In this document: in pieces, positions 1 through 50,332 of the stretch
Numbering within the stretch: position 1 is the first letter of the stretch
Layout of the letters: the number at the start of each line of letters is the position of its first letter
The notes under the pieces: generated by a model
What the model saw: the letters and a program-made list of their open reading frames with translations, nothing else
What the model was told of the DNA's origin: nothing
Databases searched by the model: none
Source of the DNA: a virus
DNA length: 50,332 nt
IMG/VR virus record: IMGVR_UViG_3300042328_001042
Location: 1-50,332 of that record
Direction: 5' to 3' (one strand)
Program-made: the position numbers and the translations under genes

Positions 1-4
1 TTAC

Positions 5-334
5 GTGAAAAAGAAACAGAAGTTTAAAACGGCAGAACACGCCAAACGGGCGAGAGAAGCAGAAAAGTATCAACAAGAACTTTATAAAAAGTGGGGTATC
101 GGTGAAGCAAAAAGAAAACCTTCTACTAAGACGTTCGTACCCAGTTACTCTCATCGTTCTACAGATAATCGGGTTGGTTCTGTGGGGATGTCTGGCGGCG
201 CCTGTAGTCGTAAAGATTCTTTGATGTATACTGGAACTTTGGTGATTGGTATCAGTACAATGCATAAGAGTAATGCAGTTCCCATCATCGACCAAGCGCA
301 GGCAGAAGAGATTGCAAGAATGCGTCGCGGTTGA
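5..334 (+). CDS. conserved phage protein of unknown function, possibly 5' truncated
   Basis: A basic 109-residue protein. The first start in the window is a GTG at base 5, so the true start may lie upstream. The N-terminus is Lys/Arg-rich and probably helical. The C-terminal part (GI.TMHKSNAVP..., then EIARMRR) matches, as I recall it, a tail conserved in many unrelated phage hypothetical proteins; no function is known to me. A strong terminator follows directly, so this is the last gene of an operon that begins outside the window. Confidence 0.7.
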   Translation: MKKKQKFKTAEHAKRAREAEKYQQELYKKWGIGEAKRKPSTKTFVPSYSHRSTDNRVGSVGMSGGACSRKDSLMYTGTLVIGISTMHKSNAVPIIDQAQAEEIARMRRG

Positions 335-362
335 TTGTTTCGTTTTAAGAAACAGTCTTTTT
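333..362 (+). terminator. Rho-independent terminator (copy 1 of a repeated cassette)
   Basis: A 9-bp stem (333-341 with 349-357, one G-T pair) closes a 7-base loop and is followed by a T run. The same hairpin recurs almost unchanged at 34728 and 47740, and a variant lies at 47030. Confidence 0.9.
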
Positions 363-384
363 GCTTTTAGAGCGAAAAAAGTTC

Positions 385-413
385 TTTACTTCTTCCGAGA
401 ACTGCCGTATACT
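385..413 (+). promoter_or_regulatory. early sigma70-like promoter
   Basis: TTTACT at 385-390, a 17-base spacer and TATACT at 408-413, preceded by an A-tract. It lies just after the terminator and drives the string of small genes from 443. Confidence 0.9.
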
Positions 414-442
414 ATACTCATACTTAATTATGAGAGGTTGTT

Positions 443-547
443 ATGAAAACTAAAATTTTGAATGAATTGAAAACCGTTTCTTTTGCTATCGCGTTTGGCG
501 CGTTCTATGTTACCGTAGAACCTATCTTAATGTCACTGCTTAAATAA
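443..547 (+). CDS. small single-span membrane protein
   Basis: 34 residues, starting at the ATG after a GAGAGG ribosome-binding site. A short charged head (MKTKILNELK) precedes about 22 hydrophobic residues, so it is probably an inner-membrane peptide. It is the first gene after the early promoter. I do not recognise its family. Confidence 0.55.
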   Translation: MKTKILNELKTVSFAIAFGAFYVTVEPILMSLLK

Positions 548-555
548 GGATTGAC

Positions 556-732
556 ATGAAACCTATGGATCAATTGATTGAAAGATACGAAGAATTCCAG
601 AAGTTAATTAAACATCCAGAATATGTCCTTAGCGACGATGAATATGATGAATACGCTTTTATTTGTCAAGAGTTATTATGGAATATAATGGAAAATAATA
701 AAGATGTTTTGATTAGATTGAGGGATAGATAA
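556..732 (+). CDS. small acidic protein, unknown
   Basis: 58 residues, soluble, rich in Glu/Asp and aromatic residues (YEEF, DDEYDEYAF). The stop TAA overlaps the ATG of the next gene (TAATG), which suggests translational coupling. No family recognised. Confidence 0.6.
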   Translation: MKPMDQLIERYEEFQKLIKHPEYVLSDDEYDEYAFICQELLWNIMENNKDVLIRLRDR

Positions 733-1007
733 TGATTGAATCCTATATGCAGCATTGTCGTAGACATAAGTATGGGTGGAGCGCTGGTGAATTATCTCAT
801 CGTTGGGTATCAGATAATCGTTGTTTTAATACAAGTGGAATACATTCCGGTAGAAGTTTGATCAGAACCTGCAGAAATCGTCTTCCTTATAAGATGGTTA
901 AAATTCGATGTAGAGTTGATGCATTCAGAACTCTACATGGCGTATTGTGGCTGAATAGTGCAGTTGTTATTAAAAACTTGAGTGTAACCAATGAAAAATT
1001 TAATTGA
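732..1007 (+). CDS. small basic protein, unknown
   Basis: 91 residues, rich in Arg, His and Cys. It begins at an ATG that overlaps the preceding stop and overlaps the next gene by 17 bases. The unusual composition and lack of a recognisable fold leave some doubt, but coupling and spacing fit the operon. Confidence 0.5.
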   Translation: MIESYMQHCRRHKYGWSAGELSHRWVSDNRCFNTSGIHSGRSLIRTCRNRLPYKMVKIRCRVDAFRTLHGVLWLNSAVVIKNLSVTNEKFN

Positions 1008-1143
1008 ATTTATTGTAGTGGTGTGGTGGTTTATAGGAATCTCAGTATCACATGGTGCTATGACCTTATTAGCGATATTGTTCCCGCCTTACGCAATGTA
1101 TCTGGCGATAGAAAAACTTTTGATTTATTATGGGGTATTATAA
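991..1143 (+). CDS. small membrane protein with two predicted spans
   Basis: 50 residues, almost all hydrophobic: one segment around residues 5-20 (VVVWWFIGISV) and a second around 24-45 (MTLLAILFPPYAMYL). It starts inside the previous gene, and its stop directly precedes the next ATG (TAAATG). Probably an inner-membrane early protein. Confidence 0.55.
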   Translation: MKNLIEFIVVVWWFIGISVSHGAMTLLAILFPPYAMYLAIEKLLIYYGVL

Positions 1144-1551
1144 ATGAATAGAATTAAAACTGTTAATGAATTTTTTAAAGTATTATCTGATGGTGCTGTT
1201 GTTGAATTATTTGATGGATATGACGGTTGCAATGTCTATTATAAACTGATAGATAATAACATATATATTTCAGGTTTTCCTGATAAAGATTATATGTTAT
1301 CTGCAGCAGTTAGTATGGATTTTGAAAAAAATGTTTATGTCAAATATGTCAAACCACCAGAATGGTATGATAATATTCCTAAACAGGGTAGATTATGTTG
1401 GGTTTGGGATAGCGATTATAATCAGAGATATCCAGGCGTGGTTATAAGTTATAAACCTGATCTAACATATAGATTTATCATAGCATCGGGTAGTAGTTTT
1501 AAAAATGCAAAATTAATGACTTCGGATGAGATTAAACGATATTATGAATAA
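1144..1551 (+). CDS. conserved-type phage protein, unknown
   Basis: 135 residues, predicted alpha/beta. The stretch PPEWYDNIPKQGRLCWVWDSD and the following beta-rich tail resemble the arrangement in the gene at 49494 (PQWFDNSGNGILCRVR), so the two are probably distant paralogues carried in early regions. I cannot assign a function. Confidence 0.7.
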   Translation: MNRIKTVNEFFKVLSDGAVVELFDGYDGCNVYYKLIDNNIYISGFPDKDYMLSAAVSMDFEKNVYVKYVKPPEWYDNIPKQGRLCWVWDSDYNQRYPGVVISYKPDLTYRFIIASGSSFKNAKLMTSDEIKRYYE

Positions 1552-1630
1552 ACGAGAAATTGATATAGATTTATTTTTAATTGCAGCTGCTATTGCTGTG
1601 TTGTTTATCACAGTTAAATTTACATTATGA
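1544..1630 (+). CDS. 28-residue membrane peptide
   Basis: Starts within the end of the previous gene and ends with an ATGA overlap into the next. A charged head (MNKREIDID) is followed by one hydrophobic segment of about 18 residues. Its length makes it uncertain; the exact coupling on both sides supports it. Confidence 0.4.
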   Translation: MNKREIDIDLFLIAAAIAVLFITVKFTL

Positions 1631-1824
1631 TAGAAGCAGAGTCGGTATTGTTACATACATTTGAGCAGGATGATAAATCTGCTAAGGTATTTTTGTACAA
1701 TTCAAAATATTTTGTTGTGTATAGAGAAATGATTGGTACTGAATTAATCAGGCGAGAAATTGAACAATTTGATAACGAATTAAATGCAGAATTATTTGCT
1801 GAGATATTAATAGAGGGTGTATGA
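1627..1824 (+). CDS. small acidic protein, unknown
   Basis: 65 residues, start coupled to the previous stop (ATGA) and stop overlapping the next ATG. Predicted two beta strands and a C-terminal helix ending in ELFAEILIEGV. No family recognised. Confidence 0.6.
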   Translation: MIEAESVLLHTFEQDDKSAKVFLYNSKYFVVYREMIGTELIRREIEQFDNELNAELFAEILIEGV

Positions 1825-2255
1825 TTAGTTTAGATAAAAAATATAAAACATTTTGTGGTCGCGAAGTTGTGTTATTAGACATTTATAATAATCAAGTATT
1901 CGGTAGAGCTAAAACTCCTTCAGGTAATTGGTATTCAGATCAATGGGATATATATGGAATTAATTCCAATTCTAGTTTAAAAGAATTAAATTTAATTGAA
2001 GTTCCTGATTTTAAAATTGTTAATGTAAAACAACGTTTTGTTAAAATTGTCCTATATTACGGTGTTAGTTATACAGTTACTGATTCTGTGAATTACATGG
2101 CAACAGATAAAGACGGTAATGTATTTGGATATTATTCTAAACCTATACTTGAAGCTGGTGGAAACATGTGGGTAAATACAGATTATTTTGACGCAGTTAA
2201 AATATGTGTTGTTGAATTTGAGGGGGATTGGCGTCAATCTTTACAACAAGTATGA
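1821..2255 (+). CDS. hypothetical protein, beta-rich
   Basis: 144 residues, strongly beta-predicted, with aromatic-rich strands (YYGVSYTVTDSVNYMATD). It overlaps both neighbours by 4 bases. Base composition is clearly more AT-rich than the replication genes downstream. Unrecognised. Confidence 0.65.
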   Translation: MISLDKKYKTFCGREVVLLDIYNNQVFGRAKTPSGNWYSDQWDIYGINSNSSLKELNLIEVPDFKIVNVKQRFVKIVLYYGVSYTVTDSVNYMATDKDGNVFGYYSKPILEAGGNMWVNTDYFDAVKICVVEFEGDWRQSLQQV

Positions 2256-2341
2256 TTACAGTATTAACAGTTTGGGTAATATTCTCGGTATTCTATTTAA
2301 AAATAATGCTGATGCTATTGCTAGAATCGGTAACATATTAA
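2252..2341 (+). CDS. 29-residue membrane peptide
   Basis: An almost wholly hydrophobic peptide (MITVLTVWVIFSVFYLKIML...) starting at an ATG overlapping the previous stop. Probably a single membrane span. The case rests on coupling and composition only. Confidence 0.4.
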   Translation: MITVLTVWVIFSVFYLKIMLMLLLESVTY

Positions 2342-2356
2342 CTGGAGAAAAAAATA

Positions 2357-2653
2357 ATGACTGAAAAATTAAATTATTTAAATGAATTATCAATTAAAAA
2401 TCAAAATTCTGTATATACAGAATCAGAAATTATAACACTATTAGATGAATCTACTTTAGATGAAGAAACAAAACATCATATTGGAGGTTTTATTAATGGT
2501 GTCATGCAATGCATTTATAATGTTATAGCTACTGACAATTTTGAACATACTGAAAGAGCTTTATTAATTAATAATCCTGATCAATGGTCAGAAGGTTATA
2601 ATTCTATCATTAAAATATTTCAATTGTATCATTATTGTGCTCAGCAACGATAA
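2357..2653 (+). CDS. small helical protein, unknown
   Basis: 98 residues, mostly helical by eye, acidic, starting after a GGAGAAAA ribosome-binding site. No known motif; it is one more member of the AT-rich early gene string. Confidence 0.65.
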   Translation: MTEKLNYLNELSIKNQNSVYTESEIITLLDESTLDEETKHHIGGFINGVMQCIYNVIATDNFEHTERALLINNPDQWSEGYNSIIKIFQLYHYCAQQR

Positions 2654-2679
2654 TTTTATAAAAACTATTGGAAAACTTT

Positions 2680-2793
2680 ATGACCGAAAAAGAAAAATTT
2701 GAACATTGGCTTAAAACAAATGGCGTTTTAGATATAAAATTTTCTTTGGCTGAAGATTTTGATCCGACAAAATATTCTTCTAAAGAAAAATGA
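2680..2793 (+). CDS. 37-residue protein, unknown
   Basis: Short charged peptide (MTEKEKFEHWLKTNG...) preceded by GGAAAA. Fits the spacing between its neighbours. No family known. Confidence 0.45.
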   Translation: MTEKEKFEHWLKTNGVLDIKFSLAEDFDPTKYSSKEK

Positions 2794-2802
2794 GGACGAT
2801 TA

Positions 2803-2991
2803 ATGAATACGAATAGAACAGTACATTATATTGATGTTGGTAATATGTCTGCTAAACAAATTTGTAATATTCTTGACCCGTCAGGTAAATTATACAAAAA
2901 TCGTGTAATAGAAAACATTGTATCTTGGGTTGGTATATCAATTATTGTTACTCTTAAACTTGCATTATTATACATTATATGGAGTAATTGA
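2803..2991 (+). CDS. small membrane protein
   Basis: 62 residues. A polar N-terminal half is followed by a C-terminal hydrophobic segment (WVGISIIVTLKLALLYIIW), so it is probably a tail-anchored inner-membrane protein with the soluble part in the cytoplasm. A GAGGA motif precedes the ATG. Confidence 0.6.
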   Translation: MNTNRTVHYIDVGNMSAKQICNILDPSGKLYKNRVIENIVSWVGISIIVTLKLALLYIIWSN

Positions 2992-2992
2992 A

Positions 2993-3118
2993 GTGGGATT
3001 TTGGCCAGAAGATCAATGGGATTATTCTCCAGAAGCAGACTGGTTATATTCTGGTGATACTGGACCAGAAACTTTCTGTATTCGTTATGACAAAATTATT
3101 AGAGGCGAAGAATTATGA
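2993..3118 (+). CDS. 41-residue acidic protein, GTG start
   Basis: An upstream ATG in this frame lies within the previous gene and lacks a ribosome-binding site; the GTG at 2993 has GGAG about eight bases upstream and follows the previous stop. The peptide is rich in Trp and Asp (FWPEDQWDYSPEADW). It overlaps the next ATG by 4 bases. Confidence 0.55.
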   Translation: MGFWPEDQWDYSPEADWLYSGDTGPETFCIRYDKIIRGEEL

Positions 3119-3282
3119 AACTAGAAGACATTGGCGTTGAACCTTGTTTGTTTACAGAAGCATCGTTGATCCAACGGGTAGATTTTGATGATGGTTGTCA
3201 ATTGTTTATACCCGTAAAATCTGAAGAGCAAGGCGCGGAAGCAAAACAACGGATTATTGATTTTTATTATGGCGAAAAATAG
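3115..3282 (+). CDS. small protein, unknown
   Basis: 55 residues, ATGA-coupled to the previous gene (MKLEDIGVEPCLF...). Last gene of the first early operon; its stop lies four bases before the ligase promoter -35 box. Unrecognised. Confidence 0.6.
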   Translation: MKLEDIGVEPCLFTEASLIQRVDFDDGCQLFIPVKSEEQGAEAKQRIIDFYYGEK

Positions 3283-3285
3283 TTC

Positions 3286-3314
3286 TTTACTTTTCTTGAG
3301 ATCTGCGGTATACT
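3286..3314 (+). promoter_or_regulatory. early promoter of the ligase operon
   Basis: TTTACT 3286-3291, 17-base spacer, TATACT 3309-3314, followed by a leader and an AAGGAAA ribosome-binding site before the ligase ATG. Confidence 0.9.
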
Positions 3315-3345
3315 TACCTCGTAAACTTGAAAAGGAAACTTTATT

Positions 3346-4626
3346 ATGATAAACCAAATCTTCGAAGACTTAGCGGCAAACAACTCCCGCAATTTCAAAC
3401 TCGATTACCTTAGACAACATAAAGACAATAGTTTGTTGAAAGAGGTTATCCGTTTGGCGCTAGATCCGTTTACTCAGTTCTATATTCGGAAAATTCCTGA
3501 ATATACTCAAAAAGAAGTTAGAATTACGCTGGACATTGTTCCCGATTCGTTATACAATCTTTCTAATCGTCATGTAACCGGTAATGCATCAATTGATTTT
3601 TTAGCAAATCTTCTATCTCATTTGTCAGTATCAGACGCTAAAATAGTTGAACGAATTATTCAGAAAGATTTGAAATGTGGTGTTTCGATATCTACTGCCA
3701 ATTCTGTGTGGCCAAATCTTATTCATGAATATCCTTGTATGCTTTGCTCGACTTATGACGAAAAACTGGTAAACAAAATTACATATCCGGCATACGCTCA
3801 AAAAAAAGAAGACGGCATGAGGTTTAACGCAATCGTTAAAGATGGTAATTGCGAGTTTCGTTCCCGTAACGGTAAACAGATTGATTTATTAGGTAATTTG
3901 GAACAAGAATTCATCACTTTAGCAGACGGCGCTGACCTCGTGTTCGATGGCGAATTGTTAGTTAAAAAAGATGGTGCGATTCTTGACAGACAAACCGGTA
4001 ACGGTATATTAAATCGCGCGAATAAAGGTACGATCTCTAAAGAACAAGCAGAAATGGTAGTTGCAACCGTTTGGGACGTTATATCTTACGATGATTTTTA
4101 TGCCGGTAAATCTGACGTCGTATATGATGATAGATTTAATGTTCTGTATAACTTAACGACGAAACATGAATCCAATAAAATTAGTTTAGTGATGACTAAC
4201 ATTGTACCTGATTTAGAAACTGCTACATCGTTTTTTCAAATGATGTTAAGCGAAGGTCAAGAAGGTATTATCCTTAAAGATGCTAAATCTATCTGGGAAA
4301 ATAAACGATCCAAAGGGCAAATAAAATTTAAAGGAGAGTTGGAAACTGATCTAAGAGTCGTTGACATTCAATTGGGAACTGGCAAATACGAAGGTATGCT
4401 TGGTGCTATTGTATGCGAGTCAAGCGATGGTATCGTAAAGGTCAACGTCGGTTCGGGATTTAATGATGAACAGCGAAAAACGCTCGATTATATCGGTAAA
4501 ATTGTCGCTGTGAAATATAACGCAAGGATTAAAAATAAACAAGGCGAAGAGTCGTTATTTTTGCCTGTATTCGTGGAAGTTAGAGAAGATAAAAATGATG
4601 CTGATTCTAGCGGAGAAATTAAATGA
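3346..4626 (+). CDS. 30: ATP-dependent DNA ligase, T4 gp30 type
   Basis: 426 residues; seals nicks in replicated DNA, including Okazaki junctions, with ATP as cofactor. The adenylation motif K-x-D-G is visible as KEDGMRFNA, with the nucleophilic lysine near residue 154. Further nucleotidyltransferase motifs follow: FDGELL (III) near 205, EGIILK (IV) near 307, and KFKGELETDLRV (V) near 330, leading into an OB-fold C-terminus. The N-terminal helical part (residues 1-140) matches T4 gp30 in layout; the protein is shorter than T4 ligase (487). The downstream gene overlaps by 4 bases. Expressed from the promoter at 3286. Confidence 0.93.
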   Translation: MINQIFEDLAANNSRNFKLDYLRQHKDNSLLKEVIRLALDPFTQFYIRKIPEYTQKEVRITLDIVPDSLYNLSNRHVTGNASIDFLANLLSHLSVSDAKIVERIIQKDLKCGVSISTANSVWPNLIHEYPCMLCSTYDEKLVNKITYPAYAQKKEDGMRFNAIVKDGNCEFRSRNGKQIDLLGNLEQEFITLADGADLVFDGELLVKKDGAILDRQTGNGILNRANKGTISKEQAEMVVATVWDVISYDDFYAGKSDVVYDDRFNVLYNLTTKHESNKISLVMTNIVPDLETATSFFQMMLSEGQEGIILKDAKSIWENKRSKGQIKFKGELETDLRVVDIQLGTGKYEGMLGAIVCESSDGIVKVNVGSGFNDEQRKTLDYIGKIVAVKYNARIKNKQGEESLFLPVFVEVREDKNDADSSGEIK

Positions 4627-4880
4627 AAGTAGCAATCAATAGTTATTATGGCGGGTTTGATTTATCCAAGGAAGCACTTGCGAGATATGAAGAATTAGGA
4701 GGAGTTGGTTTTCAAAGAAATGATCCAATCTTGATTCAAGTTATCGAAGAATTGGGCGAAGATGCTAATGGCGATTTTGCTGAACTGAAAATTGTAGAAA
4801 TTCCAGACGATGTCGAATGGTTTATCGAAGAGTACGACGGCATGGAATGGGTAGCAGAAAAACACCGAACTTGGAGATAA
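4623..4880 (+). CDS. conserved small phage protein, paralogue of the 6514 gene
   Basis: 85 residues. It contains YGGFDLSKEALARYEELGG, then NDPILIQVIEELGEDANGDFAEL and an acidic C-terminus (DDVEWFIEEYDGMEW). The same block recurs in the gene at 6514 (LKKYRELGG...YDPILIQIVEEFG). I recall this family as frequent in large phages; its function is unknown. ATGA overlap with the ligase gene. Confidence 0.75.
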   Translation: MKVAINSYYGGFDLSKEALARYEELGGVGFQRNDPILIQVIEELGEDANGDFAELKIVEIPDDVEWFIEEYDGMEWVAEKHRTWR

Positions 4881-4882
4881 AA

Positions 4883-5092
4883 ATGAAATATAGAATTAAA
4901 TTTGTACCGAAGGGAAGAGTCCATAGTTGGTTTGCGATTTTCCCATACAAAGCAACAATGGATTTATACATTTCCCAATATAAAAAGTTCGGTATCTGGT
5001 GGAACATTTACCAGTGGAGCGGAACCGAAGACGCAGCAAGAGAATCTATTGAAAAATATAAAAAATCAACAGTAATTATTGAGGTAGAATGA
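4883..5092 (+). CDS. small protein, unknown
   Basis: 69 residues, starting at the ATG after TTGGAGATAAAA; the open frame extends upstream without a suitable start. It is basic and aromatic (FGIWWNIYQWSG). ATGA-coupled to the next gene. Confidence 0.6.
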   Translation: MKYRIKFVPKGRVHSWFAIFPYKATMDLYISQYKKFGIWWNIYQWSGTEDAARESIEKYKKSTVIIEVE

Positions 5093-5271
5093 TGAAAGAA
5101 CATACAACATTAACAATGCCAACCGAATTGACTGGCGATGAAACCATTCTGTACCAAACAAGAGTTAATGACAGAATTGTTACTCATTTACCAATGGCCG
5201 CGAATAAATTGAACTGGACAAACGATTTATATTTCGGTAGAATTCTGAATTATAAAGTCCTATCTAATTGA
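5089..5271 (+). CDS. small protein, unknown
   Basis: 60 residues, starting at tandem ATGs (5089 or 5092) after GAGG. Soluble, no known motif. Last gene of the ligase operon; a late promoter box begins four bases after its stop. Confidence 0.55.
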   Translation: MMKEHTTLTMPTELTGDETILYQTRVNDRIVTHLPMAANKLNWTNDLYFGRILNYKVLSN

Positions 5272-5274
5272 TTT

Positions 5275-5282
5275 TATAAATA
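5275..5282 (+). promoter_or_regulatory. T4-type late promoter box
   Basis: Exact TATAAATA, the consensus read by the T4 gp55-gp33 late system, 16 bases before a small ATG. Confidence 0.65.
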
Positions 5283-5297
5283 GTGTTTAAATCTATT

Positions 5298-5450
5298 ATG
5301 CCCCGACCGAAAATATATCAATTAAATAATATTTGGTACTGCGAGTTGAATAACGTTAAGGCGCAAGGTTCAACTTATTACGAAGCGTACTTAAATTATT
5401 TACTACAACAAGCATCGTCGAACCTTCACCCAGACGAATTACACTTTTAA
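5298..5450 (+). CDS. 50-residue late-type protein, unknown
   Basis: Basic N-terminus (MPRPKIYQLNNIWYCEL) and helical C-terminus. It sits alone between a late promoter box and a terminator, so it looks like an independent late transcription unit. The ribosome-binding site is weak. Unrecognised. Confidence 0.55.
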   Translation: MPRPKIYQLNNIWYCELNNVKAQGSTYYEAYLNYLLQQASSNLHPDELHF

Positions 5451-5453
5451 CGC

Positions 5454-5475
5454 AATCCCCGAAAGGGGATTTTTA
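5454..5475 (+). terminator. Rho-independent terminator
   Basis: A 7-bp stem (AATCCCC with GGGGATT), GAAA tetraloop and T run, separating the ligase region from the next operon. Confidence 0.9.
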
Positions 5476-5479
5476 GTTC

Positions 5480-5508
5480 TTTACTTTCTCGACGTTACGC
5501 GGTAAAAT
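5480..5508 (+). promoter_or_regulatory. early sigma70-like promoter
   Basis: TTTACT 5480-5485, 17-base spacer, weaker -10 TAAAAT 5503-5508. Drives the SLOG/phosphoribosyltransferase/DexA operon. Confidence 0.75.
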
Positions 5509-5536
5509 AACTTTTACAATAAATTATGGAGATAAT

Positions 5537-5878
5537 ATGAAATTTGGTGTGATTGGCAGCAGATCTTTTGAAGATTATGACCTGTTAAAAAATGAATTGA
5601 CGAAACATGACATAACCTGTATAATTTCAGGCGGCGCGAAAGGCGCGGATTCCTTAGCGGAACAATATGCTTTTGAACATAACATCCCTACTACGATCCA
5701 CAAACCTGATTGGTCTATAGGAAGACATGCTGGATTTTTAAGGAATAAAACTATAGTAGAAGAATCCGATCGAATAATTGCATTTTGGGATGGGACTTCT
5801 AAAGGAACTCTTTCATCAATAAACTACGCTAAAAAATATGGAAAACCAACAATTATTATCCAATATAATAAAATTTAA
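5537..5878 (+). CDS. SLOG-superfamily (YspA/DUF2493-like) nucleotide-binding protein
   Basis: 113 residues with the signature of the YpsA/YspA branch of the SLOG Rossmann fold: GSRSFEDY near residue 7, SGGAKGADSLAEQYA near 31, PDW..GR.AG..RN near 54-66, and AFWDGTSKGT near 77-86. SLOG proteins bind nucleotides or nucleotide-derived ligands; no enzymatic role is proven for this branch. The start follows TTATGGAGATAAT. It overlaps a phosphoribosyltransferase gene by 41 bases, which suggests a shared nucleotide-related role. Confidence 0.85.
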   Translation: MKFGVIGSRSFEDYDLLKNELTKHDITCIISGGAKGADSLAEQYAFEHNIPTTIHKPDWSIGRHAGFLRNKTIVEESDRIIAFWDGTSKGTLSSINYAKKYGKPTIIIQYNKI

Positions 5879-6485
5879 ACCTAACGGGGATTTATTTCTT
5901 GCGAAGGGTAAAAATGTTCTTAATGTAGAAACATATTCAGTCGGTAATTACTCCGACGTAGAAACATTAAAAATATTAAAACTCCAGTTTTCCGAAACTT
6001 CTGAAAACGCCAAGTTTATAAAAACCAATATAATTCCAAAATTATCGTCTAAATTCAATAACATTGATGTAATAGTATATCCATATTCTTCATCTAAATT
6101 GTTAAAATTTTTTAGTGAAGAATTGGCGAAACAAACTAATTGTAAAACAATACCGGATGCGTTTATTAAATCTTTACCGTCTGAGATATCAATTGATACT
6201 AATGGCGTTGTATTGGAGTTAAAAACTTTAAAAAGTTTATATAAAATTATAGAAACCGCAGAAACTAATGGTTATTTTGAGTTGAAAAAAGTTCCTTTGC
6301 AATTCAGAAATTTTTTTACCGGTTATATTAAATTATCAAAAGATTCAAATTCTTTTATCGATAAAAATGTATTAGTTGTTGATGACGTTTTATCTTCCGG
6401 TTCTACCATTTCAGAAATTTATAAAATATTATACGCTAACGGTGCTAAATCTATTACCGGCGTTACATTGTTGAAGAAAAGATAA
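5838..6485 (+). CDS. phosphoribosyltransferase-domain protein
   Basis: 215 residues. The PRPP-binding signature VLVVDDVLSSGST lies near residue 176, followed by a helix and a strand ending in GVTLLKK, as in ComF-like and other type I phosphoribosyltransferases. The N-terminal 130 residues hold a YPYSSSKLLKFFSEELAK segment that could supply the substrate side. The base being transferred cannot be read from sequence. The given start makes a long overlap with the SLOG gene and has a poor ribosome-binding site; an internal start after AACGGGGA near 5885 is possible. Confidence 0.75.
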   Translation: MENQQLLSNIIKFKPNGDLFLAKGKNVLNVETYSVGNYSDVETLKILKLQFSETSENAKFIKTNIIPKLSSKFNNIDVIVYPYSSSKLLKFFSEELAKQTNCKTIPDAFIKSLPSEISIDTNGVVLELKTLKSLYKIIETAETNGYFELKKVPLQFRNFFTGYIKLSKDSNSFIDKNVLVVDDVLSSGSTISEIYKILYANGAKSITGVTLLKKR

Positions 6486-6513
6486 TTTATTATTTTATAT
6501 TATGGAGACAATC

Positions 6514-6750
6514 ATGAAAGTTGTACAAAATACAGTTTATGGACGCCGCGCGTCATTTACTCTTCCTAAAGTCGCGTTGAAAAAATACAGAGAGCTTGGC
6601 GGCGAAGACATAACAACGCGTTACGACCCCATCTTGATTCAAATCGTCGAAGAGTTTGGTAACTCTATAGACAATAAAAAGAGCAAATTGATTGTCGTTG
6701 ATGTTGGTTTACGCAACGGCGGCAGTTCAGAAATGAAATTAGTAATTTGA
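6514..6750 (+). CDS. conserved small phage protein, paralogue of the 4623 gene
   Basis: 78 residues from the ATG at 6514, chosen over 6502 because TTATGGAG serves as its ribosome-binding site. Shares LKKYRELGG and YDPILIQIVEEFG with the gene at 4623 but has a different C-terminus. Function unknown. Confidence 0.7.
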   Translation: MKVVQNTVYGRRASFTLPKVALKKYRELGGEDITTRYDPILIQIVEEFGNSIDNKKSKLIVVDVGLRNGGSSEMKLVI

Positions 6751-6757
6751 GGTGAAA

Positions 6758-7336
6758 ATGTTTGCGTTCGATATAGAAACCTTAGGTGCGGAATCAACGT
6801 CTGTTATCCTGTCATACGCGATCGTTTATTTTGATCCGGATACAAAACCAACCTATCAACAACTGTTAGACAAAACTTTATTTGTCAAATTGGATGCTAA
6901 AGATCAAATCAAAAACTATAAACGAACTATATGTAAAGACACCTTAGAATGGTGGTCTAAACAGCACGAATACATTCAAGGTATAAGTCTGACGCCAAAA
7001 CCAGATGACGTTTCTGCCGTTGGCGCATTCAGAATGTTATCTGAATACATCCGTAGAGTTCCGAACGCTGAGAATCAAACCTTCTGGCAACGTGGATCGT
7101 TGGATCAAGTAGTTCTGGACAGTTTATGTCGAGCGCTTTACGAAGAACCAATTGTAAGGTATAGTAATTGGAGAGATGTAAGAACTGCTATTGATATTTT
7201 GTATGGATCAACCAACGGTTATGTTGAAATTGATCATCCTGAATTTAACAAAGATTTAGTATTAAAACATCATCCATCTCATGACATCTGTTTAGATGTC
7301 ATGCAACTACTTTATGGTAAGGAGAAACATGTCTAA
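6758..7336 (+). CDS. dexA: DexA-like 3'-5' exonuclease
   Basis: 192 residues. DEDD-superfamily motifs are visible: FDIETLG at residues 4-10 (ExoI), RGSLDQVVL near 112-120 (ExoII) and HDICLDV near 180 (ExoIII). T4 DexA degrades single-stranded DNA from the 3' end and is dispensable; this copy sits directly upstream of the polymerase, with an 8-base overlap. Start ATG at 6758 has GAGGTG upstream; the GTG at 6752 lies within that site. Confidence 0.85.
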   Translation: MFAFDIETLGAESTSVILSYAIVYFDPDTKPTYQQLLDKTLFVKLDAKDQIKNYKRTICKDTLEWWSKQHEYIQGISLTPKPDDVSAVGAFRMLSEYIRRVPNAENQTFWQRGSLDQVVLDSLCRALYEEPIVRYSNWRDVRTAIDILYGSTNGYVEIDHPEFNKDLVLKHHPSHDICLDVMQLLYGKEKHV

Positions 7337-8810
7337 TTTTTATACGAATGTCATGGTTAATGGCGATAATATATTCGCACGCGGTGTGGAAAACGGGAAG
7401 AAATTTATTCGCAAGGAAGAGTTTTTCCCGACGATGTATCTAAAATCAAAAAAACAAACCGTTTGGAAAACTTTATACGACGAACCTGTAGAAGAATTGA
7501 AAGCAGGTTCTATTCGCGAAACCAGAGACTTTTTGAAACGGTATGAAGAGGTCGAAGGATTTTCTGTATATGGCAATAACAACTATGTACAACAATACAT
7601 TTCCGATAATTACAAAAACGACGTTGTTTATGACATCGATAAGATCCGCGCGGTTTCGATAGATATTGAAACGACTGTGGAGTCGGGGTTCCCTAACATA
7701 AGAACCGCCAATGAAGAAATTCTGCTGATTACTCTAATTGATTGTAGAACTTATAAGAGCGTTTGTTTTGGAAGTCGCCCTTGTAATTACGAAGATACCG
7801 ATTCATCCAAATACATTTTATGCAGTAACGAAGAATCATTACTGAAAAACTTTCTGATGTATTGGCAAGCAAACTATCCTGATATTATTACGGGGTGGAA
7901 TACGGAACAGTTCGATAATGTATATCTTATTAATAGAATTAAACGGGTTCTAGGCGATTCTTATGCCAAAAAACTTTCCCCTTGGAATATGTTATTTGAA
8001 CGGAAAGTTAAAATTCGGGGTAAAGAAGAACAAATTTATGACATCTGTGGTATTGCTTCGTTAGATTACCTAGAACTGTATAAGAAGTTTACATATAATA
8101 AACAGGAATCATATTCATTAGATTTTATCTGCGAATATGAACTTGGCGAAAAGAAATTAGAAAATCCAGGTGATACTTTTAAAGAGTTTTATACAGACCA
8201 TTGGAATACGTTCGTTGAGTATAATATTCGCGACGCGGCGTTGGTTGTTAAGTTAAATGACAAAATGCGATTACTTGAATTAGTTATGACTATCGCTTAT
8301 CAAGCAAAAATCAATTACGAAGACGTATACAGTCCAGTAAAAACTTGGGAAGCAATCATCTACAATTATTTACGCCAACGTAATATAGCAATTCCTCAGT
8401 CAAAATTCGGCGGTAAATCAGAGCAGTTCGAAGGCGCTTATGTCAAACCGCCGTTGATTGGGTTCCATAAATCGATTGCGTCATTTGATTTAAACTCTCT
8501 GTATCCGCATCTTATTATGCAGTATAATATGAGTCCAGAAACAATTACCGATATACGAATTCCTTGTTCCGTCGACGAGTTATTAGAACGTAAGGTTGAC
8601 ACGTCGGTAATCGAACCCTATAACGTAGCATTGACTGCAAACGGTTGGTGTTATACTAAGGAGAAGAAAGGGTTCCTCCCTCAGTTGATGGAAAACATGT
8701 ATGTAGACCGTTCTAAAGCAAAGAAACAAATGCTTAAATTAGAACAGGAATATGAACACATTAAACAAGAGATTAAAATCCGTTCTTTAAAATCAAATCC
8801 AAACGTCTGA
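7329..8810 (+). CDS. 43A: DNA polymerase, N-terminal part of a split gp43 (gp43A)
   Basis: 493 residues: N-terminal domain, 3'-5' exonuclease and first half of the polymerase domain of a family B replicative polymerase. Exonuclease motifs: DIETTVE near 116, TGWNTEQFDN near 188 and YNIRDAALV near 298. Palm motif A is FDLNSLYPHLIMQYN near 387. The frame stops in the fingers linker, with a non-homologous tail (IRSLKSNPNV). The remainder of the enzyme is encoded from 9005. The start has AAGGAGAAAC upstream and overlaps dexA. The two products presumably assemble into one polymerase, as known for split gp43 of some Aeromonas T4-like phages. Confidence 0.93.
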   Translation: MSNFYTNVMVNGDNIFARGVENGKKFIRKEEFFPTMYLKSKKQTVWKTLYDEPVEELKAGSIRETRDFLKRYEEVEGFSVYGNNNYVQQYISDNYKNDVVYDIDKIRAVSIDIETTVESGFPNIRTANEEILLITLIDCRTYKSVCFGSRPCNYEDTDSSKYILCSNEESLLKNFLMYWQANYPDIITGWNTEQFDNVYLINRIKRVLGDSYAKKLSPWNMLFERKVKIRGKEEQIYDICGIASLDYLELYKKFTYNKQESYSLDFICEYELGEKKLENPGDTFKEFYTDHWNTFVEYNIRDAALVVKLNDKMRLLELVMTIAYQAKINYEDVYSPVKTWEAIIYNYLRQRNIAIPQSKFGGKSEQFEGAYVKPPLIGFHKSIASFDLNSLYPHLIMQYNMSPETITDIRIPCSVDELLERKVDTSVIEPYNVALTANGWCYTKEKKGFLPQLMENMYVDRSKAKKQMLKLEQEYEHIKQEIKIRSLKSNPNV

Positions 8811-8900
8811 TTCGATATAATTATAATCGTCAAATGGAATTATTTGTAAACCAAATTTCGTTAAAATATTATGAGTTTCAATATTTTTTGGATTTGATTT
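8790..8900. repeat. 14-base inverted repeat in the polymerase split
   Basis: AAATCAAATCCAAA at 8790-8803 is repeated in inverted orientation at 8887-8900. It straddles the gp43A stop codon. It is not followed by a T run on either side, so it is unlikely to be a simple terminator. Confidence 0.6.
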
Positions 8901-8990
8901 GAAAGTTTTTAATGCATTGATTGTTGCTTTTAATCTATTTTTGCGCTTTACTTTTATACCGTTTCGAGGTATACTTTTATTTATATCATT
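8793..8990 (-). pseudogene. minus-strand open frame inside the polymerase split, possible endonuclease remnant
   Basis: On the minus strand, 65 codons are open between stops at 8991-8993 and 8793-8795, without an ATG. The reading (…IKVKRKNRLKATINAL…) is basic and protein-like. It fills most of the DNA separating gp43A from gp43B. Split gp43 genes elsewhere carry a homing endonuclease gene at the split, so a decayed 3' end of such a gene is plausible; no catalytic motif can be seen. Confidence 0.3.
8947..8975 (+). promoter_or_regulatory. early promoter inside the DNA polymerase split
   Basis: TTTACT 8947-8952, 17-base spacer, TATACT 8970-8975, followed by GAGGAG before the ATG at 9005. It gives the second polymerase gene its own transcription and translation signals. 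Confidence 0.85.
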
Positions 8991-9004
8991 TTAGAGGAGT
9001 TGAT

Positions 9005-10355
9005 ATGAAAGATATAAAAAACATGACCGATTCCGAATTATTGGAATATGAAATTTACGTAGAGAAAGAAATAAGCAGATTAAATAATTTGCAAATGGCG
9101 TTGAAAATCCTTTAACAATAAGAGGCATATGTCGGTAACGGCATACAGAAAATCTGGTGAAAACGGTGAAAATCCAGAACGGACAATACCGTGCCAAGTC
9201 TATTTTTATAGAAAGGTGTAACGACTATTCCGAAAGGAAGTAGAACCAAGCGGTTCGAAGCGCCAGACGACCTAAACAGGTTGATGAGATAGTCTGCTCT
9301 GCATAGGAATATGCAGCTGCTTTACGCGGGGTTGGATTAGCGAACCGATCCGAACACAAAGGTTAAATTCAGCATATGGCGCATTGGGCAATAACTACTT
9401 TAAGTATTTTGATTTGAGACTTGCAGAAGGGATTACAATGTCTGGTCAGTTATCCATTCGTTGGATGGCAAATAAATTAAATGCTATGATGAATAAAACA
9501 TTAAAGACAGTAGATAAAGATTACGTGATTGCTATCGACACGGATTCTATTTATTTGTCGTTAGAAAAATTAGTTGATTCGGTATGTAACGGTAAATCTG
9601 CGGAACAGAAAATTCAATACATGGATAAAATTTGCGAGGAAGTATTCCAACCCTTTATTAATAAAGGTTACCAAGAACTTGCTGATTACATGTATGCATA
9701 TTCTCAAAAAATGGTAATGAAACGAGAATCATTAGCGGATAAAGGTATTTTTATTGCCAAAAAGCGTTACATCTTGAATGTTCATAACTCCGAAGGCGTT
9801 CAGTATAAAGAACCTAAATTGAAAGTCATGGGACTCGAAATGGTTCGTTCTTCCACTCCTGCAGTTTGTCGAAGTAAACTGAAAGGTGCAATTCCTGTCA
9901 TCCTTGACGGCGATTCTGTTGGATTGAAGCAATACGTTTCTGAATTCAAAGATCAATTTATGAAACTTCCAGTTCATGACATCGCTAAACCTTCCGGCGT
10001 GAATGGTATGACCACTTATAAAGGCGCGGATAACATTTATGCAAAAGGAACGCCGATTCACACTAGAGGCGCGTTGCTATTCAATCATCATACTAAACGG
10101 TTGGGGTTGGATAAAAAGTATGAGATGATACAAGACGAGGATAAAATCAAATTTGTGTATGTTCGTAAACCAAACCCGTTTCAAGAAGACATTATTTCTT
10201 TCCCGACTCATTTACCTAAAGAGTTTGGACTTGACTCTTATATTGACAGGGATCTACAGTTCCAGAAAGTGTTCGTAGACGCATTACAAATTATGGTAAA
10301 CCCGCTGGGGTGGAGTTTAGACGATTCAGCAAATTTAGAAGACTTTTTTGGATAA
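9005..10355 (+). CDS. 43B: DNA polymerase, C-terminal part of split gp43 (gp43B), interrupted by a group I intron
   Basis: Read as exons 9005-9112 and 9363-10355, giving 366 residues. Exon 1 ends in ..NLQMALKIL and exon 2 begins LNSAYGALGNNYF, restoring family B motif B across the splice. Motif C is IDTDSIY, followed by the thumb. Without splicing, a TAA stop occurs immediately in the intron. The N-terminal MKDIKNMTDSELLEYE continues the linker broken off in gp43A after ..KQEIK. It is preceded by its own promoter and a GAGGAG site. Confidence 0.9.
9113..9362 (+). other. group I intron, 250 bases, without ORF
   Basis: The 5' exon ends in U (CCTT) and the intron ends in G. The 5' exon CCTT pairs with intron GAGG at 9122-9125 to form P1 with the required U-G pair at the splice site. 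The conserved R and S elements are visible as ACGACTAT (near 9222) and ATAGTC (near 9290), forming P7. ACGG/CCGT near 9179-9192 fits P5. It sits in the polymerase motif B codons, a favoured site for phage introns. No endonuclease is encoded within it. Confidence 0.9.
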
Positions 10356-10358
10356 TGC

Positions 10359-10387
10359 TTTACTTTTAAACGAAGGTAAAGTATACT
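10359..10387 (+). promoter_or_regulatory. early promoter of the uvsX operon
   Basis: TTTACT 10359-10364, 17-base spacer, TATACT 10382-10387, then GGAGAATTG before the ATG at 10419. Confidence 0.9.
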
Positions 10388-10418
10388 TAGTTTTTAGTTT
10401 AAATCATTGGAGAATTGA

Positions 10419-10784
10419 ATGAGCGAAGAAGTTCAACAGCAACAGGCGGATGTCATCGATAACTGGTCGATCTGGGGAAGCACAGAAGCGAGCGTGTCTC
10501 TCCTGAAATATCAGGAAGATGAAGAAAATTATGTTTATCAGGGTATGATCAATTATCATTTATCCGAAGAACCCGCGCGAATGATTTCAACTCCGGTTGA
10601 CGTATGGGACGATTGCCCCTATTGTTTAATAAGACATATCATTGATAGATTATCAGATTTATATGATACCGTTGATACTGTTATAGTAATGGACGGCGAA
10701 ACCGGAGATCTTTTAGACGAAGAATACTCTATTGACGAAGCGTATGCTTACGAACGCGAAGAAACTGAAGAAGAGGTAGCATAA
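10419..10784 (+). CDS. acidic protein upstream of uvsX, unknown
   Basis: 121 residues, strongly acidic (C-terminus YEREETEEEVA), with one DDCPYCLIRHII segment. The stop overlaps the uvsX ATG (TAATG). Co-transcription with uvsX suggests a replication/recombination context, but no family is recognised. Confidence 0.7.
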   Translation: MSEEVQQQQADVIDNWSIWGSTEASVSLLKYQEDEENYVYQGMINYHLSEEPARMISTPVDVWDDCPYCLIRHIIDRLSDLYDTVDTVIVMDGETGDLLDEEYSIDEAYAYEREETEEEVA

Positions 10785-11878
10785 TGAGTTTATTGGAAAG
10801 AATTAAAAAGAATAGCACAATTAAAGAATCGTCAATATTATCGAGTTCCAAATTTTTTACCAAAAAAGATATGGTAACTACGCCGATTCCGGCATTGAAT
10901 ATTGCATTATCGGGTAGAATTGACGGTGGACTAACGCCTGGACTAACGTTATTTTGTGGGCCTTCTAAACATTTTAAATCGCTTTTTTCATTGATTCTTG
11001 CTAAATCGTATATGGACAAATACCCAGATTCTGTATTGGTTTTTTATGATTGTGAATTCGGTACTCCTGAATCTTATTTCGATTCATTGGAAATGGATAA
11101 AGAACGCATAATCCATACGCCGATCATGAATATGGAAGAGTTTAAGTTTGACGTTTTGCAACAATTGCAAGAAATCAAACGCGGCGATAAAGTCATTTTC
11201 GTCGTAGATTCCCTTGGTAATATGGCGTCAAAGAAAGAAATGGAAGATGCCATTGACGGTAAATCGGTACAGGATATGTCCCGCGCCAAACAGATGAAAT
11301 CTATTTTCAGAATGATCACGCCTTATCTAGTTAAGTATGACATTCCTATGGTCGCGGTTAATCACATCTACATGACGCAAGAGTTATATAGCAAACCCAT
11401 TGTATCAGGCGGGACTGGTGTGTATCTCTCTGCCGATAACATTTTTATTCTTGGCCGTCAACAAGAAAAAGACGGAAGCGAATTGGCGGGTTACAACTTT
11501 ATTATCAACGTTGAAAAGTCAAGACATTCTAGAGAAAAATCAAAGATTCCAGTTACCGTAAAATTTGAAGGCGGTATTAGTAAATGGTCTGGTCTATTAG
11601 AGATGGCGTTGGAATCGGGTCACGTAATTAAACCGAGTAATGGATGGTATTCTAAGGTTAATATAGTTACCGGAGAAATTGAAGATAAAAAATACCGCGT
11701 GAAAGATACCGATACAAAAGATTTTTGGATGCCTATCATTCAAGATAAAACATTTCAAGAATGGATCAAAAATAATTATCAAATTGCGACGGGTAATATT
11801 ATCTCATCTGATGATGAAATTGATAAAGAAATGGCGGCAATTGAAGATGAAGAATTTGGAGAAGAATATGCAGAATGA
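10784..11878 (+). CDS. uvsX: UvsX RecA-like recombinase
   Basis: 364 residues. The Walker A motif appears as GPSKHFKS, the form typical of T4 UvsX (GPSKSFKS), near residue 45. Walker B is VIFVVDSLGNM near 140, and the loop region around VSGGTGVYLSADNIFILGR follows. The C-terminus is acidic, as in UvsX. It forms ATP-dependent filaments on ssDNA for recombination-dependent replication. Overlaps the genes on both sides. Confidence 0.93.
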   Translation: MSLLERIKKNSTIKESSILSSSKFFTKKDMVTTPIPALNIALSGRIDGGLTPGLTLFCGPSKHFKSLFSLILAKSYMDKYPDSVLVFYDCEFGTPESYFDSLEMDKERIIHTPIMNMEEFKFDVLQQLQEIKRGDKVIFVVDSLGNMASKKEMEDAIDGKSVQDMSRAKQMKSIFRMITPYLVKYDIPMVAVNHIYMTQELYSKPIVSGGTGVYLSADNIFILGRQQEKDGSELAGYNFIINVEKSRHSREKSKIPVTVKFEGGISKWSGLLEMALESGHVIKPSNGWYSKVNIVTGEIEDKKYRVKDTDTKDFWMPIIQDKTFQEWIKNNYQIATGNIISSDDEIDKEMAAIEDEEFGEEYAE

Positions 11879-12185
11879 TTTTGAGTTTACCGTTGGTCAT
11901 AAAGTGATGGAGAATAAACATCATGAGATGCATGCAATTCAGTTGACTGATGAACCATACAATGGTATTATCTTTTCTTTTGGTGAAGTAACCTTCCCGA
12001 CTGATGGCGAACCAGATTCTGATGGCAATGTCACCTTAAAATTTGATTATGACATCCATGATGATGCTGGTATTGAATATAACAGAGAAGCATTTGAGAA
12101 ATATCTCGGCGACTTCTTGACTGAATTAATTATCTATGGCGTAAAAAACAATAACATCGCTTATTCTGGCGGTGTAGACGAGTAA
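11868..12185 (+). CDS. small acidic protein between uvsX and the helicase gene
   Basis: 105 residues from the ATG at 11868 (GGAGAAGAAT upstream, within the 3' end of uvsX). Beta-rich and acidic (FPTDGEPDSDGNVTLKFDYDIHDD). The longer open frame starts inside uvsX and is not used. Followed by a terminator. I do not recognise the family. Confidence 0.7.
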   Translation: MQNDFEFTVGHKVMENKHHEMHAIQLTDEPYNGIIFSFGEVTFPTDGEPDSDGNVTLKFDYDIHDDAGIEYNREAFEKYLGDFLTELIIYGVKNNNIAYSGGVDE

Positions 12186-12191
12186 CAGTTT

Positions 12192-12217
12192 GGGGAGTGA
12201 AACATCTCCCCTTTTTA
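12192..12217 (+). terminator. Rho-independent terminator
   Basis: GGGGAG (12192-12197) pairs with CTCCCC (12206-12211), followed by TTTTT. Ends the uvsX operon upstream of the helicase gene. Confidence 0.88.
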
Positions 12218-12233
12218 TTTTATGGAGTTAATT

Positions 12234-13628
12234 TTGAGAATTGAACAGACGATAATATCAAATTTAATAACCAGCGAAGAATTTGGTCGTAAAGTTATTC
12301 CGCATCTAAAGAAAGAATATTTCGCCGACAGGAAAGAATCCATTATATGTTCTATTATAATGAAATTCTTTGATACATATAATAAACCTGCATCAAAAGA
12401 AATTATCAATATTGAACTTGGTAATACAAAAGGTATCTCTGATAAAGAATTGTCCGAGTTTACAGATTATGTAAAAGAACTTTCGGTTGAACCTTCTAAC
12501 CAAGAATGGTTAGTTGTTGAGACAGAGAAGTTTTGTAAAGCACGTGCCGTTTATAATGCGATTTTAAAATCAATTAAAATCATCGAAGGCGCCGATAATC
12601 AGTTTACACAAGATGCGTTACCTTCGATTCTTTCTGATGCATTAGCGGTGTCTTTTGATAACAGCGTTGGACATGATTACTTAGAAGACGTTGAATCGAG
12701 ATATGAATTTTATCATAGACAAGAAGATAGAATTCCTTTTGATTTAGATATATTCAATAAAATTACTAAAGGCGGATTGCCTAAAAAGTCATTGTCAGTT
12801 ATTATTGCGTCAACAGGCGTTGGTAAATCTATTTTTATGTGCCATACTGCTGCCAACGTATTAAAGCAGGGTAAAAATGTTTTATACATTACAATGGAGA
12901 TGGCAGAAGAACGCATCGCGGAACGTATCGACGCTAATTTATTAGACGTGCCTTTATCAGATATTGGGACGTTGGATAAAAATACTTTTTTGACTAAAGT
13001 CCAACGGATATCTAAAAAGACGCAAGGTAAACTAATCGTAAAAGAATACCCGACGTCCTCGGCGCACGCGGGTCATTTTAGAGCGTTATTAGAAGAACTA
13101 AGAATTAAGAAAGGGTTCGTTCCTGATTTTATTTGTATTGATTATATCAACATCTGCGCGTCTCAACGTATCCGTAACGGTTCTGATAAAACGTATACTT
13201 ACGTTAAAGCAATCGCAGAAGAAATTCGCGGGTTGGCAGTTGAATATAATGTACCAATTCTCAGTGCCACGCAGACAAACCGCGAAGGTATGAGTAACTC
13301 GGACGTTGATATTACAAATACGTCAGAATCAATAGGTTTACCACAAACTGTTGATATGTTATTTGCTTTAATTGGTAATGAAGAATTAGACGCAATGAAT
13401 CAACAGATTGTTAAACAATTGAAAAACCGTTATAACGACGTAAATTACTACAAACGATTTGTAGTTGGTTTAGATAAATCTAAGATGAGATATTATGACG
13501 TAGAATCATCTGCGCAAACCAATCTTGCAGATTCCGGTCAACCGAAAAATGATACTCCATTGTTTGATAAGTCTACATTTGGAAGTCGCGCCAGACAAGA
13601 GGGATCGTTTAATGATTTTAAATACTAG
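12234..13628 (+). CDS. 41: replicative DNA helicase, T4 gp41 / DnaB type
   Basis: 464 residues from a TTG start. I prefer TTG 12234 to ATG 12222 because the string ATGGAG around 12222 looks like the ribosome-binding site used before many genes here (TTATGGAG). Walker A is ASTGVGKSIF near residue 200, Walker B is FICIDYINI near 300, and the DnaB-type segment ATQTNREGMSNSDVDITNTSES lies near 345. The hexamer unwinds DNA at the fork and partners the gp61 primase at 28865. No early promoter lies directly upstream, so transcription may read through the preceding terminator or use a site not recognised here. Confidence 0.92.
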   Translation: MRIEQTIISNLITSEEFGRKVIPHLKKEYFADRKESIICSIIMKFFDTYNKPASKEIINIELGNTKGISDKELSEFTDYVKELSVEPSNQEWLVVETEKFCKARAVYNAILKSIKIIEGADNQFTQDALPSILSDALAVSFDNSVGHDYLEDVESRYEFYHRQEDRIPFDLDIFNKITKGGLPKKSLSVIIASTGVGKSIFMCHTAANVLKQGKNVLYITMEMAEERIAERIDANLLDVPLSDIGTLDKNTFLTKVQRISKKTQGKLIVKEYPTSSAHAGHFRALLEELRIKKGFVPDFICIDYINICASQRIRNGSDKTYTYVKAIAEEIRGLAVEYNVPILSATQTNREGMSNSDVDITNTSESIGLPQTVDMLFALIGNEELDAMNQQIVKQLKNRYNDVNYYKRFVVGLDKSKMRYYDVESSAQTNLADSGQPKNDTPLFDKSTFGSRARQEGSFNDFKY

Positions 13629-13631
13629 ACT

Positions 13632-13660
13632 TTACTTTTTGGCATACATAGAGTATACTT
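13632..13660 (+). promoter_or_regulatory. early promoter of the modification island
   Basis: TTTACT 13632-13637, 17-base spacer, TATACT 13655-13660, then TTGGAGGAG before the ATG at 13684. Confidence 0.9.
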
Positions 13661-13683
13661 ATTGAACATTGGAGGAGAAAAAT

Positions 13684-15087
13684 ATGAAAGTGATTGTACT
13701 TAAACCGGAAGAAGTTGTTCCGCGTCCAGATTTGGTTGGAACTTGGTTAGATGAAACGCATTACCATACGTTGGTCGAAGAAGACATGGATTTGTATTTG
13801 CCGCCGGAATGTTCTGTGGGTTTAGAAGCAGGAACTGATGATTGCGGTAAAAAGTGTAATAATTGCGAGTCCGGACTGAGCGAAAAGAATATCGTATTCA
13901 AATTCCGTAAAAACTTCTTTACAGAAGAAGAAACTCTGTCCGCGTATGAAGGGTTGAAAGATGCTGCCATTCCAACTGAAAACAGAGGAACTGCGGCAGG
14001 TCCAAGAGAAGAAACATTGGGTAACAGAGAATGGGTTACATCATACCAAAATGAGATTTTAAATTGGTTTAAAAACGCTAAATCAAATGTGTTTGGAGAC
14101 GACCCCATTCAAGAAATTATTGAAAAATATAAAACGATTGATAAAGACCAAGCGTCCAACAGAAATAACGTGTGGTCTATAATTTCAACTAAAGAAGAAA
14201 ATTTTGTTTTTGATGAATGGGTCGAAAAGGTTCGTAAACTATCTCCGGACTCGCAGGCAAAAGAAGCGAACCGCGTTGAAGATAAATTGATTTGCAAAAC
14301 AACTTATGCAAATTCAGTTCTTTCCGGTATCGCTGGGTGGTATGACCGTTACCCAAGAATTCCGTTCGGTCGCGCGACCACTTATACAAGAGATAACCCA
14401 GAAAAGTTTGCTAAATCGTACCCGTATTTGCAAAGATTATCTGGGGCATTTAAAGAAATGTTGCCTTGGCGTTATCATAATCAAATGGAAGCGGCATCTA
14501 AAATTGATCCCAGATTTTTAGTTCCGGAAACTCCATTTAGCACTATTACGGTTAATCGTAATTTCAGAACCGCTGGTCATTACGACCCAGCGAATATGGA
14601 AAATGGATTTGCCAATATATGCGTATTCTCTAATAATGCAAATTATGATGGCGCATATTTGGTATTTCCCGAAATCGGTTACGCTGTTAATATCCGTCCC
14701 GGCGATTTGTTGTTTGTTAATAATCAAGCAGGTCTACACGGCAACACAGAATTGATTCTGAATGACGAATCTGCAGAACGAATATCTGCAATCGCTTTCT
14801 TTCATGAAGGTATGTTAGAACTTGGTTCTTATGATTATGAAGAAACAAGAAGAACGTTCGTGGAATCAAGAATGAAAAATAAAGAACACCCGTTGCAAAG
14901 AGACAGATGGAATGGCGTTAGTCCTGGAATGTGGGCAGATAATCCAGATAAAAAGCATGATTATTCCGCTGCTAAAGAATGGTATGATTATCTAAAATCT
15001 AAACCGCAAGGCGATGAATGGTTAATCAAACATCATCCTTGGTTGAAAGAAGCGTTTGAGAATAACGGATTAGAAGATTTCTTTTGA
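13684..15087 (+). CDS. TET/JBP-family 2-oxoglutarate/Fe(II) dioxygenase (predicted DNA base hydroxylase)
   Basis: 467 residues. The double-stranded beta-helix core spans about residues 285-390: STITVNRNFRTAGHYDPAN supplies the H-x-D iron ligands (H299, D301), VFPEIGYAVNIRPGDLLFVNN is the family's central block, LHGNTEL gives the distal histidine (about H352), and ERISAIAFFHEGM gives the 2-oxoglutarate arginine (about R366). TET/JBP enzymes oxidise the methyl group of 5-methylcytosine or thymine inside DNA. The N-terminal 270 residues are family-specific, with a cysteine cluster (DDCGKKCNNCESG) near 58-70 that could bind zinc. It heads an island with a 5hmU-DNA-kinase-like gene, so thymine is the favoured substrate (inference). 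Confidence 0.88.
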   Translation: MKVIVLKPEEVVPRPDLVGTWLDETHYHTLVEEDMDLYLPPECSVGLEAGTDDCGKKCNNCESGLSEKNIVFKFRKNFFTEEETLSAYEGLKDAAIPTENRGTAAGPREETLGNREWVTSYQNEILNWFKNAKSNVFGDDPIQEIIEKYKTIDKDQASNRNNVWSIISTKEENFVFDEWVEKVRKLSPDSQAKEANRVEDKLICKTTYANSVLSGIAGWYDRYPRIPFGRATTYTRDNPEKFAKSYPYLQRLSGAFKEMLPWRYHNQMEAASKIDPRFLVPETPFSTITVNRNFRTAGHYDPANMENGFANICVFSNNANYDGAYLVFPEIGYAVNIRPGDLLFVNNQAGLHGNTELILNDESAERISAIAFFHEGMLELGSYDYEETRRTFVESRMKNKEHPLQRDRWNGVSPGMWADNPDKKHDYSAAKEWYDYLKSKPQGDEWLIKHHPWLKEAFENNGLEDFF

Positions 15088-15092
15088 TAACA

Positions 15093-15125
15093 AATGGCGG
15101 TTGAAATATACCGCCATTATTTTTA
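15093..15125 (+). terminator. hairpin terminator or attenuator after the dioxygenase gene
   Basis: An 8-bp perfect stem (AATGGCGG 15093-15100 with CCGCCATT 15111-15118) followed by ATTTTTA. It lies between the dioxygenase gene and the next gene, so it may set a lower level for the rest of the island. Confidence 0.75.
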
Positions 15126-15135
15126 CGGGTTAGTT

Positions 15136-16170
15136 ATGGCGAACATTCCAAATGATTTAGGCGGTGATTGGCGGATAGACAAATTTGTCGACTACCAACA
15201 TTTCGTTCCGCCGATTTATCAATCAACTCTTACTCAATATGCAATTGATAATCAATTAAACGACAGAGATTGTACAGTTCTTTCTTGGTATATGTCTGTA
15301 ACGTACAGCGAAATATCTGCTATATGGATGCATCAAGTTTTACCTATCTCCGAGTTACATAAAGCGGATGATTGGTTTGAAAAACATAAAGATATAATGA
15401 TATTTGGGTCTTCCAAAAAGTACAATCGGTATAAAGGAAGATTCAATTATTTAATGAAACAGTTTCTTGACGTTTACGGAACCGAACCCGAAAAGAAACT
15501 CTATGAAGTTATAGGAACTGGAACTGAGAAAGAAATGTATGATAGAGCGTTAAAACAAAATCTAGCGATAAAAGAATGCGGTAGATTTAGCGCCGAGTTA
15601 TTCAACGAATGTTGTTTGTTTTTATCTGAAGCAGGTTTCATGAACGCCAAGATGTCATCGCCCAATTCAGTTGATTGGGATAAAGGCGCTAATCTTACCA
15701 GTTGTATGTTTAATTTATTGCGCAGAGACGATTTAGCGGATGAATACGATAAATTGGGTAAACTTACGGATGAAATGAAAACTTATATACCGTTGTTTAA
15801 TTCAGAACTGATTAGAATTAGAGATAAAATCTGGACGAAATATCCAGAACGTCAAGTTGATATACCGTTATTTACGCCTAAACTTTGTTCGTTTAGAAAT
15901 TTATTTAAATGCACTCGATATGCTCCGTTTCATGCAGATAGACAGTTAGAACATATTAGAAAATACGAAGAATGGTATCCTGAGTTAAGTCATATATGGG
16001 ATGGACTGTTTGATATACGTTCTAAAACTATGCCGGAACATTTTTTAGGCGAAAAGAATAATTGGAACGGGATAAGAAAAGAACGTAAATATCTTTGGGT
16101 GAATAGAGGGTTGACTGGCGTTGAACCAGAATCAAATTATCCAGAATCGACGCTGGAGGAATTTTGTTAG
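15136..16170 (+). CDS. helical DNA-hypermodification protein, resembling the aGPT-pyrophosphorylase / DNA amino-acid-transferase group
   Basis: 344 residues. The open frame starts at 15094, but that region is the terminator stem, so the ATG at 15136 is used. Mostly helical; blocks worth noting are SWYMSVTYSEISAIWMHQ near 52-70, CGRFSAELFNE near 154, and FKCTRYAPFHADRQLEHIRKYE near 258-280. The CGRFSAELFNE and DRQLE patterns correspond to YFAFKLADMIE and QEIETLLCDYRKVCKG in the next gene, so the two appear to be distant relatives. In hypermodified-thymine phages, helical proteins of this kind act on phosphorylated hydroxymethyluracil. The assignment is by context and remembered family features. 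Confidence 0.6.
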   Translation: MANIPNDLGGDWRIDKFVDYQHFVPPIYQSTLTQYAIDNQLNDRDCTVLSWYMSVTYSEISAIWMHQVLPISELHKADDWFEKHKDIMIFGSSKKYNRYKGRFNYLMKQFLDVYGTEPEKKLYEVIGTGTEKEMYDRALKQNLAIKECGRFSAELFNECCLFLSEAGFMNAKMSSPNSVDWDKGANLTSCMFNLLRRDDLADEYDKLGKLTDEMKTYIPLFNSELIRIRDKIWTKYPERQVDIPLFTPKLCSFRNLFKCTRYAPFHADRQLEHIRKYEEWYPELSHIWDGLFDIRSKTMPEHFLGEKNNWNGIRKERKYLWVNRGLTGVEPESNYPESTLEEFC

Positions 16171-17114
16171 CAACCGTTTATTATGATGAAGAACCCGTTG
16201 AATATGAAATGCTTGACGGGTTTCGCGCGTTTTCGTATAAACACATAGCATTGGGCGATGTAGATCCTATCTACGCAATGATTCGTAATTCCGCGTTAAA
16301 CTATAACGAGAAGAAACGGTTTATATTTTCTCATCTTATGGTTTACGATTTGAAGACCAGTATAGCGTTATCGGACATAAAAGATGATCAATTATATTAT
16401 GATAAGTTATTGTATTACTTCCAAGAAGCAAAAGTCGGCAAAGATAGAAAAGACGTTGCTTCCAGAGAAACCAATATAAAGTCTAGAATGTTTGGAACTC
16501 AACTTCCAAAGATGAGATTACGGTCACCGGAAGATTGGGTCGAAGATACTATACAAGCAACCCAATCTTCTAAAAGTTGGGGCGTAAGTTTAAAAACCGG
16601 TAAAAATATACCTACGTTTGGTGAATACTTCGCGTTTAAACTCGCCGACATGATCGAAACTATATTTGATGTAGATGAATACACCGTTACCTATAATAAA
16701 GAGTTCATAGACTCTATACCAAGAGGTTCGTTGACTGGGTATGAAATGACCAGAACAGGTTCGACTCATAAGTTTAGATCAAAAGAAGAAATAAGACGTT
16801 GTTCTTTAATGTCTAAGTTTTATAACATTCATTTAGAATTCTTTTCTTCGATTAACTGCCCGCACAAACCAAGCAGAGCGATAGGCGTTCAAGAAATAGA
16901 AACTTTGCTTTGCGATTACAGAAAAGTTTGTAAAGGGACTTTACTTTATGGCGATAAAGTCCTAAAATTAAAGGATGGTATAGAAGTTAACAAAAAGTTA
17001 GAAACTGCGCAAAGACTGTTGGTTGGCGCTCAACCGTTATTGACCAGAAGAACCGAGTTATTGGAACTTGGTATTATGAACATTAATGAAACGCATTGTA
17101 ATCATTGGAGATAG
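16164..17114 (+). CDS. second helical DNA-hypermodification protein, TTG start
   Basis: 316 residues. TTG at 16164 lies 3 bases after GGAGGA and overlaps the previous stop; no ATG fits as well. Helical, with conserved-looking blocks RSPEDWVEDTIQ, FGEYFAFKLADMIE, PRGSLTGYEMT and QEIETLLCDYRKVCKG. It shares layout with the preceding gene and is followed at once by the kinase gene. A role as transferase or pyrophosphorylase on a phosphorylated hydroxymethyl base is inferred from the island; no catalytic residue can be named with confidence. Confidence 0.6.
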   Translation: MLATVYYDEEPVEYEMLDGFRAFSYKHIALGDVDPIYAMIRNSALNYNEKKRFIFSHLMVYDLKTSIALSDIKDDQLYYDKLLYYFQEAKVGKDRKDVASRETNIKSRMFGTQLPKMRLRSPEDWVEDTIQATQSSKSWGVSLKTGKNIPTFGEYFAFKLADMIETIFDVDEYTVTYNKEFIDSIPRGSLTGYEMTRTGSTHKFRSKEEIRRCSLMSKFYNIHLEFFSSINCPHKPSRAIGVQEIETLLCDYRKVCKGTLLYGDKVLKLKDGIEVNKKLETAQRLLVGAQPLLTRRTELLELGIMNINETHCNHWR

Positions 17115-17115
17115 T

Positions 17116-17658
17116 ATGAAAAAAATTATAGCAGTCGGTGGCCGTCCAGGAACGGGTAAAACAACTTTGTTTAGAGAGTTCATTAAACAATACGAATGGG
17201 ATAAAGTTGAACCTAAAAAGTTAGTTCCAGCGTTGTACAACAAAGAATTGGATTTGTACATTCTTGGTAAATACGAAGAAGGCGATACTTTTGCCGGCAC
17301 AGACAAAATGTCGATGGCGTGCCAACCAAATGTACAAGAGTTTATCATTGAAACGACTTCTAACGTGTTATACGAAGGCGACCGTATATTTAACAAGTCA
17401 TTTCTTGAATTTGCATCGGAACAACCGAATGTCGATCTCAGCATAATCTATTTAAAAGTTTCAGACGATACGTTACAAGAACGGTATGAAGAACGCGGGA
17501 GTAACCAATCAGAAACTTTTTTGAAAGGCAGAGAAACTAAGTATAATAACATTTTATCTAATTTTGATTTAATGTCATACATTACAGAGTTTGAAAATTC
17601 GAACACAGAACAACAAACTATTATATTAAACTTTTTAAAATCAAAATTCGGCGTATGA
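17116..17658 (+). CDS. P-loop kinase resembling 5-hydroxymethyluracil-DNA kinase
   Basis: 180 residues from the ATG at 17116 (TTGGAGATAGT upstream). Walker A is GGRPGTGKTT at residues 8-17. TFAGTDKMSMACQP near 58-71, VLYEGDRIFNKSF near 88-100 and the C-terminal ETFLKGRETKYNNI near 134-147 agree with what I recall of phage 5-hmdU DNA kinases (ViI gp67, M6 gp54), which transfer phosphate to hydroxymethyluracil in DNA. The dioxygenase at 13684 could create that substrate. A general nucleotide kinase is the alternative, but the EGDRxFN block argues against it. Confidence 0.78.
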   Translation: MKKIIAVGGRPGTGKTTLFREFIKQYEWDKVEPKKLVPALYNKELDLYILGKYEEGDTFAGTDKMSMACQPNVQEFIIETTSNVLYEGDRIFNKSFLEFASEQPNVDLSIIYLKVSDDTLQERYEERGSNQSETFLKGRETKYNNILSNFDLMSYITEFENSNTEQQTIILNFLKSKFGV

Positions 17659-17659
17659 T

Positions 17660-19165
17660 ATGATTTGTAAACATTGCGGTAACGGTAATACCAATAAAAA
17701 CGGGAAATTTGTTCTCAACGATGGAACCATTAAATATCGTTATAAATGTAACGACTGTAACAAAACTTTCTCTACTACAGATAATTCTGATAAATTCGCA
17801 CCGGAAGTGGCGTTGACGAACAAACGATATGTAATTTCATCTGTGCAGAATAACACGGAAACCAATTATGATTTTTTGGCTTCGTTGGAGTTATATTGCG
17901 AACGTAATAAAGCGGAACTAATTATCATACCCACCGTCCACCAAGAAGTTTTATATCCGTTTCCGCTGATGTCTTGGGATTGCGACGAGAAATACCTAAG
18001 GCGCGAAAAGTTCAGTATGAATGGTATGGTGAACTGTATAGCTAATATAAAAATAAATGTTGCAGCCGAAAATCCGCTGGGCGGTTTAGATTCTTTATCA
18101 AAGGGTAAAACTCTAATAGTTCCTCATAACCAATTACAAATGAGATCATTACCGGTCGCGGTTGATGAGCATCCAGCGATTCTTTGCACAACTGGAACTA
18201 TCTCCGAACGAAATTACATAAAAAGTAAATCCGGCGAGAAGGCTGAGTTTAACCATTCGAACTCGGCTGTGTTTTTAGATTTCAATGATGATAGTTATCA
18301 TCTTAGAATATTGAACGGCGATGAGAATGGCGGGTTTTATGATATAGACGGTTATTATTTGGTCAATAAATTTACAAAATTGTCTGAAGTTGAAGCGTTG
18401 ATAACCGGAGATGAGCATGTAATCGTTAACTGTTCGGAAGTTTCCAACGCGACCTATCATGACGCTAAAAGTATAGTAAACACCCTTAGACCGAAGAAAA
18501 TTATTCGTCACGATGTGTTAGATTGTTTTACTATATCTCACCATCATAGAAAAGATAATTTTATACAATATTCTAAATTTATCAACAATATGAACAGTAT
18601 TGAAGAAGAACTAGCGGATACAATTAAATACATTGAAGAAACAACGCCGGAATGGTCTGAAACTTACATAGTTTCATCTAATCATCACGATCACCTCAAG
18701 CGTTGGTTGACGGAAGTTGATCCGAAAGTCGAACCTTGGAACGCAAAACTTTTTCATAAATTGACGTATATGATGTTAGATGAAATCGATAAAGCCAAAG
18801 AACAAGGTAAGTTTTTGGTTCCGGATCCGTTTAAACTGTACGTAGAAGACGGTGGAACTAAAATCAAATTTGTCGGGAGAAATCAATCGTTCAAAATTTT
18901 TGATATTGAGTTGTCGAACCACGGAGATAAAGGCGCAAACGGTTCTAGAGGTTCTTTATCGCAGTTCTCTAAATTTTCCGAAAAAGTTGTAATCGGACAT
19001 TCTCACACGCCTGGAATCAACAAAGGCGCGTATTCCGTCGGAACGAGCACTTCAAAGAATTTAGAATACGTTAGCGGACCATCGTCTTGGATGAATACGC
19101 ATTGCGTCATCTACCCTAATGGTAAACGACAATTGATCAATATAATTAAAGGAAGATGGAAATAA
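17660..19165 (+). CDS. zinc-ribbon metallophosphoesterase resembling phage T5 protein A1
   Basis: 501 residues. Residues 1-40 form a zinc ribbon (CKHCGN ... YKCNDCNKTFS) of the kind seen at the N-terminus of some transposases. The remainder carries calcineurin-like phosphoesterase motifs: TGDEHVIVNCSE near 250, SSNHHDHLKRW near 343, ELSNHGDKGANGSRGS near 414-430 and GHSHTPG near 450. The end (GPSSWMNTHCVIYPNGKRQ) matches my memory of T5 A1, required for second-step transfer and host DNA degradation. It lies two bases after the kinase gene, so it may use host DNA lacking the modification as target (inference). Confidence 0.72.
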   Translation: MICKHCGNGNTNKNGKFVLNDGTIKYRYKCNDCNKTFSTTDNSDKFAPEVALTNKRYVISSVQNNTETNYDFLASLELYCERNKAELIIIPTVHQEVLYPFPLMSWDCDEKYLRREKFSMNGMVNCIANIKINVAAENPLGGLDSLSKGKTLIVPHNQLQMRSLPVAVDEHPAILCTTGTISERNYIKSKSGEKAEFNHSNSAVFLDFNDDSYHLRILNGDENGGFYDIDGYYLVNKFTKLSEVEALITGDEHVIVNCSEVSNATYHDAKSIVNTLRPKKIIRHDVLDCFTISHHHRKDNFIQYSKFINNMNSIEEELADTIKYIEETTPEWSETYIVSSNHHDHLKRWLTEVDPKVEPWNAKLFHKLTYMMLDEIDKAKEQGKFLVPDPFKLYVEDGGTKIKFVGRNQSFKIFDIELSNHGDKGANGSRGSLSQFSKFSEKVVIGHSHTPGINKGAYSVGTSTSKNLEYVSGPSSWMNTHCVIYPNGKRQLINIIKGRWK

Positions 19166-19168
19166 TTC

Positions 19169-19196
19169 TTTACTTTTAAGAACATCGTAGTATACT
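19169..19196 (+). promoter_or_regulatory. early promoter
   Basis: TTTACT 19169-19174, 16-base spacer, TATACT 19191-19196. Confidence 0.85.
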
Positions 19197-19201
19197 ATAC
19201 T

Positions 19202-19223
19202 TGAGGTTGGTTGACAGACCTCA
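19202..19223 (+). promoter_or_regulatory. leader hairpin
   Basis: TGAGGT (19202-19207) pairs with ACCTCA (19218-19223) directly after the -10 box of the preceding promoter, so it would fold at the very 5' end of the transcript. It could stabilise the mRNA or bind a regulator. No T run follows. Confidence 0.5.
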
Positions 19224-19256
19224 TTCCTCATTTTACTAACTAATTATGGAAATATT

Positions 19257-19463
19257 ATGAAATTTCAAGCGAAACGCGATCAAATATTAGAATCAACTCG
19301 TTCCGGAGCTCGTATCCTTATTTTAGGCGTTGATCGTTCCGGAGAAGACAGTTTGCATTGGCCTGTTGAAATTGTGAATTTGTTTTCTGACGGAAACCCT
19401 ATGAAAAAGTCGAAAAGAACTGTATTCCATGATTCAATTCGACGTTGGTATGCGATTTCTTAA
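19257..19463 (+). CDS. small basic protein, unknown
   Basis: 68 residues, single-gene transcription unit between its own promoter and terminator. Contains RSGARILILGVDRSGEDS and a basic C-terminus. No family recognised. Confidence 0.6.
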   Translation: MKFQAKRDQILESTRSGARILILGVDRSGEDSLHWPVEIVNLFSDGNPMKKSKRTVFHDSIRRWYAIS

Positions 19464-19483
19464 CGGTTTATTATTGAACGACG

Positions 19484-19508
19484 AAGGGAGCCTCGGCTCC
19501 CTTTTTTA
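19484..19508 (+). terminator. Rho-independent terminator
   Basis: AAGGGAGC pairs with GCTCCCTT around a 4-base loop, followed by TTTTTT. It separates early from late genes. Confidence 0.92.
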
Positions 19509-19513
19509 TTGTT

Positions 19514-19521
19514 TATAAATA
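19514..19521 (+). promoter_or_regulatory. T4-type late promoter
   Basis: Exact TATAAATA directly after the terminator and 27 bases before the first virion-protein gene. Confidence 0.8.
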
Positions 19522-19547
19522 TATAAACATTTTCTGGTTTATAAACA

Positions 19548-19895
19548 ATGAAAACATTTAAAGAATTTTTAGAACTCCATATAACTGAAAATTTTATTGG
19601 CGAAGATGATATACCGTCAACAGAATATCTAACCGAAGAACATGAAAATGTTACATTAAATAAACCTTTTAGAACGCCAGGCGAGCGAAAAAAATTCGCT
19701 GTATATGTAAAAAATAGTTCCGGTAAAGTTGTTATCGTTCGTTTCGGCGATCCCAACATGGAAATAAAACGGGACGACCCAGAACGCAGAAAATCATTTA
19801 GAGCAAGACACAGTTGCGATACAGCAAAAGATAAAACTACCCCGAGATATTGGTCATGTCACCAATGGAGAGCATCTGCCAAGGTTGAAGATTAA
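19548..19895 (+). CDS. virion-associated protein with capsid-targeting-like N-terminus
   Basis: 115 residues. It starts MKTFKEFLELHITE, closely resembling the capsid-targeting sequence of T4 internal proteins (MKTYQEF type), and ITE fits the (L/I)-x-E cleavage rule of the T4 prohead protease. The C-terminal block, FGDPNMEIKRDDPERRKSF followed by RARHSCD...RYWSCHQW, recurs in many marine T4-like structural proteins as I recall. Late promoter upstream; TAATG overlap with the next gene. Role in the head is inferred. Confidence 0.75.
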   Translation: MKTFKEFLELHITENFIGEDDIPSTEYLTEEHENVTLNKPFRTPGERKKFAVYVKNSSGKVVIVRFGDPNMEIKRDDPERRKSFRARHSCDTAKDKTTPRYWSCHQWRASAKVED

Positions 19896-20722
19896 TGAAT
19901 GAATTAAATGATTTCTTAAAATTAATTGCCGAAGGTAAACAGGATTATAAGCAAAATGATCCTGTCGGTAAGAAATTGGAAGAAGTTAAAGAGAATGTCA
20001 AGACAGACTTAAATTCTTTGTTTGCGCAGTTATCTGAAATTGTTATCGAAGATCCGGTTTCTATAATCAAGGAAGACGATGAAACAGTTTTTCAACCTTC
20101 ACTTGAAGAAGTCAGTATACAGGAACAAGTGGCACAAGAAGAAGTACCCTTCCCCACGCCAAAAACAGAAGCTGATGCAATTGCGGCGTATGCTGCCAAT
20201 TTTAAGAATGCATCGTTCCAACAACCAGACGTTCCACGAGTTGATCCCACTATCAAGGCAGTGCAGGATAAACTTAAATTCTTGGAACAATGGGTAGGTA
20301 AAATATCGGTTGCTGGCCCAGGCGGCGGTGAAGTCAATTTAAGATGGTTGGATGATGTCTATAGACCCTCTATCTATGATGGTCGATATTTAAGATATAA
20401 CGATTCATTGAAGAAGTTCGAGTTTGCAGAAGTCAATCCTCATGATATTACTTACACCACTACATTAGTCACCACACCAACCTATACAGTCAATGGCCAA
20501 GATTATTATATTGGCGTTGATTATGCTGGCTCAGTTACTATCGCATTACCAACAACGCCAAGTTCAGGCAGAATGCTAATAATAAAAGATGAATCTGGTG
20601 ATGCAGAAAATAATCCAATTACTGTACTAGGTAACGTCGATAATGATGTGGGTGGATTTATCATTCAAATTAATAACGGTGCAATACAAATGATTTATAG
20701 AAATGGTTGGAGAATAGTGTGA
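19895..20722 (+). CDS. virion structural protein
   Basis: 275 residues. The start MNELNDFLKLIAEGK could also be a targeting segment (IAE). Residues about 30-80 are acidic and low-complexity, and from about 95 a helix leads into a Gly-rich, beta-predicted C-terminal half (DDVYRPSIYDGRYLRYNDSLKKF...), typical of fibre or head decoration domains in marine T4-like phages. Translationally coupled to the following gene. Confidence 0.65.
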   Translation: MNELNDFLKLIAEGKQDYKQNDPVGKKLEEVKENVKTDLNSLFAQLSEIVIEDPVSIIKEDDETVFQPSLEEVSIQEQVAQEEVPFPTPKTEADAIAAYAANFKNASFQQPDVPRVDPTIKAVQDKLKFLEQWVGKISVAGPGGGEVNLRWLDDVYRPSIYDGRYLRYNDSLKKFEFAEVNPHDITYTTTLVTTPTYTVNGQDYYIGVDYAGSVTIALPTTPSSGRMLIIKDESGDAENNPITVLGNVDNDVGGFIIQINNGAIQMIYRNGWRIV

Positions 20723-22611
20723 GTTACCTGTTTAAACCCTACGATGGCGAAATTAAAAATGATGTTGGTAATCCACTTCCAATATCAAAAGATATTAATG
20801 ATAACAGTTCAACCAATCCAATTTATGTTGACACGGGTTTAATTATTCCCACTAGCATTGAGATCAGTAATGACGCTGGTAATTCAATACCCGTTAGCGG
20901 TAAAGTCGCTATAGTGGATAGTAATGGTGATTGGAACGCTGCAAGTAAACCCGTTCATGTACAAGTAAACAATTTTCCAGCCAGCGTAGAAATTGCCAAT
21001 GATGCTGGCAATAGTATTCCTGTATCAGGTAAAGTCGCTATTGTTGATCAATATGGCGACTGGAACGCTCCCGATAAACCCGTGTATGTTGATGCTAATA
21101 TATCAAGTTCTATTAGTATCGCAGGTACTCCGTCATCAACAACAGCATTTGGTGAGTCTTACGGGATTACCATTACACCAGTTATTCAATTAGATAGTAT
21201 CTATGGTATTACTGATGAAGTAATACAAACCTATCATAATGGTACTGGATCTTCTGCTGGTGCGAATCCTTCTGATGCTTTATTTAAAGTTGAATGTGGT
21301 ACAAGTTTAGGTGGTTATGGTGTATTGCGTAGTAAACGATTCATCAGATATAGACCAGGTCAAGGCGCATTGTGTCGATTTACTGCTGCATTTACGCCTA
21401 ATGTAGCAAATACATCACAACGCGCGGGGTTGTTCAACGAAGAAAATGGTATTATGGTTGGCTGGAATCAAAGTCCAACTGGACCAAAATTCGGTGTAAT
21501 GAGAGCGACGGGTGGTAAAGCACATGTAACTGTATTGACCATTAATACAGCTCCTAATGCTACACAGACAGTTACGCTAACATTAAATGGCGTTCCATAT
21601 AGTTTTTCAATTGGTGCAGGTACTACTCAAGCAACTGCCGCAGCAATAAATTTACATGATGGTTATGTTGGTTGGTTAACAGATCAAGTTGATAATACTA
21701 TTGTATTTCTAAACAGTACAACTGGTCCAAATAACGGTGCATTCAGTTTTACTAGTACGGGTAACTGTACTGCTACATTCAGTACAAAACAAGTTGGTAT
21801 TGCACAGACAGAAAATTGGACATATCAAGACCAGTTTAATGTGGACAAACTAAATGGCGCTGGTCCGAGCGGTATGACTCTTGCTTCGCAGTATTTAAAT
21901 GTTTATCAAATCAATTATCGTTGGTTAGGTGCTGGTGAAATACGATATGCGATTGAAAATCAATTAACGGGCGATATGGTATTTTTCCATAAAGAACATT
22001 ATACCAATCAACACAATACTGCTCATGTTGCCAACCCAAGTTTTAAAATTGGTTATGTTTCTTATAACCTTGGTTCTGCAGCAAATGCGACAGTAACGGG
22101 CGTTTGTTTTATGGGCGCAATTGAAGGTGATATTAGACAGAATGAATTAAATCGTTCTACTAGCGTCAGTAAAAGTTCAATATCTCAAAATACAACCCAA
22201 CATTTAATGACCGTTCGTAATCCTTATATCACTAATGGTAAAGCAGGTGCGTTAAATGGTAATTATATTTTAAACGCCAAAGAGATCATCCTAAAAGATA
22301 TTTCTATCGCTACACAGGGTACTGATCCTGGTATTGTTTATTTGTTTTATGACGCTACATCATTTACAGGTACGCATAGCTACTATAGCCAACCAAAAGA
22401 TAATGGTATGCTTAGTACAGTGGTTGGCACATTAGATCCTATGGTTGATACTGCTATCTGTCGATTCGCGACTGCACTCAATGGCGAGGCGCAATATAAA
22501 TTAAGTGATTTTCGTATAGCAATACCACCAGGGAGTTCTATTAGTATTGCCATCAATTCTACGGCAAACTTATCAAGAGTATCCTGTGCATTGGTATTTT
22601 CTGAAGATTAA
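20719..22611 (+). CDS. large virion structural protein with N-terminal repeats, GTG start
   Basis: 630 residues. GTG at 20719 overlaps the previous stop (GTGA) with GGAG six bases upstream; the TTG at 20707 has no site of its own. Residues about 45-130 hold two copies of a unit with the core NDAGNSIPVSGKVAIVD followed by GDWNA, and a degenerate third (NDVGNPLPIS). The remainder is Gly/Thr/Asn-rich and beta-predicted, without cysteine-rich or enzyme motifs. A tail fibre, head fibre or decoration protein is likely. Confidence 0.7.
   Translation: MSYLFKPYDGEIKNDVGNPLPISKDINDNSSTNPIYVDTGLIIPTSIEISNDAGNSIPVSGKVAIVDSNGDWNAASKPVHVQVNNFPASVEIANDAGNSIPVSGKVAIVDQYGDWNAPDKPVYVDANISSSISIAGTPSSTTAFGESYGITITPVIQLDSIYGITDEVIQTYHNGTGSSAGANPSDALFKVECGTSLGGYGVLRSKRFIRYRPGQGALCRFTAAFTPNVANTSQRAGLFNEENGIMVGWNQSPTGPKFGVMRATGGKAHVTVLTINTAPNATQTVTLTLNGVPYSFSIGAGTTQATAAAINLHDGYVGWLTDQVDNTIVFLNSTTGPNNGAFSFTSTGNCTATFSTKQVGIAQTENWTYQDQFNVDKLNGAGPSGMTLASQYLNVYQINYRWLGAGEIRYAIENQLTGDMVFFHKEHYTNQHNTAHVANPSFKIGYVSYNLGSAANATVTGVCFMGAIEGDIRQNELNRSTSVSKSSISQNTTQHLMTVRNPYITNGKAGALNGNYILNAKEIILKDISIATQGTDPGIVYLFYDATSFTGTHSYYSQPKDNGMLSTVVGTLDPMVDTAICRFATALNGEAQYKLSDFRIAIPPGSSISIAINSTANLSRVSCALVFSED
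20857..21070 (+). repeat. imperfect direct repeat within the structural gene
   Basis: Two in-frame units of roughly 85 bases (from about 20857 and about 20983) encode nearly identical peptides with the core GNSIPVSGKVAIVD. Third-codon positions differ, so the duplication is old and held by protein selection. Confidence 0.7.
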
Positions 22612-22616
22612 AATTA

Positions 22617-22624
22617 TATAAATA
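22617..22624 (+). promoter_or_regulatory. T4-type late promoter
   Basis: Exact TATAAATA, 33 bases before the ATG of the nucleotidyltransferase-fusion gene. Confidence 0.8.
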
Positions 22625-22656
22625 ACTAATATAGATTACTTTATAGATGGAAACAG

Positions 22657-25011
22657 ATGAAACAATATAGACAATTCCTAAAGGAAATGCCTACCAAAAC
22701 AATCGTATTTGCTTTTGGTAGGTGTAATCCGCCGACAAACGGGCACGGACTACTTGTTAATGTAGTTAAACATATTGCTGATAATAACGAAGCAGATTAT
22801 GTTATCTATGTGTCTAGAACTCAGGATAAAAAGAAAAATCCATTGCCCGTTGATAAAAAGATTCATTATTTGAATCTAATGTTTCCGCATACCAATTTCA
22901 AACCCGCGACTGATAAAGAACGCACGTTCATAGAAGTTGCTAAATCATTAAACGCAAAATATAAAAATCTGATCATGATCGCGGGTTCTGATCGCATACC
23001 CGAATATGAAAAGTTGTTAAACAAATACAACGGTACAGAGTTTCATTATGATTCAATCCAAGTAATTTCTGCCGGTGAACGAGATCCAGATTCAGATGAC
23101 GTATCCGGTATGTCGGCATCTAAAATGAGAGCATATGCTACGTCCGGCGATTTTCAAGGATTTAAAAAAGGTTTGCCATCGTCCATGCGGGATATCGATG
23201 CCAAATTATTATTTAATGACATTCGCCAGGGTATGGATTTAGAACCAATCAAAGAACAATATAAATTAAATGTTGATTCTCTGAGGGAACAATATTTTAA
23301 TAAACAAATATTTAATATTGGTAATATAGTTGAATCCGATGATATTAAATACGAAATAATGGATAGAGGTAGTAATTATCTCGTTCTTATTAACTTAGAG
23401 GGCGATATTAGTCGCAAATGGATACAGGACGTTACTATGTCTGAAGAAACGCAACTATTTACAGATGTTCAGTTTGACAAGGTTGATTCTGAAACTGCTC
23501 CAACTGAAATAACATTTAAAGGTTATACAACAAAGAATCTACATAATGCTCCAGAGGCGTCAAATGCATTCATGAAAACCATTAACAATATGGGTTCTGC
23601 TGATCCACTGTCTGTATTAAACGCATTGAAAGCGACTGACTATTATCTTGGCGTTACAGTTGCTGATATATTACATGGCGGTTCAGAAGAACAATCTGAT
23701 TTATTAAAATGGTCTGACGCACATTTAAAAGCAAAAAGAGCATTGGATCATTGCGGCGAGTTTATAAATCATATTGAATATTGGCATCTATATAAAGACA
23801 AATTAGACAAAGCAGTATTTGCGGTTAGAATTAAATCAGATGCAGATCCTATACAAGATTTTAGCGAGAGCGTTATGCTGGATAAAAATAAAGATAAATT
23901 AAAAGTTGCTAAGATGATTGGTTCTATACTTGGCGTAGAAGACGCAGAGAAATTATCAAACCCAGAACAAATAGTTAATTCGGCGTTAAGAAAATCAAAA
24001 TCATTACCAAAAGATTCACAGAAAATCATCAAAAAGATGCTTAAACTGGCAGATGAAGTTGGTATTAAATATGATAAAAAAGCAACTAAAATTGATTTGA
24101 CAGAAGAGCAAGTTAAACTGGCTACGGAACGGGCAGAGCGTTATGGACGACGCTACCCTAATCCAATTGATGAACAATGGGTATTAAAAGAAGGTAAAGC
24201 GCCATCGATCGAAATGGATAAATCTAAAGTAGGACAAGTTGCTTCTCTTAGACCTGATGATGAACAGAAATTAACTAAACTCAATAAAATGGGTAAAGGC
24301 GAAGTTGTCGAACAAGGTATCCCAGCAGAGACCAAAAAAGAAATCGAAAATTATGCCAACACTGGGCATACTGATGGCGTAGTCAGAAAAGACGGTCAAA
24401 ATCAACCTGAATATACACACGTTGGCGCATCGTTGACATCTGATAATAATGACACTCTCGCGAGAATGAAGGCAAAAAAACTTCGCAATGAATCTAAAGA
24501 ATGTGATGATTGCGACGATTTTGATATGACTGATATCGACATTGATAAAGAGATTAATCAGTTAAGCGATGATGATTACTTAGAGGCGTACGATCCAGAA
24601 GAATTTAGTGTGGTTGATGTTGAGACCGGAGAAGAAGAAAAAGAAGAAAAACCAGTAAACGAAGAAGCACTGAATGAAGTTCTATCTAAAATAGAACGGA
24701 TGAAAGCAAAACTCAGATTTGCTAAAAACAGAGCAAAAATAGATAGAGCAAGAATGTTAGCGTTGAAAAAGCGCTCTGATTCTAAAACTATCAATAAACG
24801 AGCAAGACATTTGGCGGTTAATGTATTACGTAAAAAATTACTTAGAGGTAAAGATTTAAGTTCTTTATCTTCTGCCGAAAGAGATCGTATTGATAGAATT
24901 ATTGAAAAGAAAAAGAAAGTAATCGGAAGAATGGCGATGAAACTTACAACTAAAATACGCGATATTGAAAAAAATAGATTATCGCATAAGAATTTTACTA
25001 AAGGAAACTGA
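22657..25011 (+). CDS. virion protein: capsid-targeting N-terminus, nucleotidyltransferase domain, core-like C-terminus
   Basis: 784 residues. MKQYRQFLKEMPTK is targeting-like. Residues 15-190 are an HxGH-class nucleotidyltransferase resembling NMN adenylyltransferases: AFGRCNPPTNGHGLL (TNGH in place of HxGH), MIAGSDRIPEYEKLL, and GMSASKMRAYA in the ISSTxxR position. The centre is helical. The C-terminal 110 residues are highly basic and helical (RMKAKLRFAKNRAKIDRARM...), like prohead core proteins. Several L-x-E or I-x-E sites could be cut during maturation. The enzyme may be packaged; catalysis is untested because the signature is diverged. Confidence 0.72.
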   Translation: MKQYRQFLKEMPTKTIVFAFGRCNPPTNGHGLLVNVVKHIADNNEADYVIYVSRTQDKKKNPLPVDKKIHYLNLMFPHTNFKPATDKERTFIEVAKSLNAKYKNLIMIAGSDRIPEYEKLLNKYNGTEFHYDSIQVISAGERDPDSDDVSGMSASKMRAYATSGDFQGFKKGLPSSMRDIDAKLLFNDIRQGMDLEPIKEQYKLNVDSLREQYFNKQIFNIGNIVESDDIKYEIMDRGSNYLVLINLEGDISRKWIQDVTMSEETQLFTDVQFDKVDSETAPTEITFKGYTTKNLHNAPEASNAFMKTINNMGSADPLSVLNALKATDYYLGVTVADILHGGSEEQSDLLKWSDAHLKAKRALDHCGEFINHIEYWHLYKDKLDKAVFAVRIKSDADPIQDFSESVMLDKNKDKLKVAKMIGSILGVEDAEKLSNPEQIVNSALRKSKSLPKDSQKIIKKMLKLADEVGIKYDKKATKIDLTEEQVKLATERAERYGRRYPNPIDEQWVLKEGKAPSIEMDKSKVGQVASLRPDDEQKLTKLNKMGKGEVVEQGIPAETKKEIENYANTGHTDGVVRKDGQNQPEYTHVGASLTSDNNDTLARMKAKKLRNESKECDDCDDFDMTDIDIDKEINQLSDDDYLEAYDPEEFSVVDVETGEEEKEEKPVNEEALNEVLSKIERMKAKLRFAKNRAKIDRARMLALKKRSDSKTINKRARHLAVNVLRKKLLRGKDLSSLSSAERDRIDRIIEKKKKVIGRMAMKLTTKIRDIEKNRLSHKNFTKGN

Positions 25012-25013
25012 TA

Positions 25014-25451
25014 ATGAATGAATTAGCAGCAGCATTGAAGATCGTACAAGCAAATACTTTCTTTATGTATTTTAAATCTCACAGTTACCACCATAATGTG
25101 GAAGGTCCAAATTTCAATGACTATCACGGTTATTTTGGTGGATTATACGAGGAATTATGGGGTGCAGTAGATCCTATTGCCGAACATATTAGAGCAATTG
25201 ATCAATATGCACCGATTAGCATCGAAGATATGCATAGCGCTAAAACAGTAAAAGAAGATACTTCAAGAGTAGCGTTACCGAAGCAGATGTTTTTAAACTT
25301 GATCGATGCTAATAACGAAGTCATAGATTCATTGAACAAATCATATGATTTAGCGAACTATGCTAAACAAAATGGTCTTACTAACTTTATCCAAGATCGT
25401 TTAGATATCCATGCTAAACATGGGTGGCAGTTACGCTCGTTGTCAAAGTAA
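25014..25451 (+). CDS. Dps/ferritin-like protein
   Basis: 145 residues, four-helix-bundle pattern. YFKSHSYHHNVEGPNFNDYHGYFGGLYEELWGAVDPIAEHIRAI matches the Dps core: a histidine in the first helix and D/E-x-x-x-E in the second form the inter-subunit iron site. Dps proteins bind DNA and detoxify iron and peroxide. Located in the late block between two targeting-tagged proteins, so it is expressed late; it lacks the tag itself. Start three bases after the previous stop. Confidence 0.75.
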   Translation: MNELAAALKIVQANTFFMYFKSHSYHHNVEGPNFNDYHGYFGGLYEELWGAVDPIAEHIRAIDQYAPISIEDMHSAKTVKEDTSRVALPKQMFLNLIDANNEVIDSLNKSYDLANYAKQNGLTNFIQDRLDIHAKHGWQLRSLSK

Positions 25452-25452
25452 C

Positions 25453-25626
25453 ATGAAAACCTATAAAGAATTAATGGAAGATTTAGCAACTTCCGATATA
25501 AGAGTTAAAAAATGGGTTGACGGTAATGGCGTCACCAGAACTAAAAAGATTAGAGCACATAGAGTGGTTTTTAAGAATAGTAAATCTAACGCTGAACCAG
25601 CGCAAGATGACGCGCCGCCAAAATAG
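25453..25626 (+). CDS. small basic protein with capsid-targeting-like N-terminus
   Basis: 57 residues from the ATG after the Dps-like gene stop; the longer frame starts inside that gene. MKTYKELMEDL is nearly the T4 internal-protein tag. The remainder is basic (KKWVDGNGVTRTKKIRAHRV), fitting a DNA-associated internal head peptide. Inference from tag and charge. Confidence 0.6.
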   Translation: MKTYKELMEDLATSDIRVKKWVDGNGVTRTKKIRAHRVVFKNSKSNAEPAQDDAPPK

Positions 25627-25634
25627 GAAATCGA

Positions 25635-26393
25635 ATGAAAAGTTTTAAAGAATTGATGTATGACGTTCAGGTAAACGAAAGTAAAGCAAGAGAAATGTCT
25701 AAAGACGTTGCTGGATCTTACGCATCCGCTGCAAGATTACATCCCAATAACAAGTCTGGGTTTAATTCTAAAATGACTGGACCATCGGATGTTGAACATT
25801 CAGAAAAACGTAAATTGTTGGGTATCAGAACCAAACGCAATTGGAAACGCGAAGAACCGAATGGTAAAGAATCGTTATCGGAATCATTATCTCATGATTA
25901 TTTGCTACAATCATTGGCAGATAAAGATATTAATGCGCACATTAAAGATGGTAAAGTGGTTGTTCATCCAGACGACGCCGCTGAAGCGCGTAAACATCTA
26001 AAAAAGATTGGCCACGACCATTTAAGAGTAACGACAAAAGATGTTCATCAAGTTGCCGAAGAAGTTGAAGAATTAGATGAATCTATAGAAAATATGTCTG
26101 ACGCTAAAGTCAAATATTATGCTACTAAAAAATTCCCGCGCGGTAGATATTCGTCTAAAGAAATAAAGGCAGAACATGATCGACGCATGAGAACTGTCCC
26201 AAACTACCGCGCCGTTCAACCATCATTAAATGAAGAAGTCGAATTGGACGAAATTCTAGATCCTTCAATGGGCGCTGGCGAATACGTAAAAGATTTCCAA
26301 AAATCAGCCGCGCCGCAATTTAAAGGCAAATCACAAGAAAAACGCAGAATTATGGGTATTGCTGCGTATATGGCAGCAAAAAAGAATAAATAA
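25635..26393 (+). CDS. internal/core-like virion protein with capsid-targeting-like N-terminus
   Basis: 252 residues, strongly charged. It starts MKSFKELMYDVQVNE (VNE is a near-match to the protease rule) and contains LSE, LNE and LDE sites further in. Residues about 95-135 resemble a small alpha/beta domain (LADKDINAHIKDGKVVVHPDD...). The C-terminal block with DPSMGAGEYVKDF and KGKSQEKRRIM recurs, as I recall, in marine T4-like virion proteins. Confidence 0.65.
   Translation: MKSFKELMYDVQVNESKAREMSKDVAGSYASAARLHPNNKSGFNSKMTGPSDVEHSEKRKLLGIRTKRNWKREEPNGKESLSESLSHDYLLQSLADKDINAHIKDGKVVVHPDDAAEARKHLKKIGHDHLRVTTKDVHQVAEEVEELDESIENMSDAKVKYYATKKFPRGRYSSKEIKAEHDRRMRTVPNYRAVQPSLNEEVELDEILDPSMGAGEYVKDFQKSAAPQFKGKSQEKRRIMGIAAYMAAKKNK
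26385..26392 (+). promoter_or_regulatory. possible late promoter (AATAAATA)
   Basis: A one-mismatch late box overlapping the end of the previous gene and 30 bases before the ATG at 26422. Weak on its own. Confidence 0.35.
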
Positions 26394-26421
26394 ACAATAA
26401 TCTATTTAAAGAGGTATAAAC

Positions 26422-27222
26422 ATGCTTTGGGGCGTAAGAGATTCATTCGCTATTGTTGGTACAGTAGCAGTTACTAATGGTTCACCTGCCGTTGTTGGCA
26501 CGGGCACACATTTTACAACGGTGTTAGAAGAAGGCAAAACAATTGTTATTGCATCCGTCAAATACAAAATTTTAAAAATTACTGATGATACTCATCTAAC
26601 ATTGGTAATTGATTATGCGGGCGTTGATGCATCAGGTTTAACTATTACTGGCACTGATATTCCTAAATACATCATGCAACAAGATTTGCACAAAGTCTAT
26701 TTTGTTGATCGTACCGAATCGCAACAACCAGAAAATACAGCCAAAGGGTTAAATGAACCAGGTTGGTGGTTCTATACTTCTCATGTTGATGCACAAGGTC
26801 AAACAAGACATAAAGCAGAACATTTAGTTGCAATGGACATTACTGCTGCAGTTTCTAGCGATGCTGCTGATGATGCAGTTGTTGTTGATGGTACATTAAC
26901 CATTAATACTCAACCAGTCAATAAAACGACAACTGCTGGTACAGCAGAAGCATCATTGTTTACTGTAGCGGCTACATTGGTTGGCGGTGCTGGTATCATC
27001 AATTATCAATGGCAACAAGCGCCTTCTACTGGATCGCCTTGGACTGATTTGAGCGATGCTGGCGGTGTATGGACTAATGTAACTACTGCTACTCTAGGCG
27101 TTAATGCTGGTATGACCGACACTTCATCATCATTCAACGGTACTAAATTCCGTTGCGTCATTACTTCTGATGGTGTTACAAGTAAAACAACAACTACCAG
27201 AACTTTAACCGTTAATCCATAA
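26422..27222 (+). CDS. virion structural protein with Ig-like C-terminal domain
   Basis: 266 residues. The N-terminal half carries a beta-rich region (GTVAVTNGSPAVVGTGTHFTT) common in phage head or tail proteins. Residues about 160-266 form an immunoglobulin-like domain: ATLVGGAGIINYQWQQAPSTG, then KFRCVITSDG with the usual Trp and Cys positions. Such domains sit on head or tail surfaces (as in T4 Hoc) and bind carbohydrates. Followed by a terminator. Confidence 0.75.
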   Translation: MLWGVRDSFAIVGTVAVTNGSPAVVGTGTHFTTVLEEGKTIVIASVKYKILKITDDTHLTLVIDYAGVDASGLTITGTDIPKYIMQQDLHKVYFVDRTESQQPENTAKGLNEPGWWFYTSHVDAQGQTRHKAEHLVAMDITAAVSSDAADDAVVVDGTLTINTQPVNKTTTAGTAEASLFTVAATLVGGAGIINYQWQQAPSTGSPWTDLSDAGGVWTNVTTATLGVNAGMTDTSSSFNGTKFRCVITSDGVTSKTTTTRTLTVNP

Positions 27223-27230
27223 GAATATGA

Positions 27231-27256
27231 GGGCGGACTAATCATCCACCCTTTTC
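27231..27256 (+). terminator. probable terminator
   Basis: GGGCGG (27231-27236) pairs with CCACCC (27246-27251), one internal mismatch, then TTTTC. Lies between two structural genes. Confidence 0.6.
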
Positions 27257-27259
27257 ATT

Positions 27260-27637
27260 ATGCTTGAAAAACTGACAAATGACAATTACATCATTTATGC
27301 GATGAAGCATTATGATAATCCACAATGTCATACATTATCTGAATTTGAAGAAGATTTAAATAAATTAGTTTATCTTCAACGTTCTTTATCAAAATACAAA
27401 GATACCAATGAAATAAATGAACGGTTAGTATTAAACCACATCATTATTTTATTTAATCTGTTTAATGAAGCAACAATAAATATATTATTCTATAAAATTA
27501 GACCAGAATACTGGAATATTATTATTACCTTTTTAATATTCTTGGAACGTATGCCAGAATCATTGCCTAATTATGGTATTATTACTTCAGATTATCAATT
27601 AGATCAATTTATTATTACAAAACTTAGGAATATTTAA
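27260..27637 (+). CDS. late-region protein, unknown
   Basis: 125 residues, helical, with many Ile/Leu and Asn residues; no transmembrane segment is clear, although TINILFYKIRPEYWNIIITFLIFLERM is quite hydrophobic. Overlaps the next ATG (TAATG). Its place in the late block suggests an assembly or structural role. Confidence 0.6.
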   Translation: MLEKLTNDNYIIYAMKHYDNPQCHTLSEFEEDLNKLVYLQRSLSKYKDTNEINERLVLNHIIILFNLFNEATINILFYKIRPEYWNIIITFLIFLERMPESLPNYGIITSDYQLDQFIITKLRNI

Positions 27638-28221
27638 TGAGTCGCGTAGCAGAAAATCTCATAGCGTATAAAATATTATCTATGATAGTGCAACCATTTA
27701 CTGAATCAGATGCGTATAAATTGGGTATCATTGACGCCGAAGGTAAAAATTTGATTCCTGCGACTGATTTGAAATCTGATAAAGAAAAAGATGCCTATTC
27801 GTACCTGACTAGACTTGTATTCAATATGAAAAAAATATTGGGTAGAATTCCCGGTGGTGATGCAAGATTAAAAAATATGGTGGCTGCTCTATATTTGATC
27901 AGAGAACAATACAATTCAAGAACTGATATTGATACTATTACAGAAGAAGAATTTAGACGCATTGTTGATCTAAATATCATTCTTGCGGAAGAATCATTAC
28001 AAGTTAAATTATTCATGGAAGAAGGCGAAGGTGGTGGTGCAATTGCTGGACAAGGTCAAGTAACTCCAGCAACATCAGGACCCACTAATGTATCAAAGCC
28101 AGCAGATGGTTCGGAATCAAAAGTATCCACGGATATTCCGATGAAACGATTAAAGAAAGAAATTGCAAGAAGAGCGCCAATCAAATTGACTACGGTAGAT
28201 TTGAATCAAAGAGCATTATAA
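27637..28221 (+). CDS. probable virion structural protein
   Basis: 194 residues. Helical N-terminal domain (SRVAENLIAYKILSMIVQPFTESDAYKLGIID), then a Gly/Ser/Thr linker (residues about 130-165) and a basic C-terminus. A similar SRV.NLIAYRIL opening is familiar to me from marine T4-like virion proteins, but I cannot name the function. The stop codon overlaps a late promoter box. Confidence 0.6.
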   Translation: MSRVAENLIAYKILSMIVQPFTESDAYKLGIIDAEGKNLIPATDLKSDKEKDAYSYLTRLVFNMKKILGRIPGGDARLKNMVAALYLIREQYNSRTDIDTITEEEFRRIVDLNIILAEESLQVKLFMEEGEGGGAIAGQGQVTPATSGPTNVSKPADGSESKVSTDIPMKRLKKEIARRAPIKLTTVDLNQRAL

Positions 28222-28224
28222 ATA
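28217..28224 (+). promoter_or_regulatory. T4-type late promoter
   Basis: Exact TATAAATA overlapping the previous stop codon, 36 bases before the ATG at 28261. Confidence 0.75.
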
Positions 28225-28260
28225 ACGTAACCAATTTATTAAACCATCGGAATCAGTACA

Positions 28261-28710
28261 ATGACAGACAACCACCCAACATCGAATTGTTCGGATATTA
28301 AAGTTTTACAGGTGGTTGTAGCAAAAATCGATGAAACGATAGAGAAAATCTCGGAATCCACTTATACGGTAAGTAAATTATTAGCGGTTCATAACGAACG
28401 CATCAACAACCTTGAAAAAGATAATGATGATACTAATAAAGAAATTAAGGATATAACAGATAAAATGGAAAATAACACCAGAGAAATTCTCAAAGAAATG
28501 AGTCATATGGAAGAACGCATCGAAGATAAAATTGAAGATGCGAAGGATAAAAGTTCTGATCAACATTCATTACTATCTGCCAAAGTTGATAAACTTGACG
28601 AACGTTTGAATGAATTGGAAAAATGGCGTTGGTACATTGCAGGTGGTATTGCTTTAACCGCTTTTGTATTAAGCAACAGAGACTCTGTGTTGGGTTTCTT
28701 AAATCACTAA
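28261..28710 (+). CDS. coiled-coil protein with C-terminal membrane anchor
   Basis: 149 residues. A long charged coiled coil (residues about 25-118) is followed by a single hydrophobic segment (WYIAGGIALTAFVLS) and a short tail. This tail-anchored layout is seen in phage lysis-related or virion-linked proteins; a holin or spanin-like role is possible but unsupported by any motif. Transcribed from its own late promoter. Confidence 0.6.
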   Translation: MTDNHPTSNCSDIKVLQVVVAKIDETIEKISESTYTVSKLLAVHNERINNLEKDNDDTNKEIKDITDKMENNTREILKEMSHMEERIEDKIEDAKDKSSDQHSLLSAKVDKLDERLNELEKWRWYIAGGIALTAFVLSNRDSVLGFLNH

Positions 28711-28751
28711 TTAATAATCAGTTAATAAGAGTTACATCAACCGCTAACACA

Positions 28752-28766
28752 GTTAGCATACCTTAG
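28752..28766 (+). promoter_or_regulatory. small inverted repeat upstream of the primase promoter
   Basis: GCTAAC and GTTAGC separated by three bases, about 40 bases before the -35 box of the primase promoter. It could be an operator or the end of the upstream transcript; no T run follows. The remaining intergenic bases (28711-28864) show nothing else apart from the promoter. Confidence 0.35.
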
Positions 28767-28805
28767 TTACAAAGGAAAGTAAAGACCTGACGCGAAAAAA
28801 ATAAC

Positions 28806-28833
28806 TTTACTTTTTGACCGAATGCGGTATACT
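28806..28833 (+). promoter_or_regulatory. early promoter of the primase-RNR operon
   Basis: TTTACT 28806-28811, 16-base spacer, TATACT 28828-28833. Confidence 0.9.
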
Positions 28834-28864
28834 TGATCCTAAGTTACTGTAGAAGGTTTTTATC

Positions 28865-29890
28865 ATGTTGTGGATTGATGTCAAATACGCGAACGTAATC
28901 GGTTCGCGTCTAAGAAATTTCAAAAAAAAGTCAGAGTACTTGTGGAACTGTTCGTGTCCCGTGTGCGGCGATTCCAGTAAAAACAAAAACAAAGCGAGAC
29001 TCTACATCTACAGACAAACCCACGGTTTGTTTGTCAAGTGTCACAAATGTCAATACAGTTCTACATTAGGTAATCTAATAAAACGCGTTGATGCCAACGT
29101 CTATTCAGATTACGTCCTAGAACGATATAAAACCGGCAACGAAAAGTATATTCCCCATACAGATATAACAGAAGTGATCCCGTCGCTTAAACCAGAATTA
29201 TTGGAAGATGAAGTTTTATCTAAATTAAAACGTATTGATAAACTACCAAGAACTCATTATGCGGTTCGGTATATTGAATCCAGAAAAATACCAGAAGAAT
29301 TATGGAATCTATTTTATTATACGCCTAAATTTTATAAGTACGTAAATCAAAATATAAAATATCAATTTACTGATTCTTTACTGGCAATAGACCATCCTAG
29401 ATTAGTAATACCGTTTTTTAATAATGCCGGTAAATGTTTTGCGTTACAAGGACGAGCATTTGGTAAAGAAATACCGAGATACATTACTATTAAAGTGGAT
29501 GAAACTGAAGATAAGATATTTGGTTTAGAGCGGTTAGATTATTCTAAACAGGTTTTAATTACAGAAGGACCAATTGATTCTTTATTTTTACCCAATGCTA
29601 TTGCCGTATCGGGTTCTAATTTTGATATGTATACATTAAGAACAATAATGACCAATGCCATCATCGTTCCTGATAATGAAAGAAGGCATAAAGATGTTGT
29701 TAGGATTTTACAAAAAAATATTGAGTTAGGTTATAAAGTTGTTCTGTGGCCAGATACTTATGAAGAAAAAGATATAAATGAAATGATTTTAAATGGTAAA
29801 ACTAAAGAAGAGATTTTAGACGTTATAAGTAAGAATACATTCAGCGGGATTGAAGCAAAATTGAGATTATCAACTTGGAAAAAAATATGA
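28865..29890 (+). CDS. 61: DNA primase, T4 gp61 type
   Basis: 341 residues. The N-terminal zinc ribbon is CPVCGDSSKNKNKARLYIY...CHKC near residues 38-60. TOPRIM residues appear as VLITEGPIDSLFLPN near 225-240 and VPDNERRHKD near 263-272. It makes RNA primers for lagging-strand synthesis together with the gp41 helicase. First gene of the operon; ATGA overlap with thyX. Confidence 0.9.
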   Translation: MLWIDVKYANVIGSRLRNFKKKSEYLWNCSCPVCGDSSKNKNKARLYIYRQTHGLFVKCHKCQYSSTLGNLIKRVDANVYSDYVLERYKTGNEKYIPHTDITEVIPSLKPELLEDEVLSKLKRIDKLPRTHYAVRYIESRKIPEELWNLFYYTPKFYKYVNQNIKYQFTDSLLAIDHPRLVIPFFNNAGKCFALQGRAFGKEIPRYITIKVDETEDKIFGLERLDYSKQVLITEGPIDSLFLPNAIAVSGSNFDMYTLRTIMTNAIIVPDNERRHKDVVRILQKNIELGYKVVLWPDTYEEKDINEMILNGKTKEEILDVISKNTFSGIEAKLRLSTWKKI

Positions 29891-30570
29891 AAGCGAAATT
29901 GATTAGTTATACGCAACCAGCAGAAGATTTAATTGACGGCGGTATTGATTCGCCGGAAGAATTGATTGCCTTTTGTGCAAGGGTGTCGAACCCAGCAAAT
30001 CAGTATAATACTGAAACATCTACGAAGTTAGTCAAGTATTTAATTAAGCATAAACATTGGTCGCCGTTAGATATGGTTGATATTACCATTGAAATTGAAC
30101 CAACCAGAGACATTGGGCGACAAATGCTTAGACACCAATCGTTTAAATGGCAAGAATTTAGTCAGCGTTATTCATCTATTGAAGACCTTAACGATATGTT
30201 TGAAATCTCAGAATGTCGATTACAAGATGATAAGAATCGCCAGAACTCTATTGTATTAGATGTTTCTAATCCAGAACATCGCGAGTTATCCAGACTCTGG
30301 TTAGAAAAACAGCAAGAAGTTATTAGATTGACTAGAGAAACATATCTCTGGGCATTGAACAACGGCGTCGCCAAAGAAGTAGCAAGAAAAGTGTTACCAG
30401 AAGGACTAACTAAAACCAGAATGTACATGAAAGGTTCTGTTCGTTCTTGGATTCATTATTTAGAAGTTAGACTAGATGAATCGACCCAGAAAGAACACCG
30501 CGATATTGCTTTAATCTTATCTGAGATTATTGCAACTATTTTTCCAATTGAAGATTATACAAAGGCATAA
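29887..30570 (+). CDS. thyX: flavin-dependent thymidylate synthase ThyX
   Basis: 227 residues from the ATG overlapping the primase stop. The ThyX signature R-H-x7-S is visible in RHQSFKWQEFSQRYS near residue 80, with HKHWSPLDMVD before it and SVRSWIHYLEVR near 182. It makes dTMP from dUMP using FAD, NADPH and methylene-tetrahydrofolate. Its presence next to RNR indicates ordinary dTTP synthesis rather than replacement by hydroxymethyl-dUMP at the nucleotide level. Confidence 0.93.
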   Translation: MKAKLISYTQPAEDLIDGGIDSPEELIAFCARVSNPANQYNTETSTKLVKYLIKHKHWSPLDMVDITIEIEPTRDIGRQMLRHQSFKWQEFSQRYSSIEDLNDMFEISECRLQDDKNRQNSIVLDVSNPEHRELSRLWLEKQQEVIRLTRETYLWALNNGVAKEVARKVLPEGLTKTRMYMKGSVRSWIHYLEVRLDESTQKEHRDIALILSEIIATIFPIEDYTKA

Positions 30571-30574
30571 AATA

Positions 30575-30715
30575 ATGACAAATATCCCAGAAGATTCAAT
30601 GTTACGCAGACATTATCTGACTGAATTAAAAAATAAGCCATCTGAAGATAATTCTAATTTTCATATCTATACAACTGCTGCATTTATGTTATTATTGGTG
30701 GTAATATTCCTATGA
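30575..30715 (+). CDS. small tail-anchored membrane protein
   Basis: 46 residues from the ATG after the thyX stop; a charged front half is followed by a C-terminal hydrophobic segment (TAAFMLLLVVIFL). ATGA-coupled to another tiny gene. Unknown. Confidence 0.5.
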   Translation: MTNIPEDSMLRRHYLTELKNKPSEDNSNFHIYTTAAFMLLLVVIFL

Positions 30716-30807
30716 TGCAAAAAGTTATAGATATAATAGAAGTATTAACCCCATTAGTATTATCTTTGCTATTTACCTATGGGTTATATGAATTATTAAA
30801 AGGTTGA
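30712..30807 (+). CDS. 31-residue membrane peptide
   Basis: Starts at tandem ATGs overlapping the previous stop and ends just before the nrdB ATG. Mostly hydrophobic (VLTPLVLSLLFTYGLYELL). Supported by coupling and position only. Confidence 0.4.
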   Translation: MMQKVIDIIEVLTPLVLSLLFTYGLYELLKG

Positions 30808-30809
30808 AT

Positions 30810-31802
30810 ATGAGTATTAGATTATTAGAACCAAAAACGACTTATACAATCGATTACCCAGAAGCAGTCGAATTTGCCAATAAACAAGCAGAAATATTTT
30901 GGCTACCGGATGAAATTCATGTTGAAAAAGATTTGCATGATTTAAAAACAAATTTCACTGAGGCAGAATATCATGGTGTCATTTCTACCTTAAAACTGTT
31001 CACTCTATATGAGCTACAAGTGGGAAATGAATATTGGCAGAACTATGTAGGTCAAGTATTCCAAAGACCGGATATTCAAAGAATGGCGACTACCTTTGGA
31101 TTCTTTGAAATTGGTGTGCATGGACCATTCTATAATAAAATCAACGAGATTCTTGGGCTGGATACTGACGAGTTCTATAATAGTTATCTTGATGATGAAG
31201 TATTAAAGAATCGAATGGCGTGGATTGGTAAACGTACTACTAAACGCGATACGGTATACAATATCCTAAAATCGGTGGGTATCTTCTCAATGATTGAGGG
31301 TGCTATTCTGTACAGTTCATTTGCGTTTTTGAAGCACTTCAATAACAATGGTAAAAATAAACTAACCACTATCAATTCGGGTATCAATTTCAGTATTAAC
31401 GATGAAACGATGCATTCTGAAGCAGGTGCTTGGTTGTTTAGAACTTTATTAAAAGAAGCGATTGATGATGGTCAATTATCGCAAGAAGAACAAGATAAAT
31501 TGAGAGAAGAACTGGAAGAAACTGCCAAGGTTATCCTAGAGCATGAAAGAATCATCATTGGTAAAATTTTTGATCGTGGTGCAATCAAAGGCATTTCTGA
31601 TACTCAATTGATTAATTTTGTGCAATCAAGATTGGACATTTGTTTAAAAAATCTTGGTTATAAAAGACTGTTTAGACCTAGTTATAATCCAATCGCCGAT
31701 TGGATATATAATGATATTGATTCTAGCACCCTACATGATTTTTTTGCAAGTACAGGGAGTGATTATAATAGAAAATGGTCGGAAAATAAATTTACATGGT
31801 AA
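30810..31802 (+). CDS. nrdB: ribonucleotide reductase, small (beta) subunit NrdB
   Basis: 330 residues. Carries the diiron-tyrosyl radical fold of class I RNR: LFTLYELQVGNEYW near residues 66-79, FGFFEIGVHG near 96-105, GIFSMIEGAILYSSFAFLKHF near 150-170, and NDETMHSEAGAWLF near 196-209 with the E/H iron ligands. Shorter than T4 NrdB and typical in length for marine T4-like phages. Supplies the radical to NrdA at 31965. Confidence 0.92.
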   Translation: MSIRLLEPKTTYTIDYPEAVEFANKQAEIFWLPDEIHVEKDLHDLKTNFTEAEYHGVISTLKLFTLYELQVGNEYWQNYVGQVFQRPDIQRMATTFGFFEIGVHGPFYNKINEILGLDTDEFYNSYLDDEVLKNRMAWIGKRTTKRDTVYNILKSVGIFSMIEGAILYSSFAFLKHFNNNGKNKLTTINSGINFSINDETMHSEAGAWLFRTLLKEAIDDGQLSQEEQDKLREELEETAKVILEHERIIIGKIFDRGAIKGISDTQLINFVQSRLDICLKNLGYKRLFRPSYNPIADWIYNDIDSSTLHDFFASTGSDYNRKWSENKFTW

Positions 31803-31816
31803 TAATGGAGAATAAA

Positions 31817-31963
31817 ATGATTGATGGTGAAGAACAAATTAGATTTTTAAGATTGAAATTAGCGGAAACAACCGATCCAACTGAAAAAGAATATATCATT
31901 AAACAATTGCAATTATTAGAAGCAGACGAATCTATTAAAGATCAAACATTATTGGTAGAGTGA
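31817..31963 (+). CDS. small acidic protein between nrdB and nrdA
   Basis: 48 residues, helical and acidic, preceded by ATGGAG. It lies exactly between the two RNR subunit genes. Unrecognised; too short to be a glutaredoxin and without a CxxC pair. Confidence 0.55.
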   Translation: MIDGEEQIRFLRLKLAETTDPTEKEYIIKQLQLLEADESIKDQTLLVE

Positions 31964-31964
31964 T

Positions 31965-33671
31965 ATGGTAAAGGAACGAAGCATTTATGATGAATTAAGC
32001 GATGAACGCAAAGAACTTCAATCTCAAGGTAAACTGCCAAGCTGGGTGACTACTCTTGCTTGGCAAATGCTTAAAGAAAAATACCTATCAGAACAATATC
32101 CTGATTTAGAATCTGTTTATCGTAGAATCGCTAAACATGCTGCAAAATACGCGCCAGAACCAGAAGTGTGGGAAGATAAATTCTTTAATTTATTCTGGAA
32201 AGGGTGGTTGGCTGCATCAACCCCAGTGTTATCAAATATGGGAACTGGAGTTGGATGTCCTGTAAGTTGCAGCGGAGGTTACATAGAAGACAGCGTGTAT
32301 GGTTTCTACTCCACTCAATTAGAAACGGCAATTCTTTCTAAAAACGGATTTGGCACTTCCGGATATATGGGTGATATTCGACCAAGAGGAGCAGCGATTA
32401 ATGGCGTTAAAGGCGGAGCAAGTGGCGTATTACCTGTATTCAAAGATTTCGTACAATTATCACGGGATATTAACCAAGGTTCACAACGTCGCGGTGCTTG
32501 GGCAGGATATATTGAAATCGATCATCCAGATTTTTATGAGTTGGTAAATTTCATTAGCAAAAATCCCGACGACGCGAATATTGGTTGGAATATTACTGAT
32601 GCATTCATCGAAAGATTAGAATCTGGTGACCAAGAAGCAATCGAGCGGTATCAAAAAGCATTAAAGTTAAAAATGATTACTGGTAAAGGATATTTTTTAT
32701 TCATTGATAAAGTGAATAGAATGAATCCTGAAGTGTATAAAAATAAAAACATTGACGTGAAGGCGAGTAATCTTTGCACGGAAATAGTTTTGCACTCTAG
32801 CGATGATTATTCATTCTCTTGCGTTCTATCATCAATGAATGCTACATTGTATGATGAATGGAAAGATACCGATGCTGTATTTGATGCTACCGTGTTCTTG
32901 GATTGCGTCAATCAGGATATGATTGAGATTGGCAAGAAAACGCCTGGTATGGAGAAGGTAGTTAAATTTGCCGAAGAGAGCAGAGCGTTGGGATTGGGTT
33001 TACTTGGATTCCACACTTATCTACAAGATAACTCGATTCCGTTTGAATCAATGGAAGCATACTTCAGAAACATTGAAATCTTCCAACATTTAAATAATGA
33101 ATCGTTGAGAGCATCGAAATGGATGGGTATGAATTGGGGTGAACCTGATTGGTGTTTTGGATACGGTATTAGAAACACACATAGACTTGCGGTTGCGCCG
33201 AACCTATCATCAGCATTAATTTGCGGTTCTGTTTCGCAAGGTATTGAACCGATTTACAAGAATGCTTATATACAAAATACCGCCGCAGGTAAAATGGAAC
33301 GCGTTAATCCTTCATTATTAAAAATAATGAAAGAACGTGATGTTTATTCACCTACTATTGTTAAAGACATTATTAAAAATAACGGTTCTGTGCAACACGT
33401 TGACTGGTTATCTGGCCATGAGAAAGATGTATTTAAAACTGCATTTGAAATCAATCAGCATCAGATTATTCGGTTAGCATCGGCAAGACAACGATATATA
33501 GATCAAGCACAAAGTATCAATCTGTTCTTTTCTGCCGGTGAATCCGAGGAGTATATTTCAGAGGTGCACAAATCAGCATTTTTAGATCCATACATTAAAT
33601 CTTTATATTACATCAGAAGTGAATCTGGCGTAAATGCAAATAAAGAAGCATGCGTTGCGTGTCACGGTTAA
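31965..33671 (+). CDS. nrdA: ribonucleotide reductase, large (alpha) subunit NrdA
   Basis: 568 residues. No N-terminal ATP cone, so overall activity regulation by ATP/dATP is probably absent. The catalytic cysteine region is VSCSGGYIEDSVYGFY near 98, the active site NLCTEI (N-x-C-x-E) near 270, and the C-terminal redox pair is CVACHG. Reduces ribonucleoside diphosphates with NrdB. T4 NrdA has about 750 residues; the shorter form is usual in marine T4-like phages. Confidence 0.92.
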   Translation: MVKERSIYDELSDERKELQSQGKLPSWVTTLAWQMLKEKYLSEQYPDLESVYRRIAKHAAKYAPEPEVWEDKFFNLFWKGWLAASTPVLSNMGTGVGCPVSCSGGYIEDSVYGFYSTQLETAILSKNGFGTSGYMGDIRPRGAAINGVKGGASGVLPVFKDFVQLSRDINQGSQRRGAWAGYIEIDHPDFYELVNFISKNPDDANIGWNITDAFIERLESGDQEAIERYQKALKLKMITGKGYFLFIDKVNRMNPEVYKNKNIDVKASNLCTEIVLHSSDDYSFSCVLSSMNATLYDEWKDTDAVFDATVFLDCVNQDMIEIGKKTPGMEKVVKFAEESRALGLGLLGFHTYLQDNSIPFESMEAYFRNIEIFQHLNNESLRASKWMGMNWGEPDWCFGYGIRNTHRLAVAPNLSSALICGSVSQGIEPIYKNAYIQNTAAGKMERVNPSLLKIMKERDVYSPTIVKDIIKNNGSVQHVDWLSGHEKDVFKTAFEINQHQIIRLASARQRYIDQAQSINLFFSAGESEEYISEVHKSAFLDPYIKSLYYIRSESGVNANKEACVACHG

Positions 33672-33690
33672 ATTTTAAATAGGAAAACAA

Positions 33691-34128
33691 ATGAAAAAAT
33701 TATTAGCACTAACATTATTATTAGCATCAACTCAAGTATTTGCTGCAAAAGAAAAAGAAACCGTGACTTATGAATGGAAAGTGGTTAAGGTATTGGATGG
33801 CGACACCATTAAATTTGAAGCAGATTGGATGCCTAAACCATTGAAACCTGAAGTGTCCATTAGAGTATTGGGTATCGATACCCCAGAAAAGAAACCTAGA
33901 AATAAATGCGAACAAGAAGATGCTTTAGCACAAAAAGCATCGGCATTTACTAAAGAAGCAATTACCAAAGGCAAAAAGATTGAGGTAAAACTAGAATCGC
34001 ACGATAAATACGGCGGTAGAATGTTAGGATATGTGGTTATTGATGGTAAAAACCTTGGCGATGAATTGATTACCAATGGATTAGCAAGAGCGTATCACGG
34101 CGAAGCAAAATCGTCGTGGTGCGAATAA
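33691..34128 (+). CDS. exported staphylococcal-nuclease-family (thermonuclease) protein
   Basis: 145 residues. A clear signal peptide (MKKLLALTLLLASTQVFA, cleavage after the A-x-A-like VFA) is followed by the SNase core: VVKVLDGDTIKFEA near 31, IRVLGIDTPEKKP near 57, YGGRMLGYV near 108 and the NGLARAY end. The catalytic Arg and Asp/Glu positions look preserved. It would act in the periplasm or outside the cell on DNA or RNA. Follows nrdA by 19 bases. Confidence 0.88.
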   Translation: MKKLLALTLLLASTQVFAAKEKETVTYEWKVVKVLDGDTIKFEADWMPKPLKPEVSIRVLGIDTPEKKPRNKCEQEDALAQKASAFTKEAITKGKKIEVKLESHDKYGGRMLGYVVIDGKNLGDELITNGLARAYHGEAKSSWCE

Positions 34129-34147
34129 TAAACATAGGGAAATAAAA

Positions 34148-34300
34148 ATGTCAGTATCAAAAACTTTTGAATGTCAAAATTGCGAATCTGAAGGTAAAAT
34201 TGTAATTAAAGGCGATGACGTAACGTTGGCAGACATCTCAGTTTGCCCAGTCTGCGGTTCGTCTATTTTCGAAGAAGACGATGATTTTAGCGAGTATTAA
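34148..34300 (+). CDS. small zinc-ribbon protein
   Basis: 50 residues with two metal-binding knuckles, CQNC near residue 9 and CPVC near 33, and an acidic C-terminus (EEDDDFSEY). A regulatory or adaptor role is possible. TAATG overlap with the next gene. Confidence 0.65.
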   Translation: MSVSKTFECQNCESEGKIVIKGDDVTLADISVCPVCGSSIFEEDDDFSEY

Positions 34301-34743
34301 TGACTTGGTATCACAAGGATGTAGAAGTCGCTGAGTTACCAGACGACGCTGTCGGGTTTGTGTATATAATTACATGTATACCGACAGGTCGTCGATATTT
34401 GGGTAAAAAACTAGGACAGTTTACGAAAACGAAGACAAAAACAGTTAAACTCAAAAATGGCACATCTAAAAAGAAGAAGGTTCGCGAGAAAGTGGATAGC
34501 GATTGGCGCGATTACTACGGTTCTTCTGACGCTCTTAAAGCAGATATCGAACTGCTTGGCATAGAACAGTTTAAACGGGAAATCGTACATTTCTGTCTCT
34601 CTAAGTCTTCATGCTCCTACCTAGAAGCGAAATTGCAGTTTCAATATGACGTGCTGGAGGATGATAGTTGGTACAACAACAACATCATGATTCGGGTGCA
34701 CGGAAACCACATCAGAAACAAAAAGTTGACTGTTTCGTTTTAA
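34300..34743 (+). CDS. GIY-YIG endonuclease-like protein (SegE type)
   Basis: 147 residues. VGFVYIITCIPTGRRYLGKK near 18-38 corresponds to the GIY...YIG motif (VYI...YLG), and SDWRDYYGSSDALKADIELLG near 66 followed by YLEAKLQF near 112 supplies the conserved Arg and Glu positions. T4 Seg proteins are freestanding homing endonucleases. This one lacks a visible DNA-binding tail, so it may be a domesticated nuclease. The stop codon lies in the loop of the terminator. Confidence 0.7.
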   Translation: MTWYHKDVEVAELPDDAVGFVYIITCIPTGRRYLGKKLGQFTKTKTKTVKLKNGTSKKKKVREKVDSDWRDYYGSSDALKADIELLGIEQFKREIVHFCLSKSSCSYLEAKLQFQYDVLEDDSWYNNNIMIRVHGNHIRNKKLTVSF

Positions 34744-34757
34744 GAAACAGTCTTTTT
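34728..34757 (+). terminator. Rho-independent terminator (copy 2 of the cassette)
   Basis: GACTGTTTC (34728-34736) pairs with GAAACAGTC (34744-34752), then TTTTT. The stop codon of the preceding gene is in the loop. Confidence 0.92.
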
Positions 34758-34779
34758 CTTTTTTCTGTCAAAAAAGTTC

Positions 34780-34808
34780 TTTACTTCCTCTGTCGACTGC
34801 GGTATACT
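34780..34808 (+). promoter_or_regulatory. early promoter
   Basis: TTTACT 34780-34785, 17-base spacer, TATACT 34803-34808, followed by the leader CCTGTCAATTAAATTATGAGG. Confidence 0.92.
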
Positions 34809-34840
34809 AACCCTGTCAATTAAATTATGAGGAAGTGAAA

Positions 34841-35113
34841 ATGAGAAAAACTTTTAACATCGAAGAGTTCAAACAAACGATCAACGAATCTTTGGCGAAC
34901 AGCACTTGCTCGCCCAGCGTTAGATCTGGTATGATTTTTGCTCTTGACTCTGTGTTACATCAAGCAAACGCTTACGATGGATTTAGATATCTTAATCAAA
35001 ATGAAGTGGCAGAAGATGCACTTCCTGGTGTGCGAGTAGACTCCGACGGATGCGCATTGCCATTTGATCAACGCTTTGTGAACACCGATGTAACGCGCGT
35101 TCGCTACTACTAA
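34841..35113 (+). CDS. small protein, unknown
   Basis: 90 residues from the ATG at 34841 (GAGGAAGTGAAA upstream). MRKTFNIEEFKQTINESLANS then a helix and an acidic C-terminal part. I recall similar proteins in other large phages but no function. Single-gene unit ahead of another promoter. Confidence 0.65.
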   Translation: MRKTFNIEEFKQTINESLANSTCSPSVRSGMIFALDSVLHQANAYDGFRYLNQNEVAEDALPGVRVDSDGCALPFDQRFVNTDVTRVRYY

Positions 35114-35121
35114 AAAAATTC

Positions 35122-35150
35122 TTTACTTTCGCTAAGAGTTGCGGTATACT
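35122..35150 (+). promoter_or_regulatory. early promoter
   Basis: TTTACT 35122-35127, 17-base spacer, TATACT 35145-35150. Confidence 0.92.
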
Positions 35151-35182
35151 AAGTTATAAATTTGAAAAACTGGAACTGTATT

Positions 35183-35341
35183 ATGAAACTTGAAACCGCT
35201 ATAAAACAACTTCAAAAAGAAGCAGGATACTTGGGCGTTTCTGTCAATCGAGTAAAAGACATGATTCAAACCTTACCTTCGGCATTCCCAAAGAAAACAG
35301 TCGATGCATTCAGAACTTTAGAATCAGTTAAATTAGCATAG
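35183..35341 (+). CDS. small helical protein, unknown
   Basis: 52 residues (MKLETAIKQLQKEAGYLGVS...), amphipathic helices, basic. First gene of its operon. Unrecognised. Confidence 0.55.
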   Translation: MKLETAIKQLQKEAGYLGVSVNRVKDMIQTLPSAFPKKTVDAFRTLESVKLA

Positions 35342-35350
35342 GATTTTATC

Positions 35351-35536
35351 ATGACAAAAACGCAAGCGCAGCAAGTTGAAGATGCCATTGTTATTTGTAT
35401 TGAAGACCACAATATGAACCAAGAACAAATGTTAAAATATATCACAGATACTTACAAAGTATCGCCTGTTTTTGTGTTAAACGCTTACAAGGAAATGTAT
35501 GAAGACGAAGAAGAATCCGGTAGCAAAGGCAGTTAG
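35351..35536 (+). CDS. small acidic helical protein, unknown
   Basis: 61 residues, starting after AGGATTTTATC. Acidic tail EDEEESGSKGS. Its 3' end overlaps an out-of-frame basic gene. Confidence 0.6.
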   Translation: MTKTQAQQVEDAIVICIEDHNMNQEQMLKYITDTYKVSPVFVLNAYKEMYEDEEESGSKGS

Positions 35537-35618
35537 AACGCCAAGATTTAAAATTCAAGTAGTAAAATCCAAAAAACTTTATAATAGAAGAGCGAAAAAT
35601 TATGAGCAATATGATTGA
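35499..35618 (+). CDS. very small basic phage protein nested between two genes
   Basis: 39 residues in another frame, overlapping the previous gene by 38 bases and the next by 17. The peptide starts MKTKKNPVAKAVRTPRFK and continues very basic; the KNPVAKxxRTxxF pattern is one I recall from small basic proteins of many phages. It explains the otherwise empty gap between the two neighbours. Confidence 0.6.
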   Translation: MKTKKNPVAKAVRTPRFKIQVVKSKKLYNRRAKNYEQYD

Positions 35619-35874
35619 TTACACCGAAACTGAAACCCAAGAAATGGTACAAAACCTATTACATATTGGACCAACAACCGTTATTTTTATGAAAAAAGAC
35701 GGAACTGAACGCACTATGAAGTGTACATTGAAAGAATCTTTGATTCCGTCCGATAAAGCACCGAAAGGCGATTCCAATAGAAAAACAAACAATACAGTTC
35801 AACCTGTATTTGATTTAGATATCGGCGATTGGCGGTCGTTTACTTGGAGTTCGATTACAGAGGTCTCTGTATGA
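35602..35874 (+). CDS. SH3-like beta-barrel phage protein
   Basis: 90 residues. VIFMKKDGTERTMKCTLKESLIP, then VFDLDIGDWRSFTWSSI, match a family commonly annotated as an SH3 beta-barrel-fold protein in large phages (from memory). Function unknown. Overlaps the next gene by 4 bases. Confidence 0.7.
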   Translation: MSNMIDYTETETQEMVQNLLHIGPTTVIFMKKDGTERTMKCTLKESLIPSDKAPKGDSNRKTNNTVQPVFDLDIGDWRSFTWSSITEVSV

Positions 35875-36068
35875 GTCATAAAAAAGAATCGGCGATTACC
35901 ATAGGATTTCTGACATTGTCTGCAATTGCTTTAGTAATCATAGGACCATTGGCGATTATCTGGTCGTTGAATACGTTGTTTCCGGTATTATCAATTCCAT
36001 ATACATTGGAAACATGGTTCGCGACAGTTTTTCTTTCATCAGTTTTTAAAACAAAGGTAGGTAAATAA
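35871..36068 (+). CDS. small membrane protein with one to two spans
   Basis: 65 residues from the ATG overlapping the previous stop. Hydrophobic from residue 8 (AITIGFLTLSAIALVIIGPLAIIW), then a second less clear segment. Inner-membrane location is likely. Confidence 0.6.
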   Translation: MSHKKESAITIGFLTLSAIALVIIGPLAIIWSLNTLFPVLSIPYTLETWFATVFLSSVFKTKVGK

Positions 36069-36069
36069 T

Positions 36070-36330
36070 ATGAGTTTCAATATCACAAACCCAGCAGACA
36101 AAAAACGTGTTAAAGACGCATTATTTGAAATCTCTGGTTCGTATGCTAGAATTGAAGGCGAACGCGACTTGATTAAAACTGTGGTGAAAGACCTTGCCGA
36201 TGAATATGAGTTATCCAAAAAACAGGTTAATAAAATTGCTCGTGCATATCACAAACAGAACTATAATCAACAGGTCGCCGAGTCAGAAGAGTTTCAGGAA
36301 CTGTACGAGTCTTTGTTAGAATCTGAATAA
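36070..36330 (+). CDS. dsbA: DsbA-like dsDNA-binding protein
   Basis: 86 residues, all helical. The second half, LADEYELSKKQVNKIARAYHKQNYNQQVAESEEFQELYESLLE, parallels T4 DsbA (RAKDELGVDGKMFNRLLALYHKDNR...EELYD). T4 DsbA binds double-stranded DNA near late promoters. Consistent with the late boxes in this window. Homology judged by eye. Confidence 0.65.
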   Translation: MSFNITNPADKKRVKDALFEISGSYARIEGERDLIKTVVKDLADEYELSKKQVNKIARAYHKQNYNQQVAESEEFQELYESLLESE

Positions 36331-36335
36331 ATCGC

Positions 36336-36364
36336 TTTACTTTTCTGGGCAACCGCAGTATACT
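36336..36364 (+). promoter_or_regulatory. early promoter
   Basis: TTTACT 36336-36341, 17-base spacer, TATACT 36359-36364. Confidence 0.92.
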
Positions 36365-36390
36365 AAGTTTTTTATTGAGGAATTTATCCT

Positions 36391-37563
36391 ATGTCTGAAG
36401 AAGTTAAATTAAGCAAAAAAGAGCAGTATGCTGCCCAGAAACGCGATAAGCAAGCAGCGATAAAAGAAAAACGAAGAGAGATTGCATCAAAGATTGGCGG
36501 TGGCGCAGAACCCGACGTCAATCCTCTCAACTACAGACTTTCTATTATGATTGCTCTGAATTGGTATAACGTAAACGCCGATTATAAACAATACCGTTCT
36601 TGGTTAAATGAGTATCTAATCAACACGGAAAGAAAGAAGTTGATTACTGTTCTGAATAAAGTTTCTGACCATGAGATACGTTCGATTGGTATGTTATGTC
36701 GATTGAATTTACGCGACCAGTATCTTGAAGACTCAGATGTTGCATTCATTGAATCTACAATTACTCGTTTGATTGAAAGTGTCAATATACCTGCTCCAAA
36801 GGTAGAAGATACAATTACGATAATTCCTGAAGTCGATAAAAAACCGAAAATTGTTATAGATAAATCAAGGGAAGAAGCAATTCGTTTATCCGAAGGGTTT
36901 GAAGAAGCGATAGATAATTTCGTCATTAAAAAGAAATCTGATTTCAACGCGTCCGATTATCTAAAGGCAAACGAAGTTCCTGCAGCTGTATCTAAAAAGA
37001 TTGCGGAATTATACAAACCGATGTTATCTGAACTGATGGAAGCGCAAGACGGCGAAGATAAAGAATTAACAGAAGGTTATTCTAATTTTACTAAAGCGCA
37101 ATTGAAGAAGTTTGTTGCATTCGTCGAGTCGTTGATAAACGCTTGCAATCAGCAAATTGTTTCTGTTAAAGTTAAAAAAACCCGTGCCAAGAAACCTGTT
37201 TCGCCGGAAAAATTGATTGCAAAATTAAAATTCATGAAAGAGTTTGATGAACTTAATTTGAAATCAATTAAACCTACCTCTATAGTAGAGTCAAACGAAA
37301 TTTGGTTATATAATACTAAGAACAAACGGTTGTTTGTCTATAAAGCAGCGAAAGATAGTAAATTGTCGGTTAAAGGAACTGCAATCACGGGTTATGACAT
37401 TAAAGAATCTGTATCAGTTTGTCTTAGAAAACCGGAAGAGTTTTTTAAGAATACTCAATTAGCAAAACGCGCGTTGGGAAATGCATTTAAATCAATTAAA
37501 ACTAAACCTGCGTTGGCAAACGGCAGAACCTGCGAAACTATGGTTATTCTAGGGGCATTTTAA
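36391..37563 (+). CDS. conserved large phage protein of unknown function
   Basis: 390 residues. A charged N-terminal helix (SKKEQYAAQKRDKQAAIKEKRRE) leads into NPLNYRLSIMIALNWYNVNADYKQYRSWL, a low-conservation linker with KVEDTITIIPEVDK, and a C-terminal domain with basic helices (KTRAKKPVSPEKLIAKL) and a beta-rich end (EIWLYNTKNKRLFVYKA, SVKGTAITGYD). I recall homologues in marine T4-like phages without assigned function. Its position just before rnh and its basic tail suggest nucleic-acid work. Confidence 0.7.
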   Translation: MSEEVKLSKKEQYAAQKRDKQAAIKEKRREIASKIGGGAEPDVNPLNYRLSIMIALNWYNVNADYKQYRSWLNEYLINTERKKLITVLNKVSDHEIRSIGMLCRLNLRDQYLEDSDVAFIESTITRLIESVNIPAPKVEDTITIIPEVDKKPKIVIDKSREEAIRLSEGFEEAIDNFVIKKKSDFNASDYLKANEVPAAVSKKIAELYKPMLSELMEAQDGEDKELTEGYSNFTKAQLKKFVAFVESLINACNQQIVSVKVKKTRAKKPVSPEKLIAKLKFMKEFDELNLKSIKPTSIVESNEIWLYNTKNKRLFVYKAAKDSKLSVKGTAITGYDIKESVSVCLRKPEEFFKNTQLAKRALGNAFKSIKTKPALANGRTCETMVILGAF

Positions 37564-37790
37564 TGAAATATTGGTCTTATAATGAAATGGATGTTAATCC
37601 TGATGGATCAATCGGGTACGTCGTAACATTATCTGAAGACCAAATCATTGCACAATATTGGTCTTATTGGTATAATCAAATGTGTAATAAATTGGGTACA
37701 GAATATGTTAATAATAATTATACAACCCATGATTGTATTGATGATTGGGTTGTTGCGAATTGGGCATGGGAACAAAAAAATGAAAATTGA
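37563..37790 (+). CDS. small protein, unknown
   Basis: 75 residues, rich in Trp, Tyr and Asn, TAATG-coupled to the preceding gene. Unrecognised. Confidence 0.6.
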   Translation: MKYWSYNEMDVNPDGSIGYVVTLSEDQIIAQYWSYWYNQMCNKLGTEYVNNNYTTHDCIDDWVVANWAWEQKNEN

Positions 37791-37941
37791 AGATATTGTT
37801 TATAGCGTAGTTGTAATGATGTGTTTAACTTGGGCGACTGTTACTGTTGTTAATAAGTATGCGCCGGAAGTCCCAAAGAACCCGCAAGTCGAACAAGAAT
37901 TGATTGAAATTATAAAGGTCGTGAATAATGATACTAATTGA
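37780..37941 (+). CDS. small membrane-anchored or secreted protein
   Basis: 53 residues from the ATG within the end of the previous gene. One hydrophobic segment at residues 7-25 (VYSVVVMMCLTWATVTVV) then a polar tail rich in Glu. Overlaps the rnh start by 14 bases. Confidence 0.5.
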   Translation: MKIEDIVYSVVVMMCLTWATVTVVNKYAPEVPKNPQVEQELIEIIKVVNNDTN

Positions 37942-38830
37942 TTACAGTCAGATCGCTCTTAGCGTTTTGACAACTCCTGAGTTTAAATCTAAATTAAATG
38001 GTGATGAAGAAACAGTTAAGGATCTTGTAAGACACGCCACCATTGCAACAATACTTTCTTATAAAAAGAAGTACGGCGGAAAATACGGGCAGGTTGTTAT
38101 TGCTTGCGATGGTCGCCAATATTGGCGCAGAGAAGTATTTCCCTATTATAAAGCAAGTCGTAAAAAAAATAGAGATAAATCTGATTTGAATTGGAAACTG
38201 ATTTTTGATTGTTTATCTGAAATTAGAAATGACATTAAAGAATATTTCCCATATCGAGTAATTCATTTAGATCGATCGGAAGCAGATGACATTATTGCCG
38301 TTATTACAGAATGGGCGCAAAGTAATGAATTAATTGAGCAGGGACTTGAAACAGAACCTCAACCAATTCTAATTGTTTCATCTGATAAAGATTTTAAACA
38401 GTTACATTCATATCATGATGTTAAACAATGGTCGCCGATGCAGAAGAAGTTCGTTACTTCGACTAAGAAAGAAATTCAAGAATACAAAATACAACATATT
38501 GTCAAGGGCGACGTTGGCGACGGTATTCCTAATATGATGAGTCGCGATGACATTTTAGTTACGGAAGGCGAACGTCAAAAGGTTGTAACTGCAAAGCGGT
38601 TGGAAGAGTTTTTTGAACTTGGTAAAGACGCTTGTAGGTCTGACGAAGAGCGTAGAAACTGGGATAGAAATGAGATGCTGGTGTCATTTTCAAAAATCCC
38701 AGAAGATATAAAAACATCTATCGTAAATGAATATATACAAAACGTGCCTAAGGTTGATCGGATGAAAATCATGAATTACCTAATTAAGCATAAGTGTAGA
38801 TTATTATTAAACAGTTTAGAGGAATTTTGA
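37928..38830 (+). CDS. rnh: RNase H, T4 Rnh / FEN-1-like 5' nuclease
   Basis: 300 residues. ILIDYSQIAL at the start and VVIACDGRQYWRREVFPYYKASRKKNRDK near 57-85 are the PIN-like metal-binding motifs. SEADDIIAVI near 118 and VSSDKDFKQL near 150 supply further acidic ligands, and VKGDVGDGIPNM near 195 is the helix-hairpin region. It removes RNA primers and flaps on the lagging strand with the ligase at 3346. Overlaps the next gene. Confidence 0.92.
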   Translation: MILIDYSQIALSVLTTPEFKSKLNGDEETVKDLVRHATIATILSYKKKYGGKYGQVVIACDGRQYWRREVFPYYKASRKKNRDKSDLNWKLIFDCLSEIRNDIKEYFPYRVIHLDRSEADDIIAVITEWAQSNELIEQGLETEPQPILIVSSDKDFKQLHSYHDVKQWSPMQKKFVTSTKKEIQEYKIQHIVKGDVGDGIPNMMSRDDILVTEGERQKVVTAKRLEEFFELGKDACRSDEERRNWDRNEMLVSFSKIPEDIKTSIVNEYIQNVPKVDRMKIMNYLIKHKCRLLLNSLEEF

Positions 38831-39321
38831 TGAGTAAGTATGTAACTGAAATGTTAAATGAGATCAATAATGATCCAAAGTTGATTGAGAAATATAAAGA
38901 TAGCAATGTATTAAAACTGTTATTTGAACATGCTTTTAATCCAGATAAGAAATTTGTATTACCGGAAGGCATTCCACCATTTAAAGAAGATCCTGCACCA
39001 ATGGGTATGAGTCCAGCCAATTTGATCATGGAAGTCAAAAAACTGTATGTGTTTTGTAGAACTGACCTACAGGCAATCCGACGGGAAACGCTGTTTATTC
39101 AGTTACTCGAGAATGTGCATCCGTCCGAAGCAAGAGTGTTACTTCATGTAAAAGACCAAACCTTGCATTTGTTGTATAAAAAAATTACCCATAAACTGGC
39201 GTTTGACGCAGGTCTGGTATCCGTGCCGCCTATTGAAAAGGTGAAGAAAGAGAGAAAAAAGTCTGCGAAGGATGGTCAGTCGGACTTACCAGAGGAAGAA
39301 TTAATCGTCAGTCCAATTTAA
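38830..39321 (+). CDS. conserved T4-like phage protein (DUF6433-like)
   Basis: 163 residues from the ATG overlapping the rnh stop. LFEHAFNPDKKFVLPEGIPPF, APMGMSPANLIMEVKKLYVFCR and HPSEARVLLHVKDQTLHLLYKKITHKL match a family found next to replication genes in marine T4-like phages (remembered as DUF6433). It is not gp59 by sequence, though it occupies a comparable neighbourhood. Function unknown. Confidence 0.7.
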   Translation: MSKYVTEMLNEINNDPKLIEKYKDSNVLKLLFEHAFNPDKKFVLPEGIPPFKEDPAPMGMSPANLIMEVKKLYVFCRTDLQAIRRETLFIQLLENVHPSEARVLLHVKDQTLHLLYKKITHKLAFDAGLVSVPPIEKVKKERKKSAKDGQSDLPEEELIVSPI

Positions 39322-39330
39322 AAAAAGTTC

Positions 39331-39359
39331 TTTACTTCTTCAAAGGATTGCGGTATACT
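39331..39359 (+). promoter_or_regulatory. early promoter
   Basis: TTTACT 39331-39336, 17-base spacer, TATACT 39354-39359. Confidence 0.92.
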
Positions 39360-39392
39360 AACTTTGTAAATTTGAAAAGGTGATTTTTTATT

Positions 39393-39743
39393 ATGAAACT
39401 TAGTTTGAACGTTCTATTGAAAAAACTTGATAATAGAACCTCATTTTTTGATGAGGTTCGTATCAACGGTTTAACCTTGTTGGTTAACAATAGAAAAAAT
39501 TCAAGATTCAATACATTATTGCAATTCAGAAAAGCAGGCATTACAATAGAATGTAATTGCTGTAAGGTTCAACCAAGTTATGCAGAATATACAGAAAACT
39601 TTGGTTTAAGAATGATGGTCAATGAATTCAATCATATGACCATTGATCACATCGCACCAAAGTCTAAAGGTGGCGCAAGTTCGCCTGATAATTATCAAAT
39701 TTTATGTTGGAATTGTAATCACAATAAAGGTAATAGATCATGA
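39393..39743 (+). CDS. HNH endonuclease
   Basis: 116 residues. The HNH fold is visible as CNCCK near 52, then MTIDHIAPKSKGGASSPDNYQILCWNCNHNKGN near 82-115: the His of DHI, the Asn of DNY and the final His/Asn, with the two CxxC pairs binding zinc. The N-terminal 45 residues are basic. Could be a freestanding homing or DNA-processing nuclease. ATGA-coupled to the next gene. Confidence 0.85.
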   Translation: MKLSLNVLLKKLDNRTSFFDEVRINGLTLLVNNRKNSRFNTLLQFRKAGITIECNCCKVQPSYAEYTENFGLRMMVNEFNHMTIDHIAPKSKGGASSPDNYQILCWNCNHNKGNRS

Positions 39744-40054
39744 AAACAAAAGTAACAATTAGTCAAGACGGTGATAGAATTTTTCTAAGAACACCCTACA
39801 AGAAAGGTTATGTTGTGTGGTTACTAGAAGAATTACAATCATATGACAGTTCATATTATCGGTATACCCATGAATGGGTTTTATACTCAAAGAAACGCGA
39901 ACATAATCCAGAACGGGTTGCAAGATGGCATAAAGAATACTTGTTTGGGTTTAACGTTCTTTCAATGATTAGAAAAACCGCTGCAGCAAAGCATTACTAT
40001 TCATTATTGAAAGATTTGAACGACATTGAAATTAATCCTAATTTGACTTACTAA
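39740..40054 (+). CDS. protein of unknown function
   Basis: 104 residues, basic and rich in Tyr and Trp (ELQSYDSSYYRYTHEWVLYSKKR). Directly coupled to the HNH gene. No family recognised. Confidence 0.6.
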   Translation: MKTKVTISQDGDRIFLRTPYKKGYVVWLLEELQSYDSSYYRYTHEWVLYSKKREHNPERVARWHKEYLFGFNVLSMIRKTAAAKHYYSLLKDLNDIEINPNLTY

Positions 40055-40070
40055 TAAGGAATTTTATATT

Positions 40071-40523
40071 ATGAAAGCAATTGAACCGACAGTAAAAATC
40101 AAATCCGTTAAATCAGTATCATTGTTTGATGCGTTTAACCTCAATAAAAGAATTGAGAACTACAAATTATCCAGAGCATGGGCAGACCGCAATCTGGATA
40201 ATGGCGAGATTCTGGTAGAGTCGTTGGAAATTGAATATATCTATTTTCAACAACATATTTTTATCGAGGAAACCAAAGAACTATTATCCAAACTAAATAG
40301 AATTGGATTTGAATCATTAGTTGGGTTTCCCGATGAGAAATTATTTGATAAGTTCGCATCAATCATGTACAACAAAAAGCACAATGTTTCATTGAGTCTA
40401 TATAAACCAGAACATGGTGATGCGATTAAAACTGCATACGCAATTGCCGAAGATTCAAAAACAGAAGGATTGACGGAACTGGCAGTATTCTTATCTGCTG
40501 TTAATGTTTTGATGGATAAATAA
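40071..40523 (+). CDS. protein of unknown function
   Basis: 150 residues, largely helical, preceded by AAGGAATTT. No motif recognised. Lies one base before the YqeY-like gene. Confidence 0.6.
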   Translation: MKAIEPTVKIKSVKSVSLFDAFNLNKRIENYKLSRAWADRNLDNGEILVESLEIEYIYFQQHIFIEETKELLSKLNRIGFESLVGFPDEKLFDKFASIMYNKKHNVSLSLYKPEHGDAIKTAYAIAEDSKTEGLTELAVFLSAVNVLMDK

Positions 40524-40524
40524 T

Positions 40525-40950
40525 ATGTTATTGACCGATATTAGAGCAGACCTAGATGCTGCTAGAAAAGAGAAAAACCAAACATTACTAACATTATTAA
40601 CCACGTTGTATTCTGAGTGTGCAATGGTTGGTAAAACTAAACGCAATGGTGATTCGACTGATGAAGAAGTATTATCAATCATCAGAAAGTTTAAAATTGG
40701 CGTTGAAGAAATTGCAAAAATAAAAGGTATAAATACTGATATTGAATATGAATTATCGGTATACGAAAAGTATTTACCATCAATGATTAGTGATGAAGAA
40801 TTGCTGATTATTATTGATGAGATTGTTAATAGTCTGGCTGAAAAATCCCCTAAACAAATGGGTAAAGTCATGACAGAATTAAAGAATAAATACTTGGGTA
40901 GATACGATGGCACTTTAGCAAGTAAAATCGTTAAAGAAAAGTTAGTATAA
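40525..40950 (+). CDS. YqeY/GatB-tail-domain protein
   Basis: 141 residues. The pattern DEEVLSIIRKFKIGVEEIAKIKG...YEKYLPSMISDEELLIIIDEIV...MGKVMTELKNKYLGRYDGTLASKIVKE is the YqeY family, homologous to the tail domain of GatB that contacts tRNA in the amidotransferase. Here it immediately precedes the tRNA/ncRNA cluster. A role with tRNA is inferred from the family and position only. Confidence 0.82.
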   Translation: MLLTDIRADLDAARKEKNQTLLTLLTTLYSECAMVGKTKRNGDSTDEEVLSIIRKFKIGVEEIAKIKGINTDIEYELSVYEKYLPSMISDEELLIIIDEIVNSLAEKSPKQMGKVMTELKNKYLGRYDGTLASKIVKEKLV

Positions 40951-40953
40951 ATA
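40946..40953 (+). promoter_or_regulatory. T4-type late promoter upstream of a structured RNA
   Basis: Exact TATAAATA overlapping the stop of the YqeY-like gene. Transcription from it would start close to the closing stem at 40960. Confidence 0.7.
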
Positions 40954-40959
40954 AGATGT

Positions 40960-41113
40960 AAACAGTTCATCATTGAAAAATGACGGTGTGAGAACGGGAC
41001 GTATGGTATAATCGGAAATATCCCTATTCATTAGATAAAGCGACAACGCCGTTATATTGACGTTTCTGTTGATCGGTAACTTGGTACGACTCCCTCTTGT
41101 TACTGAACTGTTT
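40960..41113 (+). ncRNA. cloverleaf-like structured RNA 1 (unknown class)
   Basis: A perfect 10-bp closing stem (40960-40969 with 41104-41113). Inside, in order: hairpin 40970-40983 (TCATT/AATGA, GAAA loop) directly stacked on the closing stem; a long arm closed by CGGTG 40984-40988 with CGCCG 41047-41051, containing GGGA/TCCC; and a hairpin GTAAC 41076-41080 with GTTAC 41099-41103, again directly next to the closing stem. The result is a four-way junction resembling an enlarged tRNA without 3' CCA. Late promoter upstream. Confidence 0.55.
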
Positions 41114-41121
41114 TATAATGA

Positions 41122-41129
41122 TATAAATA
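41122..41129 (+). promoter_or_regulatory. T4-type late promoter of tRNA-Asn
   Basis: Exact TATAAATA ending 16 bases before the tRNA. The bases after it (AGATG.AAA) resemble those after the box at 40946. Confidence 0.7.
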
Positions 41130-41145
41130 AGATGCAAAGAGTTAT

Positions 41146-41222
41146 TCCCAGACGGACGCAAGGTGTGTCAGCAGACTGTTAATCTGTTCATCAGGTAAGT
41201 TCGATTCTTACTCTGGGAGCCA
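41146..41222 (+). tRNA. tRNA-Asn (anticodon GTT)
   Basis: Acceptor TCCCAGA/TCTGGGA, discriminator G and encoded CCA; anticodon stem GCAGA/TCTGT with loop CTGTTAA; T arm GTAAG/CTTAC with loop TTCGATT. A complete, canonical tRNA. Confidence 0.93.
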
Positions 41223-41231
41223 ACTTTTTAT

Positions 41232-41239
41232 TATAAATA
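41232..41239 (+). promoter_or_regulatory. T4-type late promoter of tRNA-Ser
   Basis: Exact TATAAATA between tRNA-Asn and tRNA-Ser, 15 bases before the latter. Confidence 0.7.
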
Positions 41240-41244
41240 AAACG

Positions 41245-41351
41245 AACATTCTGCAGAAGATTGCGCGAGCGGTCGAAACGGACGGTCTTGAAAACCGTTT
41301 AAGGTTAATAACCTTACTAGGGTTCGAATCCCTAATCTTCTGCAGAATGTT
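41245..41351. repeat. 18-bp perfect inverted repeat enclosing tRNA-Ser
   Basis: Bases 41245-41262 are the exact reverse complement of 41334-41351. Ten of these base pairs lie outside the acceptor stem, so the precursor would fold with a greatly extended stem. Confidence 0.85.
41255..41342 (+). tRNA. tRNA-Ser (anticodon TGA)
   Basis: Acceptor AGAAGAT/ATCTTCT, anticodon stem ACGGT/ACCGT with loop CTTGAAA, long variable arm (AAGGTTAATAACCTT) as required for class II, T arm TAGGG/CCCTA with TTCGAAT. CCA is not encoded (GCAG follows). The acceptor stem continues into the flanks, see the inverted repeat. Confidence 0.93.
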
Positions 41352-41355
41352 TTTT

Positions 41356-41441
41356 GCTAGTGTCCCATAGTAGCGATTGGAACGGTTTTGTAATCCGTTG
41401 ACGTAAGTCCATCGTAGGTGCAAGTCCTATCACTAGCTCCA
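41356..41441 (+). tRNA. tRNA, anticodon best read TGT (Thr), with long variable region
   Basis: Acceptor GCTAGTG/CACTAGC, discriminator T, encoded CCA; T arm GTAGG/CCTAT with loop TGCAAGT; anticodon loop TTTGTAA on a stem with one T-T mismatch (ACGGT/TCCGT). The variable region is about 15 bases and can form GAC/GTC, which is unusual for Thr. The D arm is weak. Its 3' end overlaps the stop codon of a minus-strand gene. Anticodon assignment is uncertain. Confidence 0.7.
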
Positions 41442-42302
41442 ATTTAATATTTCAGCGTGTATTGATTTCCAGTTTAGTTTATCCTTGGGTATTATTATCA
41501 CTATTACTGAATTTTGTTCCATGACGGACTGTATTTTATCTCTATCCATTTCGATTAAATAATCATTTTTTGGATCTAAATACACGTCATAGTCAGGTAA
41601 GTAGAAATCCGGAAAATATTTTTTGGTTTCATTATACGAAATATAAGGCGGTCTGATCCAATTGATGTTATTATCATCTAATGATTTTGCTACTTTATAT
41701 TCATAAGAAGATTCTAACCAAACAGCGCCAGCAGATGGTGATGTATACCAACCATATGCTTTATTATTTTTGTTACCGCCCATTTTAGGGTTGTTTGTAG
41801 CAGTAATTGAAAATACTTTACGTTTACAACTATCAGAACATGTTTTTCGAGTACCAATAAACCATTTGTTGCAAATTAAACAACAAGAAACTTTTGTGAA
41901 TTTTGGTGCGTTCTCAGATTTAATCTTGTTGATTAGTTTTAGAGTTTCAGTAGCTTTTAATTTATTTTTTTCTGAAACTCGATAACCTTCATCATAACGC
42001 TTTTTATTATTGAATGTTGCTGAACATGAAGAACAACAAAATTTATTATGTCGTTTTTCATATGGCAAAACAGAATTGCATTGTTGACAGATAGAAGGAT
42101 TTAGATTATAATTATCAATAGTAGACTTGTTTTTAGCAACTACTTTTGGTTTAATCTTTTTACCACCAATAGAACCGCATTGTTTTCTGACGAGATTACC
42201 TTCTATTGTATGGGCAGAAATGTAATGAGAATGTATGCCTTTTGCTGATAGTTCTTTTCTGCAAATTGTGCAACAAACTAATGGGGATTTATAAATTGAC
42301 AT
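41433..42302 (-). CDS. zinc-finger PD-(D/E)xK (Vsr-like) nuclease, probable homing endonuclease
   Basis: 289 residues, the only clear minus-strand gene. Several CxxC knuckles suggest zinc-binding DNA-recognition modules: CCTICRKEL with a distal HSHYISAH, CQQCNSVLP with CCSSC, and CCLICNKWF with CSDSC. The C-terminal domain (VWLESSYEYKVAKSLDDNNINWIRPP, then YFPDFYLPDYDVYLDPKN) is a Vsr-like nuclease pattern with Glu, Asp and the D-x-K region. Its stop lies within the 3' end of the preceding tRNA, consistent with insertion at the tRNA cluster. Orientation and position mark it as mobile. Confidence 0.75.
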   Translation of the reverse strand: MSIYKSPLVCCTICRKELSAKGIHSHYISAHTIEGNLVRKQCGSIGGKKIKPKVVAKNKSTIDNYNLNPSICQQCNSVLPYEKRHNKFCCSSCSATFNNKKRYDEGYRVSEKNKLKATETLKLINKIKSENAPKFTKVSCCLICNKWFIGTRKTCSDSCKRKVFSITATNNPKMGGNKNNKAYGWYTSPSAGAVWLESSYEYKVAKSLDDNNINWIRPPYISYNETKKYFPDFYLPDYDVYLDPKNDYLIEMDRDKIQSVMEQNSVIVIIIPKDKLNWKSIHAEILNWS

Positions 42303-42427
42303 TTTAGATACTCCGTTTAAGATTTAATATGGGACAGCCCGGTTATTCCGTTCTGGGTTTCAAAATACTGAGAATATTTTGATTACCATATTATTTATCA
42401 TTTTTAATTTTTCAGAATGATAAATAC

Positions 42428-42435
42428 AATAAATA
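42428..42435 (+). promoter_or_regulatory. possible late promoter (AATAAATA)
   Basis: One-mismatch late box, with GATAAATA ten bases earlier, directly before the tRNA-like element at 42443. The stretch 42303-42427 is AT-rich and shows nothing else. Confidence 0.4.
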
Positions 42436-42442
42436 GATTAAT

Positions 42443-42514
42443 GGGGAATGGGCAAGGACTCAGGGGATATTGGCCATATTTCAAGGAACGGGGTAGTACC
42501 GTTATTCTCCACCA
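42443..42514 (+). ncRNA. tRNA-like RNA ending in ACCA (unusual tRNA candidate)
   Basis: Acceptor GGGGAAT/ATTCTCC (one G-T), then A and encoded CCA. Immediately inside is a perfect 5-bp stem with 7-base loop in T-arm position (AACGG-GGTAGTA-CCGTT), a 5-base variable region, and a 17-base anticodon arm (GGATA-TTGGCCA-TATTT, two G-T). The dimensions are canonical, but the D arm is only about 12 bases without a good stem and the T loop lacks TTC. If read as tRNA, the anticodon is GGC (Ala). Confidence 0.45.
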
Positions 42515-42519
42515 GTTTA

Positions 42520-42654
42520 TGAAGGTATATGCCTAGTGGCAACACCGCCAATATATACAGGGTTCCGTGGCAGGGTATATACGAGGTTTGATGTCACTCA
42601 GTTGACTACTTGAAAGGAACGAATGTCGCGTAACGAACGACTATACCTTCACCA
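42520..42654 (+). ncRNA. large cloverleaf RNA ending in ACCA
   Basis: A 10-bp closing stem TGAAGGTATA (42520-42529) with TATACCTTCA (42642-42651), followed by CCA. Inside: hairpin TGCC-TAGT-GGCA (42530-42541) in D-arm position; a 7-bp arm TATATAC (42552-42558) with GTATATA (42575-42581); hairpin GTCA/TGAC near 42592-42605; and GTCG (42625-42628) with CGAC (42638-42641) stacked on the closing stem. Layout mirrors a tRNA with an enlarged variable region, 135 bases in all. Confidence 0.5.
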
Positions 42655-42678
42655 TTATCATTAACAAGTGAATATATT

Positions 42679-42873
42679 ATGACAAACATTACAATAACAC
42701 TCGATGATGATCAAATTGATGACATTGTTGCGAAAGCGTTGAAAGAACATTATTCCCTTTGCAAGATGAATTCTGCTTATTATGATCCAAATCTGATTCC
42801 GGCACTTGAAGTAGTGCTATCCGAATACCTATCCCCTAATGATTATAACAACTTTATGAAGGCATTGAAATGA
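42679..42873 (+). CDS. small protein, unknown
   Basis: 64 residues, acidic (ITLDDDQIDDIVAKALKEHYSLC). ATGA-coupled to the co-chaperonin gene. Probably a conserved phage protein; no function known. Confidence 0.6.
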   Translation: MTNITITLDDDQIDDIVAKALKEHYSLCKMNSAYYDPNLIPALEVVLSEYLSPNDYNNFMKALK

Positions 42874-43142
42874 CCAAATTTATTCCATTACGAAAACAAG
42901 TTCTGATTGCACAAGTAGCAAGAAAAACGACGACTGATTCTGGTATCATTATTGAACATGCTCGATCAGTATTGGATAATGAAACTGCCAGAGTATTGGC
43001 GGTTGGTTCAGAAGTAACCGAAGTTGCCGTTGGCGATGAAGTTCTGGTTGCATGGGAAAAGGGCAGAGTGATTACCATTGATGGTGAACAGCGCATTTGT
43101 ATCCTCGAAGAACATATCGTTGCTGTGTTAGAAAAAGATTAA
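42870..43142 (+). CDS. GroES-like co-chaperonin
   Basis: 90 residues, the usual length of Cpn10. FIPLRKQVLIAQVARKTTTDSGIIIEHA contains the start and the mobile-loop region (TTTDSGIII), then ARVLAVGSEVTEVAVGDEVLVAWEKG and ILEEHIVAVLE form the beta-barrel end. T4 uses gp31 as a GroES substitute for folding its capsid protein; this protein probably has the same task with host GroEL. Confidence 0.88.
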   Translation: MTKFIPLRKQVLIAQVARKTTTDSGIIIEHARSVLDNETARVLAVGSEVTEVAVGDEVLVAWEKGRVITIDGEQRICILEEHIVAVLEKD

Positions 43143-43166
43143 ACTATAACCATGAGGAAACATAAA

Positions 43167-43436
43167 ATGAAAAACGTATTAATCATCGCAGTATTGGCAA
43201 TTTTATCAACTGCTTGTGCATCCACCTCGGATATCCATTCGTTGCAATCTCAAGTAGATATTATTAAAGTAAAACAAGACGCATTAGCATCTGATTTGTC
43301 CGTATTGAGCGGTAGTATTAAATCCGCATCTAAAAAAGCAGATGATGCTAAACTTGCATCCGAACAAGCATTGGAAATGTGTAAACAAATTAATGCTAAA
43401 CTAGATCGAGTTTTCAAAAAAACGCAATTTAAATAA
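43167..43436 (+). CDS. outer-membrane lipoprotein resembling OprI/Lpp
   Basis: 89 residues from the ATG at 43167 (GAGGAAACATAAA upstream; the ATG at 43152 has no site). Signal MKNVLIIAVLAILSTAC with lipobox LSTAC, Cys17. The mature part is a single continuous alpha-helical heptad region (SLQSQVDIIKVKQDALASDL... KKADDAKLASEQALEM) like Pseudomonas OprI and enterobacterial Lpp. The C-terminus ends in TQFK, so a peptidoglycan-linking lysine is possible. Likely trimeric at the outer membrane. Confidence 0.8.
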   Translation: MKNVLIIAVLAILSTACASTSDIHSLQSQVDIIKVKQDALASDLSVLSGSIKSASKKADDAKLASEQALEMCKQINAKLDRVFKKTQFK

Positions 43437-43437
43437 T

Positions 43438-43983
43438 ATGCGATTTAAAGAGTTAATCGAAAAACTCAATAAACCCAATGATGGTACCAGAACATTATTT
43501 GAATCAATTGCAATTCCCGAAGTCGAAAAAGCATTAAAAGATTGGAATGGATCAAATCATTCTGGTATCCTGATTGGCGGGTGCGCTGTTGGGTATTATA
43601 CTAGACCTAGAGCAACAACAGATGTTGACATTTTATTCTTAACTAAAGGTGATATACCATCGTCTGTTAACGGATTCAAAAAGACTAGGTCTGGCGCATT
43701 TCAGCATAATGAAACGCATGTTGAAATAGAAGTTGTATCGCACGAGTCAATAAATATATCAACTGCATTAGTTCAAAAAGTGTTTAATACCGCTATTCTA
43801 TCTAATGGAGTAAAGGTCGCCAGTCCATCTTCTCTGGTTGCATTAAAGTTACAACGGTTGAAGGGGCATGACATTGGCGACATTGCCGGATTGATTAAAA
43901 CGGGTAAAGTCAATCTTTCTGGTTATCCATTGAGTAAACAGAACTTGAAAGATTTCGAGGAAATAAAAAAGAGATTTGTATGA
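43438..43983 (+). CDS. nucleotidyltransferase-fold protein
   Basis: 181 residues. ILIGGCAVGYYTRPRATTDVDILFL near 44-68 carries the GG and D-x-D of the pol-beta nucleotidyltransferase superfamily, nearest in feel to AbiEii/MNT-type proteins; EIEVVSHE near 97 supplies a further acidic residue. The N-terminus MRFKELIEKLNKP resembles the tag of the late virion proteins. Substrate unknown; RNA or protein nucleotidylation are both seen in the superfamily. Overlaps the next gene. Confidence 0.7.
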   Translation: MRFKELIEKLNKPNDGTRTLFESIAIPEVEKALKDWNGSNHSGILIGGCAVGYYTRPRATTDVDILFLTKGDIPSSVNGFKKTRSGAFQHNETHVEIEVVSHESINISTALVQKVFNTAILSNGVKVASPSSLVALKLQRLKGHDIGDIAGLIKTGKVNLSGYPLSKQNLKDFEEIKKRFV

Positions 43984-44129
43984 GTAACAGTTGGCACGGT
44001 GGTAAGGGTTCAAAACCAAGGTCGGTATCAGACAGAAAGAAGTTTGAAGACAATTGGGATGCCATTTTCAATAAAAAGAAAGTAGACGAGTCTAAAAAAG
44101 ATGTCAAAGAAAACAATCCTGGTAGTTGA
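43980..44129 (+). CDS. small conserved phage protein
   Basis: 49 residues (MSNSWHGGKGSKPR...KKFEDNWDAIFNKKK). The MSNSWxGGKGSxPR start and NWDxIF centre recur, as I recall, in tiny proteins of many large phages; function unknown. Overlaps both neighbours, the CheY-like gene by 29 bases. Confidence 0.7.
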   Translation: MSNSWHGGKGSKPRSVSDRKKFEDNWDAIFNKKKVDESKKDVKENNPGS

Positions 44130-44472
44130 TGATTCTGCTACCATTGTGATGAGTCTGCGCAACAATCTTGAGATTGCTGGTTATGATGTTGAGTCTGCCA
44201 GCAATGGTCAAGAAGCGTTGGATAAGTTGAAGTCTGGGGTTAAACCCAATCTGATTATTACTGACGTCAATATGCCAGTAATGGGCGGATTAGAATTTAT
44301 CAAAGAATCTCGGAAGTTAGCGAGTTGTCGATTTACGCCAATTTTGATACTAACTACTGAATCTAGTACAGAACGTAAGACTGAGGCAAAAAGTCTGGGT
44401 GCTACTGGTTGGTTGATCAAACCGTGTAGCGGTACTGATCTAATCAACATTGCGAAAAAACTTTTGCCTTGA
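44101..44472 (+). CDS. CheY-like response-regulator receiver
   Basis: 123 residues, a complete stand-alone receiver domain: acidic pair DD near residues 10-11, phospho-acceptor Asp in IITDVNMPVMGG near 58, the Thr in ILTTESS near 87, and Lys in LIKPCS near 108. There is no output domain, as in CheY. CheY-P binds the flagellar switch. Located two genes before a flagellin homologue, so motility control is likely (inference). Confidence 0.92.
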   Translation: MSKKTILVVDDSATIVMSLRNNLEIAGYDVESASNGQEALDKLKSGVKPNLIITDVNMPVMGGLEFIKESRKLASCRFTPILILTTESSTERKTEAKSLGATGWLIKPCSGTDLINIAKKLLP

Positions 44473-44484
44473 TCAAAAAAGTTC

Positions 44485-44513
44485 TTTACTTCTAGTAAGA
44501 ACTGCGGTATACT
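44485..44513 (+). promoter_or_regulatory. early promoter
   Basis: TTTACT 44485-44490, 17-base spacer, TATACT 44508-44513, then the leader CCTTGTCAATTAAATTATGG. Confidence 0.92.
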
Positions 44514-44543
44514 AACCTTGTCAATTAAATTATGGAGTTAAAA

Positions 44544-44933
44544 ATGTCTACAAGATCAACAATTGCGGTGCAACATTTAGATGGTACAGTTTCTTCAATC
44601 TATTGTCGTTATGATGGTAGTTTATCTGGCGTTGGGGTGACGTTAGCGAGATGGTATAATCAGATGGATAAAGCAGAATATTTGATTACTGCTGGTAGCG
44701 TTCAAGAAGTGCATGATTCCGTCGAATATACGTTTCAAGACGATAACCGTTATCTCGAAGATGCAATTACCTATTCAACTTTAGATGAATATTTTGATTC
44801 TGATGATTTCCAAGAATGTAATTATTTATGGACAGAACATGATGATGAAAATGGAAATCGTGTTGATGGTTGGTTGTATATAGGATATGAATATGCCGAC
44901 TGGACTCCAGTTAGTGGTTTATTAGATGCTTGA
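44544..44933 (+). CDS. conserved phage protein of unknown function
   Basis: 129 residues from the ATG at 44544. MSTRSTIAVQHLDGTVSSIYCRYDG is a start I recall from a widespread phage protein family without function. Acidic C-terminal half. Overlaps the flagellin-like gene by 8 bases, so the two are co-expressed early. Confidence 0.75.
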   Translation: MSTRSTIAVQHLDGTVSSIYCRYDGSLSGVGVTLARWYNQMDKAEYLITAGSVQEVHDSVEYTFQDDNRYLEDAITYSTLDEYFDSDDFQECNYLWTEHDDENGNRVDGWLYIGYEYADWTPVSGLLDA

Positions 44934-45561
44934 TATTAGTGGTTATCTTAGATTAAATCTGTCAAGGGTTCAATCTAACGTCAATGATTCAATGTATAAG
45001 TTATCAACGGGACAGAAAATCAATAGTTCGAAGGACAACCCAGCATTGTATGCAATATCAAAGTCTATTTCTAGGGGTATCAGTATGGATAACGTAGCGA
45101 TCAATAACTTAAATACTGCTAACCAATTTCTGAGCAACAGAGAATCTATTCTTGGTCAGATTATCGATAATCTACAATATGATAATCCTGATACAAAATC
45201 TGTTGATGATTTATTATCCAGTATGAATAAAGACGTATCAATCAGCATGGATAATGATGGCGAGTTTCTTATACCGAAAGTATCAGTCGATTTGACAAAA
45301 CCTGTATCAGAAATTGTTTCGGATCTTCAATCTGAATTGATAAAGGTTGGTTCTTTACGGCAAGCGACTGACGATAAAATAAGTTCTGTTACGGAACGAA
45401 TGAATATGAATCAGACAAGATACCATCAAATGGTAGATGTTGATGTAGAAGAAGAGATGTCAAAATTGACTAAAAATCTTGTGTTACAAAAGGTCGGTTA
45501 TAATATGATAAATCTATATAATCAAAGTTTATCCAATGTGTTAATGTTATTGAGAGGTTAA
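44926..45561 (+). CDS. flagellin homologue
   Basis: 211 residues. The N-terminal part (LNLSRVQSNVNDSMYKLSTGQKINSSKDNPALYAISKSI... NNLNTANQFL) follows the flagellin D0/D1 pattern, including LS(T/S)GxxINSxKDxPAxxAIS. The C-terminal 60 residues (RMNMNQTRYHQMVDVDVEEEMSKLTKNLVLQKVGYNMI) match the flagellin C-terminal D1/D0 helices. The variable middle domain is reduced to about 50 residues. It would be a minimal flagellin able to enter the flagellar export and assembly path. Confidence 0.88.
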   Translation: MLDISGYLRLNLSRVQSNVNDSMYKLSTGQKINSSKDNPALYAISKSISRGISMDNVAINNLNTANQFLSNRESILGQIIDNLQYDNPDTKSVDDLLSSMNKDVSISMDNDGEFLIPKVSVDLTKPVSEIVSDLQSELIKVGSLRQATDDKISSVTERMNMNQTRYHQMVDVDVEEEMSKLTKNLVLQKVGYNMINLYNQSLSNVLMLLRG

Positions 45562-45562
45562 T

Positions 45563-45760
45563 ATGGCAGTAAAACGTAAAGCAAATTCAACGAGAACTAA
45601 AACTGATAAAGTTAGACTTGGACCATTGAGTCTAGTACAATTACAGTCTCTGTTCGATAAAGCAAATCGCGGTAAAGATAAAGATAAAATTCAGCGTAGA
45701 ATGGCAACAATGTTCAAACGCGGTTTATCATTACCTGTTGAAGAGACGGCAGAAGTGTAA
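45563..45760 (+). CDS. small basic protein, unknown
   Basis: 65 residues, basic N-terminus (MAVKRKANSTRTKTDKVR), then SLVQLQSLFDKANRGKDKDKIQRR. TAATG overlap with the next gene. Possibly nucleic-acid binding. Confidence 0.6.
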   Translation: MAVKRKANSTRTKTDKVRLGPLSLVQLQSLFDKANRGKDKDKIQRRMATMFKRGLSLPVEETAEV

Positions 45761-45885
45761 TGTTAAAGGAACTTCTAATCATTGCGGTATTATTGATTAG
45801 ATTCAGTTGTCGGTCTTTCTACACTTTCTGTAAACGAATGGATAGAAAGATTGACAAGTTCCTAGATTATTGGGAAAATCTGTAG
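45760..45885 (+). CDS. small membrane-anchored protein
   Basis: 41 residues: N-terminal hydrophobic segment (LLIIAVLLLIRF) and a basic amphipathic tail (CKRMDRKIDKFLDYW). Coupled to the previous gene by TAATG. Last gene before the structured region. Confidence 0.5.
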   Translation: MLKELLIIAVLLIRFSCRSFYTFCKRMDRKIDKFLDYWENL

Positions 45886-46368
45886 TCATCAAGGATTGGT
45901 ATTGGATAGAGTCAATGGATTTTGCGCCAATCCTAACTCTACGGCGACAGTACCAATCCTTGATGGTCTACCCAAGTGTAGGTAAGAGCGACGAAGTTGC
46001 TACCATCAACTAGAATAAGACACGTGATTCCGCTTTTCCGTCGGAGCCAGTTGTTGAATAAACGGAACCTAAGCTGGTCGGGTAAGTACCAGCACCATCA
46101 CGCATGTTGACTGCCTTTATAAACAAAGCGGCGGGTGAGGTAAATCAGGTTCGATGTCTGGCCGTATGATGTGTACGGATAGCCGCCAGTCAACAGCCGT
46201 GATGGTTAATGCGTAGGCTGATACGCTACGCGGTATGTCCTGCTGGTGCAGAAAAGTTACCCGTCACAGGAGAGAATTATCGGCGACTGCAAGCTGTCTG
46301 TATATCAATAGCGAGAAAGGACAAAGCCAGAGATCAGTGCTGGTAATCATCACCCTATTTTTAATATA
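45886..46368 (+). ncRNA. gene-free region of about 480 bases with dense nested inverted repeats; candidate structured RNA
   Basis: No gene fits on either strand, and composition is more GC-rich than the surroundings. Helices seen: 18 bp 45887-45904 with 45948-45965, enclosing TAGAGT/ACTCTA and GGATT/AATCC; TTGATGGT 45960-45967 with ACCATCAA 46002-46009; TTCCG/CGGAA 46028-46032 with 46063-46067; GCTGGT/ACCAGC 46073-46093; ACCATCACG 46094-46102 with 46198-46206, continued by GTTGACTG 46106-46113 with 46187-46194 and GGCGG/CCGCC; CCGTA/TACGG 46162-46178; GCGTAG/CTACGC 46211-46231; TGTCCT/AGGACA 46236-46241 with 46318-46323. The end CCCTATTTTT could stop transcription. Confidence 0.6.
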
Positions 46369-46383
46369 ATGAGGATAAATGAA

Positions 46384-46731
46384 ATGTATAAAGTTCCCGT
46401 AATTACCGTTGAACCCGTTCGCGATCTTGACTCTAGTATTATCGGCACTGCTTATCTGGATAATTACTTAGAATTCGCCGATGTAATGAATCCAATTGAT
46501 GGGTTTATGTCTACCGTAGAATCATTGATAGGCAAATATCAGTCTATTATTCTTTATAGACAAGATGTAAAACGATTTGCCGATTCTATCAACCCAGATT
46601 CCAGTAAGTCGGTATTCAAAGAAATCAAGTGCAGATTAAGAGCCGATTATACTGTCTTAAAATTAAGACATAATCCGCGCACATTGCAGTATAACGGATT
46701 AGAATCCGCGTTCATTGTACATCGGAAATAA
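46384..46731 (+). CDS. protein of unknown function
   Basis: 115 residues, start ATG 46384 chosen because TGAGG at 46369-46373 overlaps the alternative ATG at 46369. Alpha/beta by eye (VPVITVEPVRDLDSSIIGTAYLD). No family recognised. Confidence 0.6.
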   Translation: MYKVPVITVEPVRDLDSSIIGTAYLDNYLEFADVMNPIDGFMSTVESLIGKYQSIILYRQDVKRFADSINPDSSKSVFKEIKCRLRADYTVLKLRHNPRTLQYNGLESAFIVHRK

Positions 46732-46734
46732 ATA
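46727..46734 (+). promoter_or_regulatory. possible late promoter (AATAAATA)
   Basis: One-mismatch late box overlapping the previous stop, 23 bases before the ATG at 46758. Weak. Confidence 0.3.
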
Positions 46735-46757
46735 ACTATTTCCCAATAGAAACCGCA

Positions 46758-47009
46758 ATGGAAAAGTATAACAAAAGAGTCTGGTTAAACCCAGAAGATT
46801 CTCATTTTACTGGCAGCGTAGTTTTCCATGATGGCGTAGTATCAAATCAGGGAAGACCTGCCGAACGATACACATTTATGGAAGTTGCTTCCTGCCACGC
46901 GAAGGTCAGGATTCACACAGACCTAAATTTTACGTTGAACGAGTACATTGACAAACTTAAACTGATGCGGGATGAAATCGATAAATTTATCGAACATCTT
47001 GAACGCTAA
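46758..47009 (+). CDS. small protein, unknown
   Basis: 83 residues; beta-rich first half (WLNPEDSHFTGSVVFHDG) and a C-terminal helix (IDKLKLMRDEIDKFIEHL). Single-gene unit ended by a terminator. Confidence 0.6.
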   Translation: MEKYNKRVWLNPEDSHFTGSVVFHDGVVSNQGRPAERYTFMEVASCHAKVRIHTDLNFTLNEYIDKLKLMRDEIDKFIEHLER

Positions 47010-47025
47010 CGGGTTAACTCCAATA

Positions 47026-47060
47026 AAAAGACTGTTTTCTGAAAAGAAACAGTCTTTTTT
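47026..47060 (+). terminator. Rho-independent terminator (cassette variant)
   Basis: AAAAGACTGTTT pairs with AAACAGTCTTTT; GACTGTTT 47030-47037 with AAACAGTC 47047-47054, then TTTTTT. Symmetric A and T flanks could serve both strands. Confidence 0.9.
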
Positions 47061-47081
47061 CGTTTTAGGTTGAAAAAGTTC

Positions 47082-47110
47082 TTTACGTTTAATAAGAACC
47101 GTAGTATACT
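47082..47110 (+). promoter_or_regulatory. early promoter
   Basis: TTTACG 47082-47087, 17-base spacer, TATACT 47105-47110. Confidence 0.88.
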
Positions 47111-47142
47111 AACCCTGTTGAATTGAAAAAGAGGTTTTTATT

Positions 47143-47430
47143 ATGTATCCTGTATACCAAGCGTACAAACGAACGAGCGACAATTTCTGCGGGAATTTCA
47201 AAGTAGAAAATTCTAATTACATAGAATTAGTCGAAGTGATGTACCACGGTAATATTGCGTTATTTGAAGAAGAAGAGATTTACCGCGTCAGCGTCTGGGG
47301 CGATGACGATTGTGGTATGGAGTATGATACGCCCAATAAAGAAGAAGCGATTGGCGTATTTATGGACGTAATCGGATTAAAAGCAATTACTTTTGATAAA
47401 TTGAAAAAACTGGGTTTTAAATCCGCGTAG
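47143..47430 (+). CDS. protein of unknown function
   Basis: 95 residues, acidic and beta-rich (YRVSVWGDDDCGMEYDTPN) with a C-terminal helix. Resembles small early phage proteins; family not recognised. Confidence 0.62.
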   Translation: MYPVYQAYKRTSDNFCGNFKVENSNYIELVEVMYHGNIALFEEEEIYRVSVWGDDDCGMEYDTPNKEEAIGVFMDVIGLKAITFDKLKKLGFKSA

Positions 47431-47438
47431 GAGTTATT

Positions 47439-47741
47439 ATGAATTTTAAAAACAATCAAGAATTTACATCATTGGAAATTGATACTTTAGCGGAAATGCT
47501 TCAATGTGAATCGGCAATCGCGGAATATGCAGCAGAAAATGTACCAGGGTTACTAAACAATGTTGAAGTTTTAAAATCTTTGGTTGAAAAACTGAGCAGA
47601 TTTGAACCTGTTGGTGACCAACCATCTGTGTTTGATGATCAAGACTTTATGTGGCAATCCATCTATCGATTAGAAGATAGATTGGAAGTGTTACAACGCA
47701 GACTAGAATCAATTGAGTCCGACCTAGATGATGGGAAGTGA
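47439..47741 (+). CDS. acidic coiled-coil-like protein, unknown
   Basis: 100 residues, predicted helical, with a C-terminal heptad region (YRLEDRLEVLQRRLESIESDL). Starts after AGGAGTT. Its stop overlaps the terminator stem. Confidence 0.62.
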   Translation: MNFKNNQEFTSLEIDTLAEMLQCESAIAEYAAENVPGLLNNVEVLKSLVEKLSRFEPVGDQPSVFDDQDFMWQSIYRLEDRLEVLQRRLESIESDLDDGK

Positions 47742-47769
47742 TTGTTTCGTTTTAAGAAACAGTCTTTTT
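47740..47769 (+). terminator. Rho-independent terminator (copy 3 of the cassette)
   Basis: GATTGTTTC 47740-47748 with GAAACAGTC 47756-47764, then TTTTT. This and the following 35 bases are nearly identical to 333-390. Confidence 0.92.
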
Positions 47770-47792
47770 GCTTTTTAGAGCGAAAAAAGTTC

Positions 47793-47821
47793 TTTACTTC
47801 CTCGTTCGACTGTGGTATACT
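47793..47821 (+). promoter_or_regulatory. early promoter
   Basis: TTTACT 47793-47798, 17-base spacer, TATACT 47816-47821. Confidence 0.92.
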
Positions 47822-47843
47822 AACTTAATTATGGAGATAAAAA

Positions 47844-48242
47844 ATGAACATCAAACAAGAAATCAAAGATTTACAAGCACGTGTTGCATTATTGGAACAA
47901 CTATCCGATGATTCTACATATGATTGGGATAATGCCCCAATCATCACTAACATTGATGGTATCGAATATCGATTAGGACCAGAATCGCCCAATAGACTTA
48001 CATGGGATAAAGCAATTGCTTGGTGTGAATCGGTGGGCGGCGAATTAACTAGTCGGGAAGTTTTATTGATGTGCTATGTCAATGAAACCATTAGGGCTAA
48101 TTTTAAGGAAGAATATTATTGGTCGTCTACTAAGTTTTCCACTATCAGCGCGTGGTACCAGGGCTTCAATAATGGTGACCAGTCCAGCAGCAATAAGAAT
48201 ACTACCGCCTATGTTCGTGCTGTACGAAGATATGAAAAATAG
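47844..48242 (+). CDS. DUF1566-like (C-type-lectin-fold) protein with N-terminal coiled coil
   Basis: 132 residues. A short leading coiled coil (IKQEIKDLQARVALLEQL) precedes a domain with RLTWDKAIAWCESVGGELTSREVL and YYWSSTKFSTISAWYQGFNNG, ending VRAVRRY. This is the DUF1566/Lcl pattern, related to the lectin fold used in variable receptor-binding proteins. It sits in an early operon, not among tail genes. The C-terminal coding stretch is more GC-rich than its neighbours. Confidence 0.72.
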   Translation: MNIKQEIKDLQARVALLEQLSDDSTYDWDNAPIITNIDGIEYRLGPESPNRLTWDKAIAWCESVGGELTSREVLLMCYVNETIRANFKEEYYWSSTKFSTISAWYQGFNNGDQSSSNKNTTAYVRAVRRYEK

Positions 48243-48245
48243 TTC

Positions 48246-48274
48246 TTTACTTTTCTGAAAAGATGTAGTATACT
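48246..48274 (+). promoter_or_regulatory. early promoter
   Basis: TTTACT 48246-48251, 17-base spacer, TATACT 48269-48274, leader CTATCAATTAAATTATGGAG. Confidence 0.92.
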
Positions 48275-48306
48275 ATACCTATCAATTAAATTATGGAGAT
48301 ACAAAA

Positions 48307-48618
48307 ATGACTACTACCCCAATCCAAGACCGTTTAGAAAAAGCGTATTCAATCGTTGCGTTTGCTTCTTTGTCTGAAAATCAAGAACCAGTGTTTTTAG
48401 AAAATGTCGAAGCAGAAGCATCGCGCATTGAACGTTGCGTTGAATACTTCTACACTAAAGAAAATCACGATTTACAATATCCTGAATACGCTTCTAAATT
48501 CCTACAAGAACGTTACAAAGATATCGTGTACGGCGTTAAGTACCTAGGCGACTGGTTAGGTGACGTTCAAGAATCAACTGGAAGTACTTCTGTTAATGAC
48601 TATTCTTTGGTCGTTTAG
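48307..48618 (+). CDS. protein of unknown function
   Basis: 103 residues, helical and acidic. Start after ATGGAGATACAAAA. No family recognised. First gene of the last operon in the window. Confidence 0.62.
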   Translation: MTTTPIQDRLEKAYSIVAFASLSENQEPVFLENVEAEASRIERCVEYFYTKENHDLQYPEYASKFLQERYKDIVYGVKYLGDWLGDVQESTGSTSVNDYSLVV

Positions 48619-48627
48619 CGTTTAGTA

Positions 48628-49086
48628 ATGAATACTCTAAAATTTAATAAAAATAGTTGGCATTATCAATTAGTTCAAACCGTAAAAGATGACTGGTATA
48701 TATCAGATAATTTCTGTGGTTATTTTTGGGATGTAGTGTTTAGTGGTCTTATTGTGTTGTGTCTTACAGCAATGATCGCTATTGGCTTATTTGTTCTTGT
48801 TGTATCGCCATTGTTATATCTTGTTGTAGGATTACAATATCAATTTTTTGAACCACCAGATGAAGTTTTAATTGGTTCAGGTCTTGATACAGGATTACTT
48901 TTGGTTTGTGGTGGATTCTTATTTTCTGATTGGTTAGCTGAACGTAAACAACGCAAAAGAGACCGCGATTATGAAGAATTTGTAAAAAATAACTACAGAA
49001 AAGTCGAGAAAAAGCCAAGTTTTATTGTGTCTGCTTGGCGTACATTTAAAGATAAAACATGTTTTAGAATTGAATTTGAGGATTAA
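48628..49086 (+). CDS. membrane protein with two or three spans
   Basis: 152 residues. Hydrophobic segments around residues 35-72 (VVFSGLIVLCLTAMIAIGLFVLVVSPLLYLVV) and 85-102 (GLDTGLLLVCGGFLFSDWL), then a basic cytoplasmic tail (ERKQRKRDRDYEEF). A role in membrane remodelling or superinfection exclusion is possible but not supported by a motif. Confidence 0.65.
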   Translation: MNTLKFNKNSWHYQLVQTVKDDWYISDNFCGYFWDVVFSGLIVLCLTAMIAIGLFVLVVSPLLYLVVGLQYQFFEPPDEVLIGSGLDTGLLLVCGGFLFSDWLAERKQRKRDRDYEEFVKNNYRKVEKKPSFIVSAWRTFKDKTCFRIEFED

Positions 49087-49088
49087 TT

Positions 49089-49283
49089 ATGAGTTTAGAA
49101 AAATGGAAAGCAGAAAGAACGCTGAAGAAAGCAAAGAAACAATCAATCAAATCGCTGGTAAACGAAGGCGCGTCATATAATTTTGCCAAGAAACTTGTTA
49201 ACAGAGCGGTCAAAAGAATCGGAACTAATAGCGGATTGCCGGACATCGCGAATCCTATGATTGAAACGGAAAGTGGAGAATAA
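49089..49283 (+). CDS. small basic protein, unknown
   Basis: 64 residues, N-terminal half very basic (MSLEKWKAERTLKKAKKQSIK). Follows the membrane protein by two bases. Unrecognised. Confidence 0.58.
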   Translation: MSLEKWKAERTLKKAKKQSIKSLVNEGASYNFAKKLVNRAVKRIGTNSGLPDIANPMIETESGE

Positions 49284-49284
49284 T

Positions 49285-49488
49285 ATGCTAGAAAAAATTG
49301 ACCTTAGTATTAAAGAATTAAACAAGATACAGGAAACCATTTCCAAGTTTGATGGCGTAACTTATGTCACAATGACCAATGATAGAAGCGGCGGTATTGG
49401 TAATACGCTAAGACTGGAATTTGATTATAAAGTAAATGATGTGGTTGGTAAGTTCTCAACCGTTATTACAGACTTCAATGATTGGTGA
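49285..49488 (+). CDS. small protein, unknown
   Basis: 67 residues from the ATG after GTGGAGAATA; the longer frame starts inside the previous gene. Ends FSTVITDFNDW. No family recognised. Confidence 0.58.
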   Translation: MLEKIDLSIKELNKIQETISKFDGVTYVTMTNDRSGGIGNTLRLEFDYKVNDVVGKFSTVITDFNDW

Positions 49489-49493
49489 TTGAT

Positions 49494-49880
49494 ATGTTAA
49501 CCGCACAATCACAATGTTGGAAAGCATTACTTGACGGCGAAACTATCATCAGCGAAAATGACGGTAGAATGTTTAAAATGATTGATGATAGATTGCGTTG
49601 GCGCCGGTTTCCTGAAGATCTATGGAAGGAAGCAAACTCCACTTTCGGCGGCGATCCTTCATTTAAAATCTATAAAGAACCGCAATGGTTTGATAATTCA
49701 GGCAATGGTATTCTATGTAGAGTTAGACAATTTAACTCCACTAAATGGTATATAGTATTGATTGTATCAACATCATGCGACCTATGCGTAGCAGAGAATG
49801 GTGGATTGTGGGACATTGCTGAACCATTACCGCCAGAAGAAGTTCAAAAATATATTTACAGAGGTATTAATAATGGATAG
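49494..49880 (+). CDS. protein of unknown function, distant relative of the 1144 gene
   Basis: 128 residues from the ATG at 49494. MLTAQSQCWKALLDGETIISENDGRMFKM and PQWFDNSGNGILCRVRQF recall the N-terminal and central parts of the 1144 product. Ends PPEEVQKYIYRG. Probably a conserved early phage protein; function unknown. Confidence 0.65.
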   Translation: MLTAQSQCWKALLDGETIISENDGRMFKMIDDRLRWRRFPEDLWKEANSTFGGDPSFKIYKEPQWFDNSGNGILCRVRQFNSTKWYIVLIVSTSCDLCVAENGGLWDIAEPLPPEEVQKYIYRGINNG

Positions 49881-50124
49881 GTACAATCAAGGGTTCAAAT
49901 ATTTTGGTCCAATGGAACAATGCAAAGATGGCGAATGGGTTAAATATGATGATGTGTTAGACTATGGTGCAGAATGGTATGAATATACATCTAGATTGGA
50001 AGACAATAGGGATAGTTGGAGGACCATTTCAAAAGAATGGGAATTCTTGGCATATACAACAGGTATACTCTGTCTCATTATGGCAGCAACTATCATTTAC
50101 TTATATACAAAGGTTCCTCTATGA
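49873..50124 (+). CDS. small membrane-anchored protein
   Basis: 83 residues from the ATG near the end of the previous gene. The soluble N-terminal part (GFKYFGPMEQCKDGEWVKYDDV) resembles a phage family often fused to a C-terminal membrane segment, here LAYTTGILCLIMAATIIYLYT. ATGA overlap with the next gene. Confidence 0.6.
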   Translation: MDRYNQGFKYFGPMEQCKDGEWVKYDDVLDYGAEWYEYTSRLEDNRDSWRTISKEWEFLAYTTGILCLIMAATIIYLYTKVPL

Positions 50125-50332
50125 AATTTGAATTATTTAAAAGCATCGTCACACTAATTGATACCGAACAAAGAAAACGGGATGAGTACCTAGAAAGTAT
50201 TCCGTCTGATATAAAGGATTTTGTGTTTGATAATTTATACACCAATTCATATGGATGGTGTCATGATAGACTAGCGGAAGCTGCATTAGGCGATCTATGG
50301 GAAGATGTAGCATACTATATCTACGAACGTCC
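50121..50332 (+). CDS. truncated gene at the window end, unknown
   Basis: An ATG overlapping the previous stop opens a frame that runs off the window (70 codons visible): MKFELFKSIVTLIDTEQRKRDEYLES..., helical. Cannot be identified from the part seen. Confidence 0.55.
   Translation, partial: MKFELFKSIVTLIDTEQRKRDEYLESIPSDIKDFVFDNLYTNSYGWCHDRLAEAALGDLWEDVAYYIYER

Follow-up and report, generated by a model that had tools for sequence, protein, structure and literature searches.

In the Pseudomonas phages M6 and PaMx11 the thymidine route runs from 5hmdU through 5-phosphomethyl-dU to glycyl transfer. M6 forms the hydroxymethyl group on the nucleotide, using an enzyme of the thymidylate synthase family, and its tailoring genes include PLP and radical-SAM ones; according to Lee et al., the M6 gp51 pathway reportedly runs from this nucleotide-level 5hmdU. 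Systems starting from hydroxymethylpyrimidines made by TET/JBP enzymes are said to have been predicted by Iyer et al. in 2013. Among kinetoplastids, JBP1 and JBP2 hydroxylate thymine in DNA in the base J pathway (PMC10276184). The phages Wooper (Gordonia) and Tonitrus (Rhodococcus) have a five-gene cassette annotated as ParB, Tet-like J-binding protein, aGPT-Pplase2, 5-hmU DNA kinase and hypothetical protein, and termed a thymidine hypermodification system (PMC11955845).

The window analysed here, a genome fragment, is the whole of one IMG/VR virus record (linear, 50,332 bases). Its four-gene island (13684-17658) encodes a TET/JBP dioxygenase, two amino acid:DNA transferases (ADDTs; Orf2 and Orf3) and a P-loop kinase. 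With M6/PaMx11 it shares a phrog_800 kinase and a phrog_6364 ADDT, and the PaMx11 glycinyltransferase structure matches Orf3 by sequence; unlike M6, it has a TET gene, with no PLP or radical-SAM tailoring gene alongside. Lysinibacillus phage LysYB1 has the nearest annotated relative of Orf2, followed by a kinase, but that kinase is of the PF18748 type and the region encodes a hydroxymethylase-like protein and no TET. Wooper resembles the window in its consecutive TET, ADDT (aGPT-Pplase2) and kinase genes and in lacking PF00303 and PF00145 matches; its gp3 matches phrog_6364, as Orf3 does, and its gp4 matches phrog_800, as the window kinase does. It is however a 61-kb phage of another family, with ParB and one ADDT where the window cassette has two ADDTs and no ParB, and its TET, only 18% identical to that of the window, lacks the long parts at the N and C termini. 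Caulobacter phage Cr30 and T4-like relatives are similar in having a TET (43% identical), an ADDT and a kinase within 9 kb, but in Cr30 a TAGT-like gene and an inositol-1-phosphate synthase lie in between and the ADDT is from a different branch. JBP1 and JBP2 belong to the same superfamily as the window dioxygenase; base J is glucosylated, whereas here a kinase and ADDTs follow.

An earlier note on this DNA had put forward hydroxylation of thymine (or 5mC) in polymer by the TET enzyme as the first step. That idea is supported below, though it is less novel than the note had it, since the arrangement had been annotated before in Wooper and Tonitrus (PMC11955845). What is new is a large T4-like family of TET-kinase-ADDT islands, their modularity, and the two-ADDT version. 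The literature searched yielded no experimental proof of a TET-first thymine route, and the idea that phage TETs begin large DNA modifications by hydroxylating thymine seems to be, as yet, a prediction.

Locus layout and transcription unit

The window has T4-type replication genes (UvsX-type recombinase, DnaB-type helicase, split family-B DNA polymerase), and also encodes primase and both ribonucleotide reductase subunits. ThyX, earlier reported from the same window, is indeed encoded at 29875-30570 (PF02511, 7.7e-40). The four island genes run head to tail with intergenic gaps of -7 to 6 nt (Table 1).

Table 1. Coordinates of the island genes and of the promoter motif before them
Feature	Coordinates	Strand	Remarks
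Phage promoter motif TTTACTT-N15-GTATACT	13631..13659	+	1 of 14 window copies; promoter function inferred
TET/JBP dioxygenase, 467 aa	13684..15087	+	ATG start, RBS GGAGGAG; PF12851 2e-24; phrog_24024 1e-140
Orf2, ADDT paralogue 1, 358 aa	15094..16170	+	phrog_3271 1.4e-8; fold match 8z2m/8z2n
Orf3, ADDT paralogue 2, 316 aa, M6 gp51/PUGT-like	16164..17114	+	phrog_6364 1.4e-23; PDB 25qc_A, 8z2m_A
P-loop base kinase, predicted 5hmU-DNA kinase, 180 aa	17116..17658	+	phrog_800 7.7e-15; PF18751 4.9e-8

Copies of TTTACTT-N(14-15)-GTATACT in the window all lie on the + strand, and only 0.02 would be expected by chance. The copy nearest the island ends 24 bases 5′ of the dioxygenase ATG and the following one is at 19169, which supports a shared unit behind one promoter, as had been claimed. 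Because the next copy comes only there, the unit probably extends to a 501-aa gene at 17660-19165. This gene belongs to phrog_1745, ‘DNA transfer protein’, and among the compared island neighbourhoods is common only to the window and to L014, a separate contig with an identical four-gene copy of the island. Sites matching the sigma-70 consensus were not clearly above chance in the region (34 found, 26.5 expected, sd 5.4); of the two motifs, the one with 14 copies is the informative one.

Translation of the dioxygenase likely starts at the ATG given in Table 1, the start previously noted. The mechanical ORF begins at TTG 13669 (472 aa), and dioxygenase residue numbers below count from that TTG; subtracting 5 gives numbering from the ATG. 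Orf3 starts with TTG behind GGAGGA. For the kinase, ATG 17116 is very probably the start, rather than ATG 17086: it has GGAG upstream and lies 1 nt past the Orf3 stop.

Products of the island genes

The dioxygenase scores 86.1 bits against Tet_JBP (PF12851), above the curated cut-off of 34.9. The HxD, distal His and Arg, said earlier to be intact, are H304/D306, H357 and R371, invariant in 15 of 15 rows of alignment A3, which took in proteins from annotated records, and in 34 of 34 rows of A5. Alignments A4 and A5 were of window and contig proteins and were used for structure prediction. A profile of 34 dioxygenase sequences matches human TET2 at 9e-11. The AlphaFold2 model (pLDDT 84) found TET2, CcTet and NgTet1 with Foldseek, TET2 best (E 3.5e-11, prob 1.00); no JBP oxygenase structures were among the matches. 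The enzyme is predicted to oxidise a 5-methylpyrimidine in DNA.

Orf2 and Orf3, previously described as two related helical proteins, do belong together although only about 16% identical in alignment A2: both are ADDTs, members of the 5-phosphomethyl-dU aminoacyltransferase family. Orf3 shares its phrog with M6 gp51. In single-sequence phmmer it matches the solved phage transferases PDB 25qc_A (6.4e-7) and 8z2m_A (6e-5), both across most of its length, and its PF18724 match (2e-4, 21.5 bits) falls under the cut-off of 26.2. Orf2 has no direct Pfam match, and none to PF18724 at E up to 1. Its relatives in phrog_3271 do exceed the PF18724 cut-off (78.1 bits for L044, 57.2 for L061 and 180.7 for Cr30). 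The AlphaFold2 model of Orf2 is all helix (pLDDT 74), and its sole confident Foldseek matches are 8z2m and 8z2n (prob 1.00, TM 0.48-0.59, E only 0.01-0.016), which are structures of the 5-phosphomethyl-dU glycinyltransferase PUGT. Scans for exact peptides of Orf2 and Orf3 returned almost no relatives except L014, so that kinship of the two rests on profiles and fold. Orf2 is 40% identical to LysYB1 M3_0048 and 43% to L070 but about 20% to most island ADDTs, and is not the ordinary ADDT of related islands.

The EGDRIFN and FLKGRETK blocks ascribed to the kinase are present in its translated ORF. Its best PHROG is phrog_800, which also contains the 5hmdU-DNA kinases of M6 and ViI, ahead of thymidylate kinase phrog_761 (5e-8); a better match to ordinary nucleotide kinases, which the note had said would refute its reading, was thus not found. 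Besides PF18751, it matches AAA_18 and dNK. PF18748 (HMUDK), matched by the M6, ViI and LysYB1 kinases, is absent from the Pfam matches listed for the window kinase. Walker A, GxD, EG and R are conserved with the M6 and ViI kinases. In the kinase tree the TET-linked and hydroxymethylase-linked kinases separate with support 100/100, the long branches making finer detail unsafe. The label ‘5hmU-DNA-kinase-like’ given in the earlier note therefore holds for the shared phrog but not for PF18748, the window kinase being in a sister clade; though outside the PF18748 family, it is expected to act as a 5hmdU-DNA kinase.

Related islands and their first-step enzymes

We searched viral contigs with the kinase alignment, without using TET, and found 80 loci; a second scan with the window kinase added a few. 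TET and ADDT genes are both present in all 34 kinase loci with at least 5.2 kb upstream, and none of these 34 has a hydroxymethylase. Among whole records, Tet_JBP is found in 34 of 39 kinase-bearing contigs, while PF00303 and PF00145 are each found in none of the 39 and in none of 14 further tallied records (the window and 13 TET-anchored records). In total 53 viral contigs were searched whole, the window and 52 related ones, many of them short fragments. Four related contigs of 160-168 kb with a T4-type portal gene, classed linear and inferred from their size to be near-complete, are likewise without PF00303 or PF00145. A dUMP hydroxymethylase and a C5-methyltransferase had been reported as unseen in the window, and neither PF00303 nor PF00145 was found there, in what is an incomplete genome; extending the search to the 52 related viral contigs again gave none.

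Deposited genomes were also examined. Those of DLP_6, C48C1, S-CBWM1, HTVC112P, P12024L and Wooper have neither family, and Cr30 has no PF00145 match. Cr30 does have a PF00303 gene (373 bits), which we rejected as a hydroxymethylase: it is about 23-26% identical to those of M6 and ViI, against 34% for the hydroxymethylase-like protein of LysYB1, and is an ordinary ThyA. Among the tested phages only Melnitz, from the Methylophilales phages, has a C5-methyltransferase (PF00145).

The related islands are modular. In 76 islands compared, the genes between TET and kinase include a GATase (59 islands), an amidoligase-like gene (36), GNAT acetyltransferases (22 and 23) and a low-molecular-weight phosphatase (14); a few have glycosyltransferases or a flavin halogenase (the latter once) in this position. 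Three have, between TET and ADDT, a gene from one cluster of 220-229 aa, of which the L024 member matches N6_N4_Mtase. Minimal TET and kinase pairs occur in L028-L030. L063, from a close TET branch without a kinase in the available flank, has a TET-associated glycosyltransferase directly after TET. Of the 76 islands, those of the window and its near-copy L014 are alone in combining separate Orf2-type and Orf3-type genes, so that the window has two diverged ADDTs where relatives have one plus other modules.

Proposed pathway and alternatives

We think it probable that the island encodes a pathway by which a T4-like phage hypermodifies thymine after replication, the enzymes acting in the order TET, kinase, ADDTs. 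The TET/JBP dioxygenase would convert thymine in DNA to 5hmU by hydroxylating its 5-methyl group, the reaction that JBPs carry out in base J synthesis; a dUMP hydroxymethylase would then be unneeded and normal dTTP, supplied through ThyX, would be used. The P-loop kinase would phosphorylate the hydroxymethyl group to 5-phosphomethyl-U, and Orf3 (like M6 gp51 and PUGT) and Orf2 (like the LysYB1 protein) would put amino acids in the place of the phosphate; the two transferases may differ in the amino acid they add or in the site they act on. The products would be aminoacyl-methyl-uracil bases that might mask the genome from host nucleases. That the TET enzyme substitutes for the nucleotide-level step, with the kinase and helical proteins enlarging the group, was the central proposal of the earlier note; it gains from the linkage in 34 of 34 loci, from the lack of a hydroxymethylase or C5-methyltransferase in the contigs searched, and from the ADDT identity.

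The evidence favours thymine as the base. Orf3 and, in its fold, Orf2 are in the PUGT family, and the PUGT substrate is the product of a 5hmU-DNA kinase, which supports the thymine route. Further, TET and hydroxymethylase alternate upstream of the same enzymes: LysYB1 combines its Orf2 relative and PF18748 kinase with the hydroxymethylase-like protein, while L070 has the ADDT lineage of Orf2 with TET in place of a hydroxymethylase, and M6 gp51, a relative of Orf3, acts downstream of nucleotide-level 5hmdU (PMC6449724). This interchange, seen also in the window, argues that the TET product here is 5hmU.

In a cytosine route, 5mC made by a C5-methyltransferase, encoded elsewhere in the genome or by the host, would be oxidised by TET to 5hmC, which the kinase and ADDTs would then extend. 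The top structural matches of the dioxygenase, TET2 and NgTet1, are indeed 5mC enzymes, although no JBP oxygenase structure was among the matches, and Melnitz has an HhaI-type C5-methyltransferase directly upstream of its Tet_JBP gene together with a same-clade kinase. Because of this pairing the kinase clade may accept 5hmC; the Melnitz cassette has no ADDT-family match. We nevertheless regard the cytosine route as unlikely here, since PF00145 is missing from the window, DLP_6, Cr30, C48C1, Wooper and the 52 related contigs, ADDT activity is known for 5-phosphomethyl-dU, and the natural enzyme 5-HMUDK phosphorylates 5hmU in DNA but is inactive on 5hmC (PMC6457204).

It is very improbable that an ordinary nucleotide or polynucleotide kinase lies here beside TET by coincidence; the AAA_18 and dNK matches and the presence of T4 Pnkp among weak PDB matches would suit such an enzyme, but the M6/ViI phrog outranks thymidylate kinase and the linkage to TET and ADDT holds at every one of the 34 loci. 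Lower still we place a TET enzyme whose substrate is some other base, such as the N6-methyladenine that CcTet can use, with the other genes forming a separate modification: the fold matches include CcTet-6mA structures and the L024 gene matches N6_N4_Mtase, but that gene type is restricted to three of the 76 islands, and the kinase and ADDT chemistry requires a hydroxymethyl pyrimidine. That the island is decayed or unexpressed is scarcely credible, as its frames, RBSs and catalytic residues are intact, the promoter motif is strong, L014 has an identical copy, and no sign of decay or silence was found in it.

Returning to the thymine pathway, its wider form is that a widespread T4-like lineage hypermodifies thymine wholly in polymer by TET, kinase and ADDT with exchangeable tailoring modules, and that in the window phage, with its two diverged ADDTs and no such modules, thymine becomes doubly or differently aminoacylated, a base undescribed so far; we judge the odds of this to be even. 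The island is real, functional-looking and a good experimental test case: its enzymes are intact and linked, and alternative first steps were sought and not found, so that experiments can address the thymine question directly. Its products and those of its relatives include new candidate DNA aminoacyltransferases and kinases that could serve for labelling. Finally, the GenBank labels ‘SNF2 DNA repair protein’ and ‘terminase small subunit’ on island genes are explained as misannotations, which conceal these genes in public records.

Gene rows of related loci

Consecutive genes of Methylophilales phage Melnitz-3 (L006:4010-8090) encode a C5-methyltransferase, a Tet_JBP dioxygenase, a 427-aa protein of unknown kind and a kinase, a row that is probably a cytosine version of the pathway. 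Another related contig carries a TET-associated glycosyltransferase immediately after close TET relatives (L063:9998-12198); this pair possibly makes a base-J-like modification, and no C5-methyltransferase was found in the 126-kb contig.

One related island encodes a flavin-dependent tryptophan-halogenase family protein (L027:10139-11614; PF04820 match, 7.9e-93), which the viral halogenase VirX1 resembles (3.5e-55). Its gene sits between those for an amino acid:DNA transferase and the kinase, an arrangement that hints at a halogenated DNA base.

Labels in public records

Among the deposited genomes of phages Cr30, DLP_6, S-CBWM1 and M6 are records in which the label 'SNF2 DNA repair protein' is given to TET genes and 'terminase small subunit' to base kinases.

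Other features of the window

The gap between the two family-B DNA polymerase ORFs holds a copy of the phage promoter motif, at 8947.

Additional features and their window positions
Feature	Position	Remarks
Protein with flagellin domains, 211 aa	44926-45561	Has the N-terminal as well as the C-terminal flagellin domain; gene carried by a phage
Family-B DNA polymerase	7296-8810 and 9384-10355	Split over two ORFs
Phage promoter motif TTTACTT-N(14-15)-GTATACT, strict form	14 sites, 385 to 48246	+ strand in 14/14

Follow-up and report, generated by a model that had tools for sequence, protein, structure and literature searches.

A shared N-terminal label on unrelated phage proteins is probably an equivalent of the T4 capsid-targeting sequence

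Why would proteins with unrelated bodies, encoded by a single virus, begin with nearly the same residues? Here, we examine this question in a T4-like environmental phage, the virus record IMGVR_UViG_3300042328_001042, whose whole stretch of 50,332 nucleotides was analysed and is called the window below. A first-pass annotation made from the sequence had quoted five such N-termini, likened them to the capsid-targeting sequence (CTS) of T4, and predicted that their bearers are packaged into the head and injected. All five were verified on the + strand at 19548, 22657, 25453, 25635 and 43438, the first four carrying the full form of the label, with its targeting residues at positions 4 and 7, and the fifth a form one residue shorter (MRF...), in which these residues are shifted by one. 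The features are as follows:

19514-19521, + strand: T4-type late-promoter octamer TATAAATA, 34 nt upstream of the ATG of ORF 19548
19548-19895, + strand: tagged ORF, 115 aa, MKTFKEFLEL..., with the small basic module phrog_7595 as its body
22617-22624, + strand: late-promoter octamer TATAAATA, 40 nt upstream of the ATG of ORF 22657
22657-25011, + strand: tagged ORF, 784 aa, MKQYRQFLKE/MP..., NMNAT/PPAT-like nucleotidyltransferase with orthologues in cyanophage virions
25014-25451, + strand: ferritin/Dps-like protein, an untagged neighbour given for context only
25453-25626, + strand: tagged small basic ORF, 57 aa, MKTYKELMED..., pI 9.8, with orthologues beginning MKTYKELLED in relatives L002, L003 and L004
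25635-26393, + strand: tagged basic ORF, 252 aa, MKSFKELMYD..., pI 9.2, with Asp at position 10
26422-27222, + strand: phrog_613 'head protein', a neighbour given for context only
43438-43983, + strand: short-tag ORF, 181 aa, MRFKELIEK..., pI 9.4

The mechanical ORF containing 25453 opens at 25411, and the tag-bearing ATG lies 1 base after the upstream stop; the proteins of L002-L004 start exactly at that ATG. For 43438, which has weak AbiEii/DUF6036 nucleotidyltransferase similarity below cut-offs, the only relative found (L270, 44% identity) has the complete label at its start, MKTFKSFIER. L267-L269, which are distantly related to 25635, have in common with it only a short C-terminal module, one that occurs in phage proteins, one of them annotated DUF6321, and they lack the label. 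The description of the tagged proteins as late is made plausible by the octamers before 19548 and 22657; across 12 phage sequences the octamer accompanies 4/22 tagged versus 126/2427 untagged ORFs (p 0.026), an association that is weak and was rejected as proof of late expression.

The motif proposed in the first-pass annotation, M[KR]x[FY][KRQ][EQ][FL], was searched in the same 12 sequences and matched 15/2449 gene-like ORF starts (a count that includes one doubtful window match at 6577, which has a TTG start and is treated as spurious) versus 0/7977 internal methionines. In T4 it finds exactly IPI, IPII, IPIII and gp61.1, the last annotated as hypothetical and flagged here as a candidate internal protein. 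Permuting each column of N-terminal residues among genes gave a mean of 0.01 matches for the window, where 3 were observed and 0/2000 permutations reached 3 (25453 is not counted because it is located behind an earlier ATG), and a mean of 0.07 for T4, where 4 were observed and 0/1000 reached 4.

These two nulls bear on the simplest alternative, that ordinary start-region bias, with A-rich starts giving MK, combines with chance and that the label has no targeting role. Proteins of AT-rich phages often begin with MK, and the strict expression M[KR].?[FYL]..[FLIY][LIMVF].[ED] also matches T4 td (thymidylate synthase, MKQYQDLIKD), to our knowledge not a T4 internal protein. The column permutation preserves the bias, yet its means for the proposed motif are 0.01-0.13 versus 3-9 observed, and neither the conservation of the label in diverged orthologues nor its link to a domain junction, both described below, is explained. 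Chance and start-codon bias were thus rejected by the internal-methionine and column-permutation nulls, and this disfavoured reading is very improbable.

Resemblance to the T4 signal was borne out by a weight matrix seeded with 11 label-like tags, chosen by eye from the window and from L001-L005, the five relatives closest to it; this matrix ranked T4 IPIII, IPII and IPI 3rd, 4th and 6th among 3030 possible T4 starts. The window-only matrix, applied to the 219 proteins of cyanophage S-CREM2, placed three virion proteins at the top and a fourth, gp13, in 5th place, behind gp92, which is not a virion protein.

Tagged proteins are over-represented in the published proteomes of purified virions from three related cyanophages, which include 6/9 proteins tagged according to the strict expression (P 0.0018 for at least that many), an expression written after the S-CREM2 N-termini had been seen. 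S-CREM2 contributes 4/4, among 52 proteins detected by mass spectrometry: a SAM hydrolase (gp6), gp13, a kinase (gp14) and a cytidylyltransferase (gp154). For S-SZBM1 and S-SCSM1, 1/3 and 1/2 tagged proteins are listed, with 191 and 192 undetected in the former and 30 in the latter. The orthologue of 22657 is among the virion proteins of all three, and it is reported in virions of S-SM1, S-SCSM1, S-SZBM1 and S-CREM2 (PMC3037559, PMC9602691, PMC9146016, PMC10665884). The S-CREM2 authors caution that presence by mass spectrometry can mean co-purification. For S-CREM1, 14 virion proteins are reported. CBB_113, an NMNAT with neither label nor extension used as a negative control, is absent from the 55-protein CBB virion list.

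In ORF 22657, an NMNAT/PPAT-like nucleotidyltransferase domain begins near residue 15 and is followed by a long C-terminal part; the family alignment shows an FGRxxPPTxGH-type nucleotide motif, i.e. of the PxxxGH type. The best Foldseek matches are PPAT/CoaD and NadD (E 7e-6 to 1e-3), two activities that the fold does not separate; Pfam CTP_transf_like falls below cut-off, PHROG gives 'cytidyltransferase', and a search of solved structures by sequence with the alignment returned none at 0.001. In the predicted model, residues 3-10 of the label form a helix of low confidence (pLDDT 53 over the first ten residues), lying outside the confidently modelled part, which begins at residue 15. Of the 85 viral loci with orthologues, 57 allowed the start to be located, and 36/57 carry the label in relaxed form, at identities down to about 40%, with an aliphatic residue at 8 and Glu at 10 in 22/36. 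Most of the 21/57 starts missed by the relaxed expression look like variants, and at least five (L047, L054, L079, L096, L098) are clearly without the label.

Over the 85 loci and the window (86 sequences), 92 labelled ORFs fall into 14 body clusters, a few being likely chance matches. The nucleotidyltransferase family accounts for 54/92 because the loci had been collected as those with homologues of this labelled protein. Non-homologous labelled bodies in neighbouring genes include DUF6267, HAD phosphatase, NT5C nucleotidase, zeta/AAA kinase and proteins of unknown function; Pfam and PHROG searches found no family for the labelled bodies L002:1592, L004:2656, L028:5100 and L033:10371.

The first-pass annotation had also noted that an (L/I)-x-E site often lies nearby. 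Within the first 20 residues, this holds for 4/5 tagged ORFs versus 21/95 gene-like window ORFs (the five included): LKE at the label end in 22657 (8-10), ITE in 19548 (12-14), LME in 25453 (7-9, followed by Asp 10) and LIE in 43438 (6-8); it fails for 25635, which has none. ORF 19548 has a second candidate site, LTE (28-30), and a pI of 9.9 from residue 31 on. Among 60 rows of its relatives (69 found, with repeats of identical context dropped), a downstream [LIVM]xE stands at the domain junction in 12/12 tagged versus 8/48 untagged ones (p 9e-8, from rows that are not independent), and the 8 include label-like starts missed by the expression (L187, L233, L242, L243, L261) and a Melnitz-3 fusion, in which the module is C-terminal on a nucleotidyltransferase. 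Some relatives of 19548 are tagless. The homologous junction in the window, IPST/EY, has no Glu and is flanked by ITE and LTE. The AlphaFold model of 19548 (mean pLDDT 61) was too poor for structure search.

Phage T4-type protease (S77) and gp23 (PF03420, PF07068) were found in 12/14 related or control records, the exceptions being G006 and G010, and the gp23 maturation position reads L-x-E in aligned relatives (LLTE/A in S-CREM2). No gp23 match was found in the 50,332-base record, so we infer the label-reading machinery from the relatives. Judged by T4 mutagenesis (PMC9026906, section 10), 25453 and 25635, which have Asp at position 10, are predicted to be targeted but not processed.

Virion detection might instead reflect a label that directs proteins to another late structure, such as the tail, neck or membrane. 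ORF 19895, whose N-terminus MNELNDFLKLIAEG is loosely similar, points this way, being acidic and tail-fibre-like; for these two features and a position 2 that is not basic, it was rejected as a sixth cargo. Against this destination, the resemblance is to proteins of T4 whose place inside the head is known, it comes with protease-type sites, and the labelled proteins of the window range from neutral to basic; we consider such a destination improbable, hardly less so than start-region bias. A stronger alternative is that the label marks clients of the core for head assembly, IPIII-like morphogenesis factors, and not injected effectors. T4 IPIII influences head assembly (PMC9026906), and the 19548 module is also C-terminal in the ICP1 head protease, with two of its fused forms downstream of portal-like genes; many labelled bodies, however, are enzymes that differ between phages (nucleotidyltransferase, kinase and nucleotidase, and SAM hydrolase in S-CREM2), and we regard this alternative as unlikely, though well ahead of the other two.

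We conclude that the shared N-terminus is probably the functional equivalent of the T4 CTS, loading cargo into the head. The label comprises 10 residues, of which residue 2 is basic, residue 4 aromatic or Leu, residue 7 F/L/I, residue 8 aliphatic and residue 10 usually Glu, and it would bind the prohead scaffolding core, around which, with its cargo, the head would close. A gp21-type (S77) prohead protease may then cut after (L/I)-x-E, inside or just behind the label, and the freed, mostly basic cargo would remain with the packaged DNA and enter the cell with it. The putative cargo of the window phage comprises the NMNAT/PPAT-superfamily nucleotidyltransferase 22657, the small basic internal-protein-like 19548, 25453 and 25635, and possibly 43438 as a second nucleotidyltransferase-like protein, which could intervene in the host's nucleotide or NAD metabolism, or in immunity, during the opening minutes of infection.

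More tentatively, and with somewhat less confidence than an even chance would warrant, T4-type address labels may serve aquatic T4-like phages in general as the signal for loading a swappable enzyme kit that is delivered with their DNA. If so, the kit covers NAD and nucleotide metabolism (NMNAT-like enzyme, nucleotidase), counter-restriction (SAM hydrolase) and kinase or repair cargo, an NMNAT-like cargo would replenish NAD or keep it safe ahead of host NAD-depleting defences, and reading labels genome by genome would yield each phage's list of injected effectors. Enzymes such as the NMNAT-like cytidylyltransferase recur in cyanophage virions, and the available parts of the published accounts leave undecided whether they are packaged or contaminants; a recognisable label would offer a mechanism for packaging them, and injected proteins could be predicted in many aquatic phages by a simple motif search.

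Compared with the CTS of T4 IPI, IPII and IPIII, the label is equally long, sits in the same place and follows the same residue pattern (residue 4 aromatic, residue 7 hydrophobic, and in many cases Leu/Ile-x-Glu at 8-10); it is likewise reused on unrelated proteins, and T4-type gp21 and gp23 occur in relatives. It differs in a cargo that would extend to large enzymes (784 aa) with conservation among T4-like phages of aquatic origin, in the shorter MRF form, and in that cleavage here is deduced. Like the virion-associated 'regulatory' cyanophage enzymes (NMNAT/cytidylyltransferase, SAM hydrolase, APH/ChoK kinase), the 22657 orthologue is listed in virions in the available parts of the reports; those parts propose no packaging signal, whereas we propose the label as that signal. 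T4 Alt, the ADP-ribosyltransferase injected with the DNA, is likewise a head-packaged, ejected enzyme with an N-terminal propeptide (PMC9026906), although it begins with MELITELFDE, which is no match to the label. As the T4 review already suggests that T4-like phages use the CTS as a general device (PMC9026906, section 10), the present result broadens a mechanism already known and does not establish a new one.

Five predicted proteins of the window share an N-terminal label of about ten residues, present in each as the first-pass annotation had quoted it:

19548, + strand, protein with a phrog_7595 body
22657, + strand, nucleotidyltransferase, 784 aa
25453, + strand, 57-aa protein
25635, + strand, labelled protein
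43438, + strand, labelled protein, label one residue shorter

The 50,332-base IMG/VR virus record also contains genes for a UvsX-type recombinase, replicative helicase, primase, NrdA/NrdB and ThyX-like proteins (named by eye from translations), a set that, judged from these translations, is like that of T4-like aquatic phages; no match to the major capsid protein gp23 was found in the record. The DNA polymerase gene (7296-10355) is apparently in two parts, the first ending near 8810 and the second starting near 9384, possibly with an insertion or intron between them. An acidic tail-fibre-like protein (19895-20722) opens with MNELNDFLKLIAEG, and its relatives with MSEFEDFLKLVAEG, a start that is loosely similar to the label and lacks its basic second residue.

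Searching 12 sequences for the motif that the first-pass annotation proposed, M[KR]x[FY][KRQ][EQ][FL], placed it at 15 of 2449 gene-like ORF starts versus 0 of 7977 internal methionines; for a broader motif the counts were 22 and 7, respectively. When N-terminal residue columns were permuted as a null, the proposed motif was observed 3 times in the window (mean 0.01), 4 times in T4 (mean 0.07) and 9 times in the 11 non-window genomes pooled, T4 included (mean 0.13), counts that no permutation reached. The broader motif is weaker in the window alone (2 observed; 5 of 2000 permutations reach 2).

All five close relatives retrieved via the nucleotidyltransferase (L001-L005) begin that protein with MKQYRQFLKEMP. 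Orthologues of the 57-aa protein keep the start MKTYKELLED in L002-L004, and the sole relative found for 43438 begins MKTFKSFIER. Further labelled ORFs with unrelated bodies lie between conserved neighbours in these relatives, the modular behaviour that an address label should show.

Labelled ORFs with unrelated bodies in close relatives
MKSFVEFITE: L002, L004, L005
MKSFKDFLLE: L004
MKSFSDFLTE: L005

Other bodies that follow the label in relatives are DUF6267 proteins, a HAD phosphatase, an NT5C-like nucleotidase and a zeta/AAA kinase, at times in series (in locus L216, five ORFs in a row start with the label or a sequence like it).

Mass spectrometry published by others places labelled proteins in virions of relatives. 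Table 3 for cyanophage S-CREM2 lists 52 of 219 proteins, among them all four labelled ones; each of the three virion proteins that the table classes as "regulatory" is one of these four. The authors caution about co-purified proteins (PMC10665884).

Labelled S-CREM2 proteins in the virion list (PMC10665884)
gp6, SAM hydrolase, MKDFDSFLEE
gp13, MKDLHSFLTE
gp14, kinase, MKRFDAFLTE
gp154, cytidylyltransferase, MKNFSSFLTE

The short gp13 (L009:10310-10546) lies directly upstream of, and overlaps by four bases, gp12 (L009:7704-10313), a Cas9/Csn1-annotated virion protein without the label, and the two might be linked by a frameshift or in a complex. Among the 30 virion proteins in Table 1 for S-SZBM1, one of three labelled proteins appears, the cytidylyltransferase (MRFRQFIIEA, short form), and labelled 191 and 192 do not (PMC9146016). 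GenBank notes for S-SCSM1 mark the NMNAT gp91 (MKSFLQFLKE) as a virion protein and leave labelled gp30 (MKTFKQFMSE) unmarked. Pooled over these three cyanophages, 6 of 9 labelled proteins are in virions (P = 0.0018 for at least 6, taking for S-SCSM1 totals of 45 virion proteins (PMC9602691) and 282 genes, the highest locus number). The S-SM1 cytidylyltransferase is also reported in virions (PMC3037559). The 55 virion proteins listed for jumbo phage CBB do not include an NMNAT of that phage that lacks the label (PMC5259590).

The 22657 protein has a domain of the nucleotidyltransferase superfamily, with NMNAT, PPAT or cytidylyltransferase as candidate activities: the best Foldseek hits are PPAT/CoaD and NadD (E 7e-6 to 1e-3), PHROGs names it cytidyltransferase, and orthologues are called NMNAT or cytidylyltransferase in publications (PMC3037559, PMC9602691, PMC9146016, PMC10665884). 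Its start could be located in 57 of 85 viral loci, with a relaxed label in 36 of the 57, and in an AlphaFold model of 22657 the label is predicted as a short, low-confidence helix ahead of the fold.

The phrog_7595 body of 19548 recurs at C-terminal residues 184-261 of the ICP1 head maturation protease gp125 (L008:16057-16893; phrog_3017 at 29-183), at the C-terminus of the Melnitz-3 nucleotidyltransferase and within long fusions, two of them (L204, L209) with a portal-like gene upstream. Long fusions of small modules in L188, L189, L203, L209 and L235 combine phrog_7595 with DUF5824 and in some DUF3721; DUF5824 is also C-terminal on a labelled nucleotidyltransferase (L233:131-1900). In stand-alone phrog_7595 proteins, some 20 residues separate the label from an [LIVM]xE immediately before the conserved domain, a junction found in 12 of 12 labelled rows versus 8 of 48 unlabelled. 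Provided its ATG is the start, the L251 member begins MAEYQGKK, at the point where a cut would leave labelled members. The window 19548 junction has diverged to IPST|EY, with ITE and LTE present instead, which weakens the case for this member.

Across 14 records (relatives of the window plus T4, S-CREM2, HTVC008M and Melnitz-3), 12 have both the S77 prohead protease (PF03420) and gp23 (PF07068); the other two, G006 and G010, had neither. Aligned gp23 N-termini of the relatives have L-x-E (LFE, LNE, LGE, LSE) at the T4 LTE|A position (S-CREM2, LLTE|A, slightly off register). It is thus plausible that proteases of these phages have the specificity that cleavage at the label would require.

The proposed likeness to the T4 capsid-targeting sequence held up. 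A matrix of 11 labels from the window and L001-L005, scored against all 3030 possible T4 starts, ranked internal proteins IPIII, IPII and IPI 3rd, 4th and 6th, with rIIA.1 2nd and td 5th. Top-ranked was gp61.1 (MKTFKEFIKED..., 54 aa; NC_000866, 18966-19130, - strand), annotated as hypothetical, which on its N-terminus may be an internal protein so far unrecognised; the proposed motif occurs in T4 exactly in IPI, IPII, IPIII and gp61.1. According to published mutagenesis of IPIII, residues 4 and 7 mainly direct targeting and residues 8 and 10 processing, and an Asp at position 10 prevents processing while leaving targeting intact (PMC9026906). The window labels fit this, all four full-length ones having an aromatic at 4 and F/L at 7; 25453 and 25635 have Asp at 10. 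The open-licence literature yielded no paper visibly linking a capsid-targeting sequence with cyanophage NMNAT or marine T4-like cargo, which is weak evidence of novelty. The shared N-termini are real, and we hold with considerable confidence that they are best explained as T4-type capsid-targeting sequences, with packaging, cleavage and injection predicted in the window phage. T4 internal proteins are described as basic (PMC9026906), and the five labelled proteins range from neutral to basic in the window, with pI 7.9 to 9.8.

Follow-up and report, generated by a model that had tools for sequence, protein, structure and literature searches.

A shortened flagellin homologue in an early-type operon of a large phage: a candidate defective subunit

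Phage flagellins are already known, as the prophage-encoded FliCP and as full-length proteins specified by large viral contigs. FliCP belongs to a temperate phage of Enterobacter and replaces the filament of its host, as set out in those sections of its description on which we draw (PMC13418256). Beyond that paper, a search for lytic-phage flagellins among open-licence PMC papers found none that is relevant, and the literature search found no paper on a phage CheY. Two cellular proteins also serve for comparison. Campylobacter FlaC is a flagellin encoded by a cellular gene; it is secreted, modulates immunity and has no use in motility (PMC4863622, in the portion consulted). CheY4 of V. cholerae fails to pull down with FliM and has been proposed to be a phosphate sink (PMC3774744, likewise in part); the same portion of that paper describes the Y106W variant of E. 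coli CheY as hyperactive.

The window analysed here is the complete virus record IMGVR_UViG_3300042328_001042, 50,332 bases, linear, a fragment that comes without a completeness estimate. Its genes for replication (ligase, split DNA polymerase, helicase, A1-like protein and ribonucleotide reductase) match phage families, and their homologues are found, with order largely kept, in the Synechococcus phage BUCT-ZZ01 (156 kb) and in viral records that are 126-178 kb long: the carrier of the shortened flagellin is a large phage. An 11.7-kb record (L002) is 99.99% identical to positions 8671-20346 of the window and stops short of the flagellin and receiver locus. A TET/JBP-family oxygenase is encoded at 13669-15087 (PF12851, E 2e-24), and the phage may modify its bases. 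No integrase match (PF00589) was found in the 50-kb fragment.

The stretch at 39.4-50.3 kb is accessory and hypervariable; among its ORFs, GroES alone found a homologue when six relatives were compared. The even GC content of the stretch gives no hint that the contig is chimeric. It also holds a YqeY-like protein at 40525-40950 (PF09424, E 1.4e-20) and tRNA genes in the region 41146-41438/41433-42302 (Asn and Ser by ARAGORN, a third by Rfam), which adjoin a reverse-strand endonuclease-like gene and a gene-poor stretch at 42310-42680; at 42870-43436 the GroES-like protein is followed by an Lpp/OprI-type alanine-zipper lipoprotein. At gathering level Rfam finds only tRNAs in the window and, at lax level, just microRNA-type and snoRNA-type matches that lie far under the cut-off. 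The locus itself is laid out in the following order, with one gene between receiver and flagellin, as the earlier note had it:

44101-44472, plus strand: stand-alone CheY-like receiver, MCP-linked and CheY4-like in type, in the transcription unit before that of the flagellin (Pfam, PDB)
44480-44514, plus strand: early-type phage promoter before 44532 and the flagellin gene, a perfect copy of the motif
44532-44933, plus strand: first gene of the flagellin operon, phrog_1987 (E 4.4e-15), no function assigned
44926-45561, plus strand: shortened flagellin homologue, 211 residues, laid out as ND0 and the start of D1, a short linker, then the end of D1 and CD0 (Pfam, PDB flagellins, alignments)
45563-45760, plus strand: 65-residue ORF directly 3' of the flagellin gene (ORF list)

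Judged by its sequence, the product of 44926-45561 is a true flagellin homologue that has been shortened. Flagellin_N matches residues 9-84 (E 6.2e-11, 42.9 bits against a gathering threshold of 26.6) and Flagellin_C residues 127-209 (E 2e-7, 31.7 bits against 23), both in one protein and both above their Pfam cut-offs. The best flagellin model scores 50.8 bits and the FlgL model TIGR02550 28.4 bits; none of the 19 NCBIfam flagellin families listed reaches its cut-off with the 211-residue protein, these cut-offs presupposing full length. The earlier note had reckoned a best match to some non-flagellin phage structural protein as evidence against a flagellin. What leads the PDB matches is a set of solved flagellins (phmmer, E 3.6e-8), ahead of FlgL-type models, and BFVD contains no viral structure that matches at E ≤ 0.001. 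AlphaFold models the protein with a mean pLDDT of 67 without an alignment and 76 with 15 relatives (AF2, 16 sequences), predicting helices at 3-28, 39-83, 90-100, 127-170 and 174-210; confidence is low at residues 101-120, and the exact alignment of residues 85-125 is uncertain. Flagellar filaments lead the Foldseek PDB matches of the model (E 2.1e-6). In VIA-align, residues 1-211 superpose on filament flagellins with Z about 13, and a FlgL structure is close too (5ziy, Z 12.3 across 136 residues); with long helices a Z below about 13 may carry little meaning, and the claim of homology therefore rests on sequence. The aligned flagellins share 17-30% identity with the protein, whose reading frame is intact; its codon usage (0.183) falls inside the range of the core genes (0.103-0.374, mean 0.222, sd 0.067), which marks it as a resident coding gene.

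As first read, this was a minimal flagellin that had kept both conserved ends and given up the variable domain. The length of 211 residues, the two ends and the near-absence of a variable or surface domain all stand, but part of the conserved D1 has been lost as well. The INTN start is absent, with an in-frame TAG immediately before the ATG. In an alignment of the window protein with 15 flagellins from bacteria and viral contigs, the segment LQRxRELxVQ, which lies between the ND1a helix and the rest of D1, is gapped solely in the window protein, and so it is again in a second alignment of six sequences that includes five short flagellins (228-238 residues). Some eight further residues are gone upstream of the last D1/D0 turn. 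Window residue 85 aligns with chain residue 90 of Salmonella 1ucu, which places the start of the gap at FliC about 89-96; by Salmonella numbering the missing segment starts near 89-90. A 2003 paper reportedly (going by its title) found the TLR5 site to be required for protofilament formation and motility; we take that site to be FliC 89-96, about where the gap starts here.

Short bacterial flagellins (228-238 residues; loci L362, L200, L201 and L202) are of near-minimal length and have ends like those of the phage protein, but they keep INTN and LQRxRE[LI] or LQRMNEL (LKRLYEI in L200), both of which the phage protein has lost. Two of them, of 228 and 229 residues, belong to an ordinary flagellar cluster at L362, where the genes of FlaG, FliD and FliS come after them. 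Shortness alone therefore does not imply a defect, and it is the lost segment, not the length, that marks the phage protein out. Among 193 viral and plasmid loci (the window's own included) the shortest flagellin otherwise has 268 residues, with pieces set aside (edge-cut ORFs in L090 and L113, a 116-residue ORF beside one of 314 in L147 and a 155-residue ORF in L098). In a further set (L194-L273, 108 ORFs) the shortest have 223 residues (L246, without a normal start), then 238, 238, 238 and 244.

The motif AGTTCTTTACTT-N16-TATACTA, which we take to resemble T4 early promoters, has 13 matches in the window with up to three mismatches, 12 of them on the plus strand, where 0.03 would be expected; 380-414, 34775-34809 and 47788-47822 are among the sites. 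The perfect copy at 44480-44514 stops 17 bases 5' of the start at 44532. An early promoter ahead of the flagellin gene had been claimed on less, and the motif is now the stronger for its recurrence; early action of the 44480 promoter we infer from the likeness to T4 early promoters. Matches to a T4-type late promoter, TATAAATA, number 9 against 8.7 expected and are uninformative. Since the early-type promoter lies downstream of the receiver gene, the flagellin operon alone stands behind it. The first gene of that operon, a member of phrog_1987, has homologues in T4-like and jumbo phages, and there is an 8-base overlap between its stop and the flagellin start (ATGCTTGA). The 65-residue ORF that follows has no Pfam match. 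Immediately 3' of the operon there are about 490 gene-free bases (45880-46370) that are predicted to be strongly structured as RNA (z -3.35 over their full length, -7.3 over the first 96 bases) and that match no Rfam family; this is possibly a large phage non-coding RNA, as a candidate.

The receiver is, as the earlier note said, a full stand-alone domain with its catalytic residues: its 123 residues match Response_reg (Pfam, E 1.9e-24) with D10, D11, D55, T85 and K107 at CheY spacing, and it has no output domain. Its W104 occupies the position of CheY Y106. The best PDB matches, V. cholerae CheY entries 4hnr and 4h60 that are presumably CheY4, score 108 bits against at most 66 for the listed E. 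coli CheY chains, and the receiver lies below the cut-off of the flagellar-motor CheY equivalog NF007901 (66.3 against 189 bits). At E ≤ 1e-26 it has matches in 92 of 369 Gammaproteobacteria-class genomes, the best at 59-60% identity, and an MCP-signal protein adjoins all six of the best relatives that were tested (L274, L275, L284, L285, L286 and L288). A relative at 56% identity (L290) lies, by eye, between FliA/STAS-like and CheA-like genes, so that an origin of the receiver in a flagellar cluster is possible. Ten pattern matches to it in viral_contigs yielded no confirmed relatives, and its codon usage (0.076) is just under the core range. V. cholerae CheY4 resembles the phage receiver in standing alone, in having W at the CheY Y106 position and in carrying GATGWL[IV]KP; unlike it, CheY4 is a cellular protein encoded in chemotaxis cluster III (PMC3774744, in the part consulted). 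Because E. coli CheY Y106W is hyperactive, the tryptophan alone does not decide the role of the receiver. Action through the motor switch, an earlier suggestion, has lost ground: the six tested relatives sit beside chemoreceptors, and V. cholerae CheY4 fails to bind FliM according to the consulted part of the same paper. The receiver is a separate gene of the accessory region, and its product would most likely act on a CheA-type kinase of the host, as a phosphoryl sink or as a decoy, and not as a motor-switch protein.

Receiver and flagellin had been put forward as a pair, and as a two-gene system they were considered and rejected. A promoter separates the two genes, placing them in different transcription units, and the 50 related records carry neither, so the pair is not a unit. 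(These records are the larger or closer of 84 loci, L002-L085, many of them fragments; the relatives are distant, at most 51% in the A1-like protein. The receiver query has matches elsewhere, which provides a positive control.) Response_reg is also absent, at E ≤ 1e-5, from all 17 flagellin-bearing viral records. Absence of the pair from all relatives, which that survey found in these 50 records, had been named beforehand as a sign of random recent capture. The two proteins may nonetheless share a target in the motility and sensing machinery of the host.

No close homologue of the 211-residue flagellin was found across the phage collection, viral_contigs, the genome scan and the class-level search. 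The phage collection has no relative at E ≤ 0.01 and three matching records at E ≤ 10 (best E 0.03, a B. pumilus phage); single-protein patterns found none in viral_contigs, and the family of G055 has none in 60 at E ≤ 1e-8. At class level (E ≤ 1e-5) flagellin matches occur in 53 of 369, mostly N-terminal. The earlier note's question of a donor lineage has an answer of sorts: the best cellular matches are mostly Beta- and Gammaproteobacteria among the matches listed (at least 594 stretches).

The N-terminal region of flagellin carries export information, and its C-terminal helix is bound by the chaperone FliS and the filament core. Since the phage protein keeps both, it should enter the host's route of flagellin export and assembly; since it lacks the D1 segment (FliC about 89-96) for protofilament contacts, it should then stall export or cap the growing filament. 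Our best reading is that a flagellin was captured from a proteobacterial lineage and then cut down, and that the shortened protein would be produced early in infection and act as a defective subunit, poisoning filament export or assembly or serving as a decoy, with the infected cell ceasing to build flagella. The phage might benefit through host protein synthesis saved, motility lost or the receptor of flagellotropic competitors removed. We hold this reading tentatively and rate it somewhat short of probable. Conservation of both ends argues for it, as do the early-type promoter and an operon shared with a phage gene; the 228-229-residue flagellins of a bacterial flagellar cluster argue against it, as do a model that fits filament subunits no worse than any other structure and the full-length flagellins of large contigs, which suggest that some phages supply working subunits. 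Interference with the filament, among the roles offered at the outset, is the most plausible one, as a candidate drawn from sequence; a change of filament surface against flagellotropic competitors is weakened because the surface domain is nearly absent. A more specific version, a "suicide flagellin" that would act early as a dominant-negative subunit, retaining the export and core helices, dropping the protofilament contact segment and shutting down host flagella, is possible but doubtful.

The protein might instead stay in the cytoplasm and never enter a filament, soaking up FliS (or FliW, shifting CsrA), with a drop in flagellin export or a reset host regulon as the result. The well-conserved C-terminal D0 helix would suit such titration, and the model matches the flagellin in 5maw, a FliS complex, over residues 36-171 (Z 12.2, a stretch that ends before that helix), but the N-terminal region is equally conserved and would not be needed for pure FliS binding; we consider this unlikely, if still a serious contender. 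Replacement of the host subunit by a working one, so that the filament becomes thinner or different and either flagellar epitopes are hidden or swimming is altered, has the precedent of FliCP (in the consulted part of PMC13418256), the recurrence of full-length flagellins in large viral contigs and the ordinary cluster of short flagellins at L362 on its side. The missing contact segment and INTN start speak against it, as do the almost absent surface domain and the lack of any TldR-like gene in the 50-kb fragment (no match with PF07282 as query), and a lytic cycle would leave little time for rebuilding filaments; it is distinctly unlikely.

The two genes might also be cargo that serves no selected function, flagellin and receiver having been acquired separately from hosts in a hypervariable region and now decaying; this would accord with their absence from the 50 relatives' records, the solitary GroES homologue of this stretch and the low codon usage of the receiver. 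A decaying copy should show stops or a recent donor, however, and this frame is intact at such low identity, keeps both conserved ends, has phage-like codon usage and stands behind an early-type promoter: cargo is improbable. Helical hairpin proteins are common in virions, and a virion or tail component could reuse the flagellin coiled coil; with the gene in an early-type operon, no PHROG structural family listed for the protein, and the BFVD and PDB results already given, such a use is highly improbable.

Were the poison reading true, the phage would disable the flagellum with a broken copy of the very subunit from which it is built; this way of taking over the host would be simple and testable, and it could also serve as a tool for finding which part of flagellin D1 filament growth needs. 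A suicide flagellin, if real, would represent a structural-mimic class of effectors that block motility or exclude superinfection.

Profile scans of viral_contigs gave 20 flagellin relatives and then 133 (80 kept), with patterns that require an intact KLSxGxxIN or DDxAGxAI motif, so that strongly diverged flagellins would escape. Many matches we read as bacterial fliC from the margins of prophage records. A lone flagellin of 270-285 residues stands amid phage-type genes in L104 (142 kb), L108 (189 kb) and L099 (301 kb), where neighbours match PHROG polymerase, helicase, ligase and protease families. Full-length flagellins in viral contigs include:

L099, 9950-10801
L104, 9956-10768
L108, 9953-10810
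also in L115, L119, L143, L145 and others

Those of the large contigs appear spirochaete-like or Firmicute-like by sequence, which would imply other hosts. Flagellar rod and hook domains are absent from the 17 flagellin-bearing viral records; Terminase_6N is present in just 3 (2 above cut-off), so that this family leaves the identity of those records unsettled. A 301-residue, full Hag-like flagellin is encoded at L093:3401-4306, in the B. pumilus phage record of Bacillus phage EZ-2018a (CP027117).

Set beside the described systems, the window protein is like Campylobacter FlaC in lacking most of D2/D3; the D1 of FlaC, however, resembles that of TLR5-activating flagellins, and the window protein is without that D1 segment (PMC4863622, in the portion consulted). 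With FliCP it shares a phage origin and conserved ends of D0/D1 type, but FliCP, as far as the consulted sections describe it (PMC13418256), forms filaments, has a complete D0/D1 together with large outer domains, and shares its prophage with a partner, the RNA-guided repressor TldR, whereas the window protein has no outer domain and has lost part of D1, and no PF07282 match was found in the 50-kb fragment. The full-length flagellins of L099, L104, L108, L115, L119 and L145 are, like it, lone genes in large virus records; unlike it, they have 270-289 residues and a complete D1. A suicide flagellin would belong to this wider and largely undescribed set of large-phage flagellins.
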